Shown here: in pieces, positions 1-63,281 of the stretch
Numbering within the stretch: position 1 is the first letter of the stretch
Layout of the letters: every line of letters starts with the position of its first letter
Assembly (NCBI RefSeq): GCF_029223525.1
Contig: NZ_JARHTQ010000040.1
Coordinates: 1 to 63,281, forward strand
Source of the DNA: Streptantibioticus ferralitis
Lineage (GTDB): Bacteria; Actinomycetota; Actinomycetes; Streptomycetales; Streptomycetaceae
DNA length: 63,281 bases
Direction of reading: 5' to 3'
Notes under the pieces: model-generated
Databases searched by the model: none
The model's input: only the letters and a program-made list of their open reading frames with translations
Told to the model about the DNA's origin: nothing
Translations under genes and position numbers: made by a program

Positions 1-15
1 GGGGGCTGGGGTAGG

Positions 16-330
16 TCAGCCTGGTGGTTCGCCGGTGGTCAGGGTGGCGAGGGTGGTGGTGCGGCGCTTGGCCCGGGTGCGCCGGGTCTTACGGGGCTCC
101 TCGGGTTCGCCGGTGAGGGTGGCCCAGAGGTCGGGGCGGTGGCGTTTGGCGTGCCAGTCGCGTAGGAGGACCACGTTGAGTCCGGCGATGGCGAAGGCCA
201 GCAGGAGGGTGTTCTTGAGGGTGCCCATGACGCGGGTGAAGCCGCGGTCGATGTGGAGTCGGTGGGTCTTGAGCTCAGCGTTGCCGGATTCGATGGCGGA
301 ACGGCGGCCGTAGTCGGCGGCCCATGCGCC
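16..330 (-). pseudogene. transposase C-terminal remnant
   Basis: Leftward reading frame ending in TGA at 16-18. The recognisable part begins near a GRRSAIESGNAELK stretch, followed by a hydrophobic helix and a basic tail, which resembles the C-terminal end of DDE-type transposases found in many Streptomyces. Similarity fades at about position 330, where the frame runs on into unrelated sequence. No start codon, ribosome binding site or N-terminal catalytic residues are present, so this is a broken 3' fragment. The family assignment is from memory of the motif and is moderate; the fact that it is truncated is clearer. Confidence 0.45.
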
Positions 331-437
331 TCCCGCCCCGCTCGGGCTGCGGTGTCCTCGGTGACGCGGGCGGTCCAGCAGCACACGGGCCGCGGTTCCC
401 CACCACTCACCCACCGACAACGAGGGGTGTGAACGCC

Positions 438-755
438 ATGCACCACAAGGACAACGCCACTTCCGACCAGGGGGTTTGGGCATCGGTTACCCACGCCACC
501 CCACTCCAACGAGACGCGGTCCACGACCACCGCGCACAGCAGGCCGCCCTCGGCATCGAGTTGCACCGCAGCAACGGCCGGACCACGCCATCGGTTCTTG
601 TCCTCACACCCGCCCAAGTCGAGCTCTGCGCCATCCAGTTCGAGCAACTGATCAGCAAACGGCTACGGGCCCTGGATACAGGGCGTGGCCGGCGTCGCCG
701 CGGGCGGAGGACCGGTTGCCGTTCACTGTTCCGGCGCCCGACCGGAACCGGCTGA
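438..755 (+). CDS. small hypothetical protein
   Basis: A 105-residue frame starting at ATG 438 with a purine-rich stretch (GAGGGG) about 10 bases upstream. The first 75 residues look like a folded small protein (charged N-terminus, then a VLVLTPAQVELCAIQFEQLI helix). The last 25 residues are very arginine-rich and may be read-through beyond a former end. It lies directly beside the transposase remnant, so it may itself be disturbed by that insertion. I do not recognise a family. The reading frame has good third-position GC for most of its length, but it could still be spurious. Confidence 0.4.
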   Translation: MHHKDNATSDQGVWASVTHATPLQRDAVHDHRAQQAALGIELHRSNGRTTPSVLVLTPAQVELCAIQFEQLISKRLRALDTGRGRRRRGRRTGCRSLFRRPTGTG

Positions 756-939
756 AGCTGCAGGCGGTGCTGATCACCGTCGGTGTGCCGCTCGTCCCCG
801 GGGGACCGCTAGGCGGTCCGGCGCGTCGCCGAGCCAGGCACCCCGGTCGTCGACGTGGTCGTGGCCTGGCTTGGCGGGCGCCGCTGAGGTGAGAGGCGCC
901 GGGATCGGTGTGAAACTGGGTGCGGAAGGGGTGATCCCC

Positions 940-2148
940 GTGCCGGACCCATCGCAGGCGCCCGCCGATCCCGGCACCGCCGTCGACGAGAGTCGGCTGG
1001 AAGAGCTGATCACCGAGGCGCAGATCGTTCTCCCGGTGGATTTGTCCGCACTGGCGAACCGGTGCGCCTTGGCCCTCGGCCTGAACACGGCGCTGATCTA
1101 CCTCGTCGACCTGCAGCAATGGCTGCTCATCCCGCTCGACGAGTCCCTGGAACCGCTGCCGGTGGACGCCTCGCAGGCCGGCTGGGCGTACCGCACGGTC
1201 TCCCCGCGGGTGACGGACGACCGCGACGGCGTGGTCGTCTGGGCGCCGCTGGTCGACGGTGCGGAGCGGCTGGGGGTGCTGGCGGTGCGGACCGCCACAC
1301 TGGACGGGTCGCGGATGCGCCGCAGCCGGATGCTGGCCGATCTGCTCGCGATGGTCGTCACCTCCAAGCGCGCCTACAGCGACTGGATCGCCGCTCGCAC
1401 CCGCACCGCGACCATGCGGCTGCCGGCCGAGATGCTGCGGGCCTTCCTGCCGCCCCGCACCATCGGCAGCACGCAGTGCGTCTCGACCGCGGTGCTTGAG
1501 CCGGCGTACGACGTCGGCGGCGACGCCTTCGACCACGCGGTGGTCAAGCACGTGCTGCACACCATGATCCTCGACGCCATGGGCCACGATCTGGCCTCCG
1601 GTCTGACCACCTCGGTGGCCATGGCCGGCGCGCGGAACGCCCGCCGCAGCGGCGCCGACCTGCCCGACCTCGTCGGCTCCGTCGACCGCGCGCTCGCCCA
1701 GTGGCTGCCCGACCACTTCTGCACCGGTGTGGTGTGCCGGCTCGACGCCGACACCGGGGAGTTGCGCTGGATCAACTGCGGTCACCCGCCACCACTGCTG
1801 ATCCGTGCCGAGCGGGTGCTCGACGGGGCGCTGGACAGCCCCCCGCAGCCGCCGATCGGCCTGCACTCCGAACTCGAACCGGCTGCCCGGCAGGTCCACG
1901 AGACCACACTCGAACTGGGCGACCGCGTCCTGCTCTACACCGACGGTGTGGTCGACGCGCGCGACGCGAACGGCGTTGAGTTCGGCCTCGACCGGTTCAC
2001 GGACTTCATCATCCGCGCCTCCGCCGTCGGCCAGCGCCCGGCCGAGGTACTGCGGCTGCTCATCCACGCCATCCTCGACTACCAGCAAAACGACCTGCGG
2101 GACGACGCCACCATCCTGCTCTTCGAATGGCACCCGCAGTACCCGTGA
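940..2148 (+). CDS. PP2C/SpoIIE-type serine phosphatase with GAF-like sensor
   Basis: 402-residue predicted protein phosphatase of the RsbU/SpoIIE class, which dephosphorylates anti-sigma-factor antagonists in the cytoplasm. Residues about 20-150 look like a GAF-type sensor; the PP2C domain follows. Metal-binding motifs are intact: DVGGDAFD at about 191-198, DAMGHD at about 212, TDGVVDAR at about 333 and the final DDATILLFE at about 388, so it should be active. GTG 940 was chosen because GGAAGGGG ends 8 bases upstream; in-frame GTGs at 910 and 931 are alternatives. It stands alone, with no switch-protein partner beside it, unlike the sigma-B type operons where such phosphatases usually act. 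Confidence 0.85.
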   Translation: MPDPSQAPADPGTAVDESRLEELITEAQIVLPVDLSALANRCALALGLNTALIYLVDLQQWLLIPLDESLEPLPVDASQAGWAYRTVSPRVTDDRDGVVVWAPLVDGAERLGVLAVRTATLDGSRMRRSRMLADLLAMVVTSKRAYSDWIAARTRTATMRLPAEMLRAFLPPRTIGSTQCVSTAVLEPAYDVGGDAFDHAVVKHVLHTMILDAMGHDLASGLTTSVAMAGARNARRSGADLPDLVGSVDRALAQWLPDHFCTGVVCRLDADTGELRWINCGHPPPLLIRAERVLDGALDSPPQPPIGLHSELEPAARQVHETTLELGDRVLLYTDGVVDARDANGVEFGLDRFTDFIIRASAVGQRPAEVLRLLIHAILDYQQNDLRDDATILLFEWHPQYP

Positions 2149-2576
2149 AGGGGTATTGCGCTCCGCGCCGTTCTGACGGGCCGTGAGCCCCCCCGTGATG
2201 TGCTGGACACGACCACCGACGGAGGGGACGCCTGATGCCCCCACACACCGCACACCGGCGCAGACGGAAGTCAGGGGAGAAGGAATCATCCGGATAGAGG
2301 GTGACGAGGCGGTGTCCACCGCCCCTGCTCGATGCTTCCTCGGCGGCATGGGCAGGCACCTCAAGGACAAGATGCCACGGGCCACCTGGCGCGAACCTCT
2401 CCGGACTCTGTCGGACATGTGTCAGATGATCCAAATCAACTGACGCTGGACCAATCGTGCGTGGTGTTGGCCCAGGAACTTCTCGGGACCTCCATCAGGC
2501 GAGTACCCAGCCAGCCCGCGCTTCTTCTGCCCTCGGCTGGGCCTCGGCCGTTCGGCCGTGGCCCTTCGCGCCGCGC
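2149..2576. other. 428-base region without a convincing gene
   Basis: Lies between the phosphatase and the convergent small membrane protein. Several overlapping frames exist on both strands but none has a ribosome binding site plus biased third-position GC. It includes a relatively AT-rich patch around 2410-2460. I see no RNA gene or clear hairpin here. Confidence 0.5.
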
Positions 2577-3077
2577 TCAGTGCTGCTTCTGCTTGTGGTG
2601 GTGGCCTGTGGACGGGGTGTGTCCGTGGGGGGCCTTGTTGGCGGCGACCCAGGAGGCGTTGTCCTGCCAGGCGTACAACTCGGTGCCCTTCAGGACGGCG
2701 TTGTACGTGCCGCCACAGGTGGCCTGGGACTTGTGGTCGGTGCCCTTGGGGAACCATGAGGCCTTCAGATGGGCGCGGGCCGGCCTGCCGCCCGGCTTGC
2801 AGCCGTGGGGGAGCTTGGCGTTGGGCAGGGTGGCCTTCAGCAGCCGGTCGCCGCCGGTGGTGGACATCCGGTAGCGGACGGCGGTCGCGGTGTCCGGCAG
2901 CCAGCGGGGCATCGACGCGCGGTCCGACTTGGCCGCACGGCCGCTGTCGTACGAGCTCTGCTGCACATGCCGTCCCTTGAACCAGTTGACGGCGCCGGGG
3001 CCTCCGACGACCGCCAGGCTGCCGAGGCCGACGGCGCCGATGGTGATGGCCGCTACGAGGCCCGCCTTGGGAGGCAT
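2577..3077 (-). CDS. membrane-anchored hypothetical protein with His-rich tail
   Basis: 166 residues starting at ATG 3077, with GAAAGGA about 9 bases upstream; a longer start at 3101 lacks such a site. A hydrophobic segment at residues about 6-30 (rich in A, I, G, V) should act as an uncleaved signal anchor. The rest is a small extracytoplasmic domain with two cysteines (in PHGCKPGG and ATCGGTYN) that could form a disulfide, and it ends in GHHHKQKQH, a histidine/lysine-rich tail. I do not recognise the family. The tail could bind a metal, but that is only a composition-based guess. Confidence 0.65.
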   Translation of the reverse strand: MPPKAGLVAAITIGAVGLGSLAVVGGPGAVNWFKGRHVQQSSYDSGRAAKSDRASMPRWLPDTATAVRYRMSTTGGDRLLKATLPNAKLPHGCKPGGRPARAHLKASWFPKGTDHKSQATCGGTYNAVLKGTELYAWQDNASWVAANKAPHGHTPSTGHHHKQKQH

Positions 3078-3387
3078 GAGGGGAATCCTTTCACTGTCCA
3101 CGAGAGCGCGTTGCTGTCTCCAGCCTTCCCGCTCCGATGCCCGGATGCGTCCACCTGTGGTGCAAACGGGGTGTACACCTTCCGGTTGACTCCGCCTTCC
3201 GCATACCCCGCAGGTCTGACCCGGAGGGAGGGAGCCACCCCCGGCGGAGGGGGTCTTGCGGCGGACGCGAGAACGCGCCGAATTCGCGGCGTCCGCCGGG
3301 AACGCGGGGCCCGGCGCGGCCGTTGGGACAACTGGGCAAAGGAATCGTCAAGTGGCGTGGCCCGCGCCGGATTGCGCAGGGAGATCC
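3078..3387. other. 310-base divergent intergenic region with candidate promoter
   Basis: Separates the minus-strand membrane protein from terD. GGAAC at 3299-3303 is followed after 18 bases by GTT at 3322-3324. That is one base away from the SigR-type pattern GGAAT-N18-GTT known in Streptomyces, and lies 64 bases before terD. This is a weak match. No gene is seen in the region. Confidence 0.3.
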
Positions 3388-3963
3388 ATGGGCGTCAGCC
3401 TCAGCAAGGGCGGCAATGTCTCGCTGACCAAGGAGGCCCCGGGACTGACCGCGCTCACCGTCGGACTGGGGTGGGACGTACGCACCACCACCGGTAGCGA
3501 TTTCGACCTCGACGCGAGCGCGCTGCTGCTGGACGCGACCGGGAAGGTGCCCTCCAACGGGCACTTCGTCTTCTTCAACAACCTCAAGAGCCCGGACGGT
3601 TCGGTCGAGCACGCCGGTGACAACCTCACCGGCGAGGGCGACGGCGACGACGAGTCGGTCAGGGTGAACCTCGCGGCGGTGGCGCCCGAGGTCGAGAAGA
3701 TCGTCTTTCCGGTCTCGATCTACGACGGCGAGGCGCGCGCCCAGAACTTCGGGCAGGTGCGCAACGCGTTCATCCGGGTGGTCGACCAGGCCGACGGCAA
3801 GGAGCTGGCGCGCTTCGACCTGACCGAGGACGCCTCGACCGAGACCGCGATGGTCTTCGGCGAGCTGTACCGCAACGGCGCCGAGTGGAAGTTCCGCGCG
3901 ATCGGGCAGGGCTATGCCTCCGGGCTCGCCGGGATAGCCGGCGACTACGGCGTACGGCTCTGA
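3388..3963 (+). CDS. terD: TerD-family calcium-binding stress protein
   Basis: 191 residues, the normal length of TerD/TerE/CABP1-type proteins linked to tellurite resistance and general stress, thought to bind Ca2+ in the cytoplasm. The start ATG 3388 has CAGGGAGA just upstream. The hallmark N-terminus [18 protein letters not shown] is present, followed by GLGWDVR, the acidic [13 protein letters not shown] strand and a second acidic loop ([10 protein letters not shown]). FPVSIYDG and the C-terminal [16 protein letters not shown] are also typical. Streptomyces carry many paralogues, so the symbol marks the family rather than a specific orthologue. It is a single-gene unit ended by the hairpin at 3962-3988. 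Confidence 0.93.
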
Positions 3964-3988
3964 CCCGAGGGCGCACGGCCCTCGGGTC
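3962..3988. terminator. bidirectional hairpin terminator
   Basis: Perfect 11-base inverted repeat GACCCGAGGGC / GCCCTCGGGTC with a 5-base loop, overlapping the terD stop codon. It sits between two convergent genes (terD and the MFS gene ending at 4002), so it can serve both. Confidence 0.85.
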
Positions 3989-4001
3989 AGGACTCACCGG
4001 T

Positions 4002-6050
4002 CTACTCCGCCGCGGGGTGCGCCAGCGCCATGTCGAAGCCGTCCGTGCCCCGGCCCTCCAGGGCGAGCGCGGTGGCCACCGGCGGGTAGCCGCTGGCGAT
4101 GAGCGAGTACTCGCCCGCGGTCAGATCGGTGAAGGCATAGCCGCCGTCGGGGTCCGTGGTGGTGGTGCGGACCACGTTCCCGGTGGCGTCCACCAGGGTC
4201 AGCCGTGCGTCCGCCAGCGGACGGCGGCCCTCCCCGGCGCGTACGGTGCCCCGCACCTGGAGACCGGAGGGGCCGGTGGCGTACGGGAGCGTGATGTCGT
4301 ACATGACCGGGGCGGCCGCCGCCATGACCGTGCACGCCTGCGGCTGATGGCCGTCGGCGGCCGCGATCAGGACGTACGAGCCACCGGCCGGGGCGTCCAG
4401 CGCGTACGAGCCGTCGGGCCGCGAGGAGGCCCGGCCCAGCTGCCGTCCGTCCGGCGAGACGAGGGTGAGGGTGGCCCGGCCCACCGGCTCGCCGTCGGCG
4501 CCCCGCACCAGCCCGTGGAACCCGGCACCGCTCGGCACCGGGCCGCCGGAGACGGCAGCGACCGAAGCGGCGGGGGCCGGGACCGCGGGCTCCGCATCCG
4601 TGGCGTCAACGGCCGTCGCGCCGACCGCGGTTGCCGGGGTGCGTGCACCCCGTCCCGGCAGGAACGCGGCGATCAGCAGCGCCACCACACACGCCGCGCC
4701 CGCGATGACGAAGGACGTGCGGAAGCCGTTCATGGACGGCAACGGCACACCGCCCAGCGGCTGCGTCATATGGGAGAGCACAACACCGATGACCGCGCTG
4801 GCGGTTGAGGTGCCGATGGACCGCATCAACGTGTTGAGGCCGTTGGCGGCCGCCGTCTCCGAGGGCGGTACCGCGCCCATGATCAGGGCGGGCATGGCCG
4901 CGTAGGCCAGCGCGATGCCACCGCCGATGACGGCGGAGACGATCAGGGTCTGCCAGACCGCGTGCACCAGGCCCAGACCGAGCGCATAGCCGATGGCGAT
5001 GACGACGCTGCCCAGCATCAGGGAGACCTTGGGCCCGCGGGCCGCCGAGATCTTGGCGGAGACCGGGCTGAGGAAGATCATCACGATCCCGCCGGGCACC
5101 ACGCACAGTCCCGCGACCACCATGGACTGACCGAGTCCGTAGCCGGTGGCCTTCGGCAACTGCAGCAACTGCGGGAGGACCAGCGACATCGCGTACATCG
5201 CGAAGCCGACGGTGATCGCCGCGAGGTTGGTCAGCAGGACCTGGCGTCGTGCGGTGGTCCGCAGATCGACCAGCGGCTGTTCCATGCGCAGTTCGACGGC
5301 GCCCCAGGCGACCAGGATGACCACCGAGGCGGCGAACAGGCCGAGCGTGGTGCCGCTCCCCCAGCCCCAGTCACTGCCCTTGGAGATCCCGAGCAGCAGG
5401 CAGACCAGGCCCGCGGAAAGCCCGACCGCCCCGACCACGTCGAAGCGCCCCGGGGTGCGGACCGGCGACTCGGGAACGAACAGCGCGGCGAGCAGCAGCG
5501 CGATCGCGGCCAGCCCGGCCGAGCCCATGAACAGCGCGTGCCAGTTGGTGTGTTCCGCCACATAGGCGGCGGCGGGCATGCCGAGCGCGCTGCCGACGCC
5601 CAGGGAGGAGCTCATCAGCGCCATGGCCGAGCCCATCCGCTCGGCGGGCACCTCGTCCCGCATGATGCTGATGCCGAGCGGGATAACGCCCATCGCGCCG
5701 CCCTGCAGGGTGCGGCCGATCACCATCGGCACCAGGTCCGAGGTGAACGCGCAGACCAGCGAGCCGATGATGAGCAGCCCGAGGCTGCAGAACAGGATCC
5801 GCCGCTTGCCGAACATGTCGCCGAGGCGCCCCATCACGGGGGTGGCGACGGCTCCGGCGAGCAGTGTGGCGGTAATCACCCAGGAGGCGTTGGAGGTCGT
5901 GGTGTGCAGCAGCCGCGGCAGCTCGGCGATGAGCGGGACCACCAGGGTCTGCATCACGGCGACGACGATGCCCGCGAACGCGAGCACCGCGACGATCGGG
6001 CCTCCGGTGCGCGGATGCGCGGTGGAGGGCTCGGCTATGGGGGATGACAC
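4002..6050 (-). CDS. MFS drug transporter fused to two Cna-B/carboxypeptidase-regulatory-like domains
   Basis: 682 residues. The first ~475 are a 14-helix DHA2-type efflux permease: helix 1 near residues 18-40, loop-2/3 motif GRLGDMFGKRR near 77, and motif-C-like small residues in the fifth helix region. After an Ala/Pro linker come two beta-sandwich repeats of about 80 residues, each with the signature G-x-V/L-x-D-x-x-G-x-P-(V/L)-x-x-A and S/T-R/D-P-D-G-x-Y (PDGSYALDAPAGGSYVL; PDGGYAFTDLTAGEYSL). Family members normally end after the permease; the extra domains should be at the C-terminal face. The gene is divergent from a marR gene across a 31-base palindrome, suggesting ligand-induced export. 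Confidence 0.9.
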   Translation of the reverse strand: MSSPIAEPSTAHPRTGGPIVAVLAFAGIVVAVMQTLVVPLIAELPRLLHTTTSNASWVITATLLAGAVATPVMGRLGDMFGKRRILFCSLGLLIIGSLVCAFTSDLVPMVIGRTLQGGAMGVIPLGISIMRDEVPAERMGSAMALMSSSLGVGSALGMPAAAYVAEHTNWHALFMGSAGLAAIALLLAALFVPESPVRTPGRFDVVGAVGLSAGLVCLLLGISKGSDWGWGSGTTLGLFAASVVILVAWGAVELRMEQPLVDLRTTARRQVLLTNLAAITVGFAMYAMSLVLPQLLQLPKATGYGLGQSMVVAGLCVVPGGIVMIFLSPVSAKISAARGPKVSLMLGSVVIAIGYALGLGLVHAVWQTLIVSAVIGGGIALAYAAMPALIMGAVPPSETAAANGLNTLMRSIGTSTASAVIGVVLSHMTQPLGGVPLPSMNGFRTSFVIAGAACVVALLIAAFLPGRGARTPATAVGATAVDATDAEPAVPAPAASVAAVSGGPVPSGAGFHGLVRGADGEPVGRATLTLVSPDGRQLGRASSRPDGSYALDAPAGGSYVLIAAADGHQPQACTVMAAAAPVMYDITLPYATGPSGLQVRGTVRAGEGRRPLADARLTLVDATGNVVRTTTTDPDGGYAFTDLTAGEYSLIASGYPPVATALALEGRGTDGFDMALAHPAAE

Positions 6051-6130
6051 GCTTACCGCCTTGAGGTTTCAGGCTCGGGCTCGCTTCAGGCCCGGGGCCG
6101 AGGGGAACGGCCTGGGGCCGACAGAGAGAA

Positions 6131-6161
6131 GTGCATAGTACACATGATGTGTATCGTGCAC
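6131..6161. promoter_or_regulatory. MarR-type operator in divergent promoter
   Basis: A 31-base imperfect palindrome: the perfect core TACACAT-G-ATGTGTA at 6139-6153 is flanked by matching GTGCA/TGCAC ends. It lies 30 bases before the marR start and 80 before the transporter start, the expected place for a shared operator of the MarR protein encoded at 6192. Confidence 0.75.
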
Positions 6162-6191
6162 ATTACCTAGCCGGAAGGAGCGGGAGGCACG

Positions 6192-6650
6192 GTGCTGGAG
6201 AGACTGGAGCGAGAGCTGATGCTGCTCTCGCGGCACCAGGTGATGGCTCGCCGGGAGCGGGAATCCGAACGCCTGGAACGCTCGGCCTATCTGCTGCTCA
6301 GTCGGATCGACGCCCAGGGTCCCATGTCCATCGGGCAGTTGGCGGAGGCGTTCGGGCTCGACACCTCGACCGTGAACCGGCAGACGGCGGCGCTGCTGCG
6401 CGTCGGCCTGGCCGAACGCGTCCCGGACCCGGACGGCGGGATGGCCCGCAAGCTGCGGATCACCGAGGAGGGCGGGCGCCGGCTCGCCGCCGACCGCGAC
6501 TTCAACCGCTCGTGCCTGGCCCGGGTCGTCGCGGACTGGTCGGCGGACGAGGTGCGGGAGCTGGAGGACGTACTGGTCCGGCTCAACCGCAGCGTCGAGG
6601 CGCTGGAGGGCAGGCTGTGGCCGCGCGCGGAGGACGCGCCCAAGTCGTGA
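6192..6650 (+). CDS. MarR-family transcriptional regulator
   Basis: 152 residues, normal for MarR dimers. GTG 6192 is preceded by GGGAGG. A winged helix spans about residues 30-100: GPMSIGQLAEAFGLDTSTVNRQTAALLRVG is the helix-turn-helix, and ERVPDPDGGMARKLRITEEG is the wing. N- and C-terminal helices form the dimer interface. Its position opposite the MFS-fusion gene, with the palindrome at 6131-6161 between them, indicates that it represses the pump and itself. Confidence 0.92.
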   Translation: MLERLERELMLLSRHQVMARRERESERLERSAYLLLSRIDAQGPMSIGQLAEAFGLDTSTVNRQTAALLRVGLAERVPDPDGGMARKLRITEEGGRRLAADRDFNRSCLARVVADWSADEVRELEDVLVRLNRSVEALEGRLWPRAEDAPKS

Positions 6651-6710
6651 GGACGAGGTAGTGCGACCGCCCGCCTGGCGGGACGGGAAACCGGAAGGGG
6701 GCCGACCACC

Positions 6711-6740
6711 CCGTCACGGAACCTAGAGGTTCCGCGACGG
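6711..6740. terminator. bidirectional hairpin terminator
   Basis: CCGTC-A-CGGAACCT / AGGTTCCG-C-GACGG with a 2-base loop and one mismatch, located between the convergent marR and azoreductase genes. Confidence 0.8.
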
Positions 6741-6784
6741 GACGGCCGACCCCGGAAGGGTGCTCACGGCGCCCCGAGGAGAGG

Positions 6785-7432
6785 TCAGGCGGCGAGGCGG
6801 CTGACGAGGTCCTTGGCCTTGGTGGCGGCGTCCTCGTGGGCCTTGGCCTTGGAGGCGTCGGCGAGATCCACCAGGTGGGCCGTCGCCGGGTTGCTGCGGG
6901 CCAGGGTCAGCTCGGGAACGATGAAGTCGACCTCAAGGCCGAGCATGCCGTTCAGCACCTTCTCCAGGTAGTTCTGGACGAACTCGAAGCTCTCCCGGGG
7001 GGTGCCGGGAGCGTACGAGCCGCCGCGGCTGGCCACGACGACCACCGGGGTCCCGGCGGCGGAGGGCTTCTCGCCCGAGGTGCGGCCCCTGATGATCACC
7101 TGGTCCAGCCAGGCCTTCAGGGTCGACGGAATCGTGAAGTTGTACATCGGAGCGCCGATTAGGATCGCGTCGGCCTGCTCCAGCTCGGCGGCGAGCTGGT
7201 CACGCAGTACGAACGCGGCGGCCTGCTCGGGCGTGTGCTCATCGGGAGCGGTGAATCCGGCCAGGGCGCCGTCCAGCTCCAGGTGCGGCAGCGGCTCGGC
7301 GGCGAGGTCGCGGTAGATGACCGTGCCGTCCGGGTGCTGCGCCTCCCACTCCTTGCGGAAGGTGGCGGTGACGTCGCGGGACGCGGAGCTCTGCGGGAAC
7401 AGGGACGAGTCAAGGTGCAGCAGCGTGGCCAT
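6785..7432 (-). CDS. azoR: FMN-dependent NAD(P)H azoreductase/quinone reductase
   Basis: 215 residues, the usual AzoR length; a flavodoxin-fold cytosolic enzyme that reduces quinones and azo dyes with NAD(P)H. The N-terminus MATLLHLDSSLFPQSSASR carries the phosphate-binding SSL...SSASR loop for FMN. GAPMYNFTIPSTLKAWLDQV and the ASRGGSYAPGTPRE loop are the other FMN-contacting signatures. ATG 7432 is preceded by GGAGG. It is divergent from an HxlR-type regulator; this pairing is typical of electrophile or quinone-responsive systems where the regulator derepresses the reductase. Confidence 0.93.
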   Translation of the reverse strand: MATLLHLDSSLFPQSSASRDVTATFRKEWEAQHPDGTVIYRDLAAEPLPHLELDGALAGFTAPDEHTPEQAAAFVLRDQLAAELEQADAILIGAPMYNFTIPSTLKAWLDQVIIRGRTSGEKPSAAGTPVVVVASRGGSYAPGTPRESFEFVQNYLEKVLNGMLGLEVDFIVPELTLARSNPATAHLVDLADASKAKAHEDAATKAKDLVSRLAA

Positions 7433-7500
7433 GGGGGTGCCTCCGAAACAAGGATGTTGAAATCCGTACGTCAACTATAGATAGCACACCTACTTACAAA

Positions 7501-7526
7501 ACTGCAGCCCCTGATGTGAGTGCAGT
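7501..7526. promoter_or_regulatory. candidate HxlR operator
   Basis: Inverted repeat ACTGCA (7501-7506) and TGCAGT (7521-7526) with a 14-base spacer, in the 105-base gap between azoR and hxlR and next to an unusually AT-rich stretch. It is placed to overlap both promoters. The half-sites are short, so this is tentative. Confidence 0.4.
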
Positions 7527-7537
7527 AGGATGGGGCC

Positions 7538-7897
7538 ATGGCGGTCCCCCAGGAATGCAGTGCGATCGACCAAGGCATCACGCGGGTGTTCACGCTGCTC
7601 GGCAAGCGGTGGACCGGCGTGATCATCGCCGTACTCATGGCTCAGGGGCGTTCGCACTTCGCTGAGCTGCGACGGGCCATCCCTGGGATCAGTGAGCGGA
7701 TGCTCTCGGACCGGTTGACCGAACTCGCCGGCGCCGGGCTGCTGGTGCGTGAGGTCGACGGGGGGCCGCCGTTGCGGGTGACCTACCAACTCACCGTGGC
7801 GGGCGACGCGTTGGGGCCCGCGATGAGCGAACTTGCCGACTGGGCCGCGAAGCACATGCCGGAAGCGCCGCCGTGTCCGCGCGGCCCTGCCGCGTGA
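7538..7897 (+). CDS. HxlR-family (DUF24) transcriptional regulator
   Basis: 119 residues. It contains an HxlR winged helix: the early cysteine at position 7 (PQECSAIDQG), LLGKRWTGVIIAVLMAQGRSHFAELRRAIPGISERMLSDRLTELAGAGLL, and the wing VTYQLTVAGDALGPAM. The cysteine just before the helix-turn-helix is the position used for redox or electrophile sensing in HypR/QorR-type members (family knowledge). It is divergent from azoR and presumably controls it. The start ATG 7538 has AGGATGGGG upstream. Confidence 0.92.
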   Translation: MAVPQECSAIDQGITRVFTLLGKRWTGVIIAVLMAQGRSHFAELRRAIPGISERMLSDRLTELAGAGLLVREVDGGPPLRVTYQLTVAGDALGPAMSELADWAAKHMPEAPPCPRGPAA

Positions 7898-7925
7898 CGG
7901 ATCCGCGGTCCCGCTTCTCCGGGTC

Positions 7926-8366
7926 CTACTTCTCCGAACGCGTGGCCGTACGGCCGTAGCGCTCCAGGTATTCGGCGAACCGCGACAGGTCCTCCTCTGA
8001 CCAGTCCGCCAGGCGTTCCCGGAACACCGCACGGCGGCTGGCCGCCACCGAGGCGAGCGTCTCGTACCCCAGCGGTGTGGGATGCAGCACCTGTACGCGC
8101 TGGTCGTCCGGGTCCGGTCGGCGCTCGACGAAGCCCAGCTTCTCCAGCGCGGCGACCTGCCTGCTGACCGTGGACTTGTCCAGCAGGTAGTGCGCCGCGA
8201 GATCTGTCGCCCGGCAGCCCTGCTGGTCGGCGAGGTGTGCCAGCAGGGTGAAGGAGACCAGCGAGAGCTCGGGATGCATGCGGGCGGCCGTCGCCCGGGC
8301 GCGGCGCGCGAAGGCGGTCAGTTCGCGTTGGATCGTCTCGACGGAATCATCCCGGCTGGGCGGCAT
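7926..8366 (-). CDS. MarR-family transcriptional regulator
   Basis: 146 residues from ATG 8366. Winged helix: CRATDLAAHYLLDKSTVSRQVAALEKLGFVERRPDPDDQRVQVLHPTPLG at about residues 50-100. It is divergent from the membrane protein at 8450, with a strong palindrome between them. The 3' end faces the HxlR gene across only 28 bases. Likely a ligand-controlled repressor of itself and the neighbour. A longer frame to 8465 exists but would start inside the operator region and lacks a ribosome binding site. Confidence 0.92.
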   Translation of the reverse strand: MPPSRDDSVETIQRELTAFARRARATAARMHPELSLVSFTLLAHLADQQGCRATDLAAHYLLDKSTVSRQVAALEKLGFVERRPDPDDQRVQVLHPTPLGYETLASVAASRRAVFRERLADWSEEDLSRFAEYLERYGRTATRSEK

Positions 8367-8386
8367 GGTGGTTCTCCCTTCAGGTG

Positions 8387-8414
8387 GTTGTATAGTACAA
8401 CGTAAATGTCGTTG
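8387..8414. promoter_or_regulatory. MarR-type operator
   Basis: Perfect palindrome GTTGTA-TAG-TACAAC at 8387-8401, partly overlapped by a second inverted pair CAACG...CGTTG (8398-8402, 8410-8414). It is 20 bases upstream of the MarR start and 36-63 bases upstream of the membrane protein, so it can control both. Confidence 0.75.
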
Positions 8415-8449
8415 CAAAAGCCAACTAGCTACCTTGGGAGGGCCCACCG

Positions 8450-9481
8450 ATGGCCGGGAACACACCGCCGTGCGCGATCCGCCACGTCCTCACCCATCTG
8501 CTGACACCGCTGCTGATGTGCGTCGGCATGGGTCTCGGCTATCTGGGAGCCTTCGGCGATCCGGCGCCGCACCACCTGCCGGTCGCCGTCGTCGGGCAGG
8601 CGCCCGCGCAGCGGGTGATGGCCCAGACCCTCCAGGACAAGGGCGGCGCCGCCCTCGATGTGCGGACCGTCGCGTCCCGCTCCGAGGCCGTGCGGCTCCT
8701 GGCGGACCGGCAGATCTACGGCGCGTACGCGGCCAGCCGTACGGCACCGGAACTGCTGGTCGCCTCGGCCGGTTCCGGCACCAACGCCACGGCCGCCGAG
8801 AAGGTCTTCACGCCCGTCGCCGCCCAGCAGGGCCACCCGCTGAAGGTCACCGACGTCGCCCCGCCCGCGCCGCACGACCCCACCGGGCAGGGGCTGTTCT
8901 TCCTGCTGGTCGCGGTGAGCATCGGCTCGTACGCCTCGGTCGCGGTGATCGGCGGCGCGGGCGCGGTGCTGCCGCTGCGGATACGTGCCCTGCTGGCTGC
9001 CGGGATGTCGCTGGCGGTGAGCGCGATCGGCGCGCTGTTCGCCGGTCCGGTCTTCCATGTCGTCGAGCACGGGCTGCCGGGTGTGTGCGGGCTGATGTGG
9101 CTCTACTCGGCCGGGATCCTGCTGATCGGCACCGGCCTGCACACCTTCCTCAAGCGGTGGACCACGCTCGGGGTGATGGTGCTGTTCGTCATGCTGAACT
9201 TCACCAGTTCGGGCGGCATTTTCCGGCCCGAACTGCAGAACGGGTTCTTCGCTGCCCTGCACGCCTTCTGGAACGGCGCCGGATTCATCGAGGGCGCCCG
9301 TGGCCTGGCCTACTTCGGCAGCCGGGGGCTGAACGGGAACGTGCTCACGCTGGCGCTGTGGCTGGTCGTCGGCCTGCTGGCGGTGACCGCGGCCGGGCTC
9401 ACCGAGAAGCGGCGGCGCGCCGTCGTGGCCGTGCCCGCTGCCGACACCGAGGAGGAGATGGCCGAGGCGGTCGCGGTCTGA
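8450..9481 (+). CDS. ABC-2/DUF3533-like membrane protein
   Basis: 343 residues. Layout: one N-terminal membrane helix (residues about 12-35), an extracytoplasmic domain of about 110 residues, then five helices from about 150 to 320, with an acidic cytoplasmic tail. This is the topology of the YhgE/Pip and DUF3533 group of ABC-2-like permeases. The PVAVVGQ and ASRSEAVRLLADRQIYGAYA stretches in the outer domain also fit. No ATPase gene is adjacent. Under likely control of the divergent MarR protein, so an export or envelope-stress role is plausible, but the substrate is unknown. Confidence 0.75.
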   Translation: MAGNTPPCAIRHVLTHLLTPLLMCVGMGLGYLGAFGDPAPHHLPVAVVGQAPAQRVMAQTLQDKGGAALDVRTVASRSEAVRLLADRQIYGAYAASRTAPELLVASAGSGTNATAAEKVFTPVAAQQGHPLKVTDVAPPAPHDPTGQGLFFLLVAVSIGSYASVAVIGGAGAVLPLRIRALLAAGMSLAVSAIGALFAGPVFHVVEHGLPGVCGLMWLYSAGILLIGTGLHTFLKRWTTLGVMVLFVMLNFTSSGGIFRPELQNGFFAALHAFWNGAGFIEGARGLAYFGSRGLNGNVLTLALWLVVGLLAVTAAGLTEKRRRAVVAVPAADTEEEMAEAVAV

Positions 9482-9559
9482 CCGCCGGGCGGCCGGTGAC
9501 CACGACGACGCGGACCGGCGGTACGGAACCGGCCGCGCCCCGGCGAAATCCGCCCCGAA

Positions 9560-12055
9560 CTAATCCTGTGGCAAGCGCAGTTCGAACCAGACCACCTTTC
9601 CGACCGCCTGGCGGCTCGTCCCCCAGCGATGCGACAGATTGCTGACCAGGGCGAGCCCGCGGCCGTCCTCGTCGTCCTCGTCGGCGCGCCGCAGCTGCGG
9701 CAGGTTGTGGTCGTCGTCGCTCACCTCCACCAGCAGTTTGCCCACCCGCATCAGCCGCAGTTGGACCTCGTGCGTGGCGACCCGCAGGGCGTTCGTCACC
9801 AGCTCGCTGACCAGCAGTTCCGTGAGGTCGCCGAGTTGGCCGAGGCCCCAGTCGGCGAGCTGCTTGCGGCTGAACGCGCGGGCCGCGCGAACCTCCGAGT
9901 GGTCGAGCCGCAGCCGCCGTTCGGCGACGTCCTGCGGTGCGATGCCCTCGAAGCGGGCGACCAGGAGTGCCACATCGTCGCCGCGCTCCTCGTAGTGCAC
10001 CTGGCTGAGGATCTGGTTGCAGACGTCCTCGGGTGTCTGCTGCGGCTCGATGACATTGGCGCACAGCGCCGCCAGACCCGCGTCTATCCCCTCACCGCGC
10101 ACCTCGACCAGGCCGTCGGTGCACAGCACCAGCCAACTCCCGTCCGGTACCGGGATCTCCACCGTCTCGAACGGCACCCCGCCCACACCGATGGGCGCGC
10201 CTTCGGGGATCTTCAACAGCTCGCTGCGTCCGTCGTGCCGGGCCAGCACCGGCGGGATGTGGCCGGCGTTGGCCAGCGCGAGCGTGCGGTGGATCGGGTC
10301 GTACACCGCGTAGACACAGGTGGCGAGGTGGTCCGTGGTGCCGAGGCGGTGCGCGAGGTTGTCGAGGTGGCGCAGTAGTTGCGCGGGTGGCAGATCGAGC
10401 GCGGCCATGGTCTGTACGGCGGTGCGGAACTGGCCCATGACCGCGGCGCTCAACAGACCGTGCCCCATCACATCGCCGACCACCAACGCGACCCGGCCCC
10501 CGGGGAGTTGAATGGCGTCGAACCAGTCACCGCCGACCTGCGCCTGGCGGTCGCCGGGCCGGTAGTGGTGGGCGATCCGCACCCCGGGGATGCGCGGCGG
10601 GCTGGTCGGCAGCATGCTGCGCTGCAAGGTGGCGGCGGCGCGTGACTCAAGGCGGTGCAGCCGCGCGTTGTCGAGGTGGACGGCGCCGCGCGCGGCGAAC
10701 TCCACCGCGGTCGCGGCGTCCGCCGCGTCGAACGGACGGCGGTCCGGGTCCCGTACGAAGCGCATCTGGCCCAGCACCAGACCGCGCGCGGTCAGCGGGG
10801 TGACCAGCACCGAGCGGTTGGCGAGCAGATCGCCGAGGGCGGGTGCGCCCAGGTCGGCTGCCACGTCCTCGGCGAGCGCGGGATCGACCACCGGCAGCAG
10901 CAGCGGTTCGGCCAGTCCGGGCACCTGCCCGCCGGGCAGGGTGAACAACTCGCCCTCGGGCACCACTGAACCCCAGGCCTTGCTGGTGCACCCGCCGGAC
11001 ACCGCGAGCCTGCGCACGGTGACGGCCTGGCCCCCGTCCACCTGGTGCGCCTGGCGCCCGGGTACCGAGCCGTCGCGCAGCGCGTCGGAGAAGAGCTGGT
11101 CGACGACGAGCACGCTGGCGAAGTCCGCGAAGCGCGGAACCGCGACGGCACACAACTCGGCCGCCGTGGTGCCGGGTTCAAGGGTGGTGCCGACCCGGGC
11201 ACCGGTCTCCCGCAGCAGCGCCAGCTGCTGATCGAGCAGCCCGCCGGGCGCGGGCGGCGGAAAGCCGGGCGGCGGTACCGGGATGAGGGGTGGCCGCTTG
11301 CGCGTCCTGTGCCGCGGCGCCGCGGGGAGTTCGGCGCGGCGACGGGCGGGGACGGCGGGCTCACCGCGGCGCGCGGTGCGCGGCGGCGGCCCGGCCTCGT
11401 ACGGGAGGACGGCGAGCGGTGCGCAGCCCTCTACCTGCAGCGCGGGGGCGCCGAGCTGGGCGATCTGGCGGGTGATCCTGTCCAGCCGTCCGGGGCTGAC
11501 CCGGGGCAGTACGGCGGCGAGCCGCACGGCGGTTCGTGCCGCGGTGGCGGGAGACGGCGCGGGGGTGAACCGGGCGGTGAGCTCGACGCCGTCCGGCCCG
11601 GCCGTCTCGGCGAGCACATACGGCAGCATGCGATCGCCGATGGCGAGCCGCAGGGCGCCGGCGCGCAGCGGCTTGGCGTGCGCGGCCAGCACGAGCAGGC
11701 CGCGGCCGGTCCGCTCGGTGATCCGGTACGACCACCACAGCGTGTCGCGGAGCGCACCGGCGTGGTCGGTGACCGGGAAGGCACCGCACCAGCGGGGCCG
11801 GGTGAGGCCGTCGAGCAGGGCGATGGCATCGCGTTCACCGGTCAGGGGCGGATCGGCGGGCGCGGGCAGCAGGCCCCTGGCACGGTGGCCGAACACGGCC
11901 TCCCAGCGGTGCCCGAACAGCTCTTCGGCGCCGCGGTTCCAGTAGGAGACGCTGCCGTCCGCGTCGACGGAGACGACGGCCAGCCGCAGCAGGGCGGCTA
12001 TCCCGTCGGGCGGCGGGTGTCCATCACAGGACTGCTCGCCGGGCATCGTGATCAT
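9560..12055 (-). CDS. PAS-GAF-PP2C phosphatase fused to RsbW-like ATPase
   Basis: About 831 residues. In order: a PAS-like domain (SVDADGSVSYWNRGAEELFGHRWEAVFG), an Ala/Arg/Pro linker, a GAF domain (about 290-470), a SpoIIE/PP2C domain with VGGDWFD, DVMGHG, CTDGLVEVR and GDDVALL, and a C-terminal GHKL ATPase with N-box ELLVSELVTNALRVAT and G-box DEDGRGLALVSNL. One protein thus carries both the phosphatase and the kinase/anti-sigma activities that oppose each other on anti-sigma antagonists, with two sensor domains. The architecture is common in Streptomyces. The start is uncertain: ATG 12055 or 12046 lies just before the PAS domain, and 12139 lacks a ribosome binding site. Confidence 0.88.
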   Translation of the reverse strand: MITMPGEQSCDGHPPPDGIAALLRLAVVSVDADGSVSYWNRGAEELFGHRWEAVFGHRARGLLPAPADPPLTGERDAIALLDGLTRPRWCGAFPVTDHAGALRDTLWWSYRITERTGRGLLVLAAHAKPLRAGALRLAIGDRMLPYVLAETAGPDGVELTARFTPAPSPATAARTAVRLAAVLPRVSPGRLDRITRQIAQLGAPALQVEGCAPLAVLPYEAGPPPRTARRGEPAVPARRRAELPAAPRHRTRKRPPLIPVPPPGFPPPAPGGLLDQQLALLRETGARVGTTLEPGTTAAELCAVAVPRFADFASVLVVDQLFSDALRDGSVPGRQAHQVDGGQAVTVRRLAVSGGCTSKAWGSVVPEGELFTLPGGQVPGLAEPLLLPVVDPALAEDVAADLGAPALGDLLANRSVLVTPLTARGLVLGQMRFVRDPDRRPFDAADAATAVEFAARGAVHLDNARLHRLESRAAATLQRSMLPTSPPRIPGVRIAHHYRPGDRQAQVGGDWFDAIQLPGGRVALVVGDVMGHGLLSAAVMGQFRTAVQTMAALDLPPAQLLRHLDNLAHRLGTTDHLATCVYAVYDPIHRTLALANAGHIPPVLARHDGRSELLKIPEGAPIGVGGVPFETVEIPVPDGSWLVLCTDGLVEVRGEGIDAGLAALCANVIEPQQTPEDVCNQILSQVHYEERGDDVALLVARFEGIAPQDVAERRLRLDHSEVRAARAFSRKQLADWGLGQLGDLTELLVSELVTNALRVATHEVQLRLMRVGKLLVEVSDDDHNLPQLRRADEDDEDGRGLALVSNLSHRWGTSRQAVGKVVWFELRLPQD

Positions 12056-12318
12056 CTTGTCCAACGTCGTGCACCCACGGTTGTTGTGTGAGATGGCCAG
12101 AGGAGTGGCGGTCCCGACAAGGCAAGCACGAAACGTCATAGGAGGTTGGGAAAATACAGAGTTTGACTACCTGCGGCGGGAGGAAGCGGGTGCAGCGCCC
12201 CGCACGGGACCACGGACACCGGCGTCCGCCGCCGGCGACCGCGGCTTCTGCGGCCCGTCCACGGCTCCCGTGGGCGCTTGTGGAACCAGCGGTGCGCGGC
12301 TCCTCGTAGGCTGGGCGG

Positions 12319-13116
12319 GTGATGAACCCGGAAGGCGTACAGGCAGAGCAGCAGGGCGCGGAGGACCGTCTGGAGAAGGCGGTACGGGCCGCGGAACAGG
12401 CGCTGATCGAGTTCGAGATCGCGGTGGAGACCTTCCGGGTCGAGGTGGAGAACTTCTCCCGGCTGCACCACCAGCGGCTCGGCCCGATGTACACCCGGCT
12501 GGACGAGCTCGACGCGCTGATCGCCGAGGCGGTCGCCGCGCACACCGGCGAGCGCGAGGACATCCGCCGGGCCTGGGAGGCCCGCGCCCTGGTGATGCCC
12601 ATGCCGGGCATCGAGGAGCTCTTCGAGGGGCTGCTGGGCTCCGACGGCGTACGGCAGGTGGACGACCCGCAGGCACCGCGCCGGGTCCGGCCGGGCGAGG
12701 AGGCCCGCCGCCTCTACCGCGAACTGGTCCGCCAGGCCCATCCGGACCTGGCCCAGGACGAGGCGGAGCAGAAGCGGCGGGGCGACTTCATCGCCCGGGT
12801 GAACGAGGCCTACGGCTACGGGGACGAGGCCGCGCTGCGCGCACTGGCCGAGGAGTGGGCGGCCGGCCCGCCCCCGGAGCGGGCCGCGCCCAGCAAGGCG
12901 GAGGAGCTCTACGCACGGCTGGAGTGGCTGGCGGAGCGCAAGGAGGCACTGGCCGCGGTCGCCGCCGAGCTGGAGTCCAGTGCGATCGGCCAGATGATGA
13001 AGATAGCCCCCGAAGATCCGGACAGTCTGCTCAACGAGATCGCCGAGCAGCTGCTCGGCCAGGTCGCGGAGCGGGAGCGGCGGCTGGAATCGCTGCTGCG
13101 TCCGGCCTCGGACTGA
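12319..13116 (+). CDS. J-domain-like protein with coiled coils
   Basis: 265 residues. The N-terminal ~100 residues form long charged helices (EDRLEKAVRAAEQALIEFEIAVETFRVEVENF). Residues about 128-175 resemble a J domain: EEARRLYRELVRQAHPDLAQDEAEQ with an intact HPD tripeptide, then FIARVNEAYGYGDEAALRAL. The C-terminal part is again helical and glutamate-rich. J domains stimulate DnaK/Hsp70 ATPase. Here the domain is internal and there is no Gly/Phe or zinc region, so this is a class-C type cochaperone with unknown clients. Start GTG 12319, with ATG 12322 immediately after. Confidence 0.8.
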   Translation: MMNPEGVQAEQQGAEDRLEKAVRAAEQALIEFEIAVETFRVEVENFSRLHHQRLGPMYTRLDELDALIAEAVAAHTGEREDIRRAWEARALVMPMPGIEELFEGLLGSDGVRQVDDPQAPRRVRPGEEARRLYRELVRQAHPDLAQDEAEQKRRGDFIARVNEAYGYGDEAALRALAEEWAAGPPPERAAPSKAEELYARLEWLAERKEALAAVAAELESSAIGQMMKIAPEDPDSLLNEIAEQLLGQVAERERRLESLLRPASD

Positions 13117-13191
13117 GCAGGACCGGGCCGGGGGCGCCGAGGAGATACGTTGGAGCGGGATCGATTCCGAGGACCCGAGAAAGGCTGATCC

Positions 13192-13524
13192 ATGAACTTC
13201 GCCTCGCTGCCCGCGGTGCAGGCCGCCGCCGTGCCGTCCGACGGGTTTCTGCTGGATGTCCGCGAGGACGATGAGTGGGCGGCCGGTCACGCCGAGCACG
13301 CGACGCACGTTCCGATGAGCGAGCTGGTGGCGCGGATCGCCGAGGTGCCGGTGGACCGTCGGGTGCATGTGGTGTGCCGGGTCGGCGGACGTTCCGCGCA
13401 GGTTGCCCAGTACCTGATCGCCCAGGGCCTGGACGCGGTGAACGTCGACGGCGGAATGCTGGCGTGGGAGGCGGCGGGCCGTCCGATGGTGACCGACCAC
13501 GGCGGTCCGGCCGTGGTCGGCTAG
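13192..13524 (+). CDS. rhodanese-like sulfurtransferase
   Basis: 110-residue single-domain rhodanese. It has the LLDVREDDEWAAGH signature, the active-site loop with Cys62 in CRVGGRS, and the closing VDGGMLAWEAAGRP. Likely carries persulfide sulfur in the cytoplasm; the acceptor is unknown. ATG 13192 is preceded by GAGAAAGG. It lies 75 bases after the J-domain gene on the same strand, but no functional link is evident, and it converges on the acyl-CoA dehydrogenase. Confidence 0.93.
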   Translation: MNFASLPAVQAAAVPSDGFLLDVREDDEWAAGHAEHATHVPMSELVARIAEVPVDRRVHVVCRVGGRSAQVAQYLIAQGLDAVNVDGGMLAWEAAGRPMVTDHGGPAVVG

Positions 13525-13542
13525 TCGGGATCGCCGGGCGGC

Positions 13543-14676
13543 TCACCCCGGCGAGTGGGCGGCGAGCAGCCCGCCGAGCCGCTCCTCATGGGCGGCGGCC
13601 GGGCCCAGCGACAGCTCCAGCGTCTTGGCCCACGCGTGGTAGCGGTGCAGCGCGTAGTCGGTGTCGGCGCCGAAGCCACCATGCAGGTGCTGCGCCGTCT
13701 GTACGACCCGGCGCATACCGTCCGAGGCCCAGATCTTGGCGACCGACACATCGGCGGTGATCGGCAGCGGTCCTGGGGTGCCGATGCTCAGCCGCCAGGC
13801 GGCCTGCCAGAGGGTGACCTCCATCGCGCGGGTGTCGATGTAGCGGTCGGCGGCCTGTACGGCGACCGCCTGGAAGGTCGCGATCGGGTGCCCGAACTGC
13901 TCGCGTTTACTGGTGTATTCGCTGGTCATGGCGGTGACCTGGCTGGCCAGTCCAAGTGCCAGCGCGCAGTTGCCGGTGGCCAGCAGATCGCGTAGCCACT
14001 CCCAGGCCCCGGTGGTGGTCACCATGTCGGCGGCCGGAATCCGGACCGCGTCGCACCGCAGCTCCGCATACCGCTCGCCGTTGGTGGACACCTGGTCGGC
14101 AAGGGACACCCCTTCAAGGACCCGGGGCAGCACAGCGATCACCGTACGGTCGGCGGCGGTGTGGGCCGGGACCAGGATGTGATCGGCCTGCTGCGCCCAT
14201 GGCACGGCCGTCTGTACCCCGTCCAGCAGCCATGTGCCGTTCGACTCCCGTGCGGTGACGGCGAGTTCGGCCGGTTCGTGTCCGGTGCGCCCGCTGGCGG
14301 CGACGGTGAGCACGGTCTCGCCGCGGCCTACGGCGGGCAGCAGCCGTGACCGCAACTCCCCGTTGCCGTAGGTCTGGACGGCCAGTGCGGCGGCGCAGGT
14401 CTCCAGCAGCGGGACGCGTGCCAGTACTCGTCCGGCCTCGCGCAACACCAGGCACAGGGCGACCGGATCGAGCCCGGCGCCGCCGTACTCGGGGTCGATG
14501 ACCAGGCTCAGCAGGTCGGTCTCGGCGAGCCTGCGCCACAGCGGACGGTCGAAGTCAGGGGCGACCGGGCCCGGTGTGAGCGATGGGCTCGGTACCGCGT
14601 CGGGTGCCACTGACGAGAAGACCGCGCGCGCCGCCTCAACGGCGGCCTGCTGCTCCTCGGTGAAGCCGAAGTCCAC
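13543..14676 (-). CDS. acyl-CoA dehydrogenase (possible steroid-type FadE subunit)
   Basis: 377 residues, normal length. The N-terminal helical domain, the FAD-contacting middle strand region and the C-terminal helical bundle are recognisable (SKREQFGHPIATFQAVAVQAAD). The C-terminal signature HLHGGFGADTDYALHRYHAWAK is the variant typical of actinobacterial FadE proteins that act on steroid side chains or other bulky acyl-CoAs as hetero-oligomers; no second subunit gene is adjacent. It lies 148 bases downstream of paaE on the same strand but has its own KstR-like palindrome, so it is probably not part of the paa operon. Confidence 0.88.
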   Translation of the reverse strand: MDFGFTEEQQAAVEAARAVFSSVAPDAVPSPSLTPGPVAPDFDRPLWRRLAETDLLSLVIDPEYGGAGLDPVALCLVLREAGRVLARVPLLETCAAALAVQTYGNGELRSRLLPAVGRGETVLTVAASGRTGHEPAELAVTARESNGTWLLDGVQTAVPWAQQADHILVPAHTAADRTVIAVLPRVLEGVSLADQVSTNGERYAELRCDAVRIPAADMVTTTGAWEWLRDLLATGNCALALGLASQVTAMTSEYTSKREQFGHPIATFQAVAVQAADRYIDTRAMEVTLWQAAWRLSIGTPGPLPITADVSVAKIWASDGMRRVVQTAQHLHGGFGADTDYALHRYHAWAKTLELSLGPAAAHEERLGGLLAAHSPG

Positions 14677-14733
14677 TGCTCGCCCCTCCCGCCGGTACGG
14701 GTATCGCCGCGGATACCTGACAGTGCGTCAGAG

Positions 14734-14747
14734 TAGAACAGGTTCTA
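14734..14747. promoter_or_regulatory. KstR-like operator
   Basis: TAGAAC-AG-GTTCTA, a perfect 6+6 inverted repeat, located 58-71 bases upstream of the acyl-CoA dehydrogenase start. It fits the TnnAACnnGTTnnA pattern known for the TetR-family cholesterol regulator KstR of mycobacteria and rhodococci. Confidence 0.6.
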
Positions 14748-14824
14748 TGAACTGAACAGGCTCTGCACGGAGGTTCCCTGAGGCGGAAAGAACGGCTGCC
14801 GAAGTCCGCTGTGGAATGGGTGCC

Positions 14825-15931
14825 CTATGCGTCGAAGTCCACCTCCACGCGCTCGGTGACCGGATGGGACTGGCAGGCCAGTACATATCCGGCGGCCAAC
14901 TCATCTGGCTCCAAGGCGAAGTTGCGGTCCATCCGTACCTCGCCCTCGACCAACCGCACCCTGCAGGTACCGCACACCCCTCCCTTGCACGCATACGGCG
15001 CGTTCGCCCGGTTGCGCAGCACCGTCTCCAGCACCGATTCGCCCTCCCGAGCGGGCCAGCTACCGCCGCGCCCGTCCAGCGTCGCACTCACCGTGCTGCC
15101 GGTCGCGTCCCCGGCCGCTGCCGTGGCGGGGGCGTTCGCGGAACCCTCGTCCACATGGAAGATCTCCTGGTGGATCCGGGACCGCTCCACCCCGAGGGCG
15201 CTCAGCGCGCGCTCGGCGCCTTGCACCAGCCCGTACGGGCCGCACAGGAACCAGCCGTCCACGGTCTCCGGGCGCAGCAGCGCGGGCAGCAGCCCGGTCA
15301 GCCGCTCCTCGTCGAGGCGTCCCGAGGGAAGCCCGGCCTGCTGCTCTTCCCGGGAGAGCACATGGACCAGCTGGAGCCGGTCCGGATAGCGGTCCTTGAG
15401 GTCGGCCACCTCCTCCAGGAACATCGTGGAGGCAGCGGACCGATCGCTGCGGATCAGACAGAAGCGGGCCCGCGGCTGCTGGGCGAGGACCGTCGCCGCG
15501 ATCGACAGTACGGGTGTGATGCCGCTGCCGCCGACGATCGCGGCGTAGTGACCGGGGCCGGACAGCGGCAGTGCGTGCCCGAAGCGCCCCGCCGGGGTCA
15601 TCACCTCCAGGGCGTCGCCCGCCGCCAGTTCCTTGAGCGCGTAGGTAGAGAACTCGCCGCCCTCCACCAGCCGCACCCCGACCCGCAGCCGCCGCGGTCC
15701 CTCGGCCCCGGGAGCCGGTGCCGGGTCGCAGACGGAGTAGGTGCGGCGTATCTCCCCGCCGTTCACATACCGCCGCAGCGCGATGTGCTGTCCCGGTGCG
15801 AACCGGTAGGCGGCACGCAGCTCGTCGGGCACCTCGAAGGTGAGCGCCACCGCGTCATCGGTGAGCCGCTCGACGTCCGCCACCCGCAGCGGATGGAACG
15901 CACCATGCCGAGCCACGGAGCCGGCCGCCAT
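14825..15931 (-). CDS. paaE: phenylacetyl-CoA 1,2-epoxidase reductase subunit PaaE
   Basis: 368 residues. The N-terminal two-thirds is a ferredoxin-NADP reductase module: FAD motif RRTYSVC, NAD(P) region YAAIVGGSGITPVLSIAATVL, and FLCGPYGLV. The C-terminal plant-type 2Fe-2S domain holds the cysteines of CKGGVCGTCRVRL and a last one in YVLACQS. It transfers electrons from NADPH to the di-iron PaaA subunit. It is the last gene of paaABCDE, starting 1 base inside the paaD stop (TGATG arrangement), which implies translational coupling. Confidence 0.96.
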   Translation of the reverse strand: MAAGSVARHGAFHPLRVADVERLTDDAVALTFEVPDELRAAYRFAPGQHIALRRYVNGGEIRRTYSVCDPAPAPGAEGPRRLRVGVRLVEGGEFSTYALKELAAGDALEVMTPAGRFGHALPLSGPGHYAAIVGGSGITPVLSIAATVLAQQPRARFCLIRSDRSAASTMFLEEVADLKDRYPDRLQLVHVLSREEQQAGLPSGRLDEERLTGLLPALLRPETVDGWFLCGPYGLVQGAERALSALGVERSRIHQEIFHVDEGSANAPATAAAGDATGSTVSATLDGRGGSWPAREGESVLETVLRNRANAPYACKGGVCGTCRVRLVEGEVRMDRNFALEPDELAAGYVLACQSHPVTERVEVDFDA

Positions 15932-16422
15932 CAGAACTCCTTGAAGTGGTCGAAGGGTTCACCGCACGCCTCGCACCGCCGCAGCGCCTTGCAGGCCGTC
16001 GACGAGAAGCGGCTGAGCAGCGTGGTGTCCAGCGAGCCGCAGTGCGGACAGCGCACCGACAGCGTCAACGGCACCGGCCCTCCCGCACTGGTCGGCCGTG
16101 GCGGTGCGATGCCGAACTCCGCGAGCTTCCGCCGCCCTTCGGCGCTGATCGCGTCGCTGCTCCATGGCGGCGACAGCACGGTCCGCACCGACACCTCCGC
16201 CATGCCCTGCTCCCGCAGCCGCTCGGTGATGTCGGCCGCCATCGCCTCCACCGCCGGGCAGCCGGTGTATGTCGGGGTCAGCTCGACCTCGACCCGGCCC
16301 GGGCCGGTGACCCGCACCCCGCGCAGTACACCCAGCTCATCCAAGGTGAGCACCGGGAGCTCCGGGTCGGGGACACTGCCCGCTATCCGCCGCAGCTCCT
16401 CCTCCAGCACCGTGGTCACCAT
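15931..16422 (-). CDS. paaD: phenylacetate degradation protein PaaD
   Basis: 163 residues. The N-terminal DUF59/MIP18-type domain contains SVPDPELPVLTLDELGVLR and TPTYTGCPAVEAM. The C-terminal zinc ribbon uses the pairs CPHC and CEAC. PaaD is needed to assemble or mature the PaaABCE epoxidase, by analogy with Fe-S/di-iron assembly proteins. ATG 16422 overlaps the paaC end by 7 bases. A longer upstream frame to 16734 is only the shadow of paaC. Confidence 0.95.
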   Translation of the reverse strand: MVTTVLEEELRRIAGSVPDPELPVLTLDELGVLRGVRVTGPGRVEVELTPTYTGCPAVEAMAADITERLREQGMAEVSVRTVLSPPWSSDAISAEGRRKLAEFGIAPPRPTSAGGPVPLTLSVRCPHCGSLDTTLLSRFSSTACKALRRCEACGEPFDHFKEF

Positions 16423-17138
16423 GACGCCCCCGGGTGTGTGCGATGCAGATGCTGCATCTCGGCGAGCATCCGGCCGAACGGCTCGGTGTGGATCCCCTGC
16501 CGTCCCGCACCGGCCGCCCAGGGGGTGTGGTCCGATCCGTCCGGCACGGTCAAGGTGGCCTGCCGTATGACGGTGGTGACGGTCTCCAGCCACCTCTCGC
16601 GCAGGGCCGCGGGCTCCACCGGCAGGCCCTCGACCGGTGCGAAGAGCTCGCCGCTGTACCGCCACAGGCTGTCCAGCGCGCGCTGCATCCGTATCCGGCT
16701 CTCCGGCGTGCCGTCGCCGAGCCGCAGCGTCCACTGCACCGCGTGGTCCTGGTGGTACGCGACCTCCTTCACCGCCCTCGCGGCCAGTGCCGCGAGCTCA
16801 CCGTCGGTGGACGCCAACTCCCCGTACAGCAGGCCCTGGTAGCAGGAGAAGAACAGTTGGCGCGCGATCGTGGTGGCGAAGTCGCCGTTCGGCTGCTCCA
16901 CCAACTGCACATTGCGGAACGCGCGTTCCTCCCGCAGATAGGCCAACTCGTCCTCGTCGCCCACCATCGAGTACAGGAAGCGGGCCTGGCCCAGCAGATC
17001 CAGCGCGATATTGGCCAGCGCCACCTCCTCCTCCAGTACCGGTGCGTGTCCGATCCACTCGCCGAGCCGGTGGGAGAGCACCAGCGCGTCGTCGGCGAGC
17101 GACAGGGCCGCGGTCGTCGGCACGGTCGACGTGGTCAC
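16416..17138 (-). CDS. paaC: phenylacetyl-CoA epoxidase structural subunit PaaC
   Basis: 240 residues of a ferritin-like four-helix fold lacking the full di-iron site. Signatures are LSHRLGEWIGHAPVLEEEVALANIALDLLGQARFLY, VEQPNGDFATTIARQLFFS and KEVAYHQDHAVQWTLRLGDGT. It supports catalytic PaaA in the heteromeric oxygenase that makes ring-1,2-epoxyphenylacetyl-CoA. The start overlaps the paaB stop by 4 bases. Confidence 0.96.
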   Translation of the reverse strand: MTTSTVPTTAALSLADDALVLSHRLGEWIGHAPVLEEEVALANIALDLLGQARFLYSMVGDEDELAYLREERAFRNVQLVEQPNGDFATTIARQLFFSCYQGLLYGELASTDGELAALAARAVKEVAYHQDHAVQWTLRLGDGTPESRIRMQRALDSLWRYSGELFAPVEGLPVEPAALRERWLETVTTVIRQATLTVPDGSDHTPWAAGAGRQGIHTEPFGRMLAEMQHLHRTHPGASW

Positions 17139-17428
17139 AGGTGCTTCACTCCCTCCGGGATCTCGTAGAACGTGGGATGGCGGTAGGTCTTGTCAGCCGC
17201 CGGTTCGAAGAACGGGTCCTTCTCGTCCGGGGACGATGCGGTGATCGCGGCGGCTGGCACCACCCAGATCGAGACGCCCTCACCGCGCCGGGTGTACAGG
17301 TCCCGCGCGTTGCGCAGCGCCATCGCGGCGTCCGGGGCGTGCAGACTGCCCGCGTGGCTGTGGCTCAGCCCCCGCTTGCTGCGGACGAAGACCTCCCACA
17401 GCGGCCAGTCGGTGTTGCTGCCGCTCAT
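17135..17428 (-). CDS. paaB: phenylacetyl-CoA epoxidase subunit PaaB
   Basis: 97 residues, the normal size. The characteristic N-terminus is [27 protein letters not shown], then [22 protein letters not shown], ending [15 protein letters not shown] small bridging subunit of the PaaABCE complex. ATG 17428 overlaps the paaA stop by 4 bases (ATGA); it also overlaps paaC by 4. Confidence 0.96.
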
Positions 17429-18414
17429 ACCGCCATCGCCTCCTGGCCGCTCTTCGCCTGGTGTTTGGCCGCGTACGCGGCGGCCGCGTCCCGTACCCAC
17501 GCACCCTCCTCGTGAGCGGTGCGCCGCTGTGTCAGCCGCTGCTCGTTGCACGGCCCGTTGCCCCGCAGCACCTGGTGGAACTCCTCCCAGTCGATCGCCC
17601 CGAAGTCCCACCGTTCGCGCTCCTCGTTCCACCGCAGATCGGGGTCGGGGAGCCGCAGGCCCAGCGCCTCGGCCTGCGGAACGCATATGTCCACGAAGCG
17701 CTGGCGCAGTTCATCGTTGGAATGCCGCTTGATACGCCAGGCCATGGACTGCGCGGAGTGCGCGGACTCGTCGTCCGGCGGGCCGAACATCATCAGCGAC
17801 GGCCACCACCAGCGGTCGACGGCGTCCTGCGCCATCGCGTGCTGCTCTTTCGTGCCGTGCGACAGCGTGTGCAGCAGTTCGTAGCCCTGGCGCTGGTGGA
17901 AGGACTCCTCCTTGCAGACCCGCACCATCGCCCGCGCGTACGGTCCGTAGGAGCAGCGGCACAGCGGCACCTGGTTGGTGATCGCGGCGCCGTCCACGAG
18001 CCAGCCGATGGCGCCGACGTCCGCCCAGGTCAAGGTGGGGTAGTTGAAGATCGAGCTGTAGCGCTGGCGGCCGGAGTGCAGCTTGTCGAGCATGTCGTCG
18101 CGGCCGACGCCCAGGGTCTCGGCCGCCCCGTACAGGTACAGGCCGTGGCCCGCCTCATCCTGCACCTTGGCGATCAGGATGGCCTTGCGGCGCAGGCTCG
18201 GTGCGCGGGTGATCCAGTTGGCCTCCGGTTGCATGCCGATGATCTCGGAGTGCGCGTGCTGCGCTATCTGCCGGATCAGGGTGGACCGGTACGCGTCCGG
18301 CATCCAGTCGCGTGGCTCGATGCGGCTGTCCGCGGCCACCACCGCGTCGAACCCCGCCACCAGCTCGGCGGGTGCCGTTTCGTTGGCGGCGCCTGCCGCC
18401 GGTGCCGTGGTCAT
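17425..18414 (-). CDS. paaA: phenylacetyl-CoA epoxidase catalytic subunit PaaA
   Basis: 329 residues. Di-iron oxygenase subunit; carboxylate/histidine ligand stretches include [14 protein letters not shown] and [31 protein letters not shown] is typical of the N-terminal helices and the C-terminus is glutamate-rich around [12 protein letters not shown]. It uses O2 and electrons from PaaE to epoxidise the ring of phenylacetyl-CoA. First gene of the paaABCDE operon, preceded by the ACCGA-N4-TCGGT palindrome 23-36 bases upstream of its ATG, so a TetR-type repressor probably controls it directly. Confidence 0.97.
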
Positions 18415-18436
18415 TCCAGAAGCCTCCCTGCTCCCG

Positions 18437-18450
18437 ACCGACCGTTCGGT
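18437..18450. promoter_or_regulatory. TetR-type operator upstream of paaA
   Basis: ACCGA-CCGT-TCGGT, 23 to 36 bases upstream of paaA. The same half-sites and spacing occur at 23328-23341 (paaH) and 26251-26264 (bkd operon). Likely bound by the TetR protein encoded at 24904. Confidence 0.7.
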
Positions 18451-18619
18451 TCAATGGTGGATCTGGCGGCGTAGGGTGTCAAGGCTGATCCAGGGCTGTG
18501 GAGAACCCCCGTTCCGGGGCGGCCCCGCCTTGTGGAAAACCTCGCTACGGCTGTCTTCCTGACAGCGGCATGAGTACCGTTCCGGTGCGAACGACCACAG
18601 CGAAGAGACGGGGAACGAC

Positions 18620-19384
18620 ATGGAGCCACCCGAGGACAGGGCGGCGGAGGAGACAGCGAGATCGGATGTGCCCGGCGAGGACAACGGCACGCGGGCATCC
18701 GGCGACGCCGCCGCCGGTACTGCCGAGACCGCCGACGGCCCCGACGACCCCGACGACCCGGGCGGGATATCCAGCCTCTCGGTGACCTCGCGGATCGTGC
18801 TCGCCCTCGCCGTGGCGGCCGTCGCGGTCGGCGCCACCGTCCACCTCGCGATGGTCTTCCTGCACGTCGCCCCGACGAACACGGTCTCCCAGCAGTACGC
18901 GGGGACGATCAGCGACTACATCTATCCCGAGTTCGAGCAGAACTGGAAGCTCTTCGCGCCCAACCCCCTGCAGCAGAACAGCGACGTCCAGGCGCGCGCC
19001 GACGTCCGCAGGCCGGACGGCACCATCGCCACGACCGGCTGGGTGGATCTGACCGCGATGGATGTCGTGCAGATACGCCACAACCCGATCCCCAGCCACA
19101 CCCAGCAGAACGAACTGCGCCGCGCCTGGTCCTTCTACACCGACTCGCACGACGACCAGAACCGCTCCAACGGGCTGCGCGGCGACCTCGCGCAGTCCTA
19201 CATCCTGCGGATCGTGGCGCACCGCTTCGGGCCGCGCCTCAACGGCGGCGACGTACAGCGCATCCAGGTGCGCTCGGCGACCACCGCCGTGGCCGCCCCG
19301 CCGTGGAGCACGGAGAAGATCGACACCCGGACCTACTACCGCGTACTCCCGTGGTGGGCCGTCAGCCCCGAGGACTTCACGTGA
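18620..19384 (+). CDS. DUF5819-family membrane-anchored protein
   Basis: 254 residues. An acidic, disordered N-terminus (about 1-48) is followed by one membrane helix (about 57-80, LALAVAAVAVGATVHLAMVFL). The exported domain has the family signature FEQNWKLFAPNPLQQNSDVQARADVR and later TTGWVDLTAMD. Function unknown. Its stop overlaps the start of the HTTM gene (GTGA), and in my recollection DUF5819 and HTTM proteins are regularly paired, so the two probably form one membrane unit. It is divergent from paaA across 205 bases. Confidence 0.8.
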   Translation: MEPPEDRAAEETARSDVPGEDNGTRASGDAAAGTAETADGPDDPDDPGGISSLSVTSRIVLALAVAAVAVGATVHLAMVFLHVAPTNTVSQQYAGTISDYIYPEFEQNWKLFAPNPLQQNSDVQARADVRRPDGTIATTGWVDLTAMDVVQIRHNPIPSHTQQNELRRAWSFYTDSHDDQNRSNGLRGDLAQSYILRIVAHRFGPRLNGGDVQRIQVRSATTAVAAPPWSTEKIDTRTYYRVLPWWAVSPEDFT

Positions 19385-20637
19385 CCGACAAGCCCGCCGC
19401 CGGGCCGCGCCCCTCGACCGGCTCCGCCGCGACCGTCCCTTCCCCGTTCGCAGGCCTGCTGCGCGGCACCGATCGCGCGATCGTCCGCGGTCTGGCCCGG
19501 ATCACCGGCAGCGCCGTCGCGCCCTACCAGTCAGCGGTCGTCCGTATCGGCTTCTCGCTGACCTGGCTGCTCTTCCTGGTGCGTGAATGGCCGCACCGCA
19601 GCGAGCTCTACGGGCCGGACAGCCCGTGGAGTTGGGGCATGGCACGCGCGCTGATCGGTTCCAACCACGCGTTCAGCGCACTGATGTGGTCCGACAGCAG
19701 GCTGTGGTTCGAGGTCGTCTACACCGCCGCCATCGCGACCAGCGTCATGCTGCTGCTCGGCTGGCGGACCCGTACCGCGTCGATCCTGTTCATGGTTGGT
19801 GTGCTGGCGCTGCAGAACCGGAGCGTCTTCGTTGGGGACGGCGGCGACAACGTCCTGCACATCATGTCGATCTATCTGGCGTTCACCCGCTGCGGCCAGG
19901 TCTGGTCACTGGACAGCCGACGCGCCCGGCGTACCGCCGCCGGTGCTGACGGGCGTGACCGTGATCCGGTGGGGATCGCCCTGTGGACCGTCTTCGCCCT
20001 CGTACTGCTCTGGGTCACCGCCCTCGGCGACCTCAGCGGGTTCTGGGCGATCGCCTTGTGGACAGCCCTGGCGGCGCAGGCGGCCTGGTGGCTGGTGCGC
20101 CGCCATGCGCCCGGCGAGCCGCGGACCGTGCTCGACATGATCGCCAATCTGGTGCACGGAGGGGCGATGCTGGTCATCGTCGTCGAGGTGTGCCTGGTCT
20201 ACGCGACGGCCGGCTGGTACAAGATCCAAGGGTCGCGCTGGGAGGACGGCACCGCCCTCTACTACCCGCTGCACCTCAACGACTTCACCCCCTGGCCCGC
20301 GCTCTCCCACGCGCTCGCGGGCAACGGCCTGATCGTCATGCTGATCACCTATGGCACGGTGATCGTGCAGGTCGCCTTCCCCTTCACGCTGTTCAACCGA
20401 CGGGTGAAGAACGTGCTGCTCGCCGTGATGATGTGCGAGCACGCGGGTATCGCGGTCGTGTTGGGGCTGCCGTTCTTCTCCCTGGCGATGATCGCGGCGG
20501 ATGCCGTCTTCCTGCCCACCGGATTCCTGCGCTGGTTCGGCGACCGTGCCGTCCGCCTGCTGCGACCCGCCCGCAGGGTCGTCATCCCACGGCAGCGGTC
20601 CGCGGACGAACCGGCAGCGTCCACCCTCGTGAGGTGA
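19381..20637 (+). CDS. HTTM-domain membrane protein (vitamin K-carboxylase-like fold)
   Basis: 418 residues from GTG 19381, overlapping the previous stop by 4 bases. Multiple membrane helices between about 50 and 390. The HTTM signature FVGDGGDNVLHIMSIYLAFTRCGQ and the later ATAGWYKIQGSRWEDGTALYYPLHLNDFTPWP match bacterial relatives of vitamin K-dependent gamma-glutamyl carboxylase. The carboxylase's own catalytic lysine pattern is not something I can confirm. Probably acts at the membrane with the DUF5819 protein; substrate unknown. A longer frame from 19303 is just an upstream extension inside the neighbour. Confidence 0.85.
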   Translation: MTDKPAAGPRPSTGSAATVPSPFAGLLRGTDRAIVRGLARITGSAVAPYQSAVVRIGFSLTWLLFLVREWPHRSELYGPDSPWSWGMARALIGSNHAFSALMWSDSRLWFEVVYTAAIATSVMLLLGWRTRTASILFMVGVLALQNRSVFVGDGGDNVLHIMSIYLAFTRCGQVWSLDSRRARRTAAGADGRDRDPVGIALWTVFALVLLWVTALGDLSGFWAIALWTALAAQAAWWLVRRHAPGEPRTVLDMIANLVHGGAMLVIVVEVCLVYATAGWYKIQGSRWEDGTALYYPLHLNDFTPWPALSHALAGNGLIVMLITYGTVIVQVAFPFTLFNRRVKNVLLAVMMCEHAGIAVVLGLPFFSLAMIAADAVFLPTGFLRWFGDRAVRLLRPARRVVIPRQRSADEPAASTLVR

Positions 20638-20673
20638 AGCCGGACGGCTGGCGCCCGTCCCGCCGGGCGGGTG

Positions 20674-21447
20674 CTAGGCGCCGGCCCGCGGTGACGGGTG
20701 CCGAGTCGTCGACATCCAGTGGAACAGGCCCATGGCGACGCTGGTGGCCAGATTGAAGCTGGACACCTGGGGGCGCATGGGTACCGCGAGCAACTTCGTT
20801 GCCTGGTCGCGGAGTTGCGCGGAGACGCCATGCCGCTCCGAGCCGAACACCAGCAGCGCGTCGTCCGGGAGGACGGTCGACCGGATGTCCTCGCCCTCCG
20901 GGTCGAGGACGTACAGCGGGCCCCGCGGAAGTCCAGCGGGGTCCAGCCGTTCGACGGCGGTGGCGAAGTGCAGCCCCGCGCTGGCGCGCACGGCGTTGGG
21001 GTGCCAAGGATCGGCGTCGCCGGTGGTGATGACTCCCGTGGCGTCGAACCCCGCGGCGAGACGGATGACGGCGCCGACATTGCCCAGGTTCCGGGGATTG
21101 TCCAGCACCACGATGGGAGTGGGACGGGGCAGCCGGTTCAGCGTCTCCATATTGGCCTGAGTGCTGGGCCTGGTGGCGAGAGCCGCGATGCCCGTCGGAT
21201 GGGCTCTCGGCACCAACTCCCGCAGGACTTTCGCTGGAACCTCCCGGGCGATCGAGCCAAGGCGATCCGTGATGTCGCTCGCCAAGCTCTCGGACAGTGC
21301 CCGTACGGCAGCCATGTCGCTCGTCAGCACCAGCCGCACATCCGCGCCGAAGCGCAGCGCGTGCTTCAGCGCGTGGAAGCCGTCCAGCAGAACGGCATCG
21401 GGGGCGGTCTCGCGCCACGCCGCGGCGACGGCTTCGTCCTCGCTCAT
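20674..21447 (-). CDS. SpoU/TrmH-family RNA 2'-O-methyltransferase
   Basis: 257 residues with a substrate-binding N-terminal domain and a C-terminal SPOUT knot. Motif 1 is DNPRNLGNVGAVIRLAAGF, motif 2 LLVFGSERHGVS, and motif 3 SSFNLATSVAMGLF. It methylates a ribose in rRNA or tRNA using S-adenosylmethionine; which RNA cannot be told. Same strand as paaN but separated from it by a terminator hairpin, so likely independent. It converges closely on the HTTM gene, 36 bases apart. Confidence 0.9.
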   Translation of the reverse strand: MSEDEAVAAAWRETAPDAVLLDGFHALKHALRFGADVRLVLTSDMAAVRALSESLASDITDRLGSIAREVPAKVLRELVPRAHPTGIAALATRPSTQANMETLNRLPRPTPIVVLDNPRNLGNVGAVIRLAAGFDATGVITTGDADPWHPNAVRASAGLHFATAVERLDPAGLPRGPLYVLDPEGEDIRSTVLPDDALLVFGSERHGVSAQLRDQATKLLAVPMRPQVSSFNLATSVAMGLFHWMSTTRHPSPRAGA

Positions 21448-21504
21448 GGCCTCAGCCTACGGTCCGCCCCGAGCCCCGGCGGACGGCACTTGGCGCCGCC
21501 CGCC

Positions 21505-21530
21505 GGGCGACCCCCGGGCAGGGGTCGCCC
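21505..21530. terminator. hairpin terminator after paaN
   Basis: Perfect 10-base stem GGGCGACCCC / GGGGTCGCCC with a 6-base loop, 20 bases beyond the paaN stop on the minus strand. Confidence 0.8.
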
Positions 21531-21549
21531 GCCAGCCGTCGCGCCACGG

Positions 21550-23241
21550 CTACTGCGGCCTGCGCACCTCCACGGTCCTGAACCGGTTCGCCACGAACGC
21601 CCCGTCGCACAGCGCCGAGTTGGCCGCCGGATTGCCTCCGGTGCCGTGGAAGTCGGCGAAGGCGGCGGTCTGGTTCACGTACACACCGCCGGTCAGGTTC
21701 AGCGACAACTGGGCGGACTCCTCGACGCACACCTCCTCGACGGCTCGCTCCACCTCCGGTGACGTGGTGTACGCGCCGACCGTCATCGCTCCCTTCTCGC
21801 GGATCGTGCGGCGCAGCAGCGCGGTCGCGTCCGCTGTGGAGTCCACCGCGACGGCGAAGGAGACCGGGCCGAAGCACTCGGACAGATACGCCGCTTCCGC
21901 GTCCGGCTTCGCGCTGTCCAGCGAGACGATCACCGGGGTGCGAACCACGGCGTCCGGGAACTCCGGATGTGCCACGGTCCGTGAGGGCAGCGCCACCGAA
22001 CCCAGCGACGGTGCGGCCTCAAGCCGCTCCAGCACCTGGGGGTTGACGATCGCGCCCAGCAGCGCGTTGGCTCGGGCGTCGTCGCCCAGCAGCCCCTGCA
22101 CGGCCGCCGCGAGGTCGGCCACCACCTCGTCGTAGCCCTTGTGCCCGGCGTCGGTGTCGATGCCGTCGCGGGGGATCAGCAGGTTCTGCGGGGTGGTGCA
22201 CATCTGTCCGCTGTAGAGCGACAGGGCGAACGCGAGATTGGAGAGCATGCCGCGGTAGTCGTCGGTGGAGTCGATGACCACCGTGTTCACCCCGGCCTTC
22301 TCGGTGAAGACCTGTGCCTGCCGGGCGTTGGCCTCCAGCCAGTCGCCGAACGCGGTCGAACCGGTGTAGTCGATGATCCGGATCTCCGGCCGGACGGCGA
22401 GCGACTTGGCGAGCCCCTCGTCCGGCCGTTCGGCCGCCAGACACACCAGGTTCGGGTCGAAACCGGCCTCCGCCAGCACCTCGCGCGCCACCCGGACGGT
22501 GAGCGCCAGCGGCAGCACGGCCCGCGGATGCGGCTTGACCAGTACCGGGTTGCCGGTCGCCAGGGAGGCGAACAGGCCGGGGAAGCCGTTCCAGGTCGGG
22601 AAGGTGTTGCAGCCGATGAGCAGGGCGATCCCGCGCGGCACGGCGGTGAACGTGGTCCGCAGCCGCAGCGGATCGCGCTTGCCCTGCGGCTTGACCCAGT
22701 CAGCCCCGCCGGGCACGCGGGTCTGCTCCTCGTAGGCGTAGGCCACCGCCTCAAGCCCGCGGTCCTGCGCGTGCGGCCCGCCCGCCTGGAAGGCCATGGT
22801 GAACGCCTGGCCGGTGGTGTGCATCACCGCGTGGGCGAACTCATGGCTGGCCGCGTTGATCCGGGTCAGGATCTCCAGGCACACCATGGCGCGGGTCTCG
22901 GCTCCGGCGTCCCGCCAGCGCGGGATCGCGGCCAGCATCGCGGGCAGCAGGGCGTCGACGTCCGGGTGCGGATAGCTGACCGCCAACTCGATGCCGTACG
23001 GGGAGACTTCGCCGCCCGTCCAGTCGTCCGTGCCGGGCTGGTCCAGGGCGAAGCGCTGCCCCAGCACCGCCTCGAAGGCGGCCTTTCCGTCGGCCGGGCT
23101 CAGCCCGGCGCCGTCTCCGTAGGCCTTCGGATGTTCGGGATACGGCGACCAGTACTCACGAGTACGGATCGCTTGGAGAGCCTTGTCCAAAGTGGCTCGA
23201 TGCCGTTCGATCAGCTGTGCGGCGGAAAGCTCTGCGGCCAT
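21550..23241 (-). CDS. paaN: phenylacetic acid degradation protein PaaN (aldehyde dehydrogenase type)
   Basis: 563 residues, aldehyde-dehydrogenase superfamily. Signatures: LIGCNTFPTWNGFPGLFASLATGNPVLVKPHP (cofactor region), IIDYTGSTAFGDWLEANA, the catalytic cysteine in LYSGQMCTTPQN, and SECFGPVSFAVAV. In actinobacteria PaaN is thought to take the place of the PaaZ dehydrogenase half after ring opening of the oxepin-CoA. ATG 23241 has GAGGAG 9 bases upstream; upstream frame to 23445 overlaps the paaH promoter and is not used. It is divergent from paaH across 151 bases containing the shared TetR operator. Confidence 0.93.
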   Translation of the reverse strand: MAAELSAAQLIERHRATLDKALQAIRTREYWSPYPEHPKAYGDGAGLSPADGKAAFEAVLGQRFALDQPGTDDWTGGEVSPYGIELAVSYPHPDVDALLPAMLAAIPRWRDAGAETRAMVCLEILTRINAASHEFAHAVMHTTGQAFTMAFQAGGPHAQDRGLEAVAYAYEEQTRVPGGADWVKPQGKRDPLRLRTTFTAVPRGIALLIGCNTFPTWNGFPGLFASLATGNPVLVKPHPRAVLPLALTVRVAREVLAEAGFDPNLVCLAAERPDEGLAKSLAVRPEIRIIDYTGSTAFGDWLEANARQAQVFTEKAGVNTVVIDSTDDYRGMLSNLAFALSLYSGQMCTTPQNLLIPRDGIDTDAGHKGYDEVVADLAAAVQGLLGDDARANALLGAIVNPQVLERLEAAPSLGSVALPSRTVAHPEFPDAVVRTPVIVSLDSAKPDAEAAYLSECFGPVSFAVAVDSTADATALLRRTIREKGAMTVGAYTTSPEVERAVEEVCVEESAQLSLNLTGGVYVNQTAAFADFHGTGGNPAANSALCDGAFVANRFRTVEVRRPQ

Positions 23242-23326
23242 TCGGCCACTCCTCGTCGAGTGGGCCCTCCCGTGCTCTGGGGCACGGGGGCGGGTACGGG
23301 CAATATGGTGTCGCGGGACAAGTCTT

Positions 23327-23342
23327 GACCGAATGGTCGGTC
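23327..23342. promoter_or_regulatory. TetR-type operator between paaN and paaH
   Basis: GACCGA-ATGG-TCGGTC, 6-base half-sites, 51-66 bases before paaH and 86-101 before paaN. TTGACC at its left edge could double as a -35 element. Shares ACCGA-N4-TCGGT with two other sites in the window. Confidence 0.75.
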
Positions 23343-23392
23343 GGGGCAAGAGGGGCTTTCGGTCCTGTGGAAAAGTCTGGGGAGCGGAGACG

Positions 23393-24907
23393 ATGAACAA
23401 ACCGGTCGCGCGCACCACGGTCGCCGTCGTCGGCACCGGCACCATGGGTCAGGGAATCGCGCAGGTCGCGCTGGTCGCGGGCCATCCGGTGCTGCTCTAC
23501 GACGCGGTGCCCGGCCGGGCCGAGCAGGCCGCCGGGGCGATATCCGCCCGGCTCGACCGGCTGCTGGAAAAGGGCCGGGTCGGCAAGGAAGCGCATGACG
23601 CCGCCGTCGCCGCGATCACCCCGGTGGGCGAACTGGACGCTCTCGCGCCCGCCGGTCTGGTCATCGAGGCGATCGCCGAGGACCTGTCCGTGAAGCAACG
23701 GCTGTTCGCCGACCTCGAAGCGGTCGTCGCGGACGGCTGCGTGCTGGCGACCAACACCTCATCGCTGTCCGTCACCGCCATCGCGGGCGCACTGCGGGCG
23801 CCCGGCCGCTTCGTCGGCCTGCACTTCTTCAACCCGGCACCGCTGCTTCCGCTGGTCGAGGTCGTCTCCGGGCACGCCACCGACCCGGCGGTGGCCGACT
23901 TCGCGTACGACACGGCGGCGGGCTGGAGCAAGACGCCGGTGCGCTGCACCGACACCCCCGGCTTCATCGTCAACCGGATCGCCCGCCCCTTCTACGCGGA
24001 AGCGTTCCGCCTCTACGAGGAGCGCGCGGCCGATCCGGCCACCATCGACGCGGTGCTCCGCGAGTGCGGCGGCTTCCGCATGGGCCCGTTCGAGCTCACC
24101 GACCTGATCGGCCAGGACGTCAACGAAGCGGTGACCAGGTCGGTTTGGGAATCCTTCTTCCAGGACCCGAAGTTCACTCCCTCGCTCGCCCAGCGCCGTC
24201 TCGTCGAATCCGGGCTGCACGGCCGCAAGTCCGGCCGCGGCTGGTTCCGTTACGAACCGCAGGCGGAGCAGCCGGTACCGCACACCGCGCCGCCGAGCGA
24301 CCCGCCGGAGTCGGTGGCCTTCACCGACGGCCCGGGCCCGGCGCGCGAGTTGGTCCGGCTGATCGAGGAGGCGGGCATCCCGGTCCGCCGCTCGGGCGTC
24401 GGCCGCTACGGCTTCCTCGCGCTGCCCGGATCCGGGCAGCTGATGCTCGCGGACGGTTCGCTCGCGGCGAGTCATGGCGCGGACACCGTTCAGTACGACC
24501 TCGCGTTGGACTACCGGGCCGCGACCCGGATCGCGGTGGCCCCCGCGAAGGGCGCGGCGCCGGAGGCCGTGGCGGCGGCGATCGGCCTCTTCCAGGCGCT
24601 CGGCAAGCAGGTCAGCGTGGTTCGTGACACCCCCGGGCTGATCGTCGCCCGCACCGTGGCGATGCTGGTCGACTTCGCGGCGGACGCCGTCGCCAGGGGC
24701 GTCACCTCGGCCGCCGACATCGACACCGCCATGCGGCTCGGGGTCAACTACCCGCTCGGACCCCTGGAGTGGGGTGAGCGGTTGAGCCCGCACTGGGTGG
24801 CCGGCGTGCTCGACCAACTGCACGGCGGGTACCCCACCGGCCGCTACGCGCCGTCCGTGGCGCTGAGCCGCTGGCGCATGTCGCCGGGAGGTGTGCTCTC
24901 ATCATGA
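23393..24907 (+). CDS. paaH: 3-hydroxyacyl-CoA dehydrogenase PaaH
   Basis: 504 residues, the long form with two C-terminal domains (typical PaaH; FadB-type enzymes have one). NAD-binding GTGTMGQGIAQVALVAGHPVLLYD at 14-37; catalytic region VGLHFFNPAPLLPLVEVV with its histidine; TPGFIVNRIARPFYAEA; then a second, shorter 3HCDH domain ending VNYPLGPLEWGERLSP. It oxidises 3-hydroxyadipyl-CoA to 3-oxoadipyl-CoA with NAD+. Start ATG 23393 follows GGAGCGGAG. The stop overlaps the tetR start by 4 bases, so the two are cotranscribed. Confidence 0.94.
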   Translation: MNKPVARTTVAVVGTGTMGQGIAQVALVAGHPVLLYDAVPGRAEQAAGAISARLDRLLEKGRVGKEAHDAAVAAITPVGELDALAPAGLVIEAIAEDLSVKQRLFADLEAVVADGCVLATNTSSLSVTAIAGALRAPGRFVGLHFFNPAPLLPLVEVVSGHATDPAVADFAYDTAAGWSKTPVRCTDTPGFIVNRIARPFYAEAFRLYEERAADPATIDAVLRECGGFRMGPFELTDLIGQDVNEAVTRSVWESFFQDPKFTPSLAQRRLVESGLHGRKSGRGWFRYEPQAEQPVPHTAPPSDPPESVAFTDGPGPARELVRLIEEAGIPVRRSGVGRYGFLALPGSGQLMLADGSLAASHGADTVQYDLALDYRAATRIAVAPAKGAAPEAVAAAIGLFQALGKQVSVVRDTPGLIVARTVAMLVDFAADAVARGVTSAADIDTAMRLGVNYPLGPLEWGERLSPHWVAGVLDQLHGGYPTGRYAPSVALSRWRMSPGGVLSS

Positions 24908-25512
24908 CCATGGCACAGCGCGGTACCTCCGACCCCAAGCGGGACACTTACACGCCCGAAACGCTCCTCGCGGTCGCCGTTGAGGTGTTCAACGAGCGCG
25001 GCTACGACGGGACATCCATGGAGCATCTGTCGCGCGCCGCCGGTATCTCCAAGTCGTCGATCTACCACCATGTGCGCGGCAAGGAGGAGTTGCTGGAGCG
25101 CGCGGTCGGTCGGGCCCTCGACGGGCTCTTCGGCATCCTGGAGGAGCCGCGGGCGCTCCGGGGCCGCGCCGTGGAACGGCTGGAGTACGTCGTGCACCGC
25201 ACGTCCGACGTCCTGATGGCGGAGTTGCCGTACGTCACCTTGCTGTTGCGGGTCCGCGGGAACACCCACACGGAGCGCTGGGCGTTGGAGCGGCGGCGGG
25301 AATTCGACCAGCGGGTGGCGGAGTTGCTCAACGCGGCCGTCGCCGACGGCGACCTACGGGCGGACGTCGACGTCCGCCTGGCCACCCGGCTGCTGTTCGG
25401 CATGATCAACTCGATTGTGGAGTGGTACCGGCCGCCCAGCGACGGCCCGGCGGTCAGCACCCAGGTGTCGGACACCGTGGTCCGGCTCGCCTTCGACGGC
25501 CTTCGTACCTAG
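24904..25512 (+). CDS. TetR-family regulator, probable PaaR
   Basis: 202 residues. HTH at about 20-62: LLAVAVEVFNERGYDGTSMEHLSRAAGISKSSIYHHVRGKEELLERAV. The C-terminal ligand domain is all helical, with LLFGMINSIVEWYRP near the end. It is translationally coupled to paaH and lies inside the phenylacetate block, so it is the best candidate for the phenylacetyl-CoA-responsive repressor binding the ACCGA-N4-TCGGT sites. PaaR proteins in Thermus and Corynebacterium are also TetR-type; direct orthology is inferred, hence no symbol. Confidence 0.9.
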   Translation: MTMAQRGTSDPKRDTYTPETLLAVAVEVFNERGYDGTSMEHLSRAAGISKSSIYHHVRGKEELLERAVGRALDGLFGILEEPRALRGRAVERLEYVVHRTSDVLMAELPYVTLLLRVRGNTHTERWALERRREFDQRVAELLNAAVADGDLRADVDVRLATRLLFGMINSIVEWYRPPSDGPAVSTQVSDTVVRLAFDGLRT

Positions 25513-25521
25513 CGCCGGGCC

Positions 25522-25547
25522 CGTACCGCACTCGTCCTTGCGGTACG
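25522..25547. terminator. bidirectional hairpin terminator
   Basis: Perfect 9-base stem CGTACCGCA / TGCGGTACG with an 8-base loop, placed between the convergent tetR and Lrp-type genes. Confidence 0.8.
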
Positions 25548-25548
25548 C

Positions 25549-26148
25549 CTACCGGGAGTCACCTTGCGGCGCCGCTCCGGGCGGGGCGGCGGGCCTGCGG
25601 CTGATGCCGCGGCTCTCCGGCCCGGCGGCGGCAGCCGCTGGCGGCGTGTTCCCCGTGGGCACGCAGTAGTCGTCCACGACCAGGTCCGTCTCCTCGAAGA
25701 CCAGCAGTGTCCGGCTGCTCAACACCTCCGGTATGGCCTGGATCCGGGTCAGCACCAGCTCCCGCAGGGTGCGGTTGTCGGCGGTGTGGACCAGCATCAG
25801 CACATCGAAGTCCCCGCTGACCAGGGCGATGTGCGCGACGCCCGGCAGGGTGAGGAGCTGCTCGCGGACGGTGCGCCACGAGTTCTGGACGATCTTGAGT
25901 GTGATGTACGCGGACGCGCCCTGGCCTGCCCGCTCGTGATCCACGCGGGCGGCGAAGCCGCGGATGATCCCGTCGTCTATCAGGCGGTTGATGCGCGCGT
26001 ACGCGTTCGCGCGGGAGACGTGCACCCGGTCGGCCACGGAGCGTATCGACGCCCTGCCGTCCTCCTGGAGCAGGCGCAGGATCGCCCGGTCTATGGCGTC
26101 CAGAGAACGCGCGGGCTGCTGGAACTCGGCCATCTGTTCAGTCGCCAT
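25549..26148 (-). CDS. Lrp/AsnC-family regulator (BkdR-like)
   Basis: 199 residues from ATG 26148, with GGGAGG upstream; ATG 26136 and 26169 are alternatives. N-terminal HTH: SLDAIDRAILRLLQEDGRASIRSVADRVHVSRANAYARINRLIDDGII. The RAM ligand domain follows with VAHIALVSGDFDVLMLVHTADNRTLRELVL, and the protein ends in a disordered Ala/Pro/Arg tail. It is divergent from bkdABC, the arrangement of BkdR activators of branched-chain dehydrogenase operons, which respond to branched amino acids. Function inferred from that context. Confidence 0.9.
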   Translation of the reverse strand: MATEQMAEFQQPARSLDAIDRAILRLLQEDGRASIRSVADRVHVSRANAYARINRLIDDGIIRGFAARVDHERAGQGASAYITLKIVQNSWRTVREQLLTLPGVAHIALVSGDFDVLMLVHTADNRTLRELVLTRIQAIPEVLSSRTLLVFEETDLVVDDYCVPTGNTPPAAAAAGPESRGISRRPAAPPGAAPQGDSR

Positions 26149-26250
26149 CCCCCCGGGCCTCCCTACCATGGACGTACTGCCTCCATCACAGGGTGTGGAG
26201 AACCGTTTGTCCACAGGCTGAACGCGAGTGTGGCCAAAATGCCGCCAACG

Positions 26251-26264
26251 ACCGAACAATCGGT
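26251..26264. promoter_or_regulatory. third ACCGA-N4-TCGGT palindrome, upstream of bkdA
   Basis: ACCGA-ACAA-TCGGT in the 196-base divergent region between the Lrp-type gene and bkdA, 81-94 bases before bkdA. Same half-sites and spacing as the paaA and paaH operators. Confidence 0.65.
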
Positions 26265-26344
26265 AGGCGAGTGGAACCCCACTCGCCCTGCGTGGCACTC
26301 GCCCTTCGGCGGGTGCGCGGACACCGCCCATGAGGAGGTGCGCA

Positions 26345-27531
26345 ATGGCCCACCTGTCCCCACCGTCGCCGGCCGCCGCCGGTCCCGCGAAGCGCTCCGC
26401 GCGGCCCGCCAAGACGCCGCCGGAGGCCACCGGCCCCGGCCATACTCCGCCGCCCGGTTGGCACCCCCGGATCGACCCGGCACCGCTGCTGCCGGAGCCG
26501 GAGCCCTACCGGCTGCTCGGCACCCCCGCCGCCCGGGACGTCGACCCCGCACTGCTGCGCCGGTTGTACGAGGAGCTGGTGCGCGGCCGCCGCTACAACC
26601 GGCAGGCGACCGCCCTCACCCAGCAGGGCAGGCTGGCGGTGTATCCGTCGAGCACCGGGCAGGAGGCCTGCCAGGTCGCCGCGGCGCTGGCGCTGCGGCC
26701 GCAGGACTGGCTCTTCCCCAGTTACCGGGACACCCTCGCGGTCGTCGCACGGGGCGTCGACCCGGTGCAGGCACTGACCCTGCTCCGCGGGGACTGGCAC
26801 ACCGGATACGACCCGCGGGCGCGGCATGTCGCACCGCTGTGCACCCCGCTGGCCACCCAGCTTCCCCATGCGGTCGGCCTCGCGCACGCGGCCCGGCTGG
26901 CGGGCGATGACACGGTGGCGCTCGCGCTCGTCGGTGACGGCGGCACCAGCGAGGGCGACTTCCACGAGGCGCTCAACTTCGCCGCGGTATGGCACGCACC
27001 GGTTGTCTTCCTGATACAGAACAACGGATTCGCGATCTCGGTACCGCTGGAGAAGCAGACCGCCGCGCCGTCGCTCGCCCACAAGGCCGTCGGCTACGGG
27101 ATGCCGGGACGCCTGGTGGACGGAAACGACGCCCCGGCCGTGCACCAGGTGCTGAGCGAGGCGATCGAACGGGCCAGGACCGGAGGCGGTCCCACGCTGG
27201 TCGAGGCCGTCACCTACCGGATAGACGCCCACACCAACGCCGATGACGCCACCCGCTACCGCGATGCCGTACAGGTCGATCAGTGGCGCGCGCACGATCC
27301 CATCGACCTGCTGGAGCGCGAGCTGCGCGACCGGGACCTCATCGATGACGCGGAGCTGAAGGCCGTCGCGGAGAGCGCCGAAGCGCTGGCGGCGCGGCTG
27401 CGCGAGGAGATGAACGCAGATCCGGTGCTGGACCCGATGGAGCTGTTCGACCACGTCTACGCCGAGCAGACCGCTCAACTACGCGAACAGGCCGCCCAGC
27501 TGCGGGCTGAGCTGGATGCCGAGGAGGACCG

Positions 27532-27535
<4 letters not shown>
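26345..27535 (+). CDS. bkdA: branched-chain 2-oxoacid dehydrogenase E1 alpha (first copy)
   Basis: 396 residues. Thiamine-diphosphate E1 alpha: YPSSTGQEACQVAAALAL, the ThDP motif GDGGTSEGDFHEALNFAAVWHAPVVFLIQNN, and the phosphorylation-loop-like YRIDAHTNADDATRYRD region. The first ~40 residues are Pro/Ala-rich and probably disordered. With E1 beta it decarboxylates 2-oxoacids of valine, leucine and isoleucine to feed branched starter units and catabolism. ATG 26345 follows GAGGAGG. bkdB overlaps its end by 4 bases. Confidence 0.93.
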
Positions 27536-28556
<1,021 letters not shown>

Positions 28557-28557
<1 letters not shown>

Positions 28558-29903
28558 TGCCGCAGGTGTTGGAGTTCACCCTGCCCGACCTGGGGGAGGG
28601 GTTGACCGAGGCCGAGATCGTACGGTGGCTGGTCGAGGTCGGCGATGTGGTCGCCGTCGACCAGCCGGTGGTCGAGGTCGAGACGGCGAAGGCCATGGTC
28701 GAGGTGCCGTGTCCCTACGGTGGCGTGGTCACCGCGCGGTTCGGCGAGCCGGGTGACGAAGTGCCGGTCGGCAAGCCGCTGGTGACGGTCGCGGTGGACG
28801 GTCAGGGTGCCGCGCCGGAGTCCGTCGCGGACTTTCCGGACACCGCGCGCCAGACCGGTGGCTCCGGCGCTGAGTCGGGTTCCGGGAGCGTGCTCGTCGG
28901 GTACGGGACGGGCGGCGCGGCTCCGCGCCGGCGCCGGGTCCGGCCGGGCGCGGACGTGCGCGCCGAAGACGGTGCGGAAGGCGGTGCGGAAGGCGGCGTC
29001 GCCGAGGGACCGGTGCCCGTCGTCTCCCCGCTTGTCCGTCGGCTGGCGCGTGAACACGGCCTGGATCTGCGTACGTTGCGCGGCACCGGGAAGAACGGCC
29101 TGATACTGCGCACGGACGTCGAGCGCGCCATCGCCGCGGCGGAGCCCGCGACCGTCCCCGCCCTCGCCAACGGGTCTGCCACACAGGCCGGTTCGCCGGT
29201 GGCCGTCGGTACGGAGACCCGGGTGCCGTTGCGCGGCCTGCGCGGCCTGGTCGCCGAGAAGCTGTCCCGCAGCCGACGGGAGATCCCCGACGCCACCACC
29301 TGGGTGGACGCCGACGCCACGGAGCTGCTGGCGGTGCGGGCCGCGATGAACGCCGCCAGCGGTGCCCGGAAAGTGTCGGTGCTGGCGCTGCTGGCCCGTA
29401 TCTGCACCGCGGCGCTGGCCCGCTACCCCGAGCTCAACGCCAGGGTGGACACCGAGCGCAACGAGATAGTGCGGCTGCCGGCCGTGCATCTCGGATTCGC
29501 CGCGCAGACCGACCGCGGCCTGGTCGTACCGGTGATCAGGGACGCCCACGCCCGGACGACCGAAGAGCTGGCGGCGGAGATCGCCCGCCTCACCGAGGCG
29601 GCCCGCGCGGGCACGCTCAGCCCCGCCGAACTCACCGGAGGCACCTTCACGCTCAACAACTACGGGGTGTTCGGGGTCGACGGCTCCACGCCGATCATCA
29701 ACCACCCCGAGGCGGCGATGCTCGGCGTCGGGCGAATAGCGGCCAAACCGTGGGTTCATGAAGGCGAGTTGGCGGTACGGCAGGTCGTCCAACTGTCCTT
29801 CACCTTCGATCACCGGGTCTGCGACGGCGGAACGTCCGGCGGCTTCCTGCGCTTCGTCGCGGACTGTGTGGAGCAGCCCGCGGTGCTGCTGCGCGGCGTG
29901 TAG
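28557..29903 (+). CDS. bkdC: branched-chain 2-oxoacid dehydrogenase E2 acyltransferase (first copy)
   Basis: 448 residues. Lipoyl domain 1-80 with the lipoylated lysine in VEVETAKAMVEVP; linker; peripheral-subunit-binding domain about 155-190 (VSPLVRRLAREHGLDLRTLRGTGKNGLILRTDV); catalytic domain to the end with active-site HRVCDG. It moves the acyl group from lipoyl to CoA. No E3 gene is nearby, so a shared dihydrolipoamide dehydrogenase must be encoded elsewhere. The operon ends at the paired hairpins at 30002-30041. Confidence 0.94.
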
Positions 29904-30001
29904 GCCGCGGGGCCGCTCTGGGGGGCGGAGACGGGTGGTTCGGCGCCGGGGGCTCGGCCGTGGGGGTTGCTCGCTGTTGCGGCGGGATCCTTCTGGGCCA
30001 G

Positions 30002-30041
30002 GCCCCCGCTTTCGGGGGCAAGCCCACACCCCCTGTGGGGG
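30002..30041. terminator. paired hairpins after bkdABC
   Basis: GCCCCCG-CTTT-CGGGGGC at 30002-30019 and CCCCC-TGT-GGGGG at 30029-30041, about 100 bases after the bkdC stop and just before the next gene. Confidence 0.6.
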
Positions 30042-30062
30042 CGGCGGGGCATACTCGCGGGC

Positions 30063-30989
30063 ATGGGGATCAGGACCGGATACGACGCCGTCGTGCTCGC
30101 CGGGGGCGCCGCGCGACGGTTGGGCGGGGCCGACAAACCGGCCCTTCGGGTGGGCGGTACGACTCTGCTCGACCGCGTGCTCGACGCCTGCGCGGGCGCG
30201 GGCGCCACGGTCGTCGTGGGGCCGCGCCGCCACACCCTGCGGCCGGTTCGGTGGACCCGGGAGAGCCCGCCCGGCGGCGGTCCGCTGCCCGCCTTGGCGG
30301 CGGGGCTCCGGCACACCTCGGCGGAGCTGGTCCTCGTCCTCGCCGCCGACCTGCCGTTCCTCACCCCGGCGACGGTGGCCGCACTGCTCGACGCGGTATC
30401 CGCCGATGCCGACGGTGCCGTGCTGGTGGACCCGGAGGGCATCGAGAACCCACTGGTCGCCGCGTACCGCGCGGCCGGGCTGCGCCGCGAACTCGACCTG
30501 CTGGTGGAGGAGCGCGGCGCTTTGGACGGCCTGCCGCTGCGGCGGCTCACCGCCCGGCTGGAACTGCGGCGGCTACCCGACCCGGGCGGCCTGGCCTCCT
30601 TCGACTGCGACACCTGGGATGCCCTGGATACCGCCCGCGCGCGGATCAGGGAGCATGGACATGTGCTGGACGAATGGATTGCCGCGGCCAAGGCCGAACT
30701 CGGTATCGACCTCGATGTCGACACCGCGACCCTGCTCGACCTCGCGCGCGACGCCGCGCACGGAGTGGCCCGCCCGGCCGCACCGCTGACGACGTTCCTG
30801 GTCGGATACGCGGCGGCGGGCGCGGGCGGTGGGCCCGAGGCGGTGGCGGAGGCCACCCGCAAGGCCGCGGAGCTCGCCCGGCGTTGGGCCGCGGAGAGCA
30901 CCGGGAACGCCGGGGTCGGCGAGAACCCCGGGGGCACCGCGGCCGACGGCGGCTCGGGTGAGCACGGGGCGGGAACGTCCGCCCGATGA
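30063..30989 (+). CDS. MobA-like nucleotidyltransferase fused to DUF6457
   Basis: 308 residues. Residues 1-195 are a MobA/MocA-type nucleotidyltransferase: LAGGAARRLGGADKPAL binds the nucleotide phosphates, and LVLAADLPFLTP carries the metal-binding aspartate. Residues about 200-270 (HVLDEWIAAAKAELGIDLDVDTATLLDLARDAAHGVARPAAPLTTFLVGYAAA) are a separate DUF6457 domain, found alone or fused to MobA in actinobacteria. It probably attaches GMP to molybdopterin. It overlaps moeA by 4 bases, supporting a molybdenum cofactor role. Tail beyond 275 is disordered. Confidence 0.88.
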   Translation: MGIRTGYDAVVLAGGAARRLGGADKPALRVGGTTLLDRVLDACAGAGATVVVGPRRHTLRPVRWTRESPPGGGPLPALAAGLRHTSAELVLVLAADLPFLTPATVAALLDAVSADADGAVLVDPEGIENPLVAAYRAAGLRRELDLLVEERGALDGLPLRRLTARLELRRLPDPGGLASFDCDTWDALDTARARIREHGHVLDEWIAAAKAELGIDLDVDTATLLDLARDAAHGVARPAAPLTTFLVGYAAAGAGGGPEAVAEATRKAAELARRWAAESTGNAGVGENPGGTAADGGSGEHGAGTSAR

Positions 30990-32584
30990 CCCCCTTCGCC
31001 GCATCCGGCCACCGGACGACCAACCCCCGCGAGGGCGCCGCCCCCGCCTCCGAGGCGACCGACCCCCGTGAGGGCGCCGCCTCCGCCTGCGAGGCGACCG
31101 ACCCCCGTGAGGGTGCCGCCTCCGCCTGCGAGGCGACCGACCCCCGTGAGGGTGCCGCCTCCGCCTGCGATGTGGCCGATGCCTGCGGATGTGACCCGGC
31201 TCCCGCGGCCTCCGAGGCGACCGGCCCCCGTGAGGGTGCAGTCCCCGCCTCCGATGTGGCCGATGCTCGCGTGGGCGCCGCCTCGGTCTCCGATGTGACC
31301 GACCCCCGTGAGGGCGCCGTCCCCGCCTCCGAGGCGACCGACCCCCGTGAGGGCGCCGCACCCGATGTCGCTCTGCCCTGGACCGAGGCGTGTCGCGTCG
31401 CGCGGGGCGCGGGGCGGCGGCTGGCCGCGGTGCGGCGGTCGCTGGACGACGCGGTGGGCGGCGTGCTGGACGGGCCGCTGGAGGCGTTGACGGATCTGCC
31501 CGCGTTCGACACCTCGGCGATGGACGGCTGGGCGGTCGCCGGTCCCGGGCCCTGGCAGGTGGTCGGCGAGGCGCTGGCCGGACAGCGCCCGCACCCCGCA
31601 CTGCTGAACGGCCAAGCGGTCCGCATCGCCACGGGAGCCGCGGTTCCGCCCGGGGCGACCGCCGTCATACGCAGGGAACACGGGCGTATCGCCCAGGACC
31701 CCACCACTCCCCAGTCGACCTCCCCGCACCGCGCCGGTCCCGAACGGCCGCACCTCACGGTCGCGCGGCCGCCGGTTCCCGGTCAGGACGTGCGGCCGCG
31801 CGGTCAGGAGTGCCGCGCGGGCGACCGGCTGCTGCCGTCCGGCAGCGCTGTCACCGCGGCGGTCCTCGGGCTGGCGGCGGCGGCCGGATACGACGAGCTG
31901 CGCGTCGTCCCGCGGCCCCGGGTGGATCTCCTCGTACTCGGTGACGAGTTGCTGTGGCACGGTCTGCCGCGCGACGGCCGGGTGAGGGACGCGCTCGGTC
32001 CGCTGCTCGCGCCCTGGCTGCGCCGACTCGGCGGTGAGGTCGGTGCCGTACGGAGGCTGGGCGATGACCCGGAGCTGCTGTACCGGGCCGTGAGCGACAG
32101 CGAGGCCGACCTGGTGGTCACCACCGGGGGCACGGCGTCGGGACCGGTCGACTTCGTCCACCCCGTGCTGCGCCGACTTGGCGCGCGCCTGCTGGTGGAC
32201 GGCGTCGCGGTGCGCCCAGGACATCCGATGCTGGTGGCCCAACTCACCGGCGGGCGGCCGTTCGTCGGGCTGCCGGGCAATCCGCTCGCCGCGGTGTCCG
32301 GTGTGCTGACACTCGTCGCGCCCGTCCTGCGGACGCTCGGCGGACGCCCGGAACCCGCCACGCGGCGCGCCGTGTTGACCGATGGCGTTCCCGGACATCC
32401 CACGGACACCCGGCTGGTGCCGGTCGCGCTCAACGAGCGGACGAACACGGCCGAACCGCTGCGCTTCCACGGTCCCGCGATGCTGCGCGGTCTCGCGGCG
32501 GCGGACGCGATGGCGGTGATCACGCCCGGTGGTGCGGCATCGGCCGGAACCGAGGTCGCCGTCCTGGACCTCGACTGGGACTAG
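30986..32584 (+). CDS. moeA: molybdopterin molybdotransferase MoeA with repetitive N-terminal extension
   Basis: 532 residues; ordinary MoeA is about 400. The enzyme core starts near residue 128 and shows FDTSAMDGWAV, GAAVPPGATAV, the LLVLGDEL and TTGGTASGPVDFVHP motifs of the MoaB/Mog fold, and FVGLPGNPLAAVSG. It inserts molybdate into molybdopterin-AMP. The first ~125 residues are seven PREGA repeats of unknown purpose. ATG 30986 overlaps the MobA-like stop by 4 bases; the repeat region keeps GC-rich third positions as in a translated gene, though an internal start just before the core cannot be excluded. Confidence 0.88.
   Translation: MTPFAASGHRTTNPREGAAPASEATDPREGAASACEATDPREGAASACEATDPREGAASACDVADACGCDPAPAASEATGPREGAVPASDVADARVGAASVSDVTDPREGAVPASEATDPREGAAPDVALPWTEACRVARGAGRRLAAVRRSLDDAVGGVLDGPLEALTDLPAFDTSAMDGWAVAGPGPWQVVGEALAGQRPHPALLNGQAVRIATGAAVPPGATAVIRREHGRIAQDPTTPQSTSPHRAGPERPHLTVARPPVPGQDVRPRGQECRAGDRLLPSGSAVTAAVLGLAAAAGYDELRVVPRPRVDLLVLGDELLWHGLPRDGRVRDALGPLLAPWLRRLGGEVGAVRRLGDDPELLYRAVSDSEADLVVTTGGTASGPVDFVHPVLRRLGARLLVDGVAVRPGHPMLVAQLTGGRPFVGLPGNPLAAVSGVLTLVAPVLRTLGGRPEPATRRAVLTDGVPGHPTDTRLVPVALNERTNTAEPLRFHGPAMLRGLAAADAMAVITPGGAASAGTEVAVLDLDWD
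31025..31369. repeat. in-frame tandem repeats in 5' part of moeA
   Basis: Seven copies of a unit encoding PREGA at protein positions 14, 27, 40, 53, 81, 107 and 120. The first units are exactly 39 bases (13 codons, PREGAASACEATD); later ones carry longer inserts of variable length. All are multiples of 3, so the frame is kept. Confidence 0.9.
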
Positions 32585-32867
32585 CCGACCGCACGCCGAC
32601 CCCGCCGCCCGCGTTGTCGTGGTAGCCCTCGCGGTCCGCGTGGACGATGAACGCCGTCGCGACCAGCACCGCGGCGGCGATCGCCAGACGCCGGCCCACC
32701 TGCCGCAACGGCGCCACCGCGGCTTCGGCGGGCAGCAGCACATGGCCGCCGGCCGCGGGGTCCAGGGCGGCAGCGGTGGCGGCATCCGCATCGGCGTCGG
32801 TGGCGGCAGCGTTCCGCGGCGACCGCAGTCGGGGTGCTCTGCCGTTCCTCGGCCGAGGGTCTGTCAT
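32520..32867 (-). pseudogene. truncated potassium-channel-like N-terminus
   Basis: Frame from ATG 32867. After a disordered start come PLRQVGRRLAIAAAVLVATAFIVHADREGYHDN, which closely resembles the cytoplasmic segment and first helix of actinobacterial two-helix K+ channels (normally followed by a pore with TTTGYGD and a TrkA-N domain). Here the frame instead runs into the antisense of the moeA 3' end and stops at 32520 after 115 codons; no pore or RCK domain exists between here and moeA. I read it as a deletion remnant. The channel assignment is from motif memory. Confidence 0.6.
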
Positions 32868-32999
32868 CTCGGGTACGTCGGGTGCGTGGGGGAGCCGCGG
32901 CGGCGGTGGCGTATCGGGCGTTCCGCGGTGTCGGCGGTGCCTTGCGCCGCGGTCCCATGGTCGCTGATGCGAAGGGGCGCGCGGAGTAGCCTCGCGCTC

Positions 33000-33977
33000 A
33001 TGTACGCGATCACGATTCCCGACCCCGGCGGTCCGGAGGCCCTGGTGTGGGCCGAGGTCCCCGACCCCGAACCAGGCGAGGGCGAGGTGCTGGTCGATGT
33101 GGTGGCCAGTGCCGTCAACCGCGCCGATCTGCTGCAGCGTCAGGGCTTCTACGATCCGCCGCCCGGCGCTCCCCCGTACCCGGGTCTGGAGTGCTCGGGG
33201 CGGATCTCGGCGCTCGGCCCGGGCGTCTCCGGCTGGTCGGTCGGCGACGAGGTGTGTGCGCTGCTCTCGGGCGGCGGCTACGCGCATCGGGTGGCCGTCC
33301 CGGCGGGCCAACTGCTCCCCGTCCCCAGAGGTGTTGACCTCGTGGAGGCGGCCGCGCTGCCCGAGGTCGCCGCGACGGTGTGGTCCAACGTCTTCATGAT
33401 CGCCCATCTGCGGCCGGGCGAGACGCTGTTGGTGCACGGCGGTGCGAGCGGTATCGGCACCATGGCGGTCCAGCTCGCCAAGGCGGTCGGCGCCCGGGTC
33501 GCCGTGACGGCCTCGGGACAGCAGAAGCTGGAGCGCTGCCGCGAGTTGGGCGCGGATGTCCTGATCAACTACCGGGAGCAGGACTTCGTCGAGGAACTGC
33601 GCACGGCCACCGACGGCACTGGCGCGGACGTCATTCTCGACATCGTCGGCGCCAAGTACCTCAGCCGGAACGTGGACGCGCTGGCGGTCAACGGCCGTCT
33701 TGCCATCATCGGCCTACAGGGCGGCACGAAGGCCGAGTTGGACCTCGGCAAGCTGCTGGGCAAGCGCGCCGCGGTGATGGCCACATCGCTGCGCGGCCGC
33801 CCGCTCGACGAGAAGGCGGCGATCATCGCGGCGGTGCGCGAACATGTCTGGCCGCTGATCGAGAGCGGCCGGGTCAGGCCGATTGTGGACCGCACCCTCC
33901 CGATGCGCGAAGCGGCGCAGGCGCACCGGGTGGTCGAGGCGAGCGAGCACGTGGGCAAGGTCGTACTCGTCGTCTGA
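33000..33977 (+). CDS. NAD(P)H quinone oxidoreductase (PIG3-like, zinc-independent MDR)
   Basis: 325 residues. GroES-like N-domain (VVASAVNRADLLQRQGFYDPPPGAPPYPGLECSG), Rossmann motif LLVHGGASGIGTMAVQLAKAVGARVAVTA, and the PIG3-type stretch GADVILDIVGAKYLSRNVDALAVNGRLAIIGLQGG. No catalytic or structural zinc cysteines are seen. Likely reduces quinones or enones with NADPH. It starts 133 bases beyond the channel remnant and ends at the hairpin at 33990. Confidence 0.93.
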   Translation: MYAITIPDPGGPEALVWAEVPDPEPGEGEVLVDVVASAVNRADLLQRQGFYDPPPGAPPYPGLECSGRISALGPGVSGWSVGDEVCALLSGGGYAHRVAVPAGQLLPVPRGVDLVEAAALPEVAATVWSNVFMIAHLRPGETLLVHGGASGIGTMAVQLAKAVGARVAVTASGQQKLERCRELGADVLINYREQDFVEELRTATDGTGADVILDIVGAKYLSRNVDALAVNGRLAIIGLQGGTKAELDLGKLLGKRAAVMATSLRGRPLDEKAAIIAAVREHVWPLIESGRVRPIVDRTLPMREAAQAHRVVEASEHVGKVVLVV

Positions 33978-33989
33978 GCGGGTCCGTGG

Positions 33990-34026
33990 CGAAGGGGGCG
34001 ACGGAGGAGTTCCGGCGCCCCCTTCG
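33990..34026. terminator. hairpin terminator after quinone oxidoreductase
   Basis: Perfect 11-base stem CGAAGGGGGCG / CGCCCCCTTCG with a 15-base loop, 13 bases past the stop. Confidence 0.8.
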
Positions 34027-34128
34027 CGCGTCCATCATCCGCCGTCTGCCCGAGATGCCGGGATTGTTGCTCTATGTAACGCTGAAGGCACCGGACGATT
34101 CAGCCATGGAAGGCGGAGGTGCCGTGCC

Positions 34129-34908
34129 GTGACGTCAGCAGCCCGAAACCGGTACGCGCCCGGCAGGGCAGCGGGTCTCGCCATCGCCGTATCGGCCACG
34201 CTGATGTCCTTCGCAGTGCACGCGCCGCCCGCCGCCGCGCACTCGCACCGCATACACCACGGCTGCATACACCGCAGCCGCGTACACCACATACGGCAGC
34301 CGCAGCCCGGCTCCGTGACCCACACCGCGCCGCGCGCCCCGCACCGCCTCTCGACGGCGCGACCGAAGCCCGGCGGGCTGGCCGGGACCAGGGCGGGCGA
34401 AGGCCGCAGGCATCCGGGGCGCGGCGCCGACCAGCCGGAACTCGGCGTACCGGCGCCCGCGCATCCCGCCGAACCCCAGCATCGGACACCCGACGCCGCA
34501 CCGCGTGACCGCGCCCCCGCCCACCCGCCGCGGCCAGGGCACATACCCCGGCCGCCGCACCAGCCCCGCCGGCCCCAGCGGTCCGAGCGGGACGGATCGG
34601 CGGCCGACGCCGCGATGCTGCCGGACCCGTGGCAGGACGGCGCCCTCGACCCGTGGCAGGACGAGGAGGACCCACCGCAGGCGGGGGACGTGCGTCCGCA
34701 CGTCACCAGGACCATGGACCCGCCCGCACCGCAGCCCTCGCAGCCAGTCGCCCCCAGCGCCTCGCCCACCGGCTCCGCCGTCCTCGGCGCAGGTCAGGCT
34801 GCCCGCCGCCCCGGTGGCCCGGTGTTCGACATACTGCCGCTCGGCACCGGCTTCGCCCTGATCGGCCTCGGGTTCGGCTTCATAGCGCTGCGACTGCGCC
34901 GCCGCTGA
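34129..34908 (+). CDS. secreted Pro/His/Arg-rich protein with C-terminal membrane anchor
   Basis: 259 residues from GTG 34129, with GGAGG 9 bases upstream. Signal peptide at about 1-38 (GRAAGLAIAVSATLMSFAVHAPPAAAHS). The middle is low-complexity and rich in His, Arg and Pro (HRIHHGCIHRSRVHHIRQ and later). An acidic segment with twice-repeated DPWQD(G/E) follows, then a C-terminal helix LPLGTGFALIGLGFGFIALRLRRR. The end resembles sortase-type tails (hydrophobic helix plus arginines) but a clear LPxTG or LAxTG is missing. Function unknown; probably a cell-surface protein. Confidence 0.6.
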   Translation: MTSAARNRYAPGRAAGLAIAVSATLMSFAVHAPPAAAHSHRIHHGCIHRSRVHHIRQPQPGSVTHTAPRAPHRLSTARPKPGGLAGTRAGEGRRHPGRGADQPELGVPAPAHPAEPQHRTPDAAPRDRAPAHPPRPGHIPRPPHQPRRPQRSERDGSAADAAMLPDPWQDGALDPWQDEEDPPQAGDVRPHVTRTMDPPAPQPSQPVAPSASPTGSAVLGAGQAARRPGGPVFDILPLGTGFALIGLGFGFIALRLRRR

Positions 34909-35012
34909 GGGGCCGCTTATGTCAGAAACCCGGGGGAAGGCGGTAGGAGGGTGGATCACGTGTGCGCCGGGGCACACCCAAGGGTGAACCAGGTGTGCGA
35001 GAGAATGGCGGC

Positions 35013-35567
35013 ATGGAGATGCCGATGAACGAACGGTCGCAGCAGGACAACCCGCATGTGCTGGTCGTCGGCCCGGACGGAATGGCCCTGGGCGGCCAGA
35101 GCGGTCAGGAAGGCGAGTCTCGCGAGGTTCCGGTCACCGAGATGGTCGAGCAGCCCGCGAAGGTCATGCGCATCGGCAGCATGATCAAGCAGCTTCTGGA
35201 GGAAGTGCGGGCGGCACCTCTCGACGAGGCGAGTCGACAGCGCCTCAAGGAGATCCACCACAGCTCGATCAAGGAGCTGGAAGACGGTCTGGCACCGGAG
35301 CTCGTCGAGGAGTTGGAGCGGCTCTCGCTCCCGTTCACCGAGGAGAGCGTGCCGAGCGAGGCCGAACTGCGCATCGCCCAGGCCCAGTTGGTCGGCTGGC
35401 TGGAGGGCCTGTTCCACGGCATCCAGACCACCCTGTTCGCCCAGCAGATGGCCGCACGGGCGCAGTTGGAGCAGATGAGGCGCGCTCTTCCGCCGGGACT
35501 TGTCTCGGGCCATGAGGACGAGGAGGGCGGCCACCCGGGCGCCACCCGCTCGGGGCCGTACCTGTAG
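35013..35567 (+). CDS. bpa: bacterial proteasome activator Bpa
   Basis: 184 residues, the known size. ATP-independent ring-shaped activator that opens the 20S proteasome gate. Core four-helix signature: VMRIGSMIKQLLEEVRAAPLDEASRQRLKEIHHSSIKELEDGLAPELVEELERLSLPF, then EAELRIAQAQLVGWLEGLFHGIQTTLFAQQMAARAQL. The C-terminus is GPYL, matching the Gly-x-Tyr-Leu tail that docks into the proteasome alpha ring. ATG 35013 chosen; ATG 35019 and 35025 are possible. The proteasome genes themselves are not in this window. Confidence 0.95.
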   Translation: MEMPMNERSQQDNPHVLVVGPDGMALGGQSGQEGESREVPVTEMVEQPAKVMRIGSMIKQLLEEVRAAPLDEASRQRLKEIHHSSIKELEDGLAPELVEELERLSLPFTEESVPSEAELRIAQAQLVGWLEGLFHGIQTTLFAQQMAARAQLEQMRRALPPGLVSGHEDEEGGHPGATRSGPYL

Positions 35568-35578
35568 CCCGCGGGAAA

Positions 35579-35619
35579 CGAAGGGTCCCGGCACACTTGG
35601 CGTGTGCCGGGACCCTTCG
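35579..35619. terminator. strong bidirectional hairpin terminator
   Basis: Perfect 18-base stem (CGAAGGGTCCCGGCACAC and its complement) with a 5-base loop, between bpa and the convergent kinase gene. Confidence 0.92.
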
Positions 35620-35648
35620 TGTTCGGCCGTCAGTCGTCGCTCTTCGGG

Positions 35649-37298
35649 TCAGCCGCCGCTCTTGCCCGTCGACACGATCAGGGTGATCTGGTCCGTCTTC
35701 GGGTTGAACTCGCCGTATTTGTCCGGGGATTCGCTCATCACGATGCCCTTGCCCCAGACGTTCTCGTCCTCGTACTGGAGCTTGTACTTCCAGCCGGCCG
35801 CGTTCATGCAGGCCTTGACCGAGTCGATGTACTTGAAGGTCAGGTCGGGCATGATGATCTTGCCGCCGCTGTCCGTGAAGCCGCCGGACGCCTGTGTGCA
35901 GGTGCTGGGGTCGACGGTCCGGCTCGGGTCGCCCATCTTGATGTCGCTGCCGCCGTGGCCGCCGGGCGCCGCCGTGGGCTGTGACACGTCCGTCGGGCCG
36001 GGCGTCGGGTGCGACTTGGTCTTGTGGCTCATCGTCGCGATGATCGAGATGAGCACCACACCGATCACCGCGGCGACCCCGATGAAGATCAGCAGCGGCT
36101 TCCAGTTCCCGCCGCTCCTGCGCGGCGCGGGGGCCGGGGTGCGGTACGCGGGCGTCGGGCGCGGGGTGGGCGGCGGGGTCTGGAAGCCCCCCGCGTTGTA
36201 CTGCTGCTGGTACTGGTTCGGCGGCGGGGTCGGCGGCCCGTAGTTCACCGGCGGCGGCGTGGCCGCCTGCGGCTGGTACGGCGAGTGCACCGGGCCCGGC
36301 GCCGGGGTGTGCGGATCGCCGGTCGCGTTCGGGAAGACCGCGAAGGAGCCGGGGTGGCCGGTCGCGGCCGCCTGGTGGGCCTTCGGGCCCTCGCTGATCA
36401 CCAGCGGTGTCGCGGTGCCCTTGGCGGCCGAGGAGACCCGCTCGCACTCGTCCTGCATCGTCTCGGCGGTCGGGAACCGGTCCGCCGGATTCTTCCGCAG
36501 CGCCCGCGCCACCAGCGCGTCCACCGCGGGCGGCAGCGACCGGTTGATCGACGAGGGGGCCGGCGGCTCCTCCTGTACGTGCTGGTAGGCCACGGACAGC
36601 GGGGAGTCACCGTCGAAGGGCAGCCGCCCGGTCAGCAGCTCGAACAGCATGCAGCCGACCGAGTACAGGTCGGAGCGCGCGTCCACGCCGCGGCCCAGCG
36701 CCTGTTCCGGCGAGAGGTACTGCGGCGTACCGACGACCATGCCGGTCTGCGTCATGGAGGTCACACCGGACTGCAGCGCCCGGGCGATGCCGAAGTCCAT
36801 CACCTTGACGACGCCGCGCTTGGTCAGCATGACGTTGCCCGGCTTGATGTCCCGGTGCACCAGGCCCATCTCGTGGCTGACCGCGAGCGCGGCCAGCACA
36901 TCACCGGTGATCTTCAGTGCCTTCTCGGTCGGCATCGCCCCGTGCTCCGCCACGTCCTCGTCGAGGATCTGCCGCAGCGGCTTGCCGTCCACCAGCTCCA
37001 TCACGATGTACGGGATGGAACGGCCGTCTATCTCGTCCTCGCCCGAGTCGAAGACGGAGACGATGTTGGTGTGGTTGAGCTTGGCGACGGACTGTGCCTC
37101 GCGGCGGAAGCGCTCACGGAAGGACGCCTCACGGCCGAGTTCACTGTGCAGGGTCTTGATTGCGACCGGGCGTTCCAGCACAGTGTCGTAGCCGAAGTGG
37201 ACGGAGGCCATCCCGCCCTCGCCGAGCAGGCTGCGCAACTCGTAACGGCCGCCGCCGACCGTAGTGCCCGAGAAGTCGCCCCGTGCGTCCCCGCTCAT
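35649..37298 (-). CDS. transmembrane Ser/Thr protein kinase with one PASTA domain
   Basis: 549 residues from ATG 37298. Kinase domain about 19-285: GEGGMASV, VAIKTL, HRDIKPGN, DFGIA and activation loop TQTGMVVGTPQYLSPEQ, all key residues intact. A Pro/Gln-rich linker leads to one membrane helix (PLLIFIGVAAVIGVVLISIIA). The exported part ends in a single PASTA-like domain (IIMPDLTFKYIDSVKACMNAAGWKYKL), which in PknB relatives binds peptidoglycan fragments and is usually in 3-4 copies. Two cysteines in the exported part may pair. It is divergent from a second kinase. Confidence 0.92.
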   Translation of the reverse strand: MSGDARGDFSGTTVGGGRYELRSLLGEGGMASVHFGYDTVLERPVAIKTLHSELGREASFRERFRREAQSVAKLNHTNIVSVFDSGEDEIDGRSIPYIVMELVDGKPLRQILDEDVAEHGAMPTEKALKITGDVLAALAVSHEMGLVHRDIKPGNVMLTKRGVVKVMDFGIARALQSGVTSMTQTGMVVGTPQYLSPEQALGRGVDARSDLYSVGCMLFELLTGRLPFDGDSPLSVAYQHVQEEPPAPSSINRSLPPAVDALVARALRKNPADRFPTAETMQDECERVSSAAKGTATPLVISEGPKAHQAAATGHPGSFAVFPNATGDPHTPAPGPVHSPYQPQAATPPPVNYGPPTPPPNQYQQQYNAGGFQTPPPTPRPTPAYRTPAPAPRRSGGNWKPLLIFIGVAAVIGVVLISIIATMSHKTKSHPTPGPTDVSQPTAAPGGHGGSDIKMGDPSRTVDPSTCTQASGGFTDSGGKIIMPDLTFKYIDSVKACMNAAGWKYKLQYEDENVWGKGIVMSESPDKYGEFNPKTDQITLIVSTGKSGG

Positions 37299-37650
37299 GT
37301 AACCGCTTCCCCCTCGGCGCACGGGAACCGTACGCACAAGACACCGATCTTCAGTCTGTTTGAGTCTGCCCGCCAAGTCTGCCGGAGTCGGTTAATGCGT
37401 CAAGTTGTCTGACCGATCCGTCACCGGATGCCCGGGAAACCGTTCCCGAACCGTGAACAACGTGCCGACCGCCGTTGTGAGCAGTCTGTGCGTAATGCGG
37501 TTTGTGCAGGTGAGGGCGGTACGAGGCGGGTTGTCCCGACTGACGCGTCCCATGGTTCACCGGGAAGGCGGTAGCGTTCCTCTTCGTACCACCCCAGTAC
37601 TACCCAAGTACGAAGCACCTGTACGAGGCGATGAGCGACGGCGAGGACTG
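37299..37650. promoter_or_regulatory. 352-base divergent promoter region between two kinase genes
   Basis: No gene seen. It is clearly less GC-rich than its neighbours. CTTCGTAC (37582-37589) and GTACGAAG (37608-37615) form a perfect 8-base inverted repeat with an 18-base spacer, 36 bases before the second kinase start. This could be an operator or an mRNA leader hairpin. Confidence 0.5.
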
Positions 37651-39321
37651 ATGGACCAGACGCAGCCCTCGGGCGACCCCGAGGAGTCCTCGGCCCTCGG
37701 TGCCGAGGCGTACGACACACCGGATCTGTGGGGCGCCAACGGGTTCATGGGTGACGGCCGGTACCGGCTCACCCGGCGCCTGGGGCGCGGCGGCATGGCC
37801 GAGGTCTTCGCGGCGGAGGACGTCCGGCTGGGCCGCACGGTCGCGGTGAAGCTGCTCCGCAGTGATCTCGCGGAGGACCCGGTCTCCAAGGCCCGCTTCA
37901 CCCGCGAGGCGCAGTCGGTCGCGGGACTCAACCACCACGCGGTGGTCGCGGTGTACGACTCCGGCGAGGACCGGGTCGGCAACAACGTCGTCCCGTACAT
38001 CGTCATGGAGCTGTGCGAGGGCCGCACCATCCGCGACCTGCTGATCAACTCCGAGGCGCCACCGGTCGACCAGGCGTTGATCATCGTCTCCGGAGTGCTT
38101 GAGGCGCTCGCGTACAGCCACCAGCACGGCATCGTGCACCGTGACATCAAGCCCGCCAACGTGATCATCACCAACGCGGGCGCGGTCAAGGTCATGGACT
38201 TCGGCATCGCCCGGGCGCTGCACGGCGCGTCCACCACCATGACGCAGACCGGCATGGTCATGGGCACGCCGCAGTACCTCTCGCCCGAGCAGGCGCTCGG
38301 CAAGGCGGTCGACCACCGCTCCGACCTGTACGCGACCGGCTGCCTGCTCTACGAACTCCTCACGCTGCGCCCGCCGTTCACCGGTGAGACCCCGCTCTCG
38401 GTGGTCTACCAGCACGTACAGGACGATCCGCGGATCCCCTCGGACGTCAACGACCGGGTGCCGCCCGAGCTCGACGGCATGGTGCTGCGCGCGCTCGCCA
38501 AGAACCCGGACGATCGCTTCCAGAGCGCCGAGGAGATGCACGGCCTCGTGCAGTACGCCCTGCGCATGCTCCACGAGCAGGGCGGTTGGACGGGCGCCTG
38601 GGACACCGGCTACGTGGACCACTCGGCCGGATCGGCGGCCGCCGCCGGCATCGCCGCCACCACGGTGCTGCCGCACGCTCAGGCGGGGCACACCGCCGAG
38701 CTCGGCCCGCCGCTGCTGATGGGCCCGCCCAGTGGCGACGGCCCGGGCGGTTACGGGGGCGACGGCGGCCATGGCCGTGGCAACGGAGACGGCCGCAGCC
38801 ACCGCGGCCGCAACACCGCGCTGCTGGTGGTCGCCGCGATCCTGGCGATCGGCCTGGGGGTCTTCTTCGCGATGAACGTGAGTCACCACGGCGGCAAGGG
38901 CGGCACCAGCACGGGCAACAGCCCCGCGCCGAGCGGGTCGCAGAGCGCCAGCCCCAGCGACTCGCCCAGCGACAGCAGTTCGCCGAGCGACCAGTCCAGC
39001 CTGGACACCACCACCGGACAGTCGGGCAGCGGTTCGACGGACCAGCCGTCCGAGCCGACGCACAGCCGTCAGCCCAGTTCGGAGCCGCCGAGCTCGCAGC
39101 CGCCGTCCTCGCCGCCACCGTCCTCGCCCGGGACCTCCACGGGCACGACGAACCAGGGCACCTCGCAGGGCGCCAACACCGGCACCACGAGCGGCACCGG
39201 TACCAGCAAGGGCACCACGTCGGGCACGTCCTCCGGCACTTCGCAGGGGACCACCGACGGCACGACGGCCGGTACGAGCCAGGGCGCCGCGCAGGGGACC
39301 ATCGCGGGCCCGATGGGCTGA
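37651..39321 (+). CDS. transmembrane Ser/Thr protein kinase with Ser/Thr/Gly-rich exterior, no PASTA
   Basis: 556 residues. Kinase domain about 36-300: GRGGMAEVF, VAVKLLRS, HRDIKPAN, DFGIAR and loop TQTGMVMGTPQYLSPEQA. One membrane helix at about 390-412 (NTALLVVAAILAIGLGVFFAMNV). The outside tail (~145 residues) is almost entirely Ser, Thr, Gly, Pro and Gln, first Ser-rich (SASPSDSPSDSSSPSDQSS) then TSG/TSQG repeats; no folded domain is visible. The close match of kinase domain and activation loop to the divergent neighbour suggests duplication and possible cross-phosphorylation. Confidence 0.9.
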   Translation: MDQTQPSGDPEESSALGAEAYDTPDLWGANGFMGDGRYRLTRRLGRGGMAEVFAAEDVRLGRTVAVKLLRSDLAEDPVSKARFTREAQSVAGLNHHAVVAVYDSGEDRVGNNVVPYIVMELCEGRTIRDLLINSEAPPVDQALIIVSGVLEALAYSHQHGIVHRDIKPANVIITNAGAVKVMDFGIARALHGASTTMTQTGMVMGTPQYLSPEQALGKAVDHRSDLYATGCLLYELLTLRPPFTGETPLSVVYQHVQDDPRIPSDVNDRVPPELDGMVLRALAKNPDDRFQSAEEMHGLVQYALRMLHEQGGWTGAWDTGYVDHSAGSAAAAGIAATTVLPHAQAGHTAELGPPLLMGPPSGDGPGGYGGDGGHGRGNGDGRSHRGRNTALLVVAAILAIGLGVFFAMNVSHHGGKGGTSTGNSPAPSGSQSASPSDSPSDSSSPSDQSSLDTTTGQSGSGSTDQPSEPTHSRQPSSEPPSSQPPSSPPPSSPGTSTGTTNQGTSQGANTGTTSGTGTSKGTTSGTSSGTSQGTTDGTTAGTSQGAAQGTIAGPMG

Positions 39322-39333
39322 CCGGCCGATCTC

Positions 39334-40404
39334 TCAGTTGGTGAACGCCGCGAGTACGGCCTCGTACTCGCGGGTCCACCACACCGCGAGACCGGCCGCG
39401 GCCGGGAAGAGCGGATCGGCCCGGCAGTCATGGCGCTGGTAGCGCCAGCGCAGCATCCAGAAGTCGTTCAGCCGCTCCCACCACACCCGGTGCACGGCCG
39501 CCGTCAGCTCCGCCACGGGCACCCCGGCGGCCGCCCGGTACGCCCGCGCGTACTGGCGCACCTTCGCCAGGTCCAGGGTGCCGTCGCAGTCCCGGACAAA
39601 GAAGATCACCGCGGCCCGTACCGCCTCTTCGGCGCGCGGCTGGACGCCCAGGCGGTCCCAGTCGACGATCGCGGCCGGTTCCGCGCCCTGGTAGAGCAGG
39701 TTGAGCGGATGGAAGTCGCCGTGCACCCAGCCGGTGACCCGGGTGGTGGCATCGGCCGGACGGCGGTGCGCATGCCGTTCGAGCAGCGCCCGGCGCTCCA
39801 CGAGGCGGTGCTCGGCCAGTTCGTCGAAGGCGTCGCGGGGCCGCCGCTCGCGGGCCAGCCGCAGCAGTTCGTCGATGAGCGCGTAGGTGTCCTCGGGCAC
39901 TGCGGACGAGTGCGCGGCCGGGTGGGCGGCGGTGTGCGCGTCGGCGGCCAGCACCCGGGCCAGCGCGATGTGGACCAGGCCGAGCAGGGCACCGAGATGG
40001 CGGGACTGCCGCTCGGTCAGTTCGGCGCCCGCCCGGTGCCGCCCCTCGACCCACGGGTACAGCGCGTAGGGCCGGCCGCCGATGACCGCCACCGTACGGC
40101 CCTCGGTGTCGGCCAGCGGTGCCGCGACCGGCAGCCCGAGTGCGCCGAGCCGCAGCGTGGCGCGGTGCTGGCGGGCGATGGTCGCCGGGTGGGCGGTGTC
40201 ACGGTCCGTGACCCGGTCCGGGTCGCGGAGGTAGTGCTTGAGGAAGAAGCGGCCGCGGGTGGTCGCCAGCTGGTAGCCGCGGTTGAGCAGCCCCTGTGCC
40301 ACCGGCTCGCAGGACAGCGGCGTCCCGGCGCCCTCGTAGCGGCGGAGCAGCGCTCCCAGCGTGTGGTCGGAGGGCGGCGCCGTTGCCGGGCTAGGAGGGG
40401 GCAC
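39334..40404 (-). CDS. APH/homoserine-kinase-like phosphotransferase
   Basis: 356 residues of the aminoglycoside phosphotransferase fold. Signatures: NRGYQLATTRGRFFLKHYL (nucleotide lysine), the catalytic VHGDFHPLNLLY loop with its Asp, and metal-binding IVDWDRLG. Such proteins next to housekeeping genes more often phosphorylate small metabolites than antibiotics. Substrate unknown. Converges on the second kinase gene, 12 bases apart. Confidence 0.85.
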   Translation of the reverse strand: MPPPSPATAPPSDHTLGALLRRYEGAGTPLSCEPVAQGLLNRGYQLATTRGRFFLKHYLRDPDRVTDRDTAHPATIARQHRATLRLGALGLPVAAPLADTEGRTVAVIGGRPYALYPWVEGRHRAGAELTERQSRHLGALLGLVHIALARVLAADAHTAAHPAAHSSAVPEDTYALIDELLRLARERRPRDAFDELAEHRLVERRALLERHAHRRPADATTRVTGWVHGDFHPLNLLYQGAEPAAIVDWDRLGVQPRAEEAVRAAVIFFVRDCDGTLDLAKVRQYARAYRAAAGVPVAELTAAVHRVWWERLNDFWMLRWRYQRHDCRADPLFPAAAGLAVWWTREYEAVLAAFTN

Positions 40405-40734
40405 CCGGCGAATGGTAGATCACCGCAGATCACGTGGTGTATCCGTGATGCCACTGCGGGGCGCTGCCCGAGCCGGACGCGATGCTCAATGCGCAGGTGG
40501 ACGGGGCGGTGCTGGCCGCATACACCGTTTTCGGTCGTTCCCCGAACGATACAATTGCGCGCGACTCCGCTCACCTGAGTTATGGCCGCTCGGCGGATCC
40601 TGATGCCGTTGTGGCGTTGAGAAGATCCCGCCGCGACGGTGGGCAACCCCGATCGCGCGGACCGGTGGTCATCCGCCTGCCGCCGACCACGACACCCCGG
40701 TGGTCAGGATCCGCCGGACGGCTCTGGGCCGCCC
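40405..40734. other. 330-base region without a convincing gene
   Basis: Between the APH-like start and the response-regulator stop. A frame from 40482 is open but has poor third-position GC and no ribosome binding site. TCGTTC-CCC-GAACGA at 40535-40549 is a perfect 6-base inverted repeat that could be an operator for an unseen or distant promoter. Confidence 0.45.
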
Positions 40735-41418
40735 TCAGCCCTGTTGCGGCTCGTCCGTGCGCATACGCGCAACGAACGCGGCTGCCTGGGTGCGCCGTTC
40801 CATGCCGAGCTTGGCGAGCAGCGAGGAGACGTAGTTCTTCACGGTCTTCTCGGCCAGGTGCAGCCGCTCGCCGATCTGCCGGTTGGTGAGGCCCTCGCCG
40901 ATCAGGTCGAGGATCCTGCGGTCACGCTCGGTGAGGTTCGCAAGACGCGCGTCACCCTTGTCGTCGCCGCGCCGCAGCCGCTCCAGCACCCGGGCCGTGG
41001 CCACCGGGTCCAGCAGCGACCGCCCGGCCGCCACATCCCGTACCGCGGTGAGCAGATCGGTGCCGCGGATCGCCTTGAGGACGTACCCGGCGGCCCCTGC
41101 CATGATCGCGTCGAACAGCGCCTCGTCGTCCGCGAAGGACGTGAGCATCAGGCACTTGATCTCCGGCTGCGCGGAGCGGACCTCACGGCACACCTCGACA
41201 CCGCTGCCATCCGGAAGGCGGACGTCCAGCACAGCGACATCCGGCCGGGTGGCCGGGATGCGGACCAGCGCGTCAGCCGCGGTGCCGGCCTCGCCCACCA
41301 CCTCGACATCGTCCTCTACGGAGAGCAACTCCTGCACACCACGGCGTACTACTTCGTGGTCGTCAACCAGGAATACCGTGATTTTTCCTTCATCAGGCAC
41401 CAAACCAGCCTCGCACAC
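40735..41418 (-). CDS. NarL/LuxR-type orphan response regulator
   Basis: 227 residues. Receiver domain about 12-130 with Asp19/20, phospho-acceptor Asp65 in VAVLDVRLPDGSG, and the conserved Lys in AAGYVLKAIRG. LuxR HTH about 160-215: LTERDRRILDLIGEGLTNRQIGERLHLAEKTVKNYVSSLLAKLGMERRTQAAAF, which is close to DevR/DosR proteins. GTG 41418 has GAGGAG 8 bases upstream. No histidine kinase is adjacent. It is divergent from the second bkd operon across 290 bases and may regulate it. Confidence 0.93.
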   Translation of the reverse strand: MCEAGLVPDEGKITVFLVDDHEVVRRGVQELLSVEDDVEVVGEAGTAADALVRIPATRPDVAVLDVRLPDGSGVEVCREVRSAQPEIKCLMLTSFADDEALFDAIMAGAAGYVLKAIRGTDLLTAVRDVAAGRSLLDPVATARVLERLRRGDDKGDARLANLTERDRRILDLIGEGLTNRQIGERLHLAEKTVKNYVSSLLAKLGMERRTQAAAFVARMRTDEPQQG

Positions 41419-41708
41419 AATTGGATCTCCTCACCTCTTACGCAGTTTCGATCCGCGAGATAGCGTGCGGTTGTCCCGGTGGCCTGCCGGAATCGCCAGT
41501 TACTAGGAAATCAAAGCAAAACCGCAGGTAGATGCCCCTTCGCGCATTTGCGGGAGTAGTGGGTAACGTGCTTTTTGCAGGCCGTCAGCCGGGACAGAAG
41601 TCACTCCCGGCCCGGCCCGCCGCACACACCCCGTGCGCCGCGCCGAGTCGGGTGAGCCCGCACTGGTTCCCGGCGGACCCCGGGGGCCGGACAGACGGAG
41701 GAGCAGAC

Positions 41709-42857
41709 GTGAGCGTGAAAAGCACTGCCGCGCGCAGCAGCCGCGGCGGCGCGAAGCGTCGAGGGGGAGCCGGGCGCAAGCCTGAACTCGTGCAGCTTCT
41801 GACCCCCGAGGGTGAACGCGTCGAACACAGCGAGTACTCCATCGACCTGACCCCGGAGGAACTGCGCGGCCTGTACCGCGACATGGTGTTCACCCGGCGC
41901 TTCGACGGCGAGGCGGTCACTCTGCAGCGCCAGGGCGAGCTGGGTCTGTGGGCCTCCCTGCTGGGCCAGGAGGCGGCGCAGATCGGCTCCGGCCGGGCCA
42001 CTCGCCCCGATGACTACGTGTTCCCCACCTACCGCGAGCACGGTGTCGCATGGACCCGTGGCGTTGATCCGCTGAACCTGCTCGGCATGTTCCGCGGGGT
42101 CAACAACGGTGGCTGGGACCCGAACCTGAACAATTTCCACCTGTACACGATCGTCATCGGTTCGCAGGCACTGCACGCCACCGGTTACGCGATGGGTGTC
42201 GCCAAGGACGGCGCGGACTCCGCGGTCATCGCCTATTTCGGTGATGGCGCGTCCAGCCAGGGTGACGTGGCCGAGGCATTCACTTTCGCGGCGGTCTACA
42301 ACGCTCCCGTGGTGTTCTTCTGCCAGAACAACCAGTGGGCGATCTCCGAACCCACCGAGCGGCAGACCCGGGTGCCGATCTACCAGCGTGCCGCCGGGTT
42401 CGGCTTCCCGGGCGTACGTGTCGACGGCAATGACGTGCTCGCCGTGCTGGCGGTCACCCGGGCGGCGCTGGAGCACGCCCGCTCCGGTGAGGGGCCGATG
42501 CTGGTCGAGGCGTTCACCTACCGGATGGGCGCGCACACCACCTCCGACGACGCCACCCGTTACCGGTTGGACGAGGAGACCGAGGAGTGGGCGGCCAAGG
42601 ACCCGATCGCCCGACTGAAGGCCTACCTCGCCAACGAGGGTCTGGCGGACGAGACGTTCTTCGCCGAGGTCGAGGCGGAGAGCGACGCGCTGGCCAAGCG
42701 GGTGCGCGAGGGCGTACGCGCCATGCCGAACCCCGAGCCGATGGCGATCTTCGACAACATTTACGCGGACGGGCATGCGCTGGTAGACGAGGAGCGCGCC
42801 CAATTCGCCGCATACCAGGCCTCGTTCGAGGGTTCCGAGGAAGGGGCTGCGCGATGA
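41709..42857 (+). CDS. bkdA: branched-chain 2-oxoacid dehydrogenase E1 alpha (second copy)
   Basis: 382 residues from GTG 41709 (GGAGGAG upstream). Same family as the copy at 26345: LLGQEAAQIGSGRA, ThDP motif GDGASSQGDVAEAFTFAAVYNAPVVFFCQNN, and YRMGAHTTSDDATRYR. The basic N-terminal 25 residues (SSRGGAKRRGGAGRK) are distinct. The 290-base upstream gap is comparatively AT-rich and holds promoters shared with the response regulator. The end overlaps bkdB by 4 bases. Confidence 0.94.
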   Translation: MSVKSTAARSSRGGAKRRGGAGRKPELVQLLTPEGERVEHSEYSIDLTPEELRGLYRDMVFTRRFDGEAVTLQRQGELGLWASLLGQEAAQIGSGRATRPDDYVFPTYREHGVAWTRGVDPLNLLGMFRGVNNGGWDPNLNNFHLYTIVIGSQALHATGYAMGVAKDGADSAVIAYFGDGASSQGDVAEAFTFAAVYNAPVVFFCQNNQWAISEPTERQTRVPIYQRAAGFGFPGVRVDGNDVLAVLAVTRAALEHARSGEGPMLVEAFTYRMGAHTTSDDATRYRLDEETEEWAAKDPIARLKAYLANEGLADETFFAEVEAESDALAKRVREGVRAMPNPEPMAIFDNIYADGHALVDEERAQFAAYQASFEGSEEGAAR

Positions 42858-43837
42858 CGTCGCCGAAGACCATGACGATCGCCAAGGCGATCAACGAATC
42901 GCTGCGCACCTCCCTGGAGACCGACCCGAAGGTCCTGGTCATGGGCGAGGACGTGGGCAAGCTCGGCGGCGTCTTCCGGGTCACCGACGGACTGCAGAAG
43001 GACTTCGGCGAGGAGCGGGTGATCGACACCCCGCTCGCCGAGTCCGGCATCGTCGGTACCGCGATCGGCCTCGCGCTGCGCGGCTACCGCCCGGTGGTGG
43101 AGATCCAGTTCGACGGTTTCGTCTTCCCCGCGTACGACCAGATCGTCACCCAGCTCGCGAAGATGCACGCCCGCGCGCTCGGCAAGGTGAAGCTGCCGGT
43201 CGTCATCCGCATTCCGTACGGCGGCGGCATCGGTGCGGTGGAGCACCACAGCGAGTCGCCGGAGGCGCTGTTCGCGCATGTCCCGGGCCTGAAGGTGGTC
43301 TCGCCCGCGACACCGTCGGACGCCTACTGGATGATGCGGCAGGCCACCGAGTGCGACGACCCGGTCATCTTCTTCGAGCCGAAGCGCCGTTACTGGGACA
43401 AGGGCGAGGTCGACACGGCAGCCGTGCCCGCGCCGCTGCACCGCGCGCGGATCGCCCGTGAGGGCACCGATCTCACGCTGGCCGCGTACGGTCCGATGGT
43501 GAAGACCTGCCTTGAGGCCGCCGCGGCTGCCGAGGAGGAGGGCCACAGCCTGGAGGTGCTGGACCTGCGGTCGATGTCGCCGATCGACTTCGACACCCTG
43601 CAGGCGTCGGTGGAGAAGACCCGGCGGCTGGTGGTGGTGCATGAGGCGCCGGTCTTCCTGGGCACGGGCGCCGAGGTCGCGGCCCGGATCACCGAGCGCT
43701 GCTTCTACCACCTCGAAGCGCCGGTGCTGCGCGTGGGCGGTTTCCATGCGCCGTATCCGCCGGCCCGGTTGGAGGAGGACTACCTCCCGAACCTGGACCG
43801 TGTGCTCGACGCCGTCGACCGCGCGCTGGCGTTCTGA
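42854..43837 (+). CDS. bkdB: branched-chain 2-oxoacid dehydrogenase E1 beta (second copy)
   Basis: 327 residues. MTIAKAINESLRTSLETDPKVLVMGEDVGKLGGVFRVT, EIQFDGFVFPAYDQIVTQLAKMHAR, RIPYGGGIGAVEHHSESPEALFAHVPGLKV and PKRRYWDKGEV are family signatures. Closely parallels the first copy, residue for residue in the core. ATG 42854 overlaps the E1 alpha stop by 4 bases. Confidence 0.95.
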   Translation: MTSPKTMTIAKAINESLRTSLETDPKVLVMGEDVGKLGGVFRVTDGLQKDFGEERVIDTPLAESGIVGTAIGLALRGYRPVVEIQFDGFVFPAYDQIVTQLAKMHARALGKVKLPVVIRIPYGGGIGAVEHHSESPEALFAHVPGLKVVSPATPSDAYWMMRQATECDDPVIFFEPKRRYWDKGEVDTAAVPAPLHRARIAREGTDLTLAAYGPMVKTCLEAAAAAEEEGHSLEVLDLRSMSPIDFDTLQASVEKTRRLVVVHEAPVFLGTGAEVAARITERCFYHLEAPVLRVGGFHAPYPPARLEEDYLPNLDRVLDAVDRALAF

Positions 43838-43852
43838 GAGCCGAGGAGAGCA

Positions 43853-45250
43853 GTGATCGTGACTACCCCTTCTCAGCGCTTCCGCGAGTTCAAGATGCCC
43901 GACGTGGGCGAGGGACTCACCGAGGCCGAAATCCTCAAGTGGTACGTGGCCGTTGGTGACACCGTGTCCGACGGGCAGGTCGTCTGTGAGGTGGAGACGG
44001 CCAAGGCAGCCGTCGAACTCCCCATCCCCTTCGACGGCCTGGTGTCCGAGATCCGCTTCGACGAGGGCTCGACGGTGGACGTGGGCACGTCCATCATCAC
44101 CGTCGACACCACCCCGGGCGCCCCGGCCGAGGCGGCTGCCCCCGCCGCTGCCGAGCCCGAGGCGCCCGCCGCCGAACCGGAGCCGCCCAAGCGGCAGGCG
44201 GTACTGGTGGGTTACGGGGTCGCCGAGTCGTCGACGAAGCGCCGCCCGCGCAAGGCGTCCGCCGCACCGGCCGCCCCTTCGGTCGTGCCCCAGCAGCCCG
44301 TGCTCAACGGCGCCGCCGCACCGGAGGTGCCCGGCCCGCTGGTGCCCGAGGCGCCTCGCCCGCTGGCCAAGCCGCCGGTACGCAAGCTCGCCAAGGACCT
44401 CGGCGTCGATCTGGCCTCGGTAGTACCGACCGGGCCGCACGGGGTCATCACCCGCGAGGACGTCCAGGCGGCGGCAGCGCCCGCCCCGGCGCCCGTCGAA
44501 CCGGTGGCGCCCGTGGCCCCCGCGGAGCAGGTGGCCGTTTCACGTGAAACACGGGAAACCCGGGTGCCGATCAAGGGGGTGCGCAAGGCGACCGCGCAGG
44601 CGATGGTGGCCAGCGCCTTCACCGCCCCGCATGTGACCGAGTTCGTGACCTTCGACATCACCCGCACCATGCGGCTGGTGCAGGAGCTGAAGACCGATCC
44701 GGCGTTCGCCGGGCTCAAGGTCAGCCCGCTGCTGCTGGTCGCCAAGGCGCTGCTGGTCGCGATCAGGCGCAACCCGGAGATCAACGCCTCCTGGGACGAA
44801 GCGAACCAGGAGATCGTGCACAAGGGGTATGTGAACCTCGGCATCGCCGCCGCCACTCCGCGTGGTCTGATCGTCCCCAACATCAAGGACGCCCAGTCCA
44901 AGACGCTCCCCGAACTGGCTGCGGCACTCGGCGAGTTGGTGGCCACGGCCCGCGAGGGCAAGACCTCCCCTGCCGACATGCAGGGCGGTACGGTCACCAT
45001 CACCAACGTCGGCGTCTTCGGCGTCGACACCGGGACACCCATCCTGAACCCGGGTGAGTCCGCGATCCTCGCCTTCGGCGCGGTCAAGGATCAGCCCTGG
45101 GTCCACAAGGGCAGGGTCAAGCCCCGCCAGGTCACCACCCTGGCGCTCTCCTTCGACCACCGCCTGGTCGACGGCGAGTTGGGTTCCAAGGTGCTCGCCG
45201 ACACGGCGGCCGTCCTGGAGTACCCCAAGCGCCTGCTCACCTGGGCGTAG
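43853..45250 (+). CDS. bkdC: branched-chain 2-oxoacid dehydrogenase E2 acyltransferase (second copy)
   Basis: 465 residues from GTG 43853 (GAGGAG upstream). Lipoyl domain with lysine in CEVETAKAAVELP at about 50; long Ala/Pro/Glu linker; E1-binding domain (VRKLAKDLGVDLASVVPTGPHGVITREDV); catalytic domain with HRLVDG near the C-terminus. A perfect parS site lies within the coding sequence at codons for VSRE between the binding and catalytic domains. No E3 gene is nearby. The operon ends at the hairpin at 45263. Confidence 0.95.
   Translation: MIVTTPSQRFREFKMPDVGEGLTEAEILKWYVAVGDTVSDGQVVCEVETAKAAVELPIPFDGLVSEIRFDEGSTVDVGTSIITVDTTPGAPAEAAAPAAAEPEAPAAEPEPPKRQAVLVGYGVAESSTKRRPRKASAAPAAPSVVPQQPVLNGAAAPEVPGPLVPEAPRPLAKPPVRKLAKDLGVDLASVVPTGPHGVITREDVQAAAAPAPAPVEPVAPVAPAEQVAVSRETRETRVPIKGVRKATAQAMVASAFTAPHVTEFVTFDITRTMRLVQELKTDPAFAGLKVSPLLLVAKALLVAIRRNPEINASWDEANQEIVHKGYVNLGIAAATPRGLIVPNIKDAQSKTLPELAAALGELVATAREGKTSPADMQGGTVTITNVGVFGVDTGTPILNPGESAILAFGAVKDQPWVHKGRVKPRQVTTLALSFDHRLVDGELGSKVLADTAAVLEYPKRLLTWA
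44537..44550. promoter_or_regulatory. parS centromere site (ParB binding)
   Basis: GTTTCACGTGAAAC, a perfect 14-base palindrome identical to the Streptomyces parS consensus as I know it, located inside bkdC. ParB spreads from such sites, which cluster around oriC. Confidence 0.9.
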
Positions 45251-45262
45251 CCCCGTTCGCCG

Positions 45263-45304
45263 CAGAGGGGCCCGTACGCTCACCAGGCGTCCGGGCCCCC
45301 TCTG
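45263..45304. terminator. hairpin terminator after second bkd operon
   Basis: CAGAGGGG-CCCGTACGC pairs with GCGTCCGGGCCCCCTCTG (one bulge, one mismatch) around a 7-base loop, between convergent bkdC and the NTF2-like gene. Confidence 0.85.
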
Positions 45305-45305
45305 G

Positions 45306-45725
45306 TCACAGCGCGATACGGCGCTGGTCGGCTGTGATCCGCACGTCGTTGATGCTGGCGTAGCGCTTGCGCATCAGCCCGTTGTCGTCGAACTCCCAGT
45401 TCTCGTTACCGTAGGAGCGGAACCACTGCCCCTGCGCGTCGTGCCATTCGTACTCGAAGCGCACCGCGATCCGATTGCCGGTGTACGCCCACAGTTCCTT
45501 GCGCAGCCGGTAGTCCAGCTCCCGCGCCCATTTGTCGGTCAGGAACGCGACGATCTCCGCACGGCCGTTGATGAACAGGTCGCGATTGCGCCACTCGGAA
45601 TCCTCCGTGTAAGCGAGCGAGACCTTCTCGGGATCGCGGGTGTTCCAGGCGTCCTCGGCGGCCTGGACCTTGAGCCGTGCGCTTTCCTCGGTGAACGGCG
45701 GCAGCGGCGGCCGGGTGTCATGCAT
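45306..45725 (-). CDS. NTF2-like DUF1348-family protein
   Basis: 139 residues of a SnoaL/NTF2-like cone fold: [64 protein letters not shown] and [18 protein letters not shown] are the DUF1348 signatures. Enzyme or binding role unknown. ATG 45725 is preceded by GGAAGGGG. It is divergent from a TetR gene with two strong palindromes between, so it is probably the repressed target. Confidence 0.9.
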
Positions 45726-45753
45726 GGGAGTACCCCTTCCGATGGAGCCTTCC

Positions 45754-45777
45754 GGTGGAGAACGATCGTTCTCCACC
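45754..45777. promoter_or_regulatory. TetR-type operator 1
   Basis: Perfect 24-base palindrome centred on AACGATCGTT with flanks GGTGGAG/CTCCACC. It is 29-52 bases before the NTF2-like start. Confidence 0.85.
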
Positions 45778-45793
45778 CCTGGGTGTAGCCTAA

Positions 45794-45809
45794 GAGAACG
45801 ATCGTTCTC
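45794..45809. promoter_or_regulatory. TetR-type operator 2
   Basis: GAGAACGATCGTTCTC, a 16-base perfect palindrome identical to the core of operator 1, with centres 36 bases apart. It is 21-36 bases before the tetR start. Confidence 0.85.
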
Positions 45810-45829
45810 CGGCAAGGAACAGGGCGGGC

Positions 45830-46378
45830 ATGGATTCCGAGATGGCGCGGGCGCGTGTCCTGGACGCGGCCGAGGAGCTCTTCTACGGCCGGGGTGTGCA
45901 GGCCGTCGGCATGGATGAGATCCGGTCCGCTTCCGGGGTCTCCCTCAAGCGCGTCTACCAGCTCTTTCCCGCGAAGACGGATCTGGTGGAGGCGTATCTG
46001 CTCCGACGTGACGCCCGCTGGCGTGCCGACCTCGCCCGCTTCGTGGCGGACGGCGACTCATCCCGCGAGCGGATCCTGCGGGTCTACGACTGGCTGGAGC
46101 GCTGGTTCGGCGAACCGGACTTTCGTGGCTGCGCGTTCGTCAACTCCTACGGGGAGATGGGTGCCGTCTCGGAAGCGGTGGCCAGGGCGGCCCGGACGCA
46201 CAAGGAACTGTTCCAGCGGTACGTCGCCGGACTCGTGGCGGACGCCGGTCAGCCCGACCGGCTGGCCGCCCCGCTCGCACTGCTGGCGGAGGGTGCGATC
46301 ACCACCGCCGCCATCTCCGGATCCCCCGAGCCGGCCCGGCACGCCCGCGAGGCGGCGGCTCGACTGCTGGAGGCGTGA
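45830..46378 (+). CDS. TetR-family transcriptional regulator
   Basis: 182 residues. HTH at about 8-50: [51 protein letters not shown]-terminal ligand domain includes [13 protein letters not shown], which is typical of the TetR_C group next to oxidoreductases. It likely represses itself and the divergent NTF2-like gene through the two palindromes. ATG 45830 follows GGAACAGGG. Confidence 0.94.
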
Positions 46379-46459
46379 GGCGGCCAGGCCGCCGACCCGC
46401 TTGCCGACCGGTCCGTATCCCGGACAGATCTTCTCCCGCATACGTGTTGTATCTATGCT

Positions 46460-47125
46460 GTGCGCATCATGAACGCCGCCAGCACCCCCACCAAGCAGCC
46501 GCCCGCCGCCGAGCGGGTCTACGCGCATGTCAAACAAGCCGTACTGGACCGCTCCTACGAAGGCGGCACGCTGCTCACCGAGGGCGATCTCGCCGAGGCG
46601 GTCGGGGTGTCGCGTACGCCGGTGCGGGAAGGGCTGCTCCGGCTCGAGGCGGAGGGGCTGATCAAGCTCTATCCGAAGAAGGGCGCGCTGGTGCTGCCGG
46701 TCTCCGCGCAGGAGATCGCGGATGTGGTGGAGACCCGGCTGCTGGTCGAGGAGCACGCGGTCCGCAAGGTCGTGCCCGCGACCACCCAACTCCTCAGCCG
46801 ACTGGAGGAGTTGCTCGACGAGCACGAGGAGCACCGGGAGACCGGTGATCTGGCCGCCGCTGCCGCCACCGACCGCTGTTTCCACGCCACGATCGTCCGG
46901 GCGGCGGGCAACGAGATCCTTTCCCAGCTCTACGACCAGTTGCGCGACCGCCAGTTGCGGATGGGCGTGGCGGTGATGCACGCCGAACCGGACCGGATCG
47001 CCAAGAACATCGAGGAACACGCGGAAATACTCGCCGCGTTGCGCGCGGGCGACGGTGAACGAGCCGCCGCCGTCGTGCGGCGGCATGTCAGCCGGGTCAA
47101 GGCGATTGTCAGGGGGGAAGCATGA
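46460..47125 (+). CDS. GntR-family (FCD) transcriptional regulator
   Basis: 221 residues from GTG 46460, or 218 from ATG 46469. Winged HTH: AAERVYAHVKQAVLDRSYEGGTLLTEGDLAEAVGVSRTPVREGLLRLEAEGLIKLYPKKGALVLPVS. The FCD domain follows (EIADVVETRLLVEEHAVR, DRCFHATIVRAAGNEILSQLYDQLRDRQLRMG, and EEHAEILAALRAGDGERAAAVVRRHV), with acids and histidines for a metal or carboxylate ligand. No ribosome binding site precedes it; TATGCT sits just before GTG, so the transcript may be leaderless. Coupled to the MFS gene by a 4-base overlap. Confidence 0.93.
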   Translation: MRIMNAASTPTKQPPAAERVYAHVKQAVLDRSYEGGTLLTEGDLAEAVGVSRTPVREGLLRLEAEGLIKLYPKKGALVLPVSAQEIADVVETRLLVEEHAVRKVVPATTQLLSRLEELLDEHEEHRETGDLAAAAATDRCFHATIVRAAGNEILSQLYDQLRDRQLRMGVAVMHAEPDRIAKNIEEHAEILAALRAGDGERAAAVVRRHVSRVKAIVRGEA

Positions 47126-48447
47126 GTGCTCTCGACACGGGGCGAAGCCGCCTTCGGCTACCCGGGGACCCGCCCGGCGGCCCGCGCGCCTGCGCGGTCT
47201 GGGGCCTCGGCGTCTTCGTCTACTTCATCGCCGTCGTCCACCGCTCCAGCCTCGGGGTGGCCGGAATCGACGCTGCGACCCGGTTCCACATCAGCGCCTC
47301 CGAGCTGTCGACGTTCTCCATACTCCAGGTGCTGGTCTACGCGGGGATGCAGATACCCGTCGGCATTCTGGTCGACCGGTTCGGCACCAAGAAGGTGCTG
47401 ACAGCCGGGGTCATCCTGCTCACCGCGGGCCAACTCGGCTTCGCGCTCTCCCACTCGTACCCGATGGCGCTGACCGCCCGTGCGGTCCTCGGCTGCGGGG
47501 ACGCCATGACGTTCATCAGCGTGCTGCGGCTGGGCGCGCGCTGGTTCCCCGCCCGGCGCGGGCCGTTGATAGCCCAGGGCGCCGCGCTCTTCGGCATGGC
47601 GGGCAACCTGGTCAGCACGATCCTGCTGTCCCGGCTGCTGCACTCGGCCGGCTGGACCCCCACCTTCGTGGGTACGGCACTCGGCGGCGCCCTCGTCCTG
47701 GTACTGATCGTGCTGTTCATGAAGGACCACCCCGAAGGGTATGAACCGCTGCCCTCCGGACCGCACCAGCCCGGGGCCGTACGGCGTCAACTCGTCGCCG
47801 CCTGGCGGGAGCCAGGCACCCGGCTCGGCCTGTGGGTGCACTTCACCACCCAGTTCTCCGCGATGGTCTTCCTGTTGCTGTGGGGCATGCCGTTCCTGGT
47901 CGAGGGCCAGGGGCTGTCGCGTGGCGCCGCCGGGTCCCTGCTGACCCTGCTCGTGCTGTCGAACATGGTCCTCGGCATGGTCTTCGGCCAGATCATCGCC
48001 CGTCACCACGGCGCTCGGATGCCGCTCGCCCTGGGCACGGTGGCGGCGACGGCCGCCGGTTGGGCCGCGGTACTCGTCTGGCCCACCGCACACGCGCCGT
48101 TGTGGCTGCTGATCGTGTTGTGCGCGGTGCTCGGTGCCTGTGGTCCGGCCTCGATGATCGGCTTCGACTTCGCGCGCCCGGCCAACCCGCCGGAGCGGTT
48201 CGGCACCGCCTCCGGCATCGTCAACATGGGCGGCTTCACCGCCTCGATGGTCGTGTTGCTGGCGGTCGGTGTGCTGCTGGACGCGACCGGCGACAACTTC
48301 ACCGTCGCGCTCAGCAGCGTCTTCGTCGTGCAGGCGGTCGGCGTCAGCCAGATCCTGCGGCTGCGCGGGCAGGCGGCCCAGCGCGAGCGCGAGACGATCA
48401 CCGTGAGCCGGGTGGAGGCGGTGCACACCGCCGAGGTCGGCGCCTGA
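47122..48447 (+). CDS. MFS transporter
   Basis: 441 residues, 12 membrane helices. Motif A after helix 2: PVGILVDRFGTKKVL; helix 5 region with small residues; RARG-like second loop GQIIARHHGARMP. Resembles the nitrate/organic-anion type permeases (NarK/ACS-like). Cotranscribed with a GntR-FCD regulator, which usually senses the organic acid being transported, so an organic acid or sugar acid is a reasonable guess. The end nearly touches the convergent mycothiol-dependent gene. Confidence 0.9.
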   Translation: MSALDTGRSRLRLPGDPPGGPRACAVWGLGVFVYFIAVVHRSSLGVAGIDAATRFHISASELSTFSILQVLVYAGMQIPVGILVDRFGTKKVLTAGVILLTAGQLGFALSHSYPMALTARAVLGCGDAMTFISVLRLGARWFPARRGPLIAQGAALFGMAGNLVSTILLSRLLHSAGWTPTFVGTALGGALVLVLIVLFMKDHPEGYEPLPSGPHQPGAVRRQLVAAWREPGTRLGLWVHFTTQFSAMVFLLLWGMPFLVEGQGLSRGAAGSLLTLLVLSNMVLGMVFGQIIARHHGARMPLALGTVAATAAGWAAVLVWPTAHAPLWLLIVLCAVLGACGPASMIGFDFARPANPPERFGTASGIVNMGGFTASMVVLLAVGVLLDATGDNFTVALSSVFVVQAVGVSQILRLRGQAAQRERETITVSRVEAVHTAEVGA

Positions 48448-48448
48448 C

Positions 48449-49273
48449 TCAGGGTGTCACGGCGAGCGCGGCCAGGATCGCGTCCGCGAGTTCCCGGTCC
48501 CCGTCGACCTTGACCCGTTCCATGAGCGCCTCCGGCCGCCCCCGCCCGCAGACCAGCCGCACGAAGGTCTCCCAGTCCATCGCCAGCGTCACCACGGGCC
48601 CCAGCGAGACGCTGCCGTCGATCGTGCCGGTCCCCTCGGCGTCCACCCGTACCGTGCGCATGAACTCGACCGCCCCGTGCACGTCGAACACCACCGCGGA
48701 ACCGGCGGGCGCGGACGCCTTCTTGGCGACGACCTTGGGCAACTGGGGCAGCAGGAAGTCCCGAACGACCGAAGCAGCCGGTGAGTCGAGATTGCCGGGC
48801 TTGCCGAGTGCCCGCCGGATGTCCTGCTCATGCACCCACACGTCGAACACCCGCAGGCGCAGTGACTCCTCGAGCGTCCGCTCCTTGCCCATCAGACTGC
48901 GGACCGTCGTCTCCGGTTCACGGGTCTCGTTCCGCAGCTGCCGCGCCCGGCGGATGATCGTGTACTCCAGCTCGGCGGTCATCTCCGGCCCGGTGTGGCA
49001 GCGCCGCACGTCCACCTGCACCTCCATGTACCGGCTGAACTCGTCGGTGACGTGGTACAGGTCGCGCGGTAGCGAGTGGATGGGCCGCGGGTCGCCGAGC
49101 GCCTCGCACTCGAGCCCGATCACATGCGAAACGACATCCCGTACCGACCAACCTGGGCAGTCTGTGGCCCGGTTCCACTCTCCCTCGGCGAGCGGTGAGA
49201 CCAACTCCGATATCGCCTCTATTGAGTGGGTCCAGGCGTCGATGTAGGGCTGGAGCTTGCTGTGGACGGTCAC
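48449..49273 (-). CDS. mycothiol-dependent maleylpyruvate isomerase family protein
   Basis: 274 residues from GTG 49273 (GAGGGG upstream). DinB/MDMPI fold: SLVSPLAEGEWNRATDCPGWSVRDVVSHVIGLECEALG contains the first metal histidine, and VWVHEQDIRRALGKPGNLDSPAA the later one; C-terminal domain is sterol-carrier-like (VVFDVHGAVEFMRTVRVDAEG...MDWETFVRLVCGRG). Members use mycothiol as cosubstrate, but most have unknown reactions. A longer frame to 49588 overlaps the nitrilase start and is not used. Confidence 0.88.
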   Translation of the reverse strand: MTVHSKLQPYIDAWTHSIEAISELVSPLAEGEWNRATDCPGWSVRDVVSHVIGLECEALGDPRPIHSLPRDLYHVTDEFSRYMEVQVDVRRCHTGPEMTAELEYTIIRRARQLRNETREPETTVRSLMGKERTLEESLRLRVFDVWVHEQDIRRALGKPGNLDSPAASVVRDFLLPQLPKVVAKKASAPAGSAVVFDVHGAVEFMRTVRVDAEGTGTIDGSVSLGPVVTLAMDWETFVRLVCGRGRPEALMERVKVDGDRELADAILAALAVTP

Positions 49274-49449
49274 GGGACCCCTCGAACGGATCGGTGCGGT
49301 CGTGGCTTGTTCTGTACTGGATGGTTTCGCGGCGACGTGCTTAATGATGGCGTGCGCCCAAATTACGCTGTGCGCTGGCACCATGGCAGTGCTTTCGTGT
49401 GACGATGGTAGGCCCGCGTTGACGCGGCGAACTCTTGGGCGGTGGTACG

Positions 49450-50265
49450 GTGCGCGCTTCTCTCCTCCAGATCGATGTGCGGCCCGATGAGCAGGTCGCG
49501 GCCCGCCGCTCGCGGGTGGCCGCTCTCGTACGCGAGCAGGCAGGCGCTGACCTGGTTGTTCTACCCGAACTCTGGCCGGTCGGCGCATTCGCGTACCAGG
49601 ACTTCGCGACGCACGCCGAGCCGCTGGACGGCCCGACCGCGCAGGCGATGGGCGAGGCGGCGCGCGCAGCGCGCGTCTGGCTGCACGCCGGGTCGATCGT
49701 CGAACGCACCGCGCCCGAGGGCTCCGACGCGGAAGACGGCCCGCTGTACAACACCTCGCTGCTGTTCGCGCCGGACGGCGAACTGCACCGCGTCTACCGC
49801 AAGATCCACCGTTTCGGCTTCGACCAGGGCGAGGCCACGATGATGGCCGCGGGCGACAAGATCGTCACCGCGCACCTTGCCGGCCCCGGGACCACCATCG
49901 GCCTCGCCACCTGCTACGACCTGCGGTTCCCCGAGCAGTTCCGGCTGCTGGTGGACGCGGGCGCCGAGTTGCTGGTCATCCCCGCCGGTTGGCCGGAGCG
50001 CCGCCGTGCCCACTGGTCGCTGCTGGCCCGCGCCCGCGCGGTGGAGTCCCAGGCGTACGTGCTCGCCTGCGGAACCGCGGGCACCCATGCGGGGGTCGAG
50101 CAGGCCGGGCACAGCGTCGTGGTCGACCCGTGGGGCGAGGTCCTCGCCGAGGCGGGCCCCGGCGAGGAGACCCTCACCGTCGAGTTCGACCCCGCACGGG
50201 TCGCCAAGACCCGCGCCGAGTTCCCCGCCCTGCGGGACCGCGTCCTGGGACTGCCCAGGCCGTAG
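49450..50265 (+). CDS. carbon-nitrogen hydrolase (nitrilase superfamily)
   Basis: 271 residues, GTG 49450. The catalytic triad is visible: Glu40 in VVLPELWP, Lys118 in YRKIHRF, Cys155 in ATCYDLRFPEQ. Family fold ends LTVEFDPARVAKTRAEFPALRDR. Close to omega-amidase/NIT2-like members that hydrolyse deaminated glutathione or 2-oxo-acid amides; the exact substrate cannot be told. Divergent from the mycothiol-dependent gene by 176 bases. A weak ribosome binding site makes the start slightly uncertain (GTG 49435 is in frame). Confidence 0.92.
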   Translation: MRASLLQIDVRPDEQVAARRSRVAALVREQAGADLVVLPELWPVGAFAYQDFATHAEPLDGPTAQAMGEAARAARVWLHAGSIVERTAPEGSDAEDGPLYNTSLLFAPDGELHRVYRKIHRFGFDQGEATMMAAGDKIVTAHLAGPGTTIGLATCYDLRFPEQFRLLVDAGAELLVIPAGWPERRRAHWSLLARARAVESQAYVLACGTAGTHAGVEQAGHSVVVDPWGEVLAEAGPGEETLTVEFDPARVAKTRAEFPALRDRVLGLPRP

Positions 50266-50310
50266 CCCCCGCGGCGCAGCCCGGCCGTATTGAGCTGACC
50301 GCAACCCAAC

Positions 50311-50355
50311 ACGCACCGCCCCCCGGGACGGCGACGCACCGCCCCCGGGACGGCG
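50311..50355. repeat. two-copy GC-rich tandem repeat
   Basis: Units of 23 and 22 bases (ACGCACCGCCCCC... GGGACGGCG) directly adjacent in the gap after the nitrilase gene, differing by one C. Downstream lies a further weaker GATGCGCCC echo. No obvious function. Confidence 0.6.
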
Positions 50356-50395
50356 ATGCGCCCATCCGGGCACGGGAAGGGCCACTGAGGGCGCG

Positions 50396-50417
50396 CCTGA
50401 TGGGCTCACCCATCAGG
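50396..50417. terminator. hairpin terminator
   Basis: CCTGATGGG-CTCA-CCCATCAGG, perfect 9-base stem, between the nitrilase and esterase genes on the same strand. Confidence 0.75.
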
Positions 50418-50464
50418 TGATCGCATTATTGCGCACAGTAGCGACCCCTCCACAGGGAGCCACC

Positions 50465-51355
50465 GTGTCCCGAGAGCCGTCCCGTACCGTGCCCCGCGCG
50501 CCCCGCGCGCGATCCCGTACTGCCGCGGTGCTCGCCGCGCTGGCGGCGGTCGCCACACTGTCCGGTGCCGTGCCCGCGCCGGGCAGCGGACACGGCGCGC
50601 CGGTCCGCTATGTGGCGCTCGGCGACTCGGGGGCCGCGGCGCCCGGCGTCCCCGAGCAGATCGACGCGCGGTGCGCCCGCTCCGATCACAACTACCCCTC
50701 CCTGGTGGCCGGGCGGCTGCGCCCGGCGGCCTTCACCGATGTGACCTGTAGCGGCGCCACCACCACCGACCTCGGCGACGCACGACACGGCCAGTTCCAG
50801 GCGCTGTCGAAGCGGACGACTCTGGTCACGCTCACGATCGGCGGCAATGACGTCGGCTTCGCCGGGATCGTCACCAAGTGCACGGCGCTCGGGCTGTTCC
50901 ACCCCGGGGGCGCGTACTGCCAGGCCGCCTACACCCGCGGTGGGACCGACGAACTCGAGACCCGCATCGCCGGCGCCGAACCGAGGATCGCGGGCGCGCT
51001 GCACGCCATCCACCGGCTCGCGCCGCACGCACGGGTGCTGCTCGTCGGCTATCTGCGACTGGTCCCGCTCGACCACCGCGGCTGCCGCCCACGTGAGCTG
51101 TTCGGCGATGGCGACCTGGCGTATCTCGACGCCTTCGAGCGGAACCTGAACGAGATGTTCCGCCGTACCGCGAGGGCGAACGGCGCGGTCTTCGTCGACG
51201 ACCACCCGGCCAGCGCCCACCACGACATCTGCCGCCCCAGCGGCGTCCGCTGGTCCGAGGGCCTCATCCCGACCAGCTCCGCTATCCCCTTCCACCCCAA
51301 CGCACTGGGGGAACGCGCCATGGCGGAGCGGGTGTTGGCCGCCGCCGGACGGTGA
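50465..51355 (+). CDS. secreted SGNH/GDSL esterase
   Basis: 296 residues from GTG 50465 (AGGGAG upstream). Signal peptide about 1-35 with a twin-arginine-poor basic start and AALAAVATLSGAVPAPG. SGNH blocks: catalytic Ser55 in YVALGDSGA, oxyanion Gly in SGATTTDL, Asn in LTIGGNDVGF, and His near the end in AIPFHPNALGERAMA. Three cysteine pairs are likely (for example CTALGLFHPGGAYC). Related to Streptomyces extracellular lipases/esterases. It is the last intact gene before the integrated element. Confidence 0.9.
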   Translation: MSREPSRTVPRAPRARSRTAAVLAALAAVATLSGAVPAPGSGHGAPVRYVALGDSGAAAPGVPEQIDARCARSDHNYPSLVAGRLRPAAFTDVTCSGATTTDLGDARHGQFQALSKRTTLVTLTIGGNDVGFAGIVTKCTALGLFHPGGAYCQAAYTRGGTDELETRIAGAEPRIAGALHAIHRLAPHARVLLVGYLRLVPLDHRGCRPRELFGDGDLAYLDAFERNLNEMFRRTARANGAVFVDDHPASAHHDICRPSGVRWSEGLIPTSSAIPFHPNALGERAMAERVLAAAGR

Positions 51356-51416
51356 TGGCCGCGCCCCGGCCCAGGGCCGTGCCGGGTACGCATCCGGGGA
51401 TGGCACCCTAGGTGGC

Positions 51417-51578
51417 ATGAACGCTTCCTCGTCCGCCCCGCGCCGCGCCCGTGTCCGTGCTCCCGAGCTGGTGGGAAAGGGCGGCTGGCTCAACACCGGC
51501 GGGAAGCAGCTGTCGCTCGCGGACCTGCGGGGCTCCGTCGTCATCCTCGACTTCCGGAAGTTCACTACGATGCACTGA
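51417..51578 (+). pseudogene. stranded 5' fragment of the thioredoxin/NHL-repeat gene
   Basis: 53 codons, ATG 51417 to TGA 51576-51578. The first 46 codons (APELVGKGGWLNTGGKQLSLADLRG... VVILDF) match the start of the intact gene at 56158 (APELIGKGGWLNTGGKQLTLADLRGKCVVVDF) at about 80% protein identity; then it switches to RKFTTMH and stops. The switch falls in the shared GACTTC core. This is the native gene start cut off by the element; upstream bases (GGATGGCACCCT) are also shared with the intact copy. Confidence 0.88.
51549..51563. other. attL core of the integrated element
   Basis: GACTTCCGGAAGTTC here versus GACTTCTGGACGTTC at 56293-56307 (13 of 15 identical). To the left the sequence belongs to the host gene; to the right it leads straight into the integrase gene 46 bases downstream, as expected for attP'. 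Confidence 0.75.
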
Positions 51579-51587
51579 ACTTCCGGA
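51553..51587. promoter_or_regulatory. inverted repeat before the integrase
   Basis: TCCGGAAGTTCA and TGAACTTCCGGA, perfect 12-base arms around an 11-base spacer. The right arm overlaps the integrase ribosome binding site (CCGGAGGA). It may be an integrase recognition arm, an autoregulatory operator or a leader hairpin. Confidence 0.7.
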
Positions 51588-51594
51588 GGACGCC

Positions 51595-53133
51595 GTGCCC
51601 CATCACACGCTTGCCGACCTGTACCTACGCCTCTCGCTGGACAGGGACGGCAAGACCGCCATTGAGCGTCAGGAAGCCGACTGTCGGGCGTGGGCGGAAC
51701 ACAACGGGCTCACCGTGCGCAAGGTCCACATCGACCGTGGACGCTCCGGCTACAAGTCGGTGACCCGTAAGGGCTTTGACGCCGCGCTCACTGCCGTCAC
51801 GGCTGGTGTCGTCGGCACGCTGTTGGTCTGGAAGCTTGACCGGCTGTCACGCAAGGGCATCGGCGAAGTGGGTGCCGCTCTCGACAGCATCTCTCGTGTT
51901 GGCGGGCGGCTCGTCTCGGTGGTTGACGGTCTGGACACGTCGAACGACAGCGCCCGCGTCACGATCGCTCTGCTCGCTGAGCTTGCCCGCTCGGAGTCCC
52001 GCAACATCGGTACCCGCGCCAGCAACGCCAAGCGCTACCTGCGTTCCAAGGGCCAGTGGATCGGCGGTCAGCCGCCTTACGGTCTTGCGATCGATCCCGG
52101 CACCAAACAACTGGTGCACGACGTCGAGACGGCTGTGTACGCCCGCCTGATAGCGGATGAGGCGCTGGCCGGTACCTCGCTGGTCAACATAGCCAGGCTG
52201 CTCAACAGCCACGAAATAGAGTCTCCGCGCGGTGGCCAGTGGAACGCGGCGAGCATCATGCAGCTTCTTCGGTCTCCCGCGTTCGCTGGGCTGATGCCTC
52301 AGACCGAGTACACCGAAGCAGCGGACGGCACCCGCAAGTACGGCAGTCGTGTTGTTCCGTATCGCGACCCTGAGACGTTGGAAACCGTCTCCATCGGGGA
52401 GGGGATCATCACTGTCGGGGAGCGGGAGCTGATCTCCAAGCAACTGGAGTCGCGAACCTACGCACACGCTGGCAAGCGGCGCCCCAAGCCAGAGGGTTCA
52501 GCTCTGCTGACGGGGCTGATCTTCTGCGGAGTTGCAGGGTGTGGACGCCGCATGCGCCGCGTAGGTGGCTCGTACCAGTGCATGGCGCGCCGAGCGGGCA
52601 ACCAGTGCCCGGGTGCGTCGGCTCTTGCTGAGCTTGTGGACGAGCATGTGACCCAGGCGTTCCTGACACGCCTCCCGGCGCTTGAGCCGGATGACCCGCT
52701 GCTTGCCGCCATTGCGGAGAGGTGGGTGCACCGAGCGGACCCTGAGACGTTCGCCAAGCGGGATGCGATCAGCGCCGAGATCACCGAGGAAGAGGCGCGG
52801 CTAACCGACTTGGAAGACGCCCGTTATGTGCGCGGGGAGTTCACCGGACCGGAAGCTATCGAGCGGTACAACCGCCTTGCCGCACGCCTACGAGGGCGCA
52901 TTGAGGGGCTGCGCGCCAACCTGGCGGAGCTGCCGACACCGGCTGTGGACATCACACATCTGCTGGACGGTGAACTGTTGCGGGAGGCTTGGGAGGACTC
53001 CGAGGTCCCTGGCCGACGGAATCGGCTGACCCTGGCGATGGACCGCGTGCAAGTCAGTAAGGGCAGACGGGGTGCGCGGTTCGTCGGCGAGGAACGCGTA
53101 ACGATCCATTGGGCACGTCGCCGCAGCCAGTAA
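51595..53133 (+). CDS. int: large serine integrase
   Basis: 512 residues from GTG 51595 with CCGGAGGA 4 bases upstream. Resolvase domain 1-150 with nucleophile Ser14 in LYLRLSLDRDGK and TLLVWKLDRLSR; recombinase domain about 160-280 (GGQPPYGLAIDP, LNSHEIESPRGGQWNAASIMQLLRSPAFAGL); zinc ribbon about 320-365 with CGVAGCGRRM and CMARRAGNQC; coiled coil about 400-460 within EISAEITEEEARLTDLEDA... RLAARLRGRIEGL. All parts of an active large serine recombinase are present. No excision factor is recognisable among the neighbours, though a small cargo protein could be one. Confidence 0.95.
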   Translation: MPHHTLADLYLRLSLDRDGKTAIERQEADCRAWAEHNGLTVRKVHIDRGRSGYKSVTRKGFDAALTAVTAGVVGTLLVWKLDRLSRKGIGEVGAALDSISRVGGRLVSVVDGLDTSNDSARVTIALLAELARSESRNIGTRASNAKRYLRSKGQWIGGQPPYGLAIDPGTKQLVHDVETAVYARLIADEALAGTSLVNIARLLNSHEIESPRGGQWNAASIMQLLRSPAFAGLMPQTEYTEAADGTRKYGSRVVPYRDPETLETVSIGEGIITVGERELISKQLESRTYAHAGKRRPKPEGSALLTGLIFCGVAGCGRRMRRVGGSYQCMARRAGNQCPGASALAELVDEHVTQAFLTRLPALEPDDPLLAAIAERWVHRADPETFAKRDAISAEITEEEARLTDLEDARYVRGEFTGPEAIERYNRLAARLRGRIEGLRANLAELPTPAVDITHLLDGELLREAWEDSEVPGRRNRLTLAMDRVQVSKGRRGARFVGEERVTIHWARRRSQ

Positions 53134-53255
53134 GCGACCGGCCCCGGTTGGGAGACGTTCCTGGCAGGGACCCGAGCCCCCCGCTCACGCATGCTGCTGC
53201 GAAATTCAGACCGGGGGGTACGGCTGGTCGTGCGGGTGGTTGTGTCGGGTGTTGC

Positions 53256-54362
53256 CTAGGAGTGCTCCACTTCAGCCATCAGCAGGCGGAGGGTCAAGGA
53301 GTGTTTTTCTGGCGGCAGGGCGTCAAGGGCGGACTGTGCGTACTTCCTGCCGCCCTCCCTGTCGCCAGACTTAGCGAGCATTAGCCCCCGGTGCATCTCA
53401 AGGTGTGTTGCGAACCTGGGGAGCGTTGTCGGAAGTTCTCGTCGTGCTGTCTCTTGTGCTTCGACGGCTGTGGTTTCGTCGCCGAGCCGCGCGGCGAGTA
53501 GCGAGACGAAGACATTCATTCGCCACCACGGAACCGTGTAGTCGGATGTCTGCTCATAGGAACCCGCCTTGTCGAAGACCCGGCGTCCTTTGTCCATGAG
53601 CTTTCGCGCCGTGTCGTGGTCGCCCCGGATCGCTGCGGCATGGGCCTTACCCATGATCGCGTTCAAGAGTCCTAGTGACGGCTTGTTACTGATAGCCATA
53701 GCCTGATCGGCGAGTACGTCAGCGACACCGAGGGAGGCTCCCTCGTAGCCCAGGGCGATTGCCGCCCTCCCTCGCACCCATACTCGGGCTTGCTGGTCGC
53801 CGGACTCGTCAGCTGCTTTCGCTGCCATGCGGTACCACGAAACGGCCTTGGCGCCATCGCTGCCGGGGAACGTCTTGGCATACAGAGTCATGAGCCGTGA
53901 GGCGACTGACCACAGCTGTGGGGTGTCTAGTTGCTGCTGTACGACGACAAGTTCGCCGGAGACACGGCGCTGGATGTCAGCTGCGCCCATGGACATGTAG
54001 TCGGTGCCATAGGCGGCTAGTTTGGCTTCCCAGTCGTCCGTGGACGGGCCACCGGCGAGCCGGGCGCTGAATCCCGCCGTAAGCAAGTCTGACGCGACTA
54101 TTGGAGCTATAGCGGTCGCTGCAACATCACTGATGAACGTTCGGCGCTTCACTTCACCTTCAAGAACGGCTAGCGGGACGTCGAGAACGGCAGACAGGCA
54201 CCGGAGGTAGAACGGCCCCGGCTTCACCTTGGATCGCTCCCAGCCACTCACATATTCCCGGCTAAGGGTGGTCCCAAAAGCTTTGTTGATCTCTGATGCG
54301 AGCCGCCCTTGGCTCCACCCGCGCGCTGTACGCAGGTCCTTGATCAGTTGCCCAATGGCCAT
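53256..54362 (-). CDS. HTH-XRE regulator with TPR-like C-terminus
   Basis: 368 residues, ATG 54362. XRE helix-turn-helix at 1-60: IGQLIKDLRTARGWSQGRLASEINKAFGTTLSREYVSGWERSKVKPGPFYLRCLSAVLDVPL. A short RRTFISDVAATAIAP stretch follows, then alpha-helical repeats to the end (WYRMAAKAADESGDQQARVWVRGRAAIALGYEG...). Streptomyces mobile elements and development use such regulators; TPR repeats may bind a peptide or partner. TTGACC and a TAGTGG box lie upstream. Divergent from the cargo operon, so probably its switch. Confidence 0.85.
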   Translation of the reverse strand: MAIGQLIKDLRTARGWSQGRLASEINKAFGTTLSREYVSGWERSKVKPGPFYLRCLSAVLDVPLAVLEGEVKRRTFISDVAATAIAPIVASDLLTAGFSARLAGGPSTDDWEAKLAAYGTDYMSMGAADIQRRVSGELVVVQQQLDTPQLWSVASRLMTLYAKTFPGSDGAKAVSWYRMAAKAADESGDQQARVWVRGRAAIALGYEGASLGVADVLADQAMAISNKPSLGLLNAIMGKAHAAAIRGDHDTARKLMDKGRRVFDKAGSYEQTSDYTVPWWRMNVFVSLLAARLGDETTAVEAQETARRELPTTLPRFATHLEMHRGLMLAKSGDREGGRKYAQSALDALPPEKHSLTLRLLMAEVEHS

Positions 54363-54475
54363 GGCTCCAGCCTGCCACTACAGGTGCAACTTGTAGGTCA
54401 ACTGAGCGAATTTACGGCGCACTTGCCACTAACCATGACACTAGGGGGTGGGCGCCTCACGCAGACGATCGGGGC

Positions 54476-54739
54476 ATGACGGAGCATCCATTAACTGTCG
54501 TCCCTCGTAACGAGTTGCCCCGCCGCATGGGGATAGCTCGGCGAACGCGTCGGCTGCTCCCCGATGAGGTGGCCGAGGCGCAGCGTGAGCGCTGGGCACA
54601 GACGCCGGATCAAGTGTGGTTCCGGCCGTGGGTGCCGCTGCCTCCCGAAGTACCGCGCGGGCCGTACAAGCGGCCGACACGGGCGTTGGTGCTGGAGATC
54701 GAGGCTGGTCTCAGGAGCGTGCTCGGCGATGACCAGTAG
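54476..54739 (+). CDS. small basic hypothetical protein (element cargo 1)
   Basis: 87 residues. Rich in Arg, Pro and Trp (MGIARRTRRLLPDEVAEAQRERWAQTPDQVWFRPWVPLPPEVPRGPYKRPTRALVLEIEAGLRS). The short GPYKRPTRA basic patch suggests nucleic-acid contact. I do not recognise the family; an excision-factor role is possible by size and position but unsupported. First of four closely packed genes downstream of the divergent regulator; it overlaps the next gene by 11 bases. Confidence 0.6.
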   Translation: MTEHPLTVVPRNELPRRMGIARRTRRLLPDEVAEAQRERWAQTPDQVWFRPWVPLPPEVPRGPYKRPTRALVLEIEAGLRSVLGDDQ

Positions 54740-54923
54740 CAGCTTGACAGCCCCGGCGATCCACGTTCCGGCTCTTGAGCCGGTGCCGGTGGACGGGTGC
54801 GACGTCTGCGGAGCGTTGTCCCGGCAGCGCGAGGCAGCCAGGGCTACCGGCAGCCCGATCACGGTCCGGCAGTGCAGCCAGGAACTTGCCAACCACCCGC
54901 ACAGAAAGACGGAACGGGCATGA
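54729..54923 (+). CDS. small CxxC protein (element cargo 2)
   Basis: 64 residues. PVPVDGCDVCGALSRQREAARATGS contains one CxxC; the C-terminus ELANHPHRKTERA is typical of a small protein group that I recall near HTH regulators in streptomycetes. Function unknown. It overlaps both neighbours (11 bases and ATGA), so translation is coupled. Confidence 0.6.
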   Translation: MTSSSLTAPAIHVPALEPVPVDGCDVCGALSRQREAARATGSPITVRQCSQELANHPHRKTERA

Positions 54924-55117
54924 CGGGGCACCCTTCGGATCCGTTCGTAGGCACCTCGTACGAGGGATCGCCCGAGGGGTGGTGGACGGAGTACGGGGGA
55001 GCGCTGGACGTGAAGTCCGGAGTGGTCCACTTACCCGGTCCGTACCACCCGCCCTGCCTGCGGCGCTGTGGCAGGTGCAGACCGCCCAGCAGCGAGCGGC
55101 AGCCTGCCGTGAGTTAG
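54920..55117 (+). CDS. small hypothetical protein (element cargo 3)
   Basis: 65 residues starting in an ATGA overlap with the previous gene. GTSYEGSPEGWWTEYGGALDVKSGVVHLPGPYH is a Gly/Trp/Tyr-rich stretch, then CLRRCGRCRPP with three cysteines. The cysteine-rich tail may lie beyond the true domain. Not recognised. Confidence 0.5.
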   Translation: MTGHPSDPFVGTSYEGSPEGWWTEYGGALDVKSGVVHLPGPYHPPCLRRCGRCRPPSSERQPAVS

Positions 55118-55325
55118 CCACCTGAACTCTCGTCTCCTGCCGGACGGAAACGGACGGGCTTCCCACTGTTCGAGATCTTGGCGGGGACGGGGTTGAACAC
55201 CCGTCCGCTTCTTCCTCTGCGGTGCGGTACGGGTGCAGTACCCGCCCCGGTTGGCGACTGGGGAGTTTCCGCCGGGGCGGGTCAGCAAGCGCACGGGATC
55301 ACCATCGTCAACGAAGGAGACCCAA

Positions 55326-55787
55326 GTGGACGACGCACGCCAGTTAGTCAGCGACGCCCAGTTTGCGGGCGTGCTGAAGACAGTGCTGGACAACAACCGG
55401 GACATGGCCGCTGACGTGGGCGCACGCATCGTGACGGAAGCGCTGAAGTTCGTGGTGGCCGGTGCGCAGTTCCCGGATGTACCGCTGGCGCCGAGCCGAG
55501 TAGTGGACGAGGGGTGGCACGCCCTGATCTTGCACACTCGCTTGTACGTGGACCTGTGCCAGCGCTTCGGGCCGTTCGTGCACCACTCCCCGGGCTACGA
55601 CCCGACGAACTACGACCCCAAGATCCTCGAACGCACCTGCGCCGTCATCGGAGAGGCGGGCTACTCGCTGGACTCCGCTCTATGGGGCAGCCCCACGAAG
55701 CCCCTGGTGGCGGTGGCTGCACAGTGCCAGCACGCGCCGGAGTGCGCGATCCAGCCGATGCCCGAACCGCGCGATCCACGCGGCTGA
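55326..55787 (+). CDS. hypothetical protein with WHALILHT motif (element cargo 4)
   Basis: 153 residues from GTG 55326 (AAGGAGA upstream). Helical N-terminus, then VPLAPSRVVDEGWHALILHTRLYVDLCQRFGPFVHHSPGYDP. The DEGWHALILHT...Y...CQRFG pattern resembles the conserved W-H-x-x-I-L-H-T motif of glycine-rich-domain (GRDP/DUF1399-like) proteins, whose function is also unclear. C-terminus has CQHAPEC. It is separated from cargo 3 by 208 bases containing an inverted pair CGGACGGG/CCCGTCCG. Confidence 0.65.
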   Translation: MDDARQLVSDAQFAGVLKTVLDNNRDMAADVGARIVTEALKFVVAGAQFPDVPLAPSRVVDEGWHALILHTRLYVDLCQRFGPFVHHSPGYDPTNYDPKILERTCAVIGEAGYSLDSALWGSPTKPLVAVAAQCQHAPECAIQPMPEPRDPRG

Positions 55788-55832
55788 GAAGCACTGCGCG
55801 CGTACGCTGGCCGGAGAGACGGGAGGCACCAC

Positions 55833-56039
55833 ATGGAGTGGATTGACCCCAGGTACGCGCCACTGGTTGAGGAATTCCGTCGCCAGGAGGCCGACGCGCC
55901 CCAGATGCGGTGTCGCCGTTGTGACGGGCGCGGAACGCTGTTTCTGCCCAACGCGTTTGGCGGTACCCGAGTGAAGTGCCCGCCGTGCGACGGTGAAGGG
56001 GTGATGTCGGTACCGTTCCGGGGCTTCATCATGGCCTAA
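55833..56039 (+). CDS. DnaJ-type zinc-finger miniprotein (element cargo 5)
   Basis: 68 residues, ATG 55833 with GGGAGG upstream. Two CxxCxGxG-like motifs at Cys27/Cys30 (CRRCDGRG) and Cys49/Cys52 (CPPCDGEG), as in the zinc centre of DnaJ. No J domain. Probably binds zinc and partner proteins; role unknown. It is followed by a terminator. Confidence 0.75.
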   Translation: MEWIDPRYAPLVEEFRRQEADAPQMRCRRCDGRGTLFLPNAFGGTRVKCPPCDGEGVMSVPFRGFIMA

Positions 56040-56047
56040 GCCCCAAC

Positions 56048-56089
56048 AGCCCCGTCCGTGTGCTGTCCCCCGTGGCGCTGGACGGGGCT
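56048..56089. terminator. hairpin terminator of the cargo operon
   Basis: AGCCCCGTCC / GGACGGGGCT, 10-base perfect stem with a 22-base loop, after the last cargo gene and before the reconstituted host gene. Confidence 0.75.
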
Positions 56090-56157
56090 TCCCTCGTGGC
56101 ACTGCTCACAGCCAGGCCGAACCGGAAGCCTGCAAGCCGGATGGCACCCTTGACCCC

Positions 56158-58005
56158 ATGACCGACGCCTCACCCGCCCCGCGCGCCCGTGCCCGTGTCC
56201 GTGCTCCCGAGCTGATCGGCAAGGGCGGCTGGCTGAACACCGGTGGGAAGCAACTCACCCTTGCCGACCTACGGGGTAAGTGTGTCGTCGTAGACTTCTG
56301 GACGTTCTGCTGCATCAACTGCCTGCACGTCCTGGACGAGCTGCGCGAACTGGAGGAGCGGCACCGCGACACGGTGGTGATCATCGGCGTGCACTCCCCG
56401 AAGTTCGTGCACGAGGCGGAGCACGCGGCGGTGGTCGACGCGGTGGAGCGGTACGGGGTGCACCACCCCGTGCTGGACGATCCCGAGCTGGCCACCTGGA
56501 AGCAGTTCGCGGTACGGGCCTGGCCGACCCTGGTGGTCATCGACCCCGAGGGCTATGTGGTCGCGCAGCACGCCGGTGAGGGGCATGCGCACGCCCTCGA
56601 GAAGCTGGTCGAGGAGCTGGAGACGGAGCACGCCGCCAAGGGCACGCTGCGGCGCGGTGACGGGCCGTACGTCGCACCGGAGCCGCAGCCGACCGATCTG
56701 CGGTTCCCGGGCAAGGCGCTGCTGCTGCCGAGCGGGAACTTCCTGGTCTCCGACTCGACCCGGCACGCGCTGGTCGAGCTGGCGGCCGACGGCGAGACCG
56801 TGGTCCGGCGGATCGGATCCGGCGAGCGGGGGTTTGCCGACGGTACGGCACAGGAGGCGCGGTTCAGCGAGCCGCAGGGGCTCGCGCTGCTGCCGGACGG
56901 TGAGACGGTCGTCGTCGCCGACACCGTCAACCACGCGCTGCGCCAGGTCCGTCTGGCGACCGGTGCGGTGACCACCCTCGCCGGTACCGGAAAGCAGTGG
57001 TGGCAGGGGTCGCCGACGAGCGGAGCTGCGCGCGAGGTGGACCTGTCGTCGCCATGGGACGTGGCGTGGTTCGACGACCGGGTGTGGATCGCTATGGCGG
57101 GCGTGCACCAGCTGTGGGCGTACGACCCGGCCGCCGGCACCGTGTCCGTCGCGGCCGGTACGACCAACGAGGGGCTGGTCGACGGCCCGGCCGACGAGGC
57201 GTGGTTCGCCCAGCCGTCCGGGCTGACGGCCGCGGGTGACCGGCTGTGGATCGCCGACTCCGAGACGTCCGCGCTGCGGTACGTGGGGAAGGAGGACGGC
57301 GGCTATGTGGTCAGGACCGCCGTCGGCACCGGCCTGTTCGACTTCGGGCACCGCGACGGCGCCGCCGAACAGGCCCTGCTCCAGCACCCGTTGGGCGTCA
57401 CCGCGCTGCCGGACGGCTCGGTCGCCGTCAGCGACACCTACAACCACGCCCTGCGCCGCTACGACCCGGCGAGCGGTGAGGTCAGCACGCTCGCGACGGA
57501 TCTGCGCGAGCCGTCGGACGCGGTCGTGGCGGACGGCGACGTGGTCGTCGTCGAGTCCGCACGGCACCGGCTGACCCGGCTGCGGCTGCCGGAGGAGGCG
57601 GTACGGGTGGCGGGGGCCGCGCACCGCACCCAGCGGCCCGCGACCGAAGTGGCGTCCGGACGGCTCCGGTTGGACGTGGTCTTCACCGCGCCCACCGGCC
57701 AGAAGCTCGACGAGCGCTACGGACCCTCGACCCGGCTTCTGGTCAGCTCCACCCCGCCGGAACTGATCGCCTCCGGCGACGGCAAGGGCACGGACCTGAC
57801 CCGCGACCTCGTCCTGGACGCCTCGGTCGGCGAAGGCGTACTGCACGTCTCCGCGATGGCCGCCTCCTGCGACGACGACCCGGACAACGAGTACCCGGCC
57901 TGCCATGTCCACCAGCAGGACTGGGGGGTTCCGGTCAAGCTCACGGAGAACGGCGCGACCCGGTTGCCACTCGTACTGGCGGGAATGGACGAGGACGGTG
58001 CGTGA
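56158..58005 (+). CDS. thioredoxin-domain and NHL-repeat protein (target gene, reconstituted)
   Basis: 615 residues. Residues 20-160 are a TlpA-like thioredoxin domain with Cys52-I-N-Cys55 in WTFCCINCLHVLDELRELEERH. Residues about 180-500 hold NHL beta-propeller repeats (LPSGNFLVSDSTRHALVELAADG, LLPDGETVVVADTVNHALRQV, LPDGSVAVSDTYNHALRRY). A C-terminal beta domain has a CDDDPDNEYPACHVH segment. No signal peptide, so cytosolic. The first ~46 codons and the promoter come from the integrated element and differ from the stranded native start at 51417; the rest is chromosomal. The frame is intact across the junction at Asp46. Confidence 0.9.
   Translation: MTDASPAPRARARVRAPELIGKGGWLNTGGKQLTLADLRGKCVVVDFWTFCCINCLHVLDELRELEERHRDTVVIIGVHSPKFVHEAEHAAVVDAVERYGVHHPVLDDPELATWKQFAVRAWPTLVVIDPEGYVVAQHAGEGHAHALEKLVEELETEHAAKGTLRRGDGPYVAPEPQPTDLRFPGKALLLPSGNFLVSDSTRHALVELAADGETVVRRIGSGERGFADGTAQEARFSEPQGLALLPDGETVVVADTVNHALRQVRLATGAVTTLAGTGKQWWQGSPTSGAAREVDLSSPWDVAWFDDRVWIAMAGVHQLWAYDPAAGTVSVAAGTTNEGLVDGPADEAWFAQPSGLTAAGDRLWIADSETSALRYVGKEDGGYVVRTAVGTGLFDFGHRDGAAEQALLQHPLGVTALPDGSVAVSDTYNHALRRYDPASGEVSTLATDLREPSDAVVADGDVVVVESARHRLTRLRLPEEAVRVAGAAHRTQRPATEVASGRLRLDVVFTAPTGQKLDERYGPSTRLLVSSTPPELIASGDGKGTDLTRDLVLDASVGEGVLHVSAMAASCDDDPDNEYPACHVHQQDWGVPVKLTENGATRLPLVLAGMDEDGA
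56293..56307. other. attR core of the integrated element
   Basis: GACTTCTGGACGTTC, matching the attL core at 51549-51563 with two differences, encoding DFWTF of the target protein. Left of it is element sequence that imitates the gene; right of it is chromosome. Confidence 0.75.
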
Positions 58006-58050
58006 TCATAGGATTCCTCTGCGTGTACGGTAATTGGGTAGGGTGACTCC

Positions 58051-58359
58051 GTGAGCGAGATCGAGGAGCTGCGCCGTCGGTTGGACGCGCTGGAGGCGGA
58101 GGTCGGCTTGCGCGAGCAGGCGGCGAACACCCACGCCCTAGTGGCCCTGAACGACCGCGACGTGGCCGAGCCACGCGCGCACCGGCAGGTGCTGGGCGCC
58201 CTGCGCGAGACCCGGCTCGAACAGGGCCAGCAGATCCAGGCGCTCGACGCCAAGGCAGGTGCCCTGGACACCGAGATGCGCCGGGGCTTCGCGACCGTCC
58301 TCACCGCCGTCCAGGCGATCGCCGACCGGCTCGACGACCGCCCAGGCGGCAGGGCCTAG
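58051..58359 (+). CDS. small coiled-coil protein
   Basis: 102 residues from GTG 58051. Heptad-like helices at 1-45 (SEIEELRRRLDALEAEVGLREQAANTH) and again at 55-80 (LEQGQQIQALDAKAGALDTEMRRG), ending with IADRLDD. No catalytic motif. Likely a dimeric scaffold. The stop region overlaps the convergent aminopeptidase stop by 4 bases. Confidence 0.7.
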   Translation: MSEIEELRRRLDALEAEVGLREQAANTHALVALNDRDVAEPRAHRQVLGALRETRLEQGQQIQALDAKAGALDTEMRRGFATVLTAVQAIADRLDDRPGGRA

Positions 58360-59636
58360 ACCTCCAGGAACGCCTTCAGGGTGGAGGCCAGGAGGAACGG
58401 GTCCTCGGCGCCGCACAGTTCGCGGGCCGAGTGCATCGACAGGATCGCCACACCGATGTCAACGGTGCTGATGCCGTGCCGGGCCGCGGTGATCGGGCCG
58501 ATGGTCGTGCCGCACGGCATCGCGTTGTTGGAGACGAACGACTGCCACGGCACTCCCGCGCGCTCGCACGCTGTGACGAAGATGCCGCGTCCGGTGCCGT
58601 CGGTGGCGTACCGCTGGTTGACGTTGACCTTGAGGATCGGGCCGCCGTTGGGCACCGGGAGGTGGCCGGGGTCGTGCCGCTCCGGGTAGTTGGGGTGCAC
58701 GGCGTGGCCGGTGTCGGAGGACAGACAGACGGTTCCGGCGAAGGCGCGCGCCTTGTCCTCGTAGGAGCCGCCGCGGGCGAAGACCGAGCGCTCCAACACG
58801 GCGCCGAGCAGCGGGCCTTGGGCGCCGGTGTCGGCCTGGCTGCCGTTCTCCTCGTGGTCGAAGGCGGCGATCACCGGGATGTACGGCAGGGGTTCGCCCG
58901 CCACCGCGGCCAGCGCCGCCGTCGCGGCGTGCACTGACAACAGGTTGTCCAGCCGCGGCGCGGCCAGCAGCTCGCGGTCCCGGCCGAGGTAGGCGGGCGG
59001 CTGGACGTCGTGCGTCATCAGGTCCCAGCCGACGACCTCGGCGGCGTCCACGCCCGCCTCCCGCGCCAGGAAACCGATCAGCGCGCCCTCGTCGGCCCGG
59101 CCCAGGCCCCATATGGGCTGCATGTGCTTCTGCCGGTCCAGCGTCATGCCCTCGTTGACCTGCCGGTCCAGGTGGATGGCGAGCTGCGGCACCCGCAGCA
59201 GCGGCCGGTCCACGTTCACCAGCCGGGTCGTGCCGTCCCGCAGCGCGAGGCGGCCCGCGAGGCCGAGGTCGCGGTCCAGCCAGGAGTTGAGCAGCGGGCC
59301 GCCGTAGATCTCCACGGCGATCTGCCGCCAGCCGTACGCCCCGCTGTCCGGGCGCGGCTTGACCCGCAGGTTGGGCGAGTCGGTGTGCGCGCCGACGATC
59401 CGGTACGGCGTCTGCGGACCGGCGCCCTCGGGCACGTACCAGGCGACGATCGCGCCGCCGCGCAGCACGTACTTGCCGCCGGATGACCCGTCCCACGCGT
59501 CCGTTTCCTCGACCTGCCGGAACCCGGCCTTCTCCAGCCGCTCCGCCGCGCTGGCCACCGCGTGGTACGGGGACGGGCTCGCGGAGATGAACGCGATCAG
59601 GTCGTCGGTGTGGGCGCGGTCGAAGTAAGGGGTCAT
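58356..59636 (-). CDS. apeB: M18-family aspartyl aminopeptidase
   Basis: 426 residues from ATG 59636 (ATG 59648 is 4 codons longer). Zinc ligands and motifs: GAHTDSPNLRVKP (His), RLDNLLS (bridging Asp), AFDHEENGSQ (Glu pair), and the C-terminal MPCGTTIGPITAARHGISTVDIGVAILSMHSARE with the last His. Dodecameric, co-catalytic zinc peptidase removing N-terminal Asp/Glu. Normal length. The symbol is the common name for this family. Confidence 0.95.
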   Translation of the reverse strand: MTPYFDRAHTDDLIAFISASPSPYHAVASAAERLEKAGFRQVEETDAWDGSSGGKYVLRGGAIVAWYVPEGAGPQTPYRIVGAHTDSPNLRVKPRPDSGAYGWRQIAVEIYGGPLLNSWLDRDLGLAGRLALRDGTTRLVNVDRPLLRVPQLAIHLDRQVNEGMTLDRQKHMQPIWGLGRADEGALIGFLAREAGVDAAEVVGWDLMTHDVQPPAYLGRDRELLAAPRLDNLLSVHAATAALAAVAGEPLPYIPVIAAFDHEENGSQADTGAQGPLLGAVLERSVFARGGSYEDKARAFAGTVCLSSDTGHAVHPNYPERHDPGHLPVPNGGPILKVNVNQRYATDGTGRGIFVTACERAGVPWQSFVSNNAMPCGTTIGPITAARHGISTVDIGVAILSMHSARELCGAEDPFLLASTLKAFLEV

Positions 59637-59656
59637 GGGGACCAGCATAGAAGCGG

Positions 59657-59693
59657 GCGGCGGCCCTCCCCCGTGCCGGGAGCGGGCCGCCGC
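59657..59693. terminator. hairpin terminator after the acyl-CoA dehydrogenase
   Basis: GCGGCGGCCC / GGGCCGCCGC, perfect 10-base stem with a 17-base loop, just beyond the minus-strand stop at 59711. Confidence 0.8.
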
Positions 59694-59710
59694 ATTACTT
59701 ACCGGGCTGC

Positions 59711-61537
59711 TCAGAAGGCCTCTTCCGGCAGCTCCATCAGCTCGTTGGTGACGGACTCGGCGAGCGAGCGCTGCACGCCGACGCCCGGCAGCACGTTCTC
59801 CGCGAAGAACTTCGCGGCCGCGATCTTGCCGAGGTAGAAGGCCTTGTCCTTCTCGTTCGCGGTGGCCAGCTTCTCGGCCGCGACGGCGGCGCCCCGCAGC
59901 AGCAGGTAGCCGACGACCACGTCGCCGGAGGCGAGCAGCAGGCGGGTGGTGTTCAGGCCGACCTTGTAGATCGACTTCACGTCCTGCTCGGTGCCCGCCA
60001 GGTCGGTCAGCATCTGGCCGACGATGGCCTCCAGGTCGACGGCGGCCTTGGCGAGGCTGCCGCGGGCGGCGGCCAGCTCCTCGCCACCGGTCTCGGCGCC
60101 CAGGAACGACTTGATCTCCTCGGACACGGTGGTGAGCGCCTGGCCCTGGTCGCGGACGATCTTCCGGAAGAAGAAGTCCTGGCCCTGGATCGCGGTGGTG
60201 CCCTCGTACAGGGTGTCGATCTTGGCGTCCCGGATGTACTGCTCGATCGGGTACTCCTGCAGGTAGCCGGAGCCGCCCAGGGTCTGCAGGGACTGCGCCA
60301 GCTGCTCGTAGGACTTCTCCGAGCCGTAGCCCTTGACGATCGGCAGCAGCAGGTCGTTGAGGCGGTGTGCGGCGGAGGCGTCCTCGCCCGCGGCCTCCTT
60401 GACCAGGATCTCGTCCTGGACGGTCGCGGTGTACAGGACGAGCGCGCGCATGCCCTCCGCGTACGCCTTCTGCGTCATCAGCGAGCGGCGCACGTCGGGG
60501 TGGTTGGTGATGCTGACGCGCGGCGCGGACTTGTCCATGAACTGGGCCAGGTCGGCACCCTGGACGCGCTCCTTGGCGTACTCCAGCGCGTTGAGGTAGC
60601 CGGTGGACAGGGTGGCGATGGCCTTCGTGCCGACCATCATCCGCGCGAACTCGATGATCTTGAACATCTGGCGGATGCCGTCGTGCTTCTCACCGAGCAG
60701 CCAGCCCTTGGCCGGGTGGTTGGCGCCGAAGGTCATCTCGCAGGTGTTGGAGGCCTTCAGGCCCATCTTGTGCTCGACGTTGGTGGCGTAGACGCCGTTG
60801 CGCTCGCCGAGCTCGCCGGTCTCCCAGTCGAAGTCGTACTTCGGCACGATGAACAGCGACAGGCCCTTGGTGCCCGGGCCGTGGCCCTCGGGGCGGGCCA
60901 GCACGAAGTGGATGATGTTCTCCGACATGTCGTGCTCACCGGAGGTGATGAAGCGCTTCACGCCCTCGATGTGCCAGGAGCCGTCCTCCTGCTGCACGGC
61001 CTTGGTACGGCCCGCGCCCACGTCCGAACCGGCGTCCGGCTCGGTGAGCACCATGGTGGAGCCCCACAGCCTGTCGGTCATCCGCTGCGCGATCTTGTGC
61101 TGCTCCTCGGTGCCCTCCTCGTAGAGCACACCGGCGAAGGCCGGGCCGGACGCGTACATCCACACGGCCGGGTTCGAGCCCAGGATCGTCTCGGCGAAGC
61201 CCCACAGCAGGGAGCGCGGCGCGGTGGTGCCGCCGATGGCCTCCGGGATGCCCAGGCGCCACCACTCGGCGTCCATGTAGGCGGAGAAGCTCTTCTTGAA
61301 GCTGTCCGGGACCGGCGCGGTGTTGGTCTCCGGGTCGAAGACCGGCGGGTTCCGGTCGGCGTCCGCGTAGGAGGCGGCGAGCTCGTTCTCCGACAGGCGG
61401 GCGATCTCGGCGAGGATGTCCTTGGCGGTGTCCACATCCATGTCGGCAAACGGACCGGTGCCGTAGGCCGTGTCCCGGCCGAGCACCTCGAACAGGTTGA
61501 ACTCGATGTCGCGAAGGTTCGACTTGTAGTGGCCCAT
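59711..61537 (-). CDS. acyl-CoA dehydrogenase, long form
   Basis: 608 residues, longer than the usual 380 because of an extended N-terminus ([27 protein letters not shown]) and a C-terminal helical domain (about 470-600). FAD/substrate motifs: [18 protein letters not shown], the [12 protein letters not shown] loop, and [35 protein letters not shown] with the catalytic Glu in YEGTT. Family members oxidise long or dicarboxylic-type acyl-CoAs. ATG 61537 chosen because MGHYKS is the conserved family start; an ACTGATTAGT palindrome lies upstream. Confidence 0.94.
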
Positions 61538-61593
61538 GACGAAGGCTCCGTCTGCTCGGGAGGGGCGCCCAGGGTTGGGCATGCCTCGCACAT

Positions 61594-61607
61594 CTACTGA
61601 TTAGTAG
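61594..61607. promoter_or_regulatory. candidate operator before the acyl-CoA dehydrogenase
   Basis: CTACT-GATT-AGTAG, 5-base half-sites with a 4-base centre in an AT-rich patch, 57-70 bases upstream of the dehydrogenase start and 76-89 before the divergent SseB-like gene. TetR-type spacing. Confidence 0.5.
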
Positions 61608-61682
61608 TTCACGATGATGCTACCCGTCGGTAATAAGAAGCAAGCCCCAACCGCCGAAGTGTGACTCGCTACTCTTGGGCGG

Positions 61683-62156
61683 GTGTACGGCTACGACCAG
61701 ACCGCCGCCCAGGGCGCCGCGGGATCCACACCGCCCGCCGGGATGCCGGGGGGCCCCGCGGGGTACGGCTCCCAGTCGCCGCTCTACCCGGAGCCGTCCC
61801 CGCCTTCGCTCGCCGACGCGGTGCGTGCCTTCACCACCGGTTCGATGGCGGCGGAGGACTTCCAGAGCGTCTTCGCGACCTCCAGGGTGTACTGCCCGCG
61901 CGGTGACAATCCCGGTTTCCTGGCGCTGCACAACACCCAGCAGCCGGTGATCCCGATGTTCAGCTCGCTCAAGGAGCTGCGCCGGTACGCGGGCAAGGAC
62001 TCCAAGTACTTCGTGATCACCGGTGCCGAGGTGCTCGATCTGCTGCCGACCGGCTACGGGTTCGTCCTGGACATGGAGGGCGACCACCGGATGGTCTTCG
62101 ACGCCAAGGCCGTTGAGCAGATGGTCGACTTCGCGATGCGCCGTATGTACGGCTGA
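61683..62156 (+). CDS. SseB-like protein
   Basis: 157 residues from GTG 61683. The first ~45 residues are Gly/Pro/Tyr-rich and disordered. The rest matches the SseB N-terminal fold: SLADAVRAFTTGSMAAEDFQSVFATSRVYCPRG... PVIPMFSSLKELRRYAGKDSKYFVITGAEVLDLLPTGYGFVLDMEGDHRMVFDAKAVEQMV. Such proteins appear in type VII secretion and enhancer contexts, but its role is unknown. Divergent from the acyl-CoA dehydrogenase. Confidence 0.85.
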   Translation: MYGYDQTAAQGAAGSTPPAGMPGGPAGYGSQSPLYPEPSPPSLADAVRAFTTGSMAAEDFQSVFATSRVYCPRGDNPGFLALHNTQQPVIPMFSSLKELRRYAGKDSKYFVITGAEVLDLLPTGYGFVLDMEGDHRMVFDAKAVEQMVDFAMRRMYG

Positions 62157-62258
62157 CGCGCCGGTCCGGCAACCTCCGCCGGCTCGCCTCCCCGGGGCGG
62201 CTTCACCTCGCCGCTCGCCGTTGCGGGACAGGTCACGCCTTGCGAGTTGTTCACCGTT

Positions 62259-62269
62259 CAACTAAGTTG
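62259..62269. promoter_or_regulatory. candidate operator before pirin
   Basis: CAACT-A-AGTTG, perfect 5-base half-sites in an AT-rich patch, 28-38 bases before the pirin ATG. MarR-like in form; no MarR gene is adjacent. Confidence 0.5.
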
Positions 62270-62296
62270 GAGCGGTAAACGACCGAGGAGGCCGTC

Positions 62297-63268
62297 ATGC
62301 CTGCCGTGACCGTAGAGAACCCGCTGACCCTGGCGCGCGTCGCGGCGCCCGCCGGGGCCGTGAGCCGACCGGTGCTCGCCGTGTCCACCGCCCCCAGCGG
62401 TTTCGAGGGCGAGGGTTTCCCCGTCCGCCGCGCTTTCGCGGGCATCGACCACCGGCACCTCGACCCGTTCATCATGATGGACCAGATGGGTGAGGTGGAG
62501 TACGCCCCGGGCGAGGCCAAGGGCACTCCGTGGCACCCGCACCGCGGCTTCGAGACGGTGACCTATCTGATCGACGGCACCTTCGTGCACCAGGACTCCA
62601 ACGGTGGCGGCGGTGTCATCAACGGCGGCGACACCCAGTGGATGACCGCGGGCAGCGGTCTGCTGCACATCGAGGCCCCGCCGGAGGAACTCGTCGTCAG
62701 CGGCGGCCTGTTCCACGGCCTCCAGCTGTGGGTCAACCTGCCGCGCGAGCACAAGATGATGCCGCCGAGGTACCAGGACATCGACGGCGGCCGGGTCACG
62801 CTGCTGACCTCCGCGGACGGCGGCGCACTGCTGCGGCTGATCGCCGGCGGCATCGCGGGTCACCGCGGTCCGGGCATCACCCACACCCCGATCACGATGC
62901 TGCACGTGTCGCTGAACCCGGGCGCGCAGCTCACCCTCCCCTGGCGGTCGGACTTCAACGCGCTGGCCTACGGCCTGGCGGGACGCGGTCTGGCGGGCGC
63001 GGAGGAACGGCCGTTCCGCACCGGCCAGACGGTGGTCTTCGGGCAGGTCGGCAGCGCCTCCGGCGACGCGCTGACCCTGCGGGCCGACGCCAGCCAGGAG
63101 TCGCGCAGCCCCAACCTAGAGGTGGTACTGCTCGGCGGCCTGCCGATCCGCGAGCCGATGTTCCACTACGGCCCGTTCGTGATGAACAGTCACGCGGAAC
63201 TGGCCCAGGCCTTCGAGGACTTCCAGGCCGGACGGCTGGGCAGGATCCCGGCCACGCCCCGGACGTGA
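62297..63268 (+). CDS. pirin family protein (phiC31 attB gene)
   Basis: 323 residues, bicupin. Metal ligands His80 and His82 (WHPHRGFETVTYLI), His124 and Glu126 (LLHIEAPPE) are all present. Some pirins are quercetin dioxygenases; others bind regulators; role here unknown. ATG 62297 follows GAGGAGG. The DNA for APGEAKGTPW (62503-62536) resembles phiC31 attB, which in Streptomyces coelicolor lies in a pirin homologue. The window ends 13 bases after the stop. Confidence 0.93.
   Translation: MPAVTVENPLTLARVAAPAGAVSRPVLAVSTAPSGFEGEGFPVRRAFAGIDHRHLDPFIMMDQMGEVEYAPGEAKGTPWHPHRGFETVTYLIDGTFVHQDSNGGGGVINGGDTQWMTAGSGLLHIEAPPEELVVSGGLFHGLQLWVNLPREHKMMPPRYQDIDGGRVTLLTSADGGALLRLIAGGIAGHRGPGITHTPITMLHVSLNPGAQLTLPWRSDFNALAYGLAGRGLAGAEERPFRTGQTVVFGQVGSASGDALTLRADASQESRSPNLEVVLLGGLPIREPMFHYGPFVMNSHAELAQAFEDFQAGRLGRIPATPRT
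62503..62536. other. phiC31-type attB site inside the pirin gene
   Basis: Compared with the minimal 34-base phiC31 attB as I recall it, in reverse complement, 28 of 34 positions agree, including the central CCAAGGGCAC with the AA (TT) crossover dinucleotide. The flanks are not interrupted, so the site is empty. Confidence 0.7.
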
Positions 63269-63281
63269 GCTGCTCCCGCCC

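Follow-up and report, generated by a model that had tools for sequence, protein, structure and literature searches.

The SXT element at prfC and the dusA islands use tyrosine integrases, and the SPbeta enzyme belongs to the large serine recombinase class. The attP of a serine integrase is roughly symmetric about its central dinucleotide, and actinomycete ICEs are marked by an FtsK/TraB-type transfer protein and Rep. Replacement of the start of a protein gene on insertion is known for SXT at prfC and for the dusA islands (cited passages of PMC8409611). Elements lying inside a coding gene and moved by large serine recombinases are exemplified by SPbeta in spsM and skin in sigK (PMC4191935 and PMC5025042); there, excision restores the gene. 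The elements at the phiJoe site, among which copies with recombination genes only have also been described, lie near the end of an ORF (cited passages of PMC5311408). The element analyzed here is similar to the SXT ICE and to dusA-specific islands (IMEVchUSA3) in that it would supply a new upstream region and N-terminus and restore the frame, but it differs from them in carrying a large serine integrase, in that one attP half-site doubles as coding sequence, in the location of the integrase directly behind the exchanged start, and in its repeated swaps and scars. In contrast to spsM and sigK, the gene would be made whole by integration itself, and in contrast to the phiJoe site, the element lies near the start region of the gene. 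The earlier note on this DNA had considered such repair unusual for a serine integrase in a protein gene. Start replacement as such is not new, as the examples above show, while a serine-integrase case of new-start insertion was not found in literature searches, with supplementary datasets outside their reach.

The window, which is the whole stretch of DNA that was analyzed, comprises 63,281 nt of Streptantibioticus ferralitis (GCF_029223525.1, contig NZ_JARHTQ010000040.1, positions 1-63,281, forward strand). It contains a large-serine-integrase element of 4,744 bp inside an NHLRC2/SOQ1-like thioredoxin-NHL gene, and the features of this region are as follows:

50468-51355, + strand: GDSL-type lipase/esterase host gene, left flank (Pfam Lipase_GDSL_2, 4.7e-24)
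51417-51578, + strand: native thioredoxin-NHL gene start, left stranded; the core follows after 44 codons, with 9 further codons and a stop beyond it
51549-51590, + strand: attL, in which the native B half-site on the left meets the integrase-side half-site of the element; crossover 51555-51556, CG
51555-56298, no strand: integrative element, 4744 bp core to core; the crossover is the dinucleotide after GAYTTY, from 33 loci
51595-53133, + strand: large serine integrase, GTG start behind GGAGG
53256-54362, - strand: HTH/TPR-type regulator, cargo (Pfam HTH_31, 2.2e-7; NCBIfam NsdA family, 1.9e-13, below its cut-off)
54476-54739, + strand: small ORF, 87 aa, no family match
55326-55787, + strand: ORF, 153 aa from its GTG, no family match
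55833-56039, + strand: small cysteine-motif ORF, 68 aa, with weak DnaJ zinc-finger likeness (Pfam DnaJ_CXXCXGXG, 2.6e-4, below cut-off)
56050-56157, + strand: element-borne upstream region, putative promoter, resembling what precedes the working gene in congeners
56158-56298, + strand: element-borne start of the thioredoxin-NHL gene; its final ~40-50 nt (about 56250-56298) serve at once as codons and as attP half-site
56158-58005, + strand: restored thioredoxin-NHL gene, 615 aa (Pfam Thioredoxin_8 and NHL)
56293-56330, + strand: attR, in which the element half-site on the left meets the host B' half-site; crossover 56299-56300, TG

The frame of the stranded start opens at 51417 (MNASSSAPRRARVRAPELVGKGGWLNTGGKQLSLADLRGSVVILDFRKFTTMH*) and closes at a TGA at 51576-51578, with 16 nt between this stop and the GTG of the integrase. 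The start at 56158 opens an uninterrupted frame of 615 residues, which encodes a homolog of human NHLRC2 and plant SOQ1 (PDB 7djj, 8.4e-99; 6gc1, 1.7e-73). The start-to-start spacing is 4744. Repeat analysis aligned 51443-51532 with 56187-56276 over 90 nt at 86% identity, and along the 114 nt leading up to the core the identity of the two starts is 75%. The sequence GGATGGCACCCT is common to both and is located ahead of each; a promoter for the two starts in the window was sought by eye, and none is claimed. The data agree with the proposal of the earlier note that the native start is left stranded, here next to the integrase, that the gene is completed by an element-borne start of about 80% similarity with a shared upstream sequence, and that the 615-residue protein is restored with a swapped N-terminus, the last point being seen in the reading frame. 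The two-start arrangement is confirmed as real by sequence comparison, and it exceeds chance because it recurs at 20 of 40 integrase loci, while a second start is absent from 39 of the 40 fetched B-arm loci that lack the integrase.

Relatives of the integrase were found at 40 loci, and 34 of these lie upstream of a thioredoxin-NHL gene body; the stranded start was not found by tblastn in 14 of the 40. Among the two-start loci the integrase of L034 is broken, and that of L042 is a fragment. Among the 30 genomes compared, no thioredoxin-NHL gene was present within 1.5 kb of the integrases of L071 and L072, which have ~40% identity, and none was seen within this distance in L066; target choice is claimed solely for integrase relatives at about 55% identity or more. 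The element had been described as compact, which fits the window copy with its 4,744 bp, but not the family, where lengths range from about 1.8 to 17 kb. In the site analysis, 59 loci were entered, 58 had an integrase match (L042 was dropped), and the removal of 9 duplicates left 49, of which 33 had both cores and enough upstream sequence; 27 of the 33, with a near-complete integrase and a recognizable stranded start, were kept for correlation work. The 33 loci are related and not independent.

The crossover falls in the codons for Asp-Phe-Trp, just before a Cys-Cys-Ile-Asn-Cys motif. The dinucleotide was TG in 31 of the 33 loci and CG in the window and in the degenerate L140, a count that is conditional because the core search accepted TG or CG only. 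At attL of the window the CG was seen in one assembly. Given this CG, excision of the window copy is predicted to be blocked. The rebuilt attP was on average symmetric about the core dinucleotide, with a mean of 12.7 of 22 pairs versus at most 8.1 at 24 other centers (33 loci), while in L027, L039, and L140 another center was better than the core and in L129 and L136 another was equal to it. The integrase of the window fits the large serine class, because this symmetry was seen on average in the family and the Resolvase (1.2e-25), Recombinase (1e-9), and Zn_ribbon_recom (3.8e-6) domains of Pfam all scored above cut-off; it also matched phrog_95 (integrase) at 5.3e-82. The same Resolvase, Recombinase, and zinc-ribbon architecture is present in phiC31/Bxb1/phiJoe-type serine integrases.

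The comparison of the 27 loci showed that the last 27 coding nt of the element start track the integrase (partial r of 0.78 given host, p 0.001), while its upstream part tracks the host (partial r of 0.65, p 0.001), with the switch from host-like to integrase-like sequence about 40-50 nt before the core. Hence, the foreign origin proposed for this start holds for the last ~40-50 nt, where the attP half-site lies in codons, but not for the rest upstream, which follows the host lineage. The lower GC content of the element start was also seen (GC3 of 0.74, versus 0.89 in the native start and 0.92 in the remainder of the gene), with the correction that the drop is concentrated in the last 9 codons (0.50 versus 0.75 upstream, 27 loci), which are the place of the attP half-site.

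A search for empty-site relatives, as the earlier note had advised, gave precise empty sites in other, closely related genomes. The occupied L014 and L136 aligned with the element-free L152 up to the core and then on from the core, with nothing between. The start of L152 was 95% (body) and 100% (arm) identical to the stranded start of L014, versus 84% and 56% to its element start. In an ungapped comparison of the 40 nt upstream of the start, 5 of 9 pairs showed the empty relative nearer to the element start and the stranded start farther away; for the start body the same held in L131, L028, and L124. Within the genus no clean empty site was found, because both congeners, which have no integrase, carry an element-like upstream region and start. 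The element upstream region and first codons of the window resemble the working gene of both, with the upstream region matching over 109 nt (83%) in G002 and over 72 nt (89%) in G001. The esterase-side upstream DNA also resembles that of G001 and G002, and the stranded start resembles a truncated start beside the same esterase in G002. Both congeners probably keep a swapped start as a scar, and an insertion or scar is located at this place in all three genomes of the genus. The distance from the nitrilase to the gene was dropped as a scar test, because the values of P-arm genomes (measurable in 11 of 21) and B-arm loci (19 of 40) overlap.

It is very probable that the attP of the large-serine-integrase element is embedded in the element's own copy of the target gene's 5′ end, and that integration exchanges the starts and leaves the host protein whole. 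Recombination at the dinucleotide, normally TG, would give the chromosomal gene the upstream region, start codon, and first ~45 codons of the element, while the native upstream region and start would end directly ahead of the integrase gene. A small mobile element in soil bacteria appears to insert in a thioredoxin-type gene and to give it a new promoter and start for the old, and this trade is why the gene would stay whole; related bacteria show the same kind of trade. At the level of sequence this scheme builds on the observed exchange, its recurrence, the empty sites, the crossover position, the dual-use codons, and the swapped starts without integrase. The integrase could be transcribed from whichever start precedes it, the native one when integrated or the element-borne one when circular, and the element's start may be refreshed by homologous recombination with host genes. 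As for the first reading of this locus, replacement of the 5′ end and upstream region, the kept frame, and the empty sites stand, while foreign origin holds for the last ~40-50 nt only and compactness does not extend to the family.

It is extremely unlikely that the second start arose by segmental duplication at the 5′ end of the gene and that the integrase is located between the two copies through chance or as a passenger. The 86% identity of the starts and the genomes that have two starts and no detected integrase would fit a duplication, but 33 loci share the core at which the break falls and at which attP symmetry peaks on average, the integrase start is 45-61 nt behind the core start in 27 of 27 loci, the element arm tracks the integrase, and a second start was seen in just one of the 40 B-arm loci that lack the integrase. 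That the element merely disrupts the gene, with the downstream frame and new start being functionless, would agree with a review statement that integration of serine-recombinase IMEs disrupts dispensable genes (cited passage of PMC5704250). This is nevertheless very unlikely, given that over the 38 codons tested every one of 33 loci has an intact element start (the stranded start is degenerate in 6 of 33), that motifs specific to lineage are found upstream of both starts, and that the pN/pS of the element start (0.26) is near the 0.28 of 59 reference genes without integrase, a set that includes swapped starts (L075, L076, L079, and L084).

The host-like character of the element start could also reflect vertical inheritance of the elements rather than refreshing by recombination, which we consider somewhat unlikely. 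It is consistent with the correlation of about 0.50 between integrase and host distances, with the insertion or scar in every genome of the genus, and with the own partner matching best in no more than 9 of 27 loci. Against it, within a single element start the arm goes with one partner and the body with another, and similarity is higher for the integrase than for the host protein in 89 of 351 pairs (98.0% versus 85.7% for L021/L024), among which pairs with L020 are inflated because its host gene is frameshifted. It is unlikely that swapped starts without integrase are natural host variants resembling the attP arm instead of scars. Some native starts encode KCVL-type arms, and among the 21 P-arm genomes without integrase 4 have a GC-rich GGC version of the arm, which is within reach of host evolution, and 15 lack, in the fetched DNA, both a second start and any fragment of an integrase; in the same set, however, the GGTAAG form of the arm is present in 17, a stranded start in 5, and an integrase fragment in 1. 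Relatives that have both starts and no integrase, which the earlier note had named as evidence against its reading, do occur, in G002, in these 5 P-arm genomes, and at 1 of 40 B-arm loci, and they are read as scars because integrase-bearing copies and empty sites coexist. In L023 and L139 the stranded start has a K-type arm and the element start an R-type arm, and, as read from these arms, their site is one already swapped earlier, by serial swaps.

If integration exchanges the starts as proposed, a conserved protein gene can house a serine integrase and yet not be destroyed, in contrast to the expectation printed in the review passage (PMC5704250). It also suggests a route by which the promoter and N-terminus of a core gene could be rewritten time and again by a mobile element, and it is a natural example of one DNA stretch being coding sequence and recombination site. 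The integrase with its predicted attP/attB pair is on offer for actinomycete genetics, and the system lets host-promoter control of an element's integrase be examined directly. More tentatively, it is possible that in such a start-exchange element each integration trades promoters, the host gene gaining that of the element and the integrase that of the host, that the integrase is always under the control of the thioredoxin gene, and that repeated rounds leave scars that have replaced native starts in many lineages; thiol stress could then trigger movement, since the control of the thioredoxin gene in Kitasatospora-like hosts looks like that by the thiol-stress sigma factor SigR.

A phage or plasmid origin was rejected, as the tblastn matches of the integrase in phage records (648 of 50,697) and plasmid records (108 of 72,556) were all below 60% identity, with at most 31.7% and 29.1%, respectively, among the 15 listed for each, and an IMG/VR scan, which detects close relatives only, gave no match. 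In the family scan of the window, which took in four cargo ORFs but not the shorter frames at 54.7-55.2 kb, there was no FtsK/TraB-type transfer protein or Rep family and no phage structural gene, apart from a weak match of the 68-aa ORF to phrog_1004 (1.1e-4), and no relaxase family was found among the cargo proteins scanned for families. Primase, capsid, CBASS, and Thoeris genes were also not found in the window copy, while among the sister elements there are some with a D5-type primase, with a major capsid gene, or with CBASS or Thoeris genes, a possible likeness to phage satellites and defence islands. The HTH/TPR-type regulator has a homolog in the L008 element, and the 153-aa ORF has relatives at 30-34% identity in L021, L042, and L122. 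With 31 of 117 predicted sister cargo ORFs scanned against families, the primase was located in L131 and the capsid gene in L132.

In the window, whose source genome is 8.8 Mb long, the thioredoxin-NHL gene has two copies of its start, the native one, stranded before the integrase, and a second one, borne by the element, which completes the gene:

From 51417: native start, after the gene of a GDSL-type esterase; 44 codons lead to the core GACTTC, past which the frame continues within the element until a stop at 51578
51595: GTG start of the integrase, preceded by GGAGG
56158: second start, accompanied by an upstream region of its own; it joins the same core at 56293 in an uninterrupted 615-residue frame

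The element measures 4744 bp from core to core, and the core is located directly before the CCINC motif of the gene. The earlier note had claimed that the 615-residue protein is restored with a swapped N-terminus, which agrees with the frame opened at 56158. The product of the restored gene matches human NHLRC2 (6gc1, 1.7e-73) and plant SOQ1 (7djj, 8.4e-99). A gene at 62297-63268 was judged by eye to be pirin-like; the target of phiC31 in S. coelicolor is a pirin gene.

The same arrangement recurs in other genomes. Integrase relatives were encoded at 40 loci (genome_contigs search), the hosts being Streptomyces, Kitasatospora, Streptacidiphilus, Actinacidiphila, Micromonospora, and one gut bacterium with 27% identity. 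The tblastn data showed the integrase followed by the gene body at 34 of the 40 loci, 20 with the stranded start upstream as well (including L034, where the integrase is broken, and L042, where it is a fragment) and 14 with the downstream start alone. The upstream start alone was detected at five loci, and neither start at one (L043). Two of these five (L005 and L018) run to the contig end, two (L012 and L040) were completed in the longer fetches L124 and L136, and at L033 the fetched DNA showed no gene body. The distance from the integrase end to the second start ranged from 77 bp (L026) to about 15.5 kb (L124); at L026, L029, and L035-L038 only 77-180 bp separate the integrase match from the second start. 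In the family sample an integrase match at E <= 1e-80 was present in 30 of 394 genomes, the window's genome counted; in two of these the integrase was only ~40% identical and no thioredoxin-NHL gene was found within 1.5 kb.

Empty-site relatives, for which the earlier note had proposed a search, were found in other genomes: the element-free locus L152 aligns with the occupied loci L014 and L136 up to the core and onward from it, with nothing between. Each start was compared in its upstream coding part (body) and in its last codons before the core (arm), which overlap the att half-site. The stranded start of L014 was 95% identical (body) and 100% identical (arm) to its empty-site relative, versus 84% and 56% for the element start, and for L132 against L158 these values were 97% and 96% versus 87% and 59%. 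The empty-site arm was nearer to the stranded start in eight of nine pairs, the exception being L124; its partner, L107, is a scar, that is, a swapped start kept without integrase. The body was nearer to the stranded start in six pairs (not in L131, L028, and L124). An ungapped comparison of the 40 nt upstream is not decisive, because five of the nine pairs (L136, L137, L131, L016, and L028) favor the element start.

Once duplicates were removed, 49 loci had an integrase hit; both cores were present at 33 of them, and attP was rebuilt from the left side of attR and the right side of attL. The rebuilt attP was symmetric about the dinucleotide following GAYTTY, with a mean of 12.7 of 22 pairs as compared to at most 8.1 at 24 other centres; another centre was better in L027, L039, and L140, and tied in L129 and L136. 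The attL dinucleotide was TG at 31 of the 33 loci, a count conditional on a core search that admitted TG or CG only, and CG in the window (51555) and at L140, a locus with a degenerate left side. Serine integrases require identical central dinucleotides. Because the window copy has CG at attL versus TG at attR, a single change, it is predicted to be unable to excise.

At the 27 loci compared, the final 27 coding nt in the element start tracked the integrase (Spearman 0.79; as a partial correlation controlling for host, 0.76 and 0.78 in two analyses), while its first part tracked the host (0.70; partial 0.59 and 0.65) more than the integrase (partial 0.30 and 0.27). A sliding comparison located this change of partner 40-50 nt ahead of the core; along the stranded start, partial correlations with the integrase nowhere exceeded 0.27. 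Third-position GC in the arm was 0.50 (element) versus 0.83 (native); further upstream it was 0.75 versus 0.78. The two starts of one locus were more alike than starts across loci (0.825 versus 0.742, permutation p 2e-4), but the own partner was the best match at only nine of 27 loci. From these comparisons we infer two things: recombination with host genes refreshes the borrowed start, and the low GC of the arm reflects the integrase half-site rather than foreign codon use. The foreign origin with which the earlier note had found the lower GC consistent fits only the last 40-50 nt, which follow the integrase, and not the upstream part, which follows the host.

The element-like K-type arm, searched with up to 2 mismatches tolerated, occurred in 39 of 394 genomes, 18 also with an integrase and 21 without. 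In the DNA fetched from these 21, a stranded second start was present in five, an integrase fragment in one, and neither in 15; the GC-rich GGC version of the arm, found in four, may be native. Among 40 integrase-free loci with a native-like arm, hand-picked from the matches listed, one (L154) had a second start. The earlier note had held that both starts in relatives without integrase would speak against its reading; such relatives do occur, in these five genomes, at L154, and in the congener G002, and are read here as scars. One integrase-free scar (L113, 6529-7908) retains both starts together with an ORF that by eye resembles a Fic-domain protein. At L023 and L139 the stranded start has a K-type arm and the element start an R-type arm, as if these sites had been swapped once before. 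In two congeners of the window strain, the same place is occupied by 3.8 kb of other DNA (G001), or about a dozen native-start codons adjoin the esterase, followed by an element-type upstream region and a start with a native-type arm (G002).

The element start was intact at 33 of 33 loci, while the stranded start was degenerate at six (38 codons tested). Relative to the closest of 59 reference genes, a set that includes some scars, pN/pS was 0.26 at the element start and 0.34 at the stranded start; among the references it was 0.28. These data fit a restored gene that works, and a stranded start that, being little decayed, would be either recent or still in use. The integrase starts 45-61 nt past the start of the core at 27 of 27 loci, which leaves little space for its own promoter, so that it is probably transcribed from whichever start precedes it. 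The motif GGAA[TC]-N17-20-GTT lies ahead of the native start at nine of 27 loci and of the element start at eight (shuffles expect 0.04 and 0.09 loci), ten loci in all, of which nine belong to the genus of K. griseola and the tenth to Streptacidiphilus. One study gives the SigR consensus as GGAATN18GTT and the result of a motif search as GGAATN16,19GTT (PMC2375139). Judged from these motifs, SigR may control the integrase; in the window the SigR-like motif was not found ahead of either start.

The window integrase contains Resolvase, Recombinase, and zinc ribbon domains, each above the Pfam cut-off. It matched 648 phage records, every one below 60% identity (at most 31.7% among the 15 matches listed); plasmid matches were weaker, and a scan of IMG/VR that detects close relatives only returned none. 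According to a review, IMEs with serine recombinases disrupt dispensable genes (PMC5704250). The main text of a survey of 6,207 recombinases mentions neither thioredoxin nor NHL, although its supplementary tables may include the integrase (PMC10083194). Replacement of a gene start is in itself known, from SXT at prfC and from dusA islands (PMC8409611); no serine-integrase element doing so was found among the titles, term counts, and abstract openings searched, which came mainly from open-access papers.

The cargo of the window element consists of an HTH regulator and small ORFs. In sister elements, 31 of 117 predicted ORFs were scanned, and these included a CBASS cyclase with a 2TM effector (L137, genome G125, 2178-3583), a Thoeris ThsA macro-domain protein adjoining a TIR-domain protein (L129, genome G133, 2046-3897), a PD-DExK nuclease and a D5 primase (L131, the primase at 7100-8482), and a major capsid protein (L132, 4973-6169). 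With CBASS, Thoeris, primase, and capsid genes among the scanned ORFs, some family members carry genes for defence or resemble satellites; the D5-type primase and the major capsid protein suggest a link with phage satellites. A small ORF just upstream of the element start is common to eight elements (L004, L006, L007, L020, L022, L023, L126, and L139). Its position would suit a candidate directionality factor, and the L004 copy is DUF7848.
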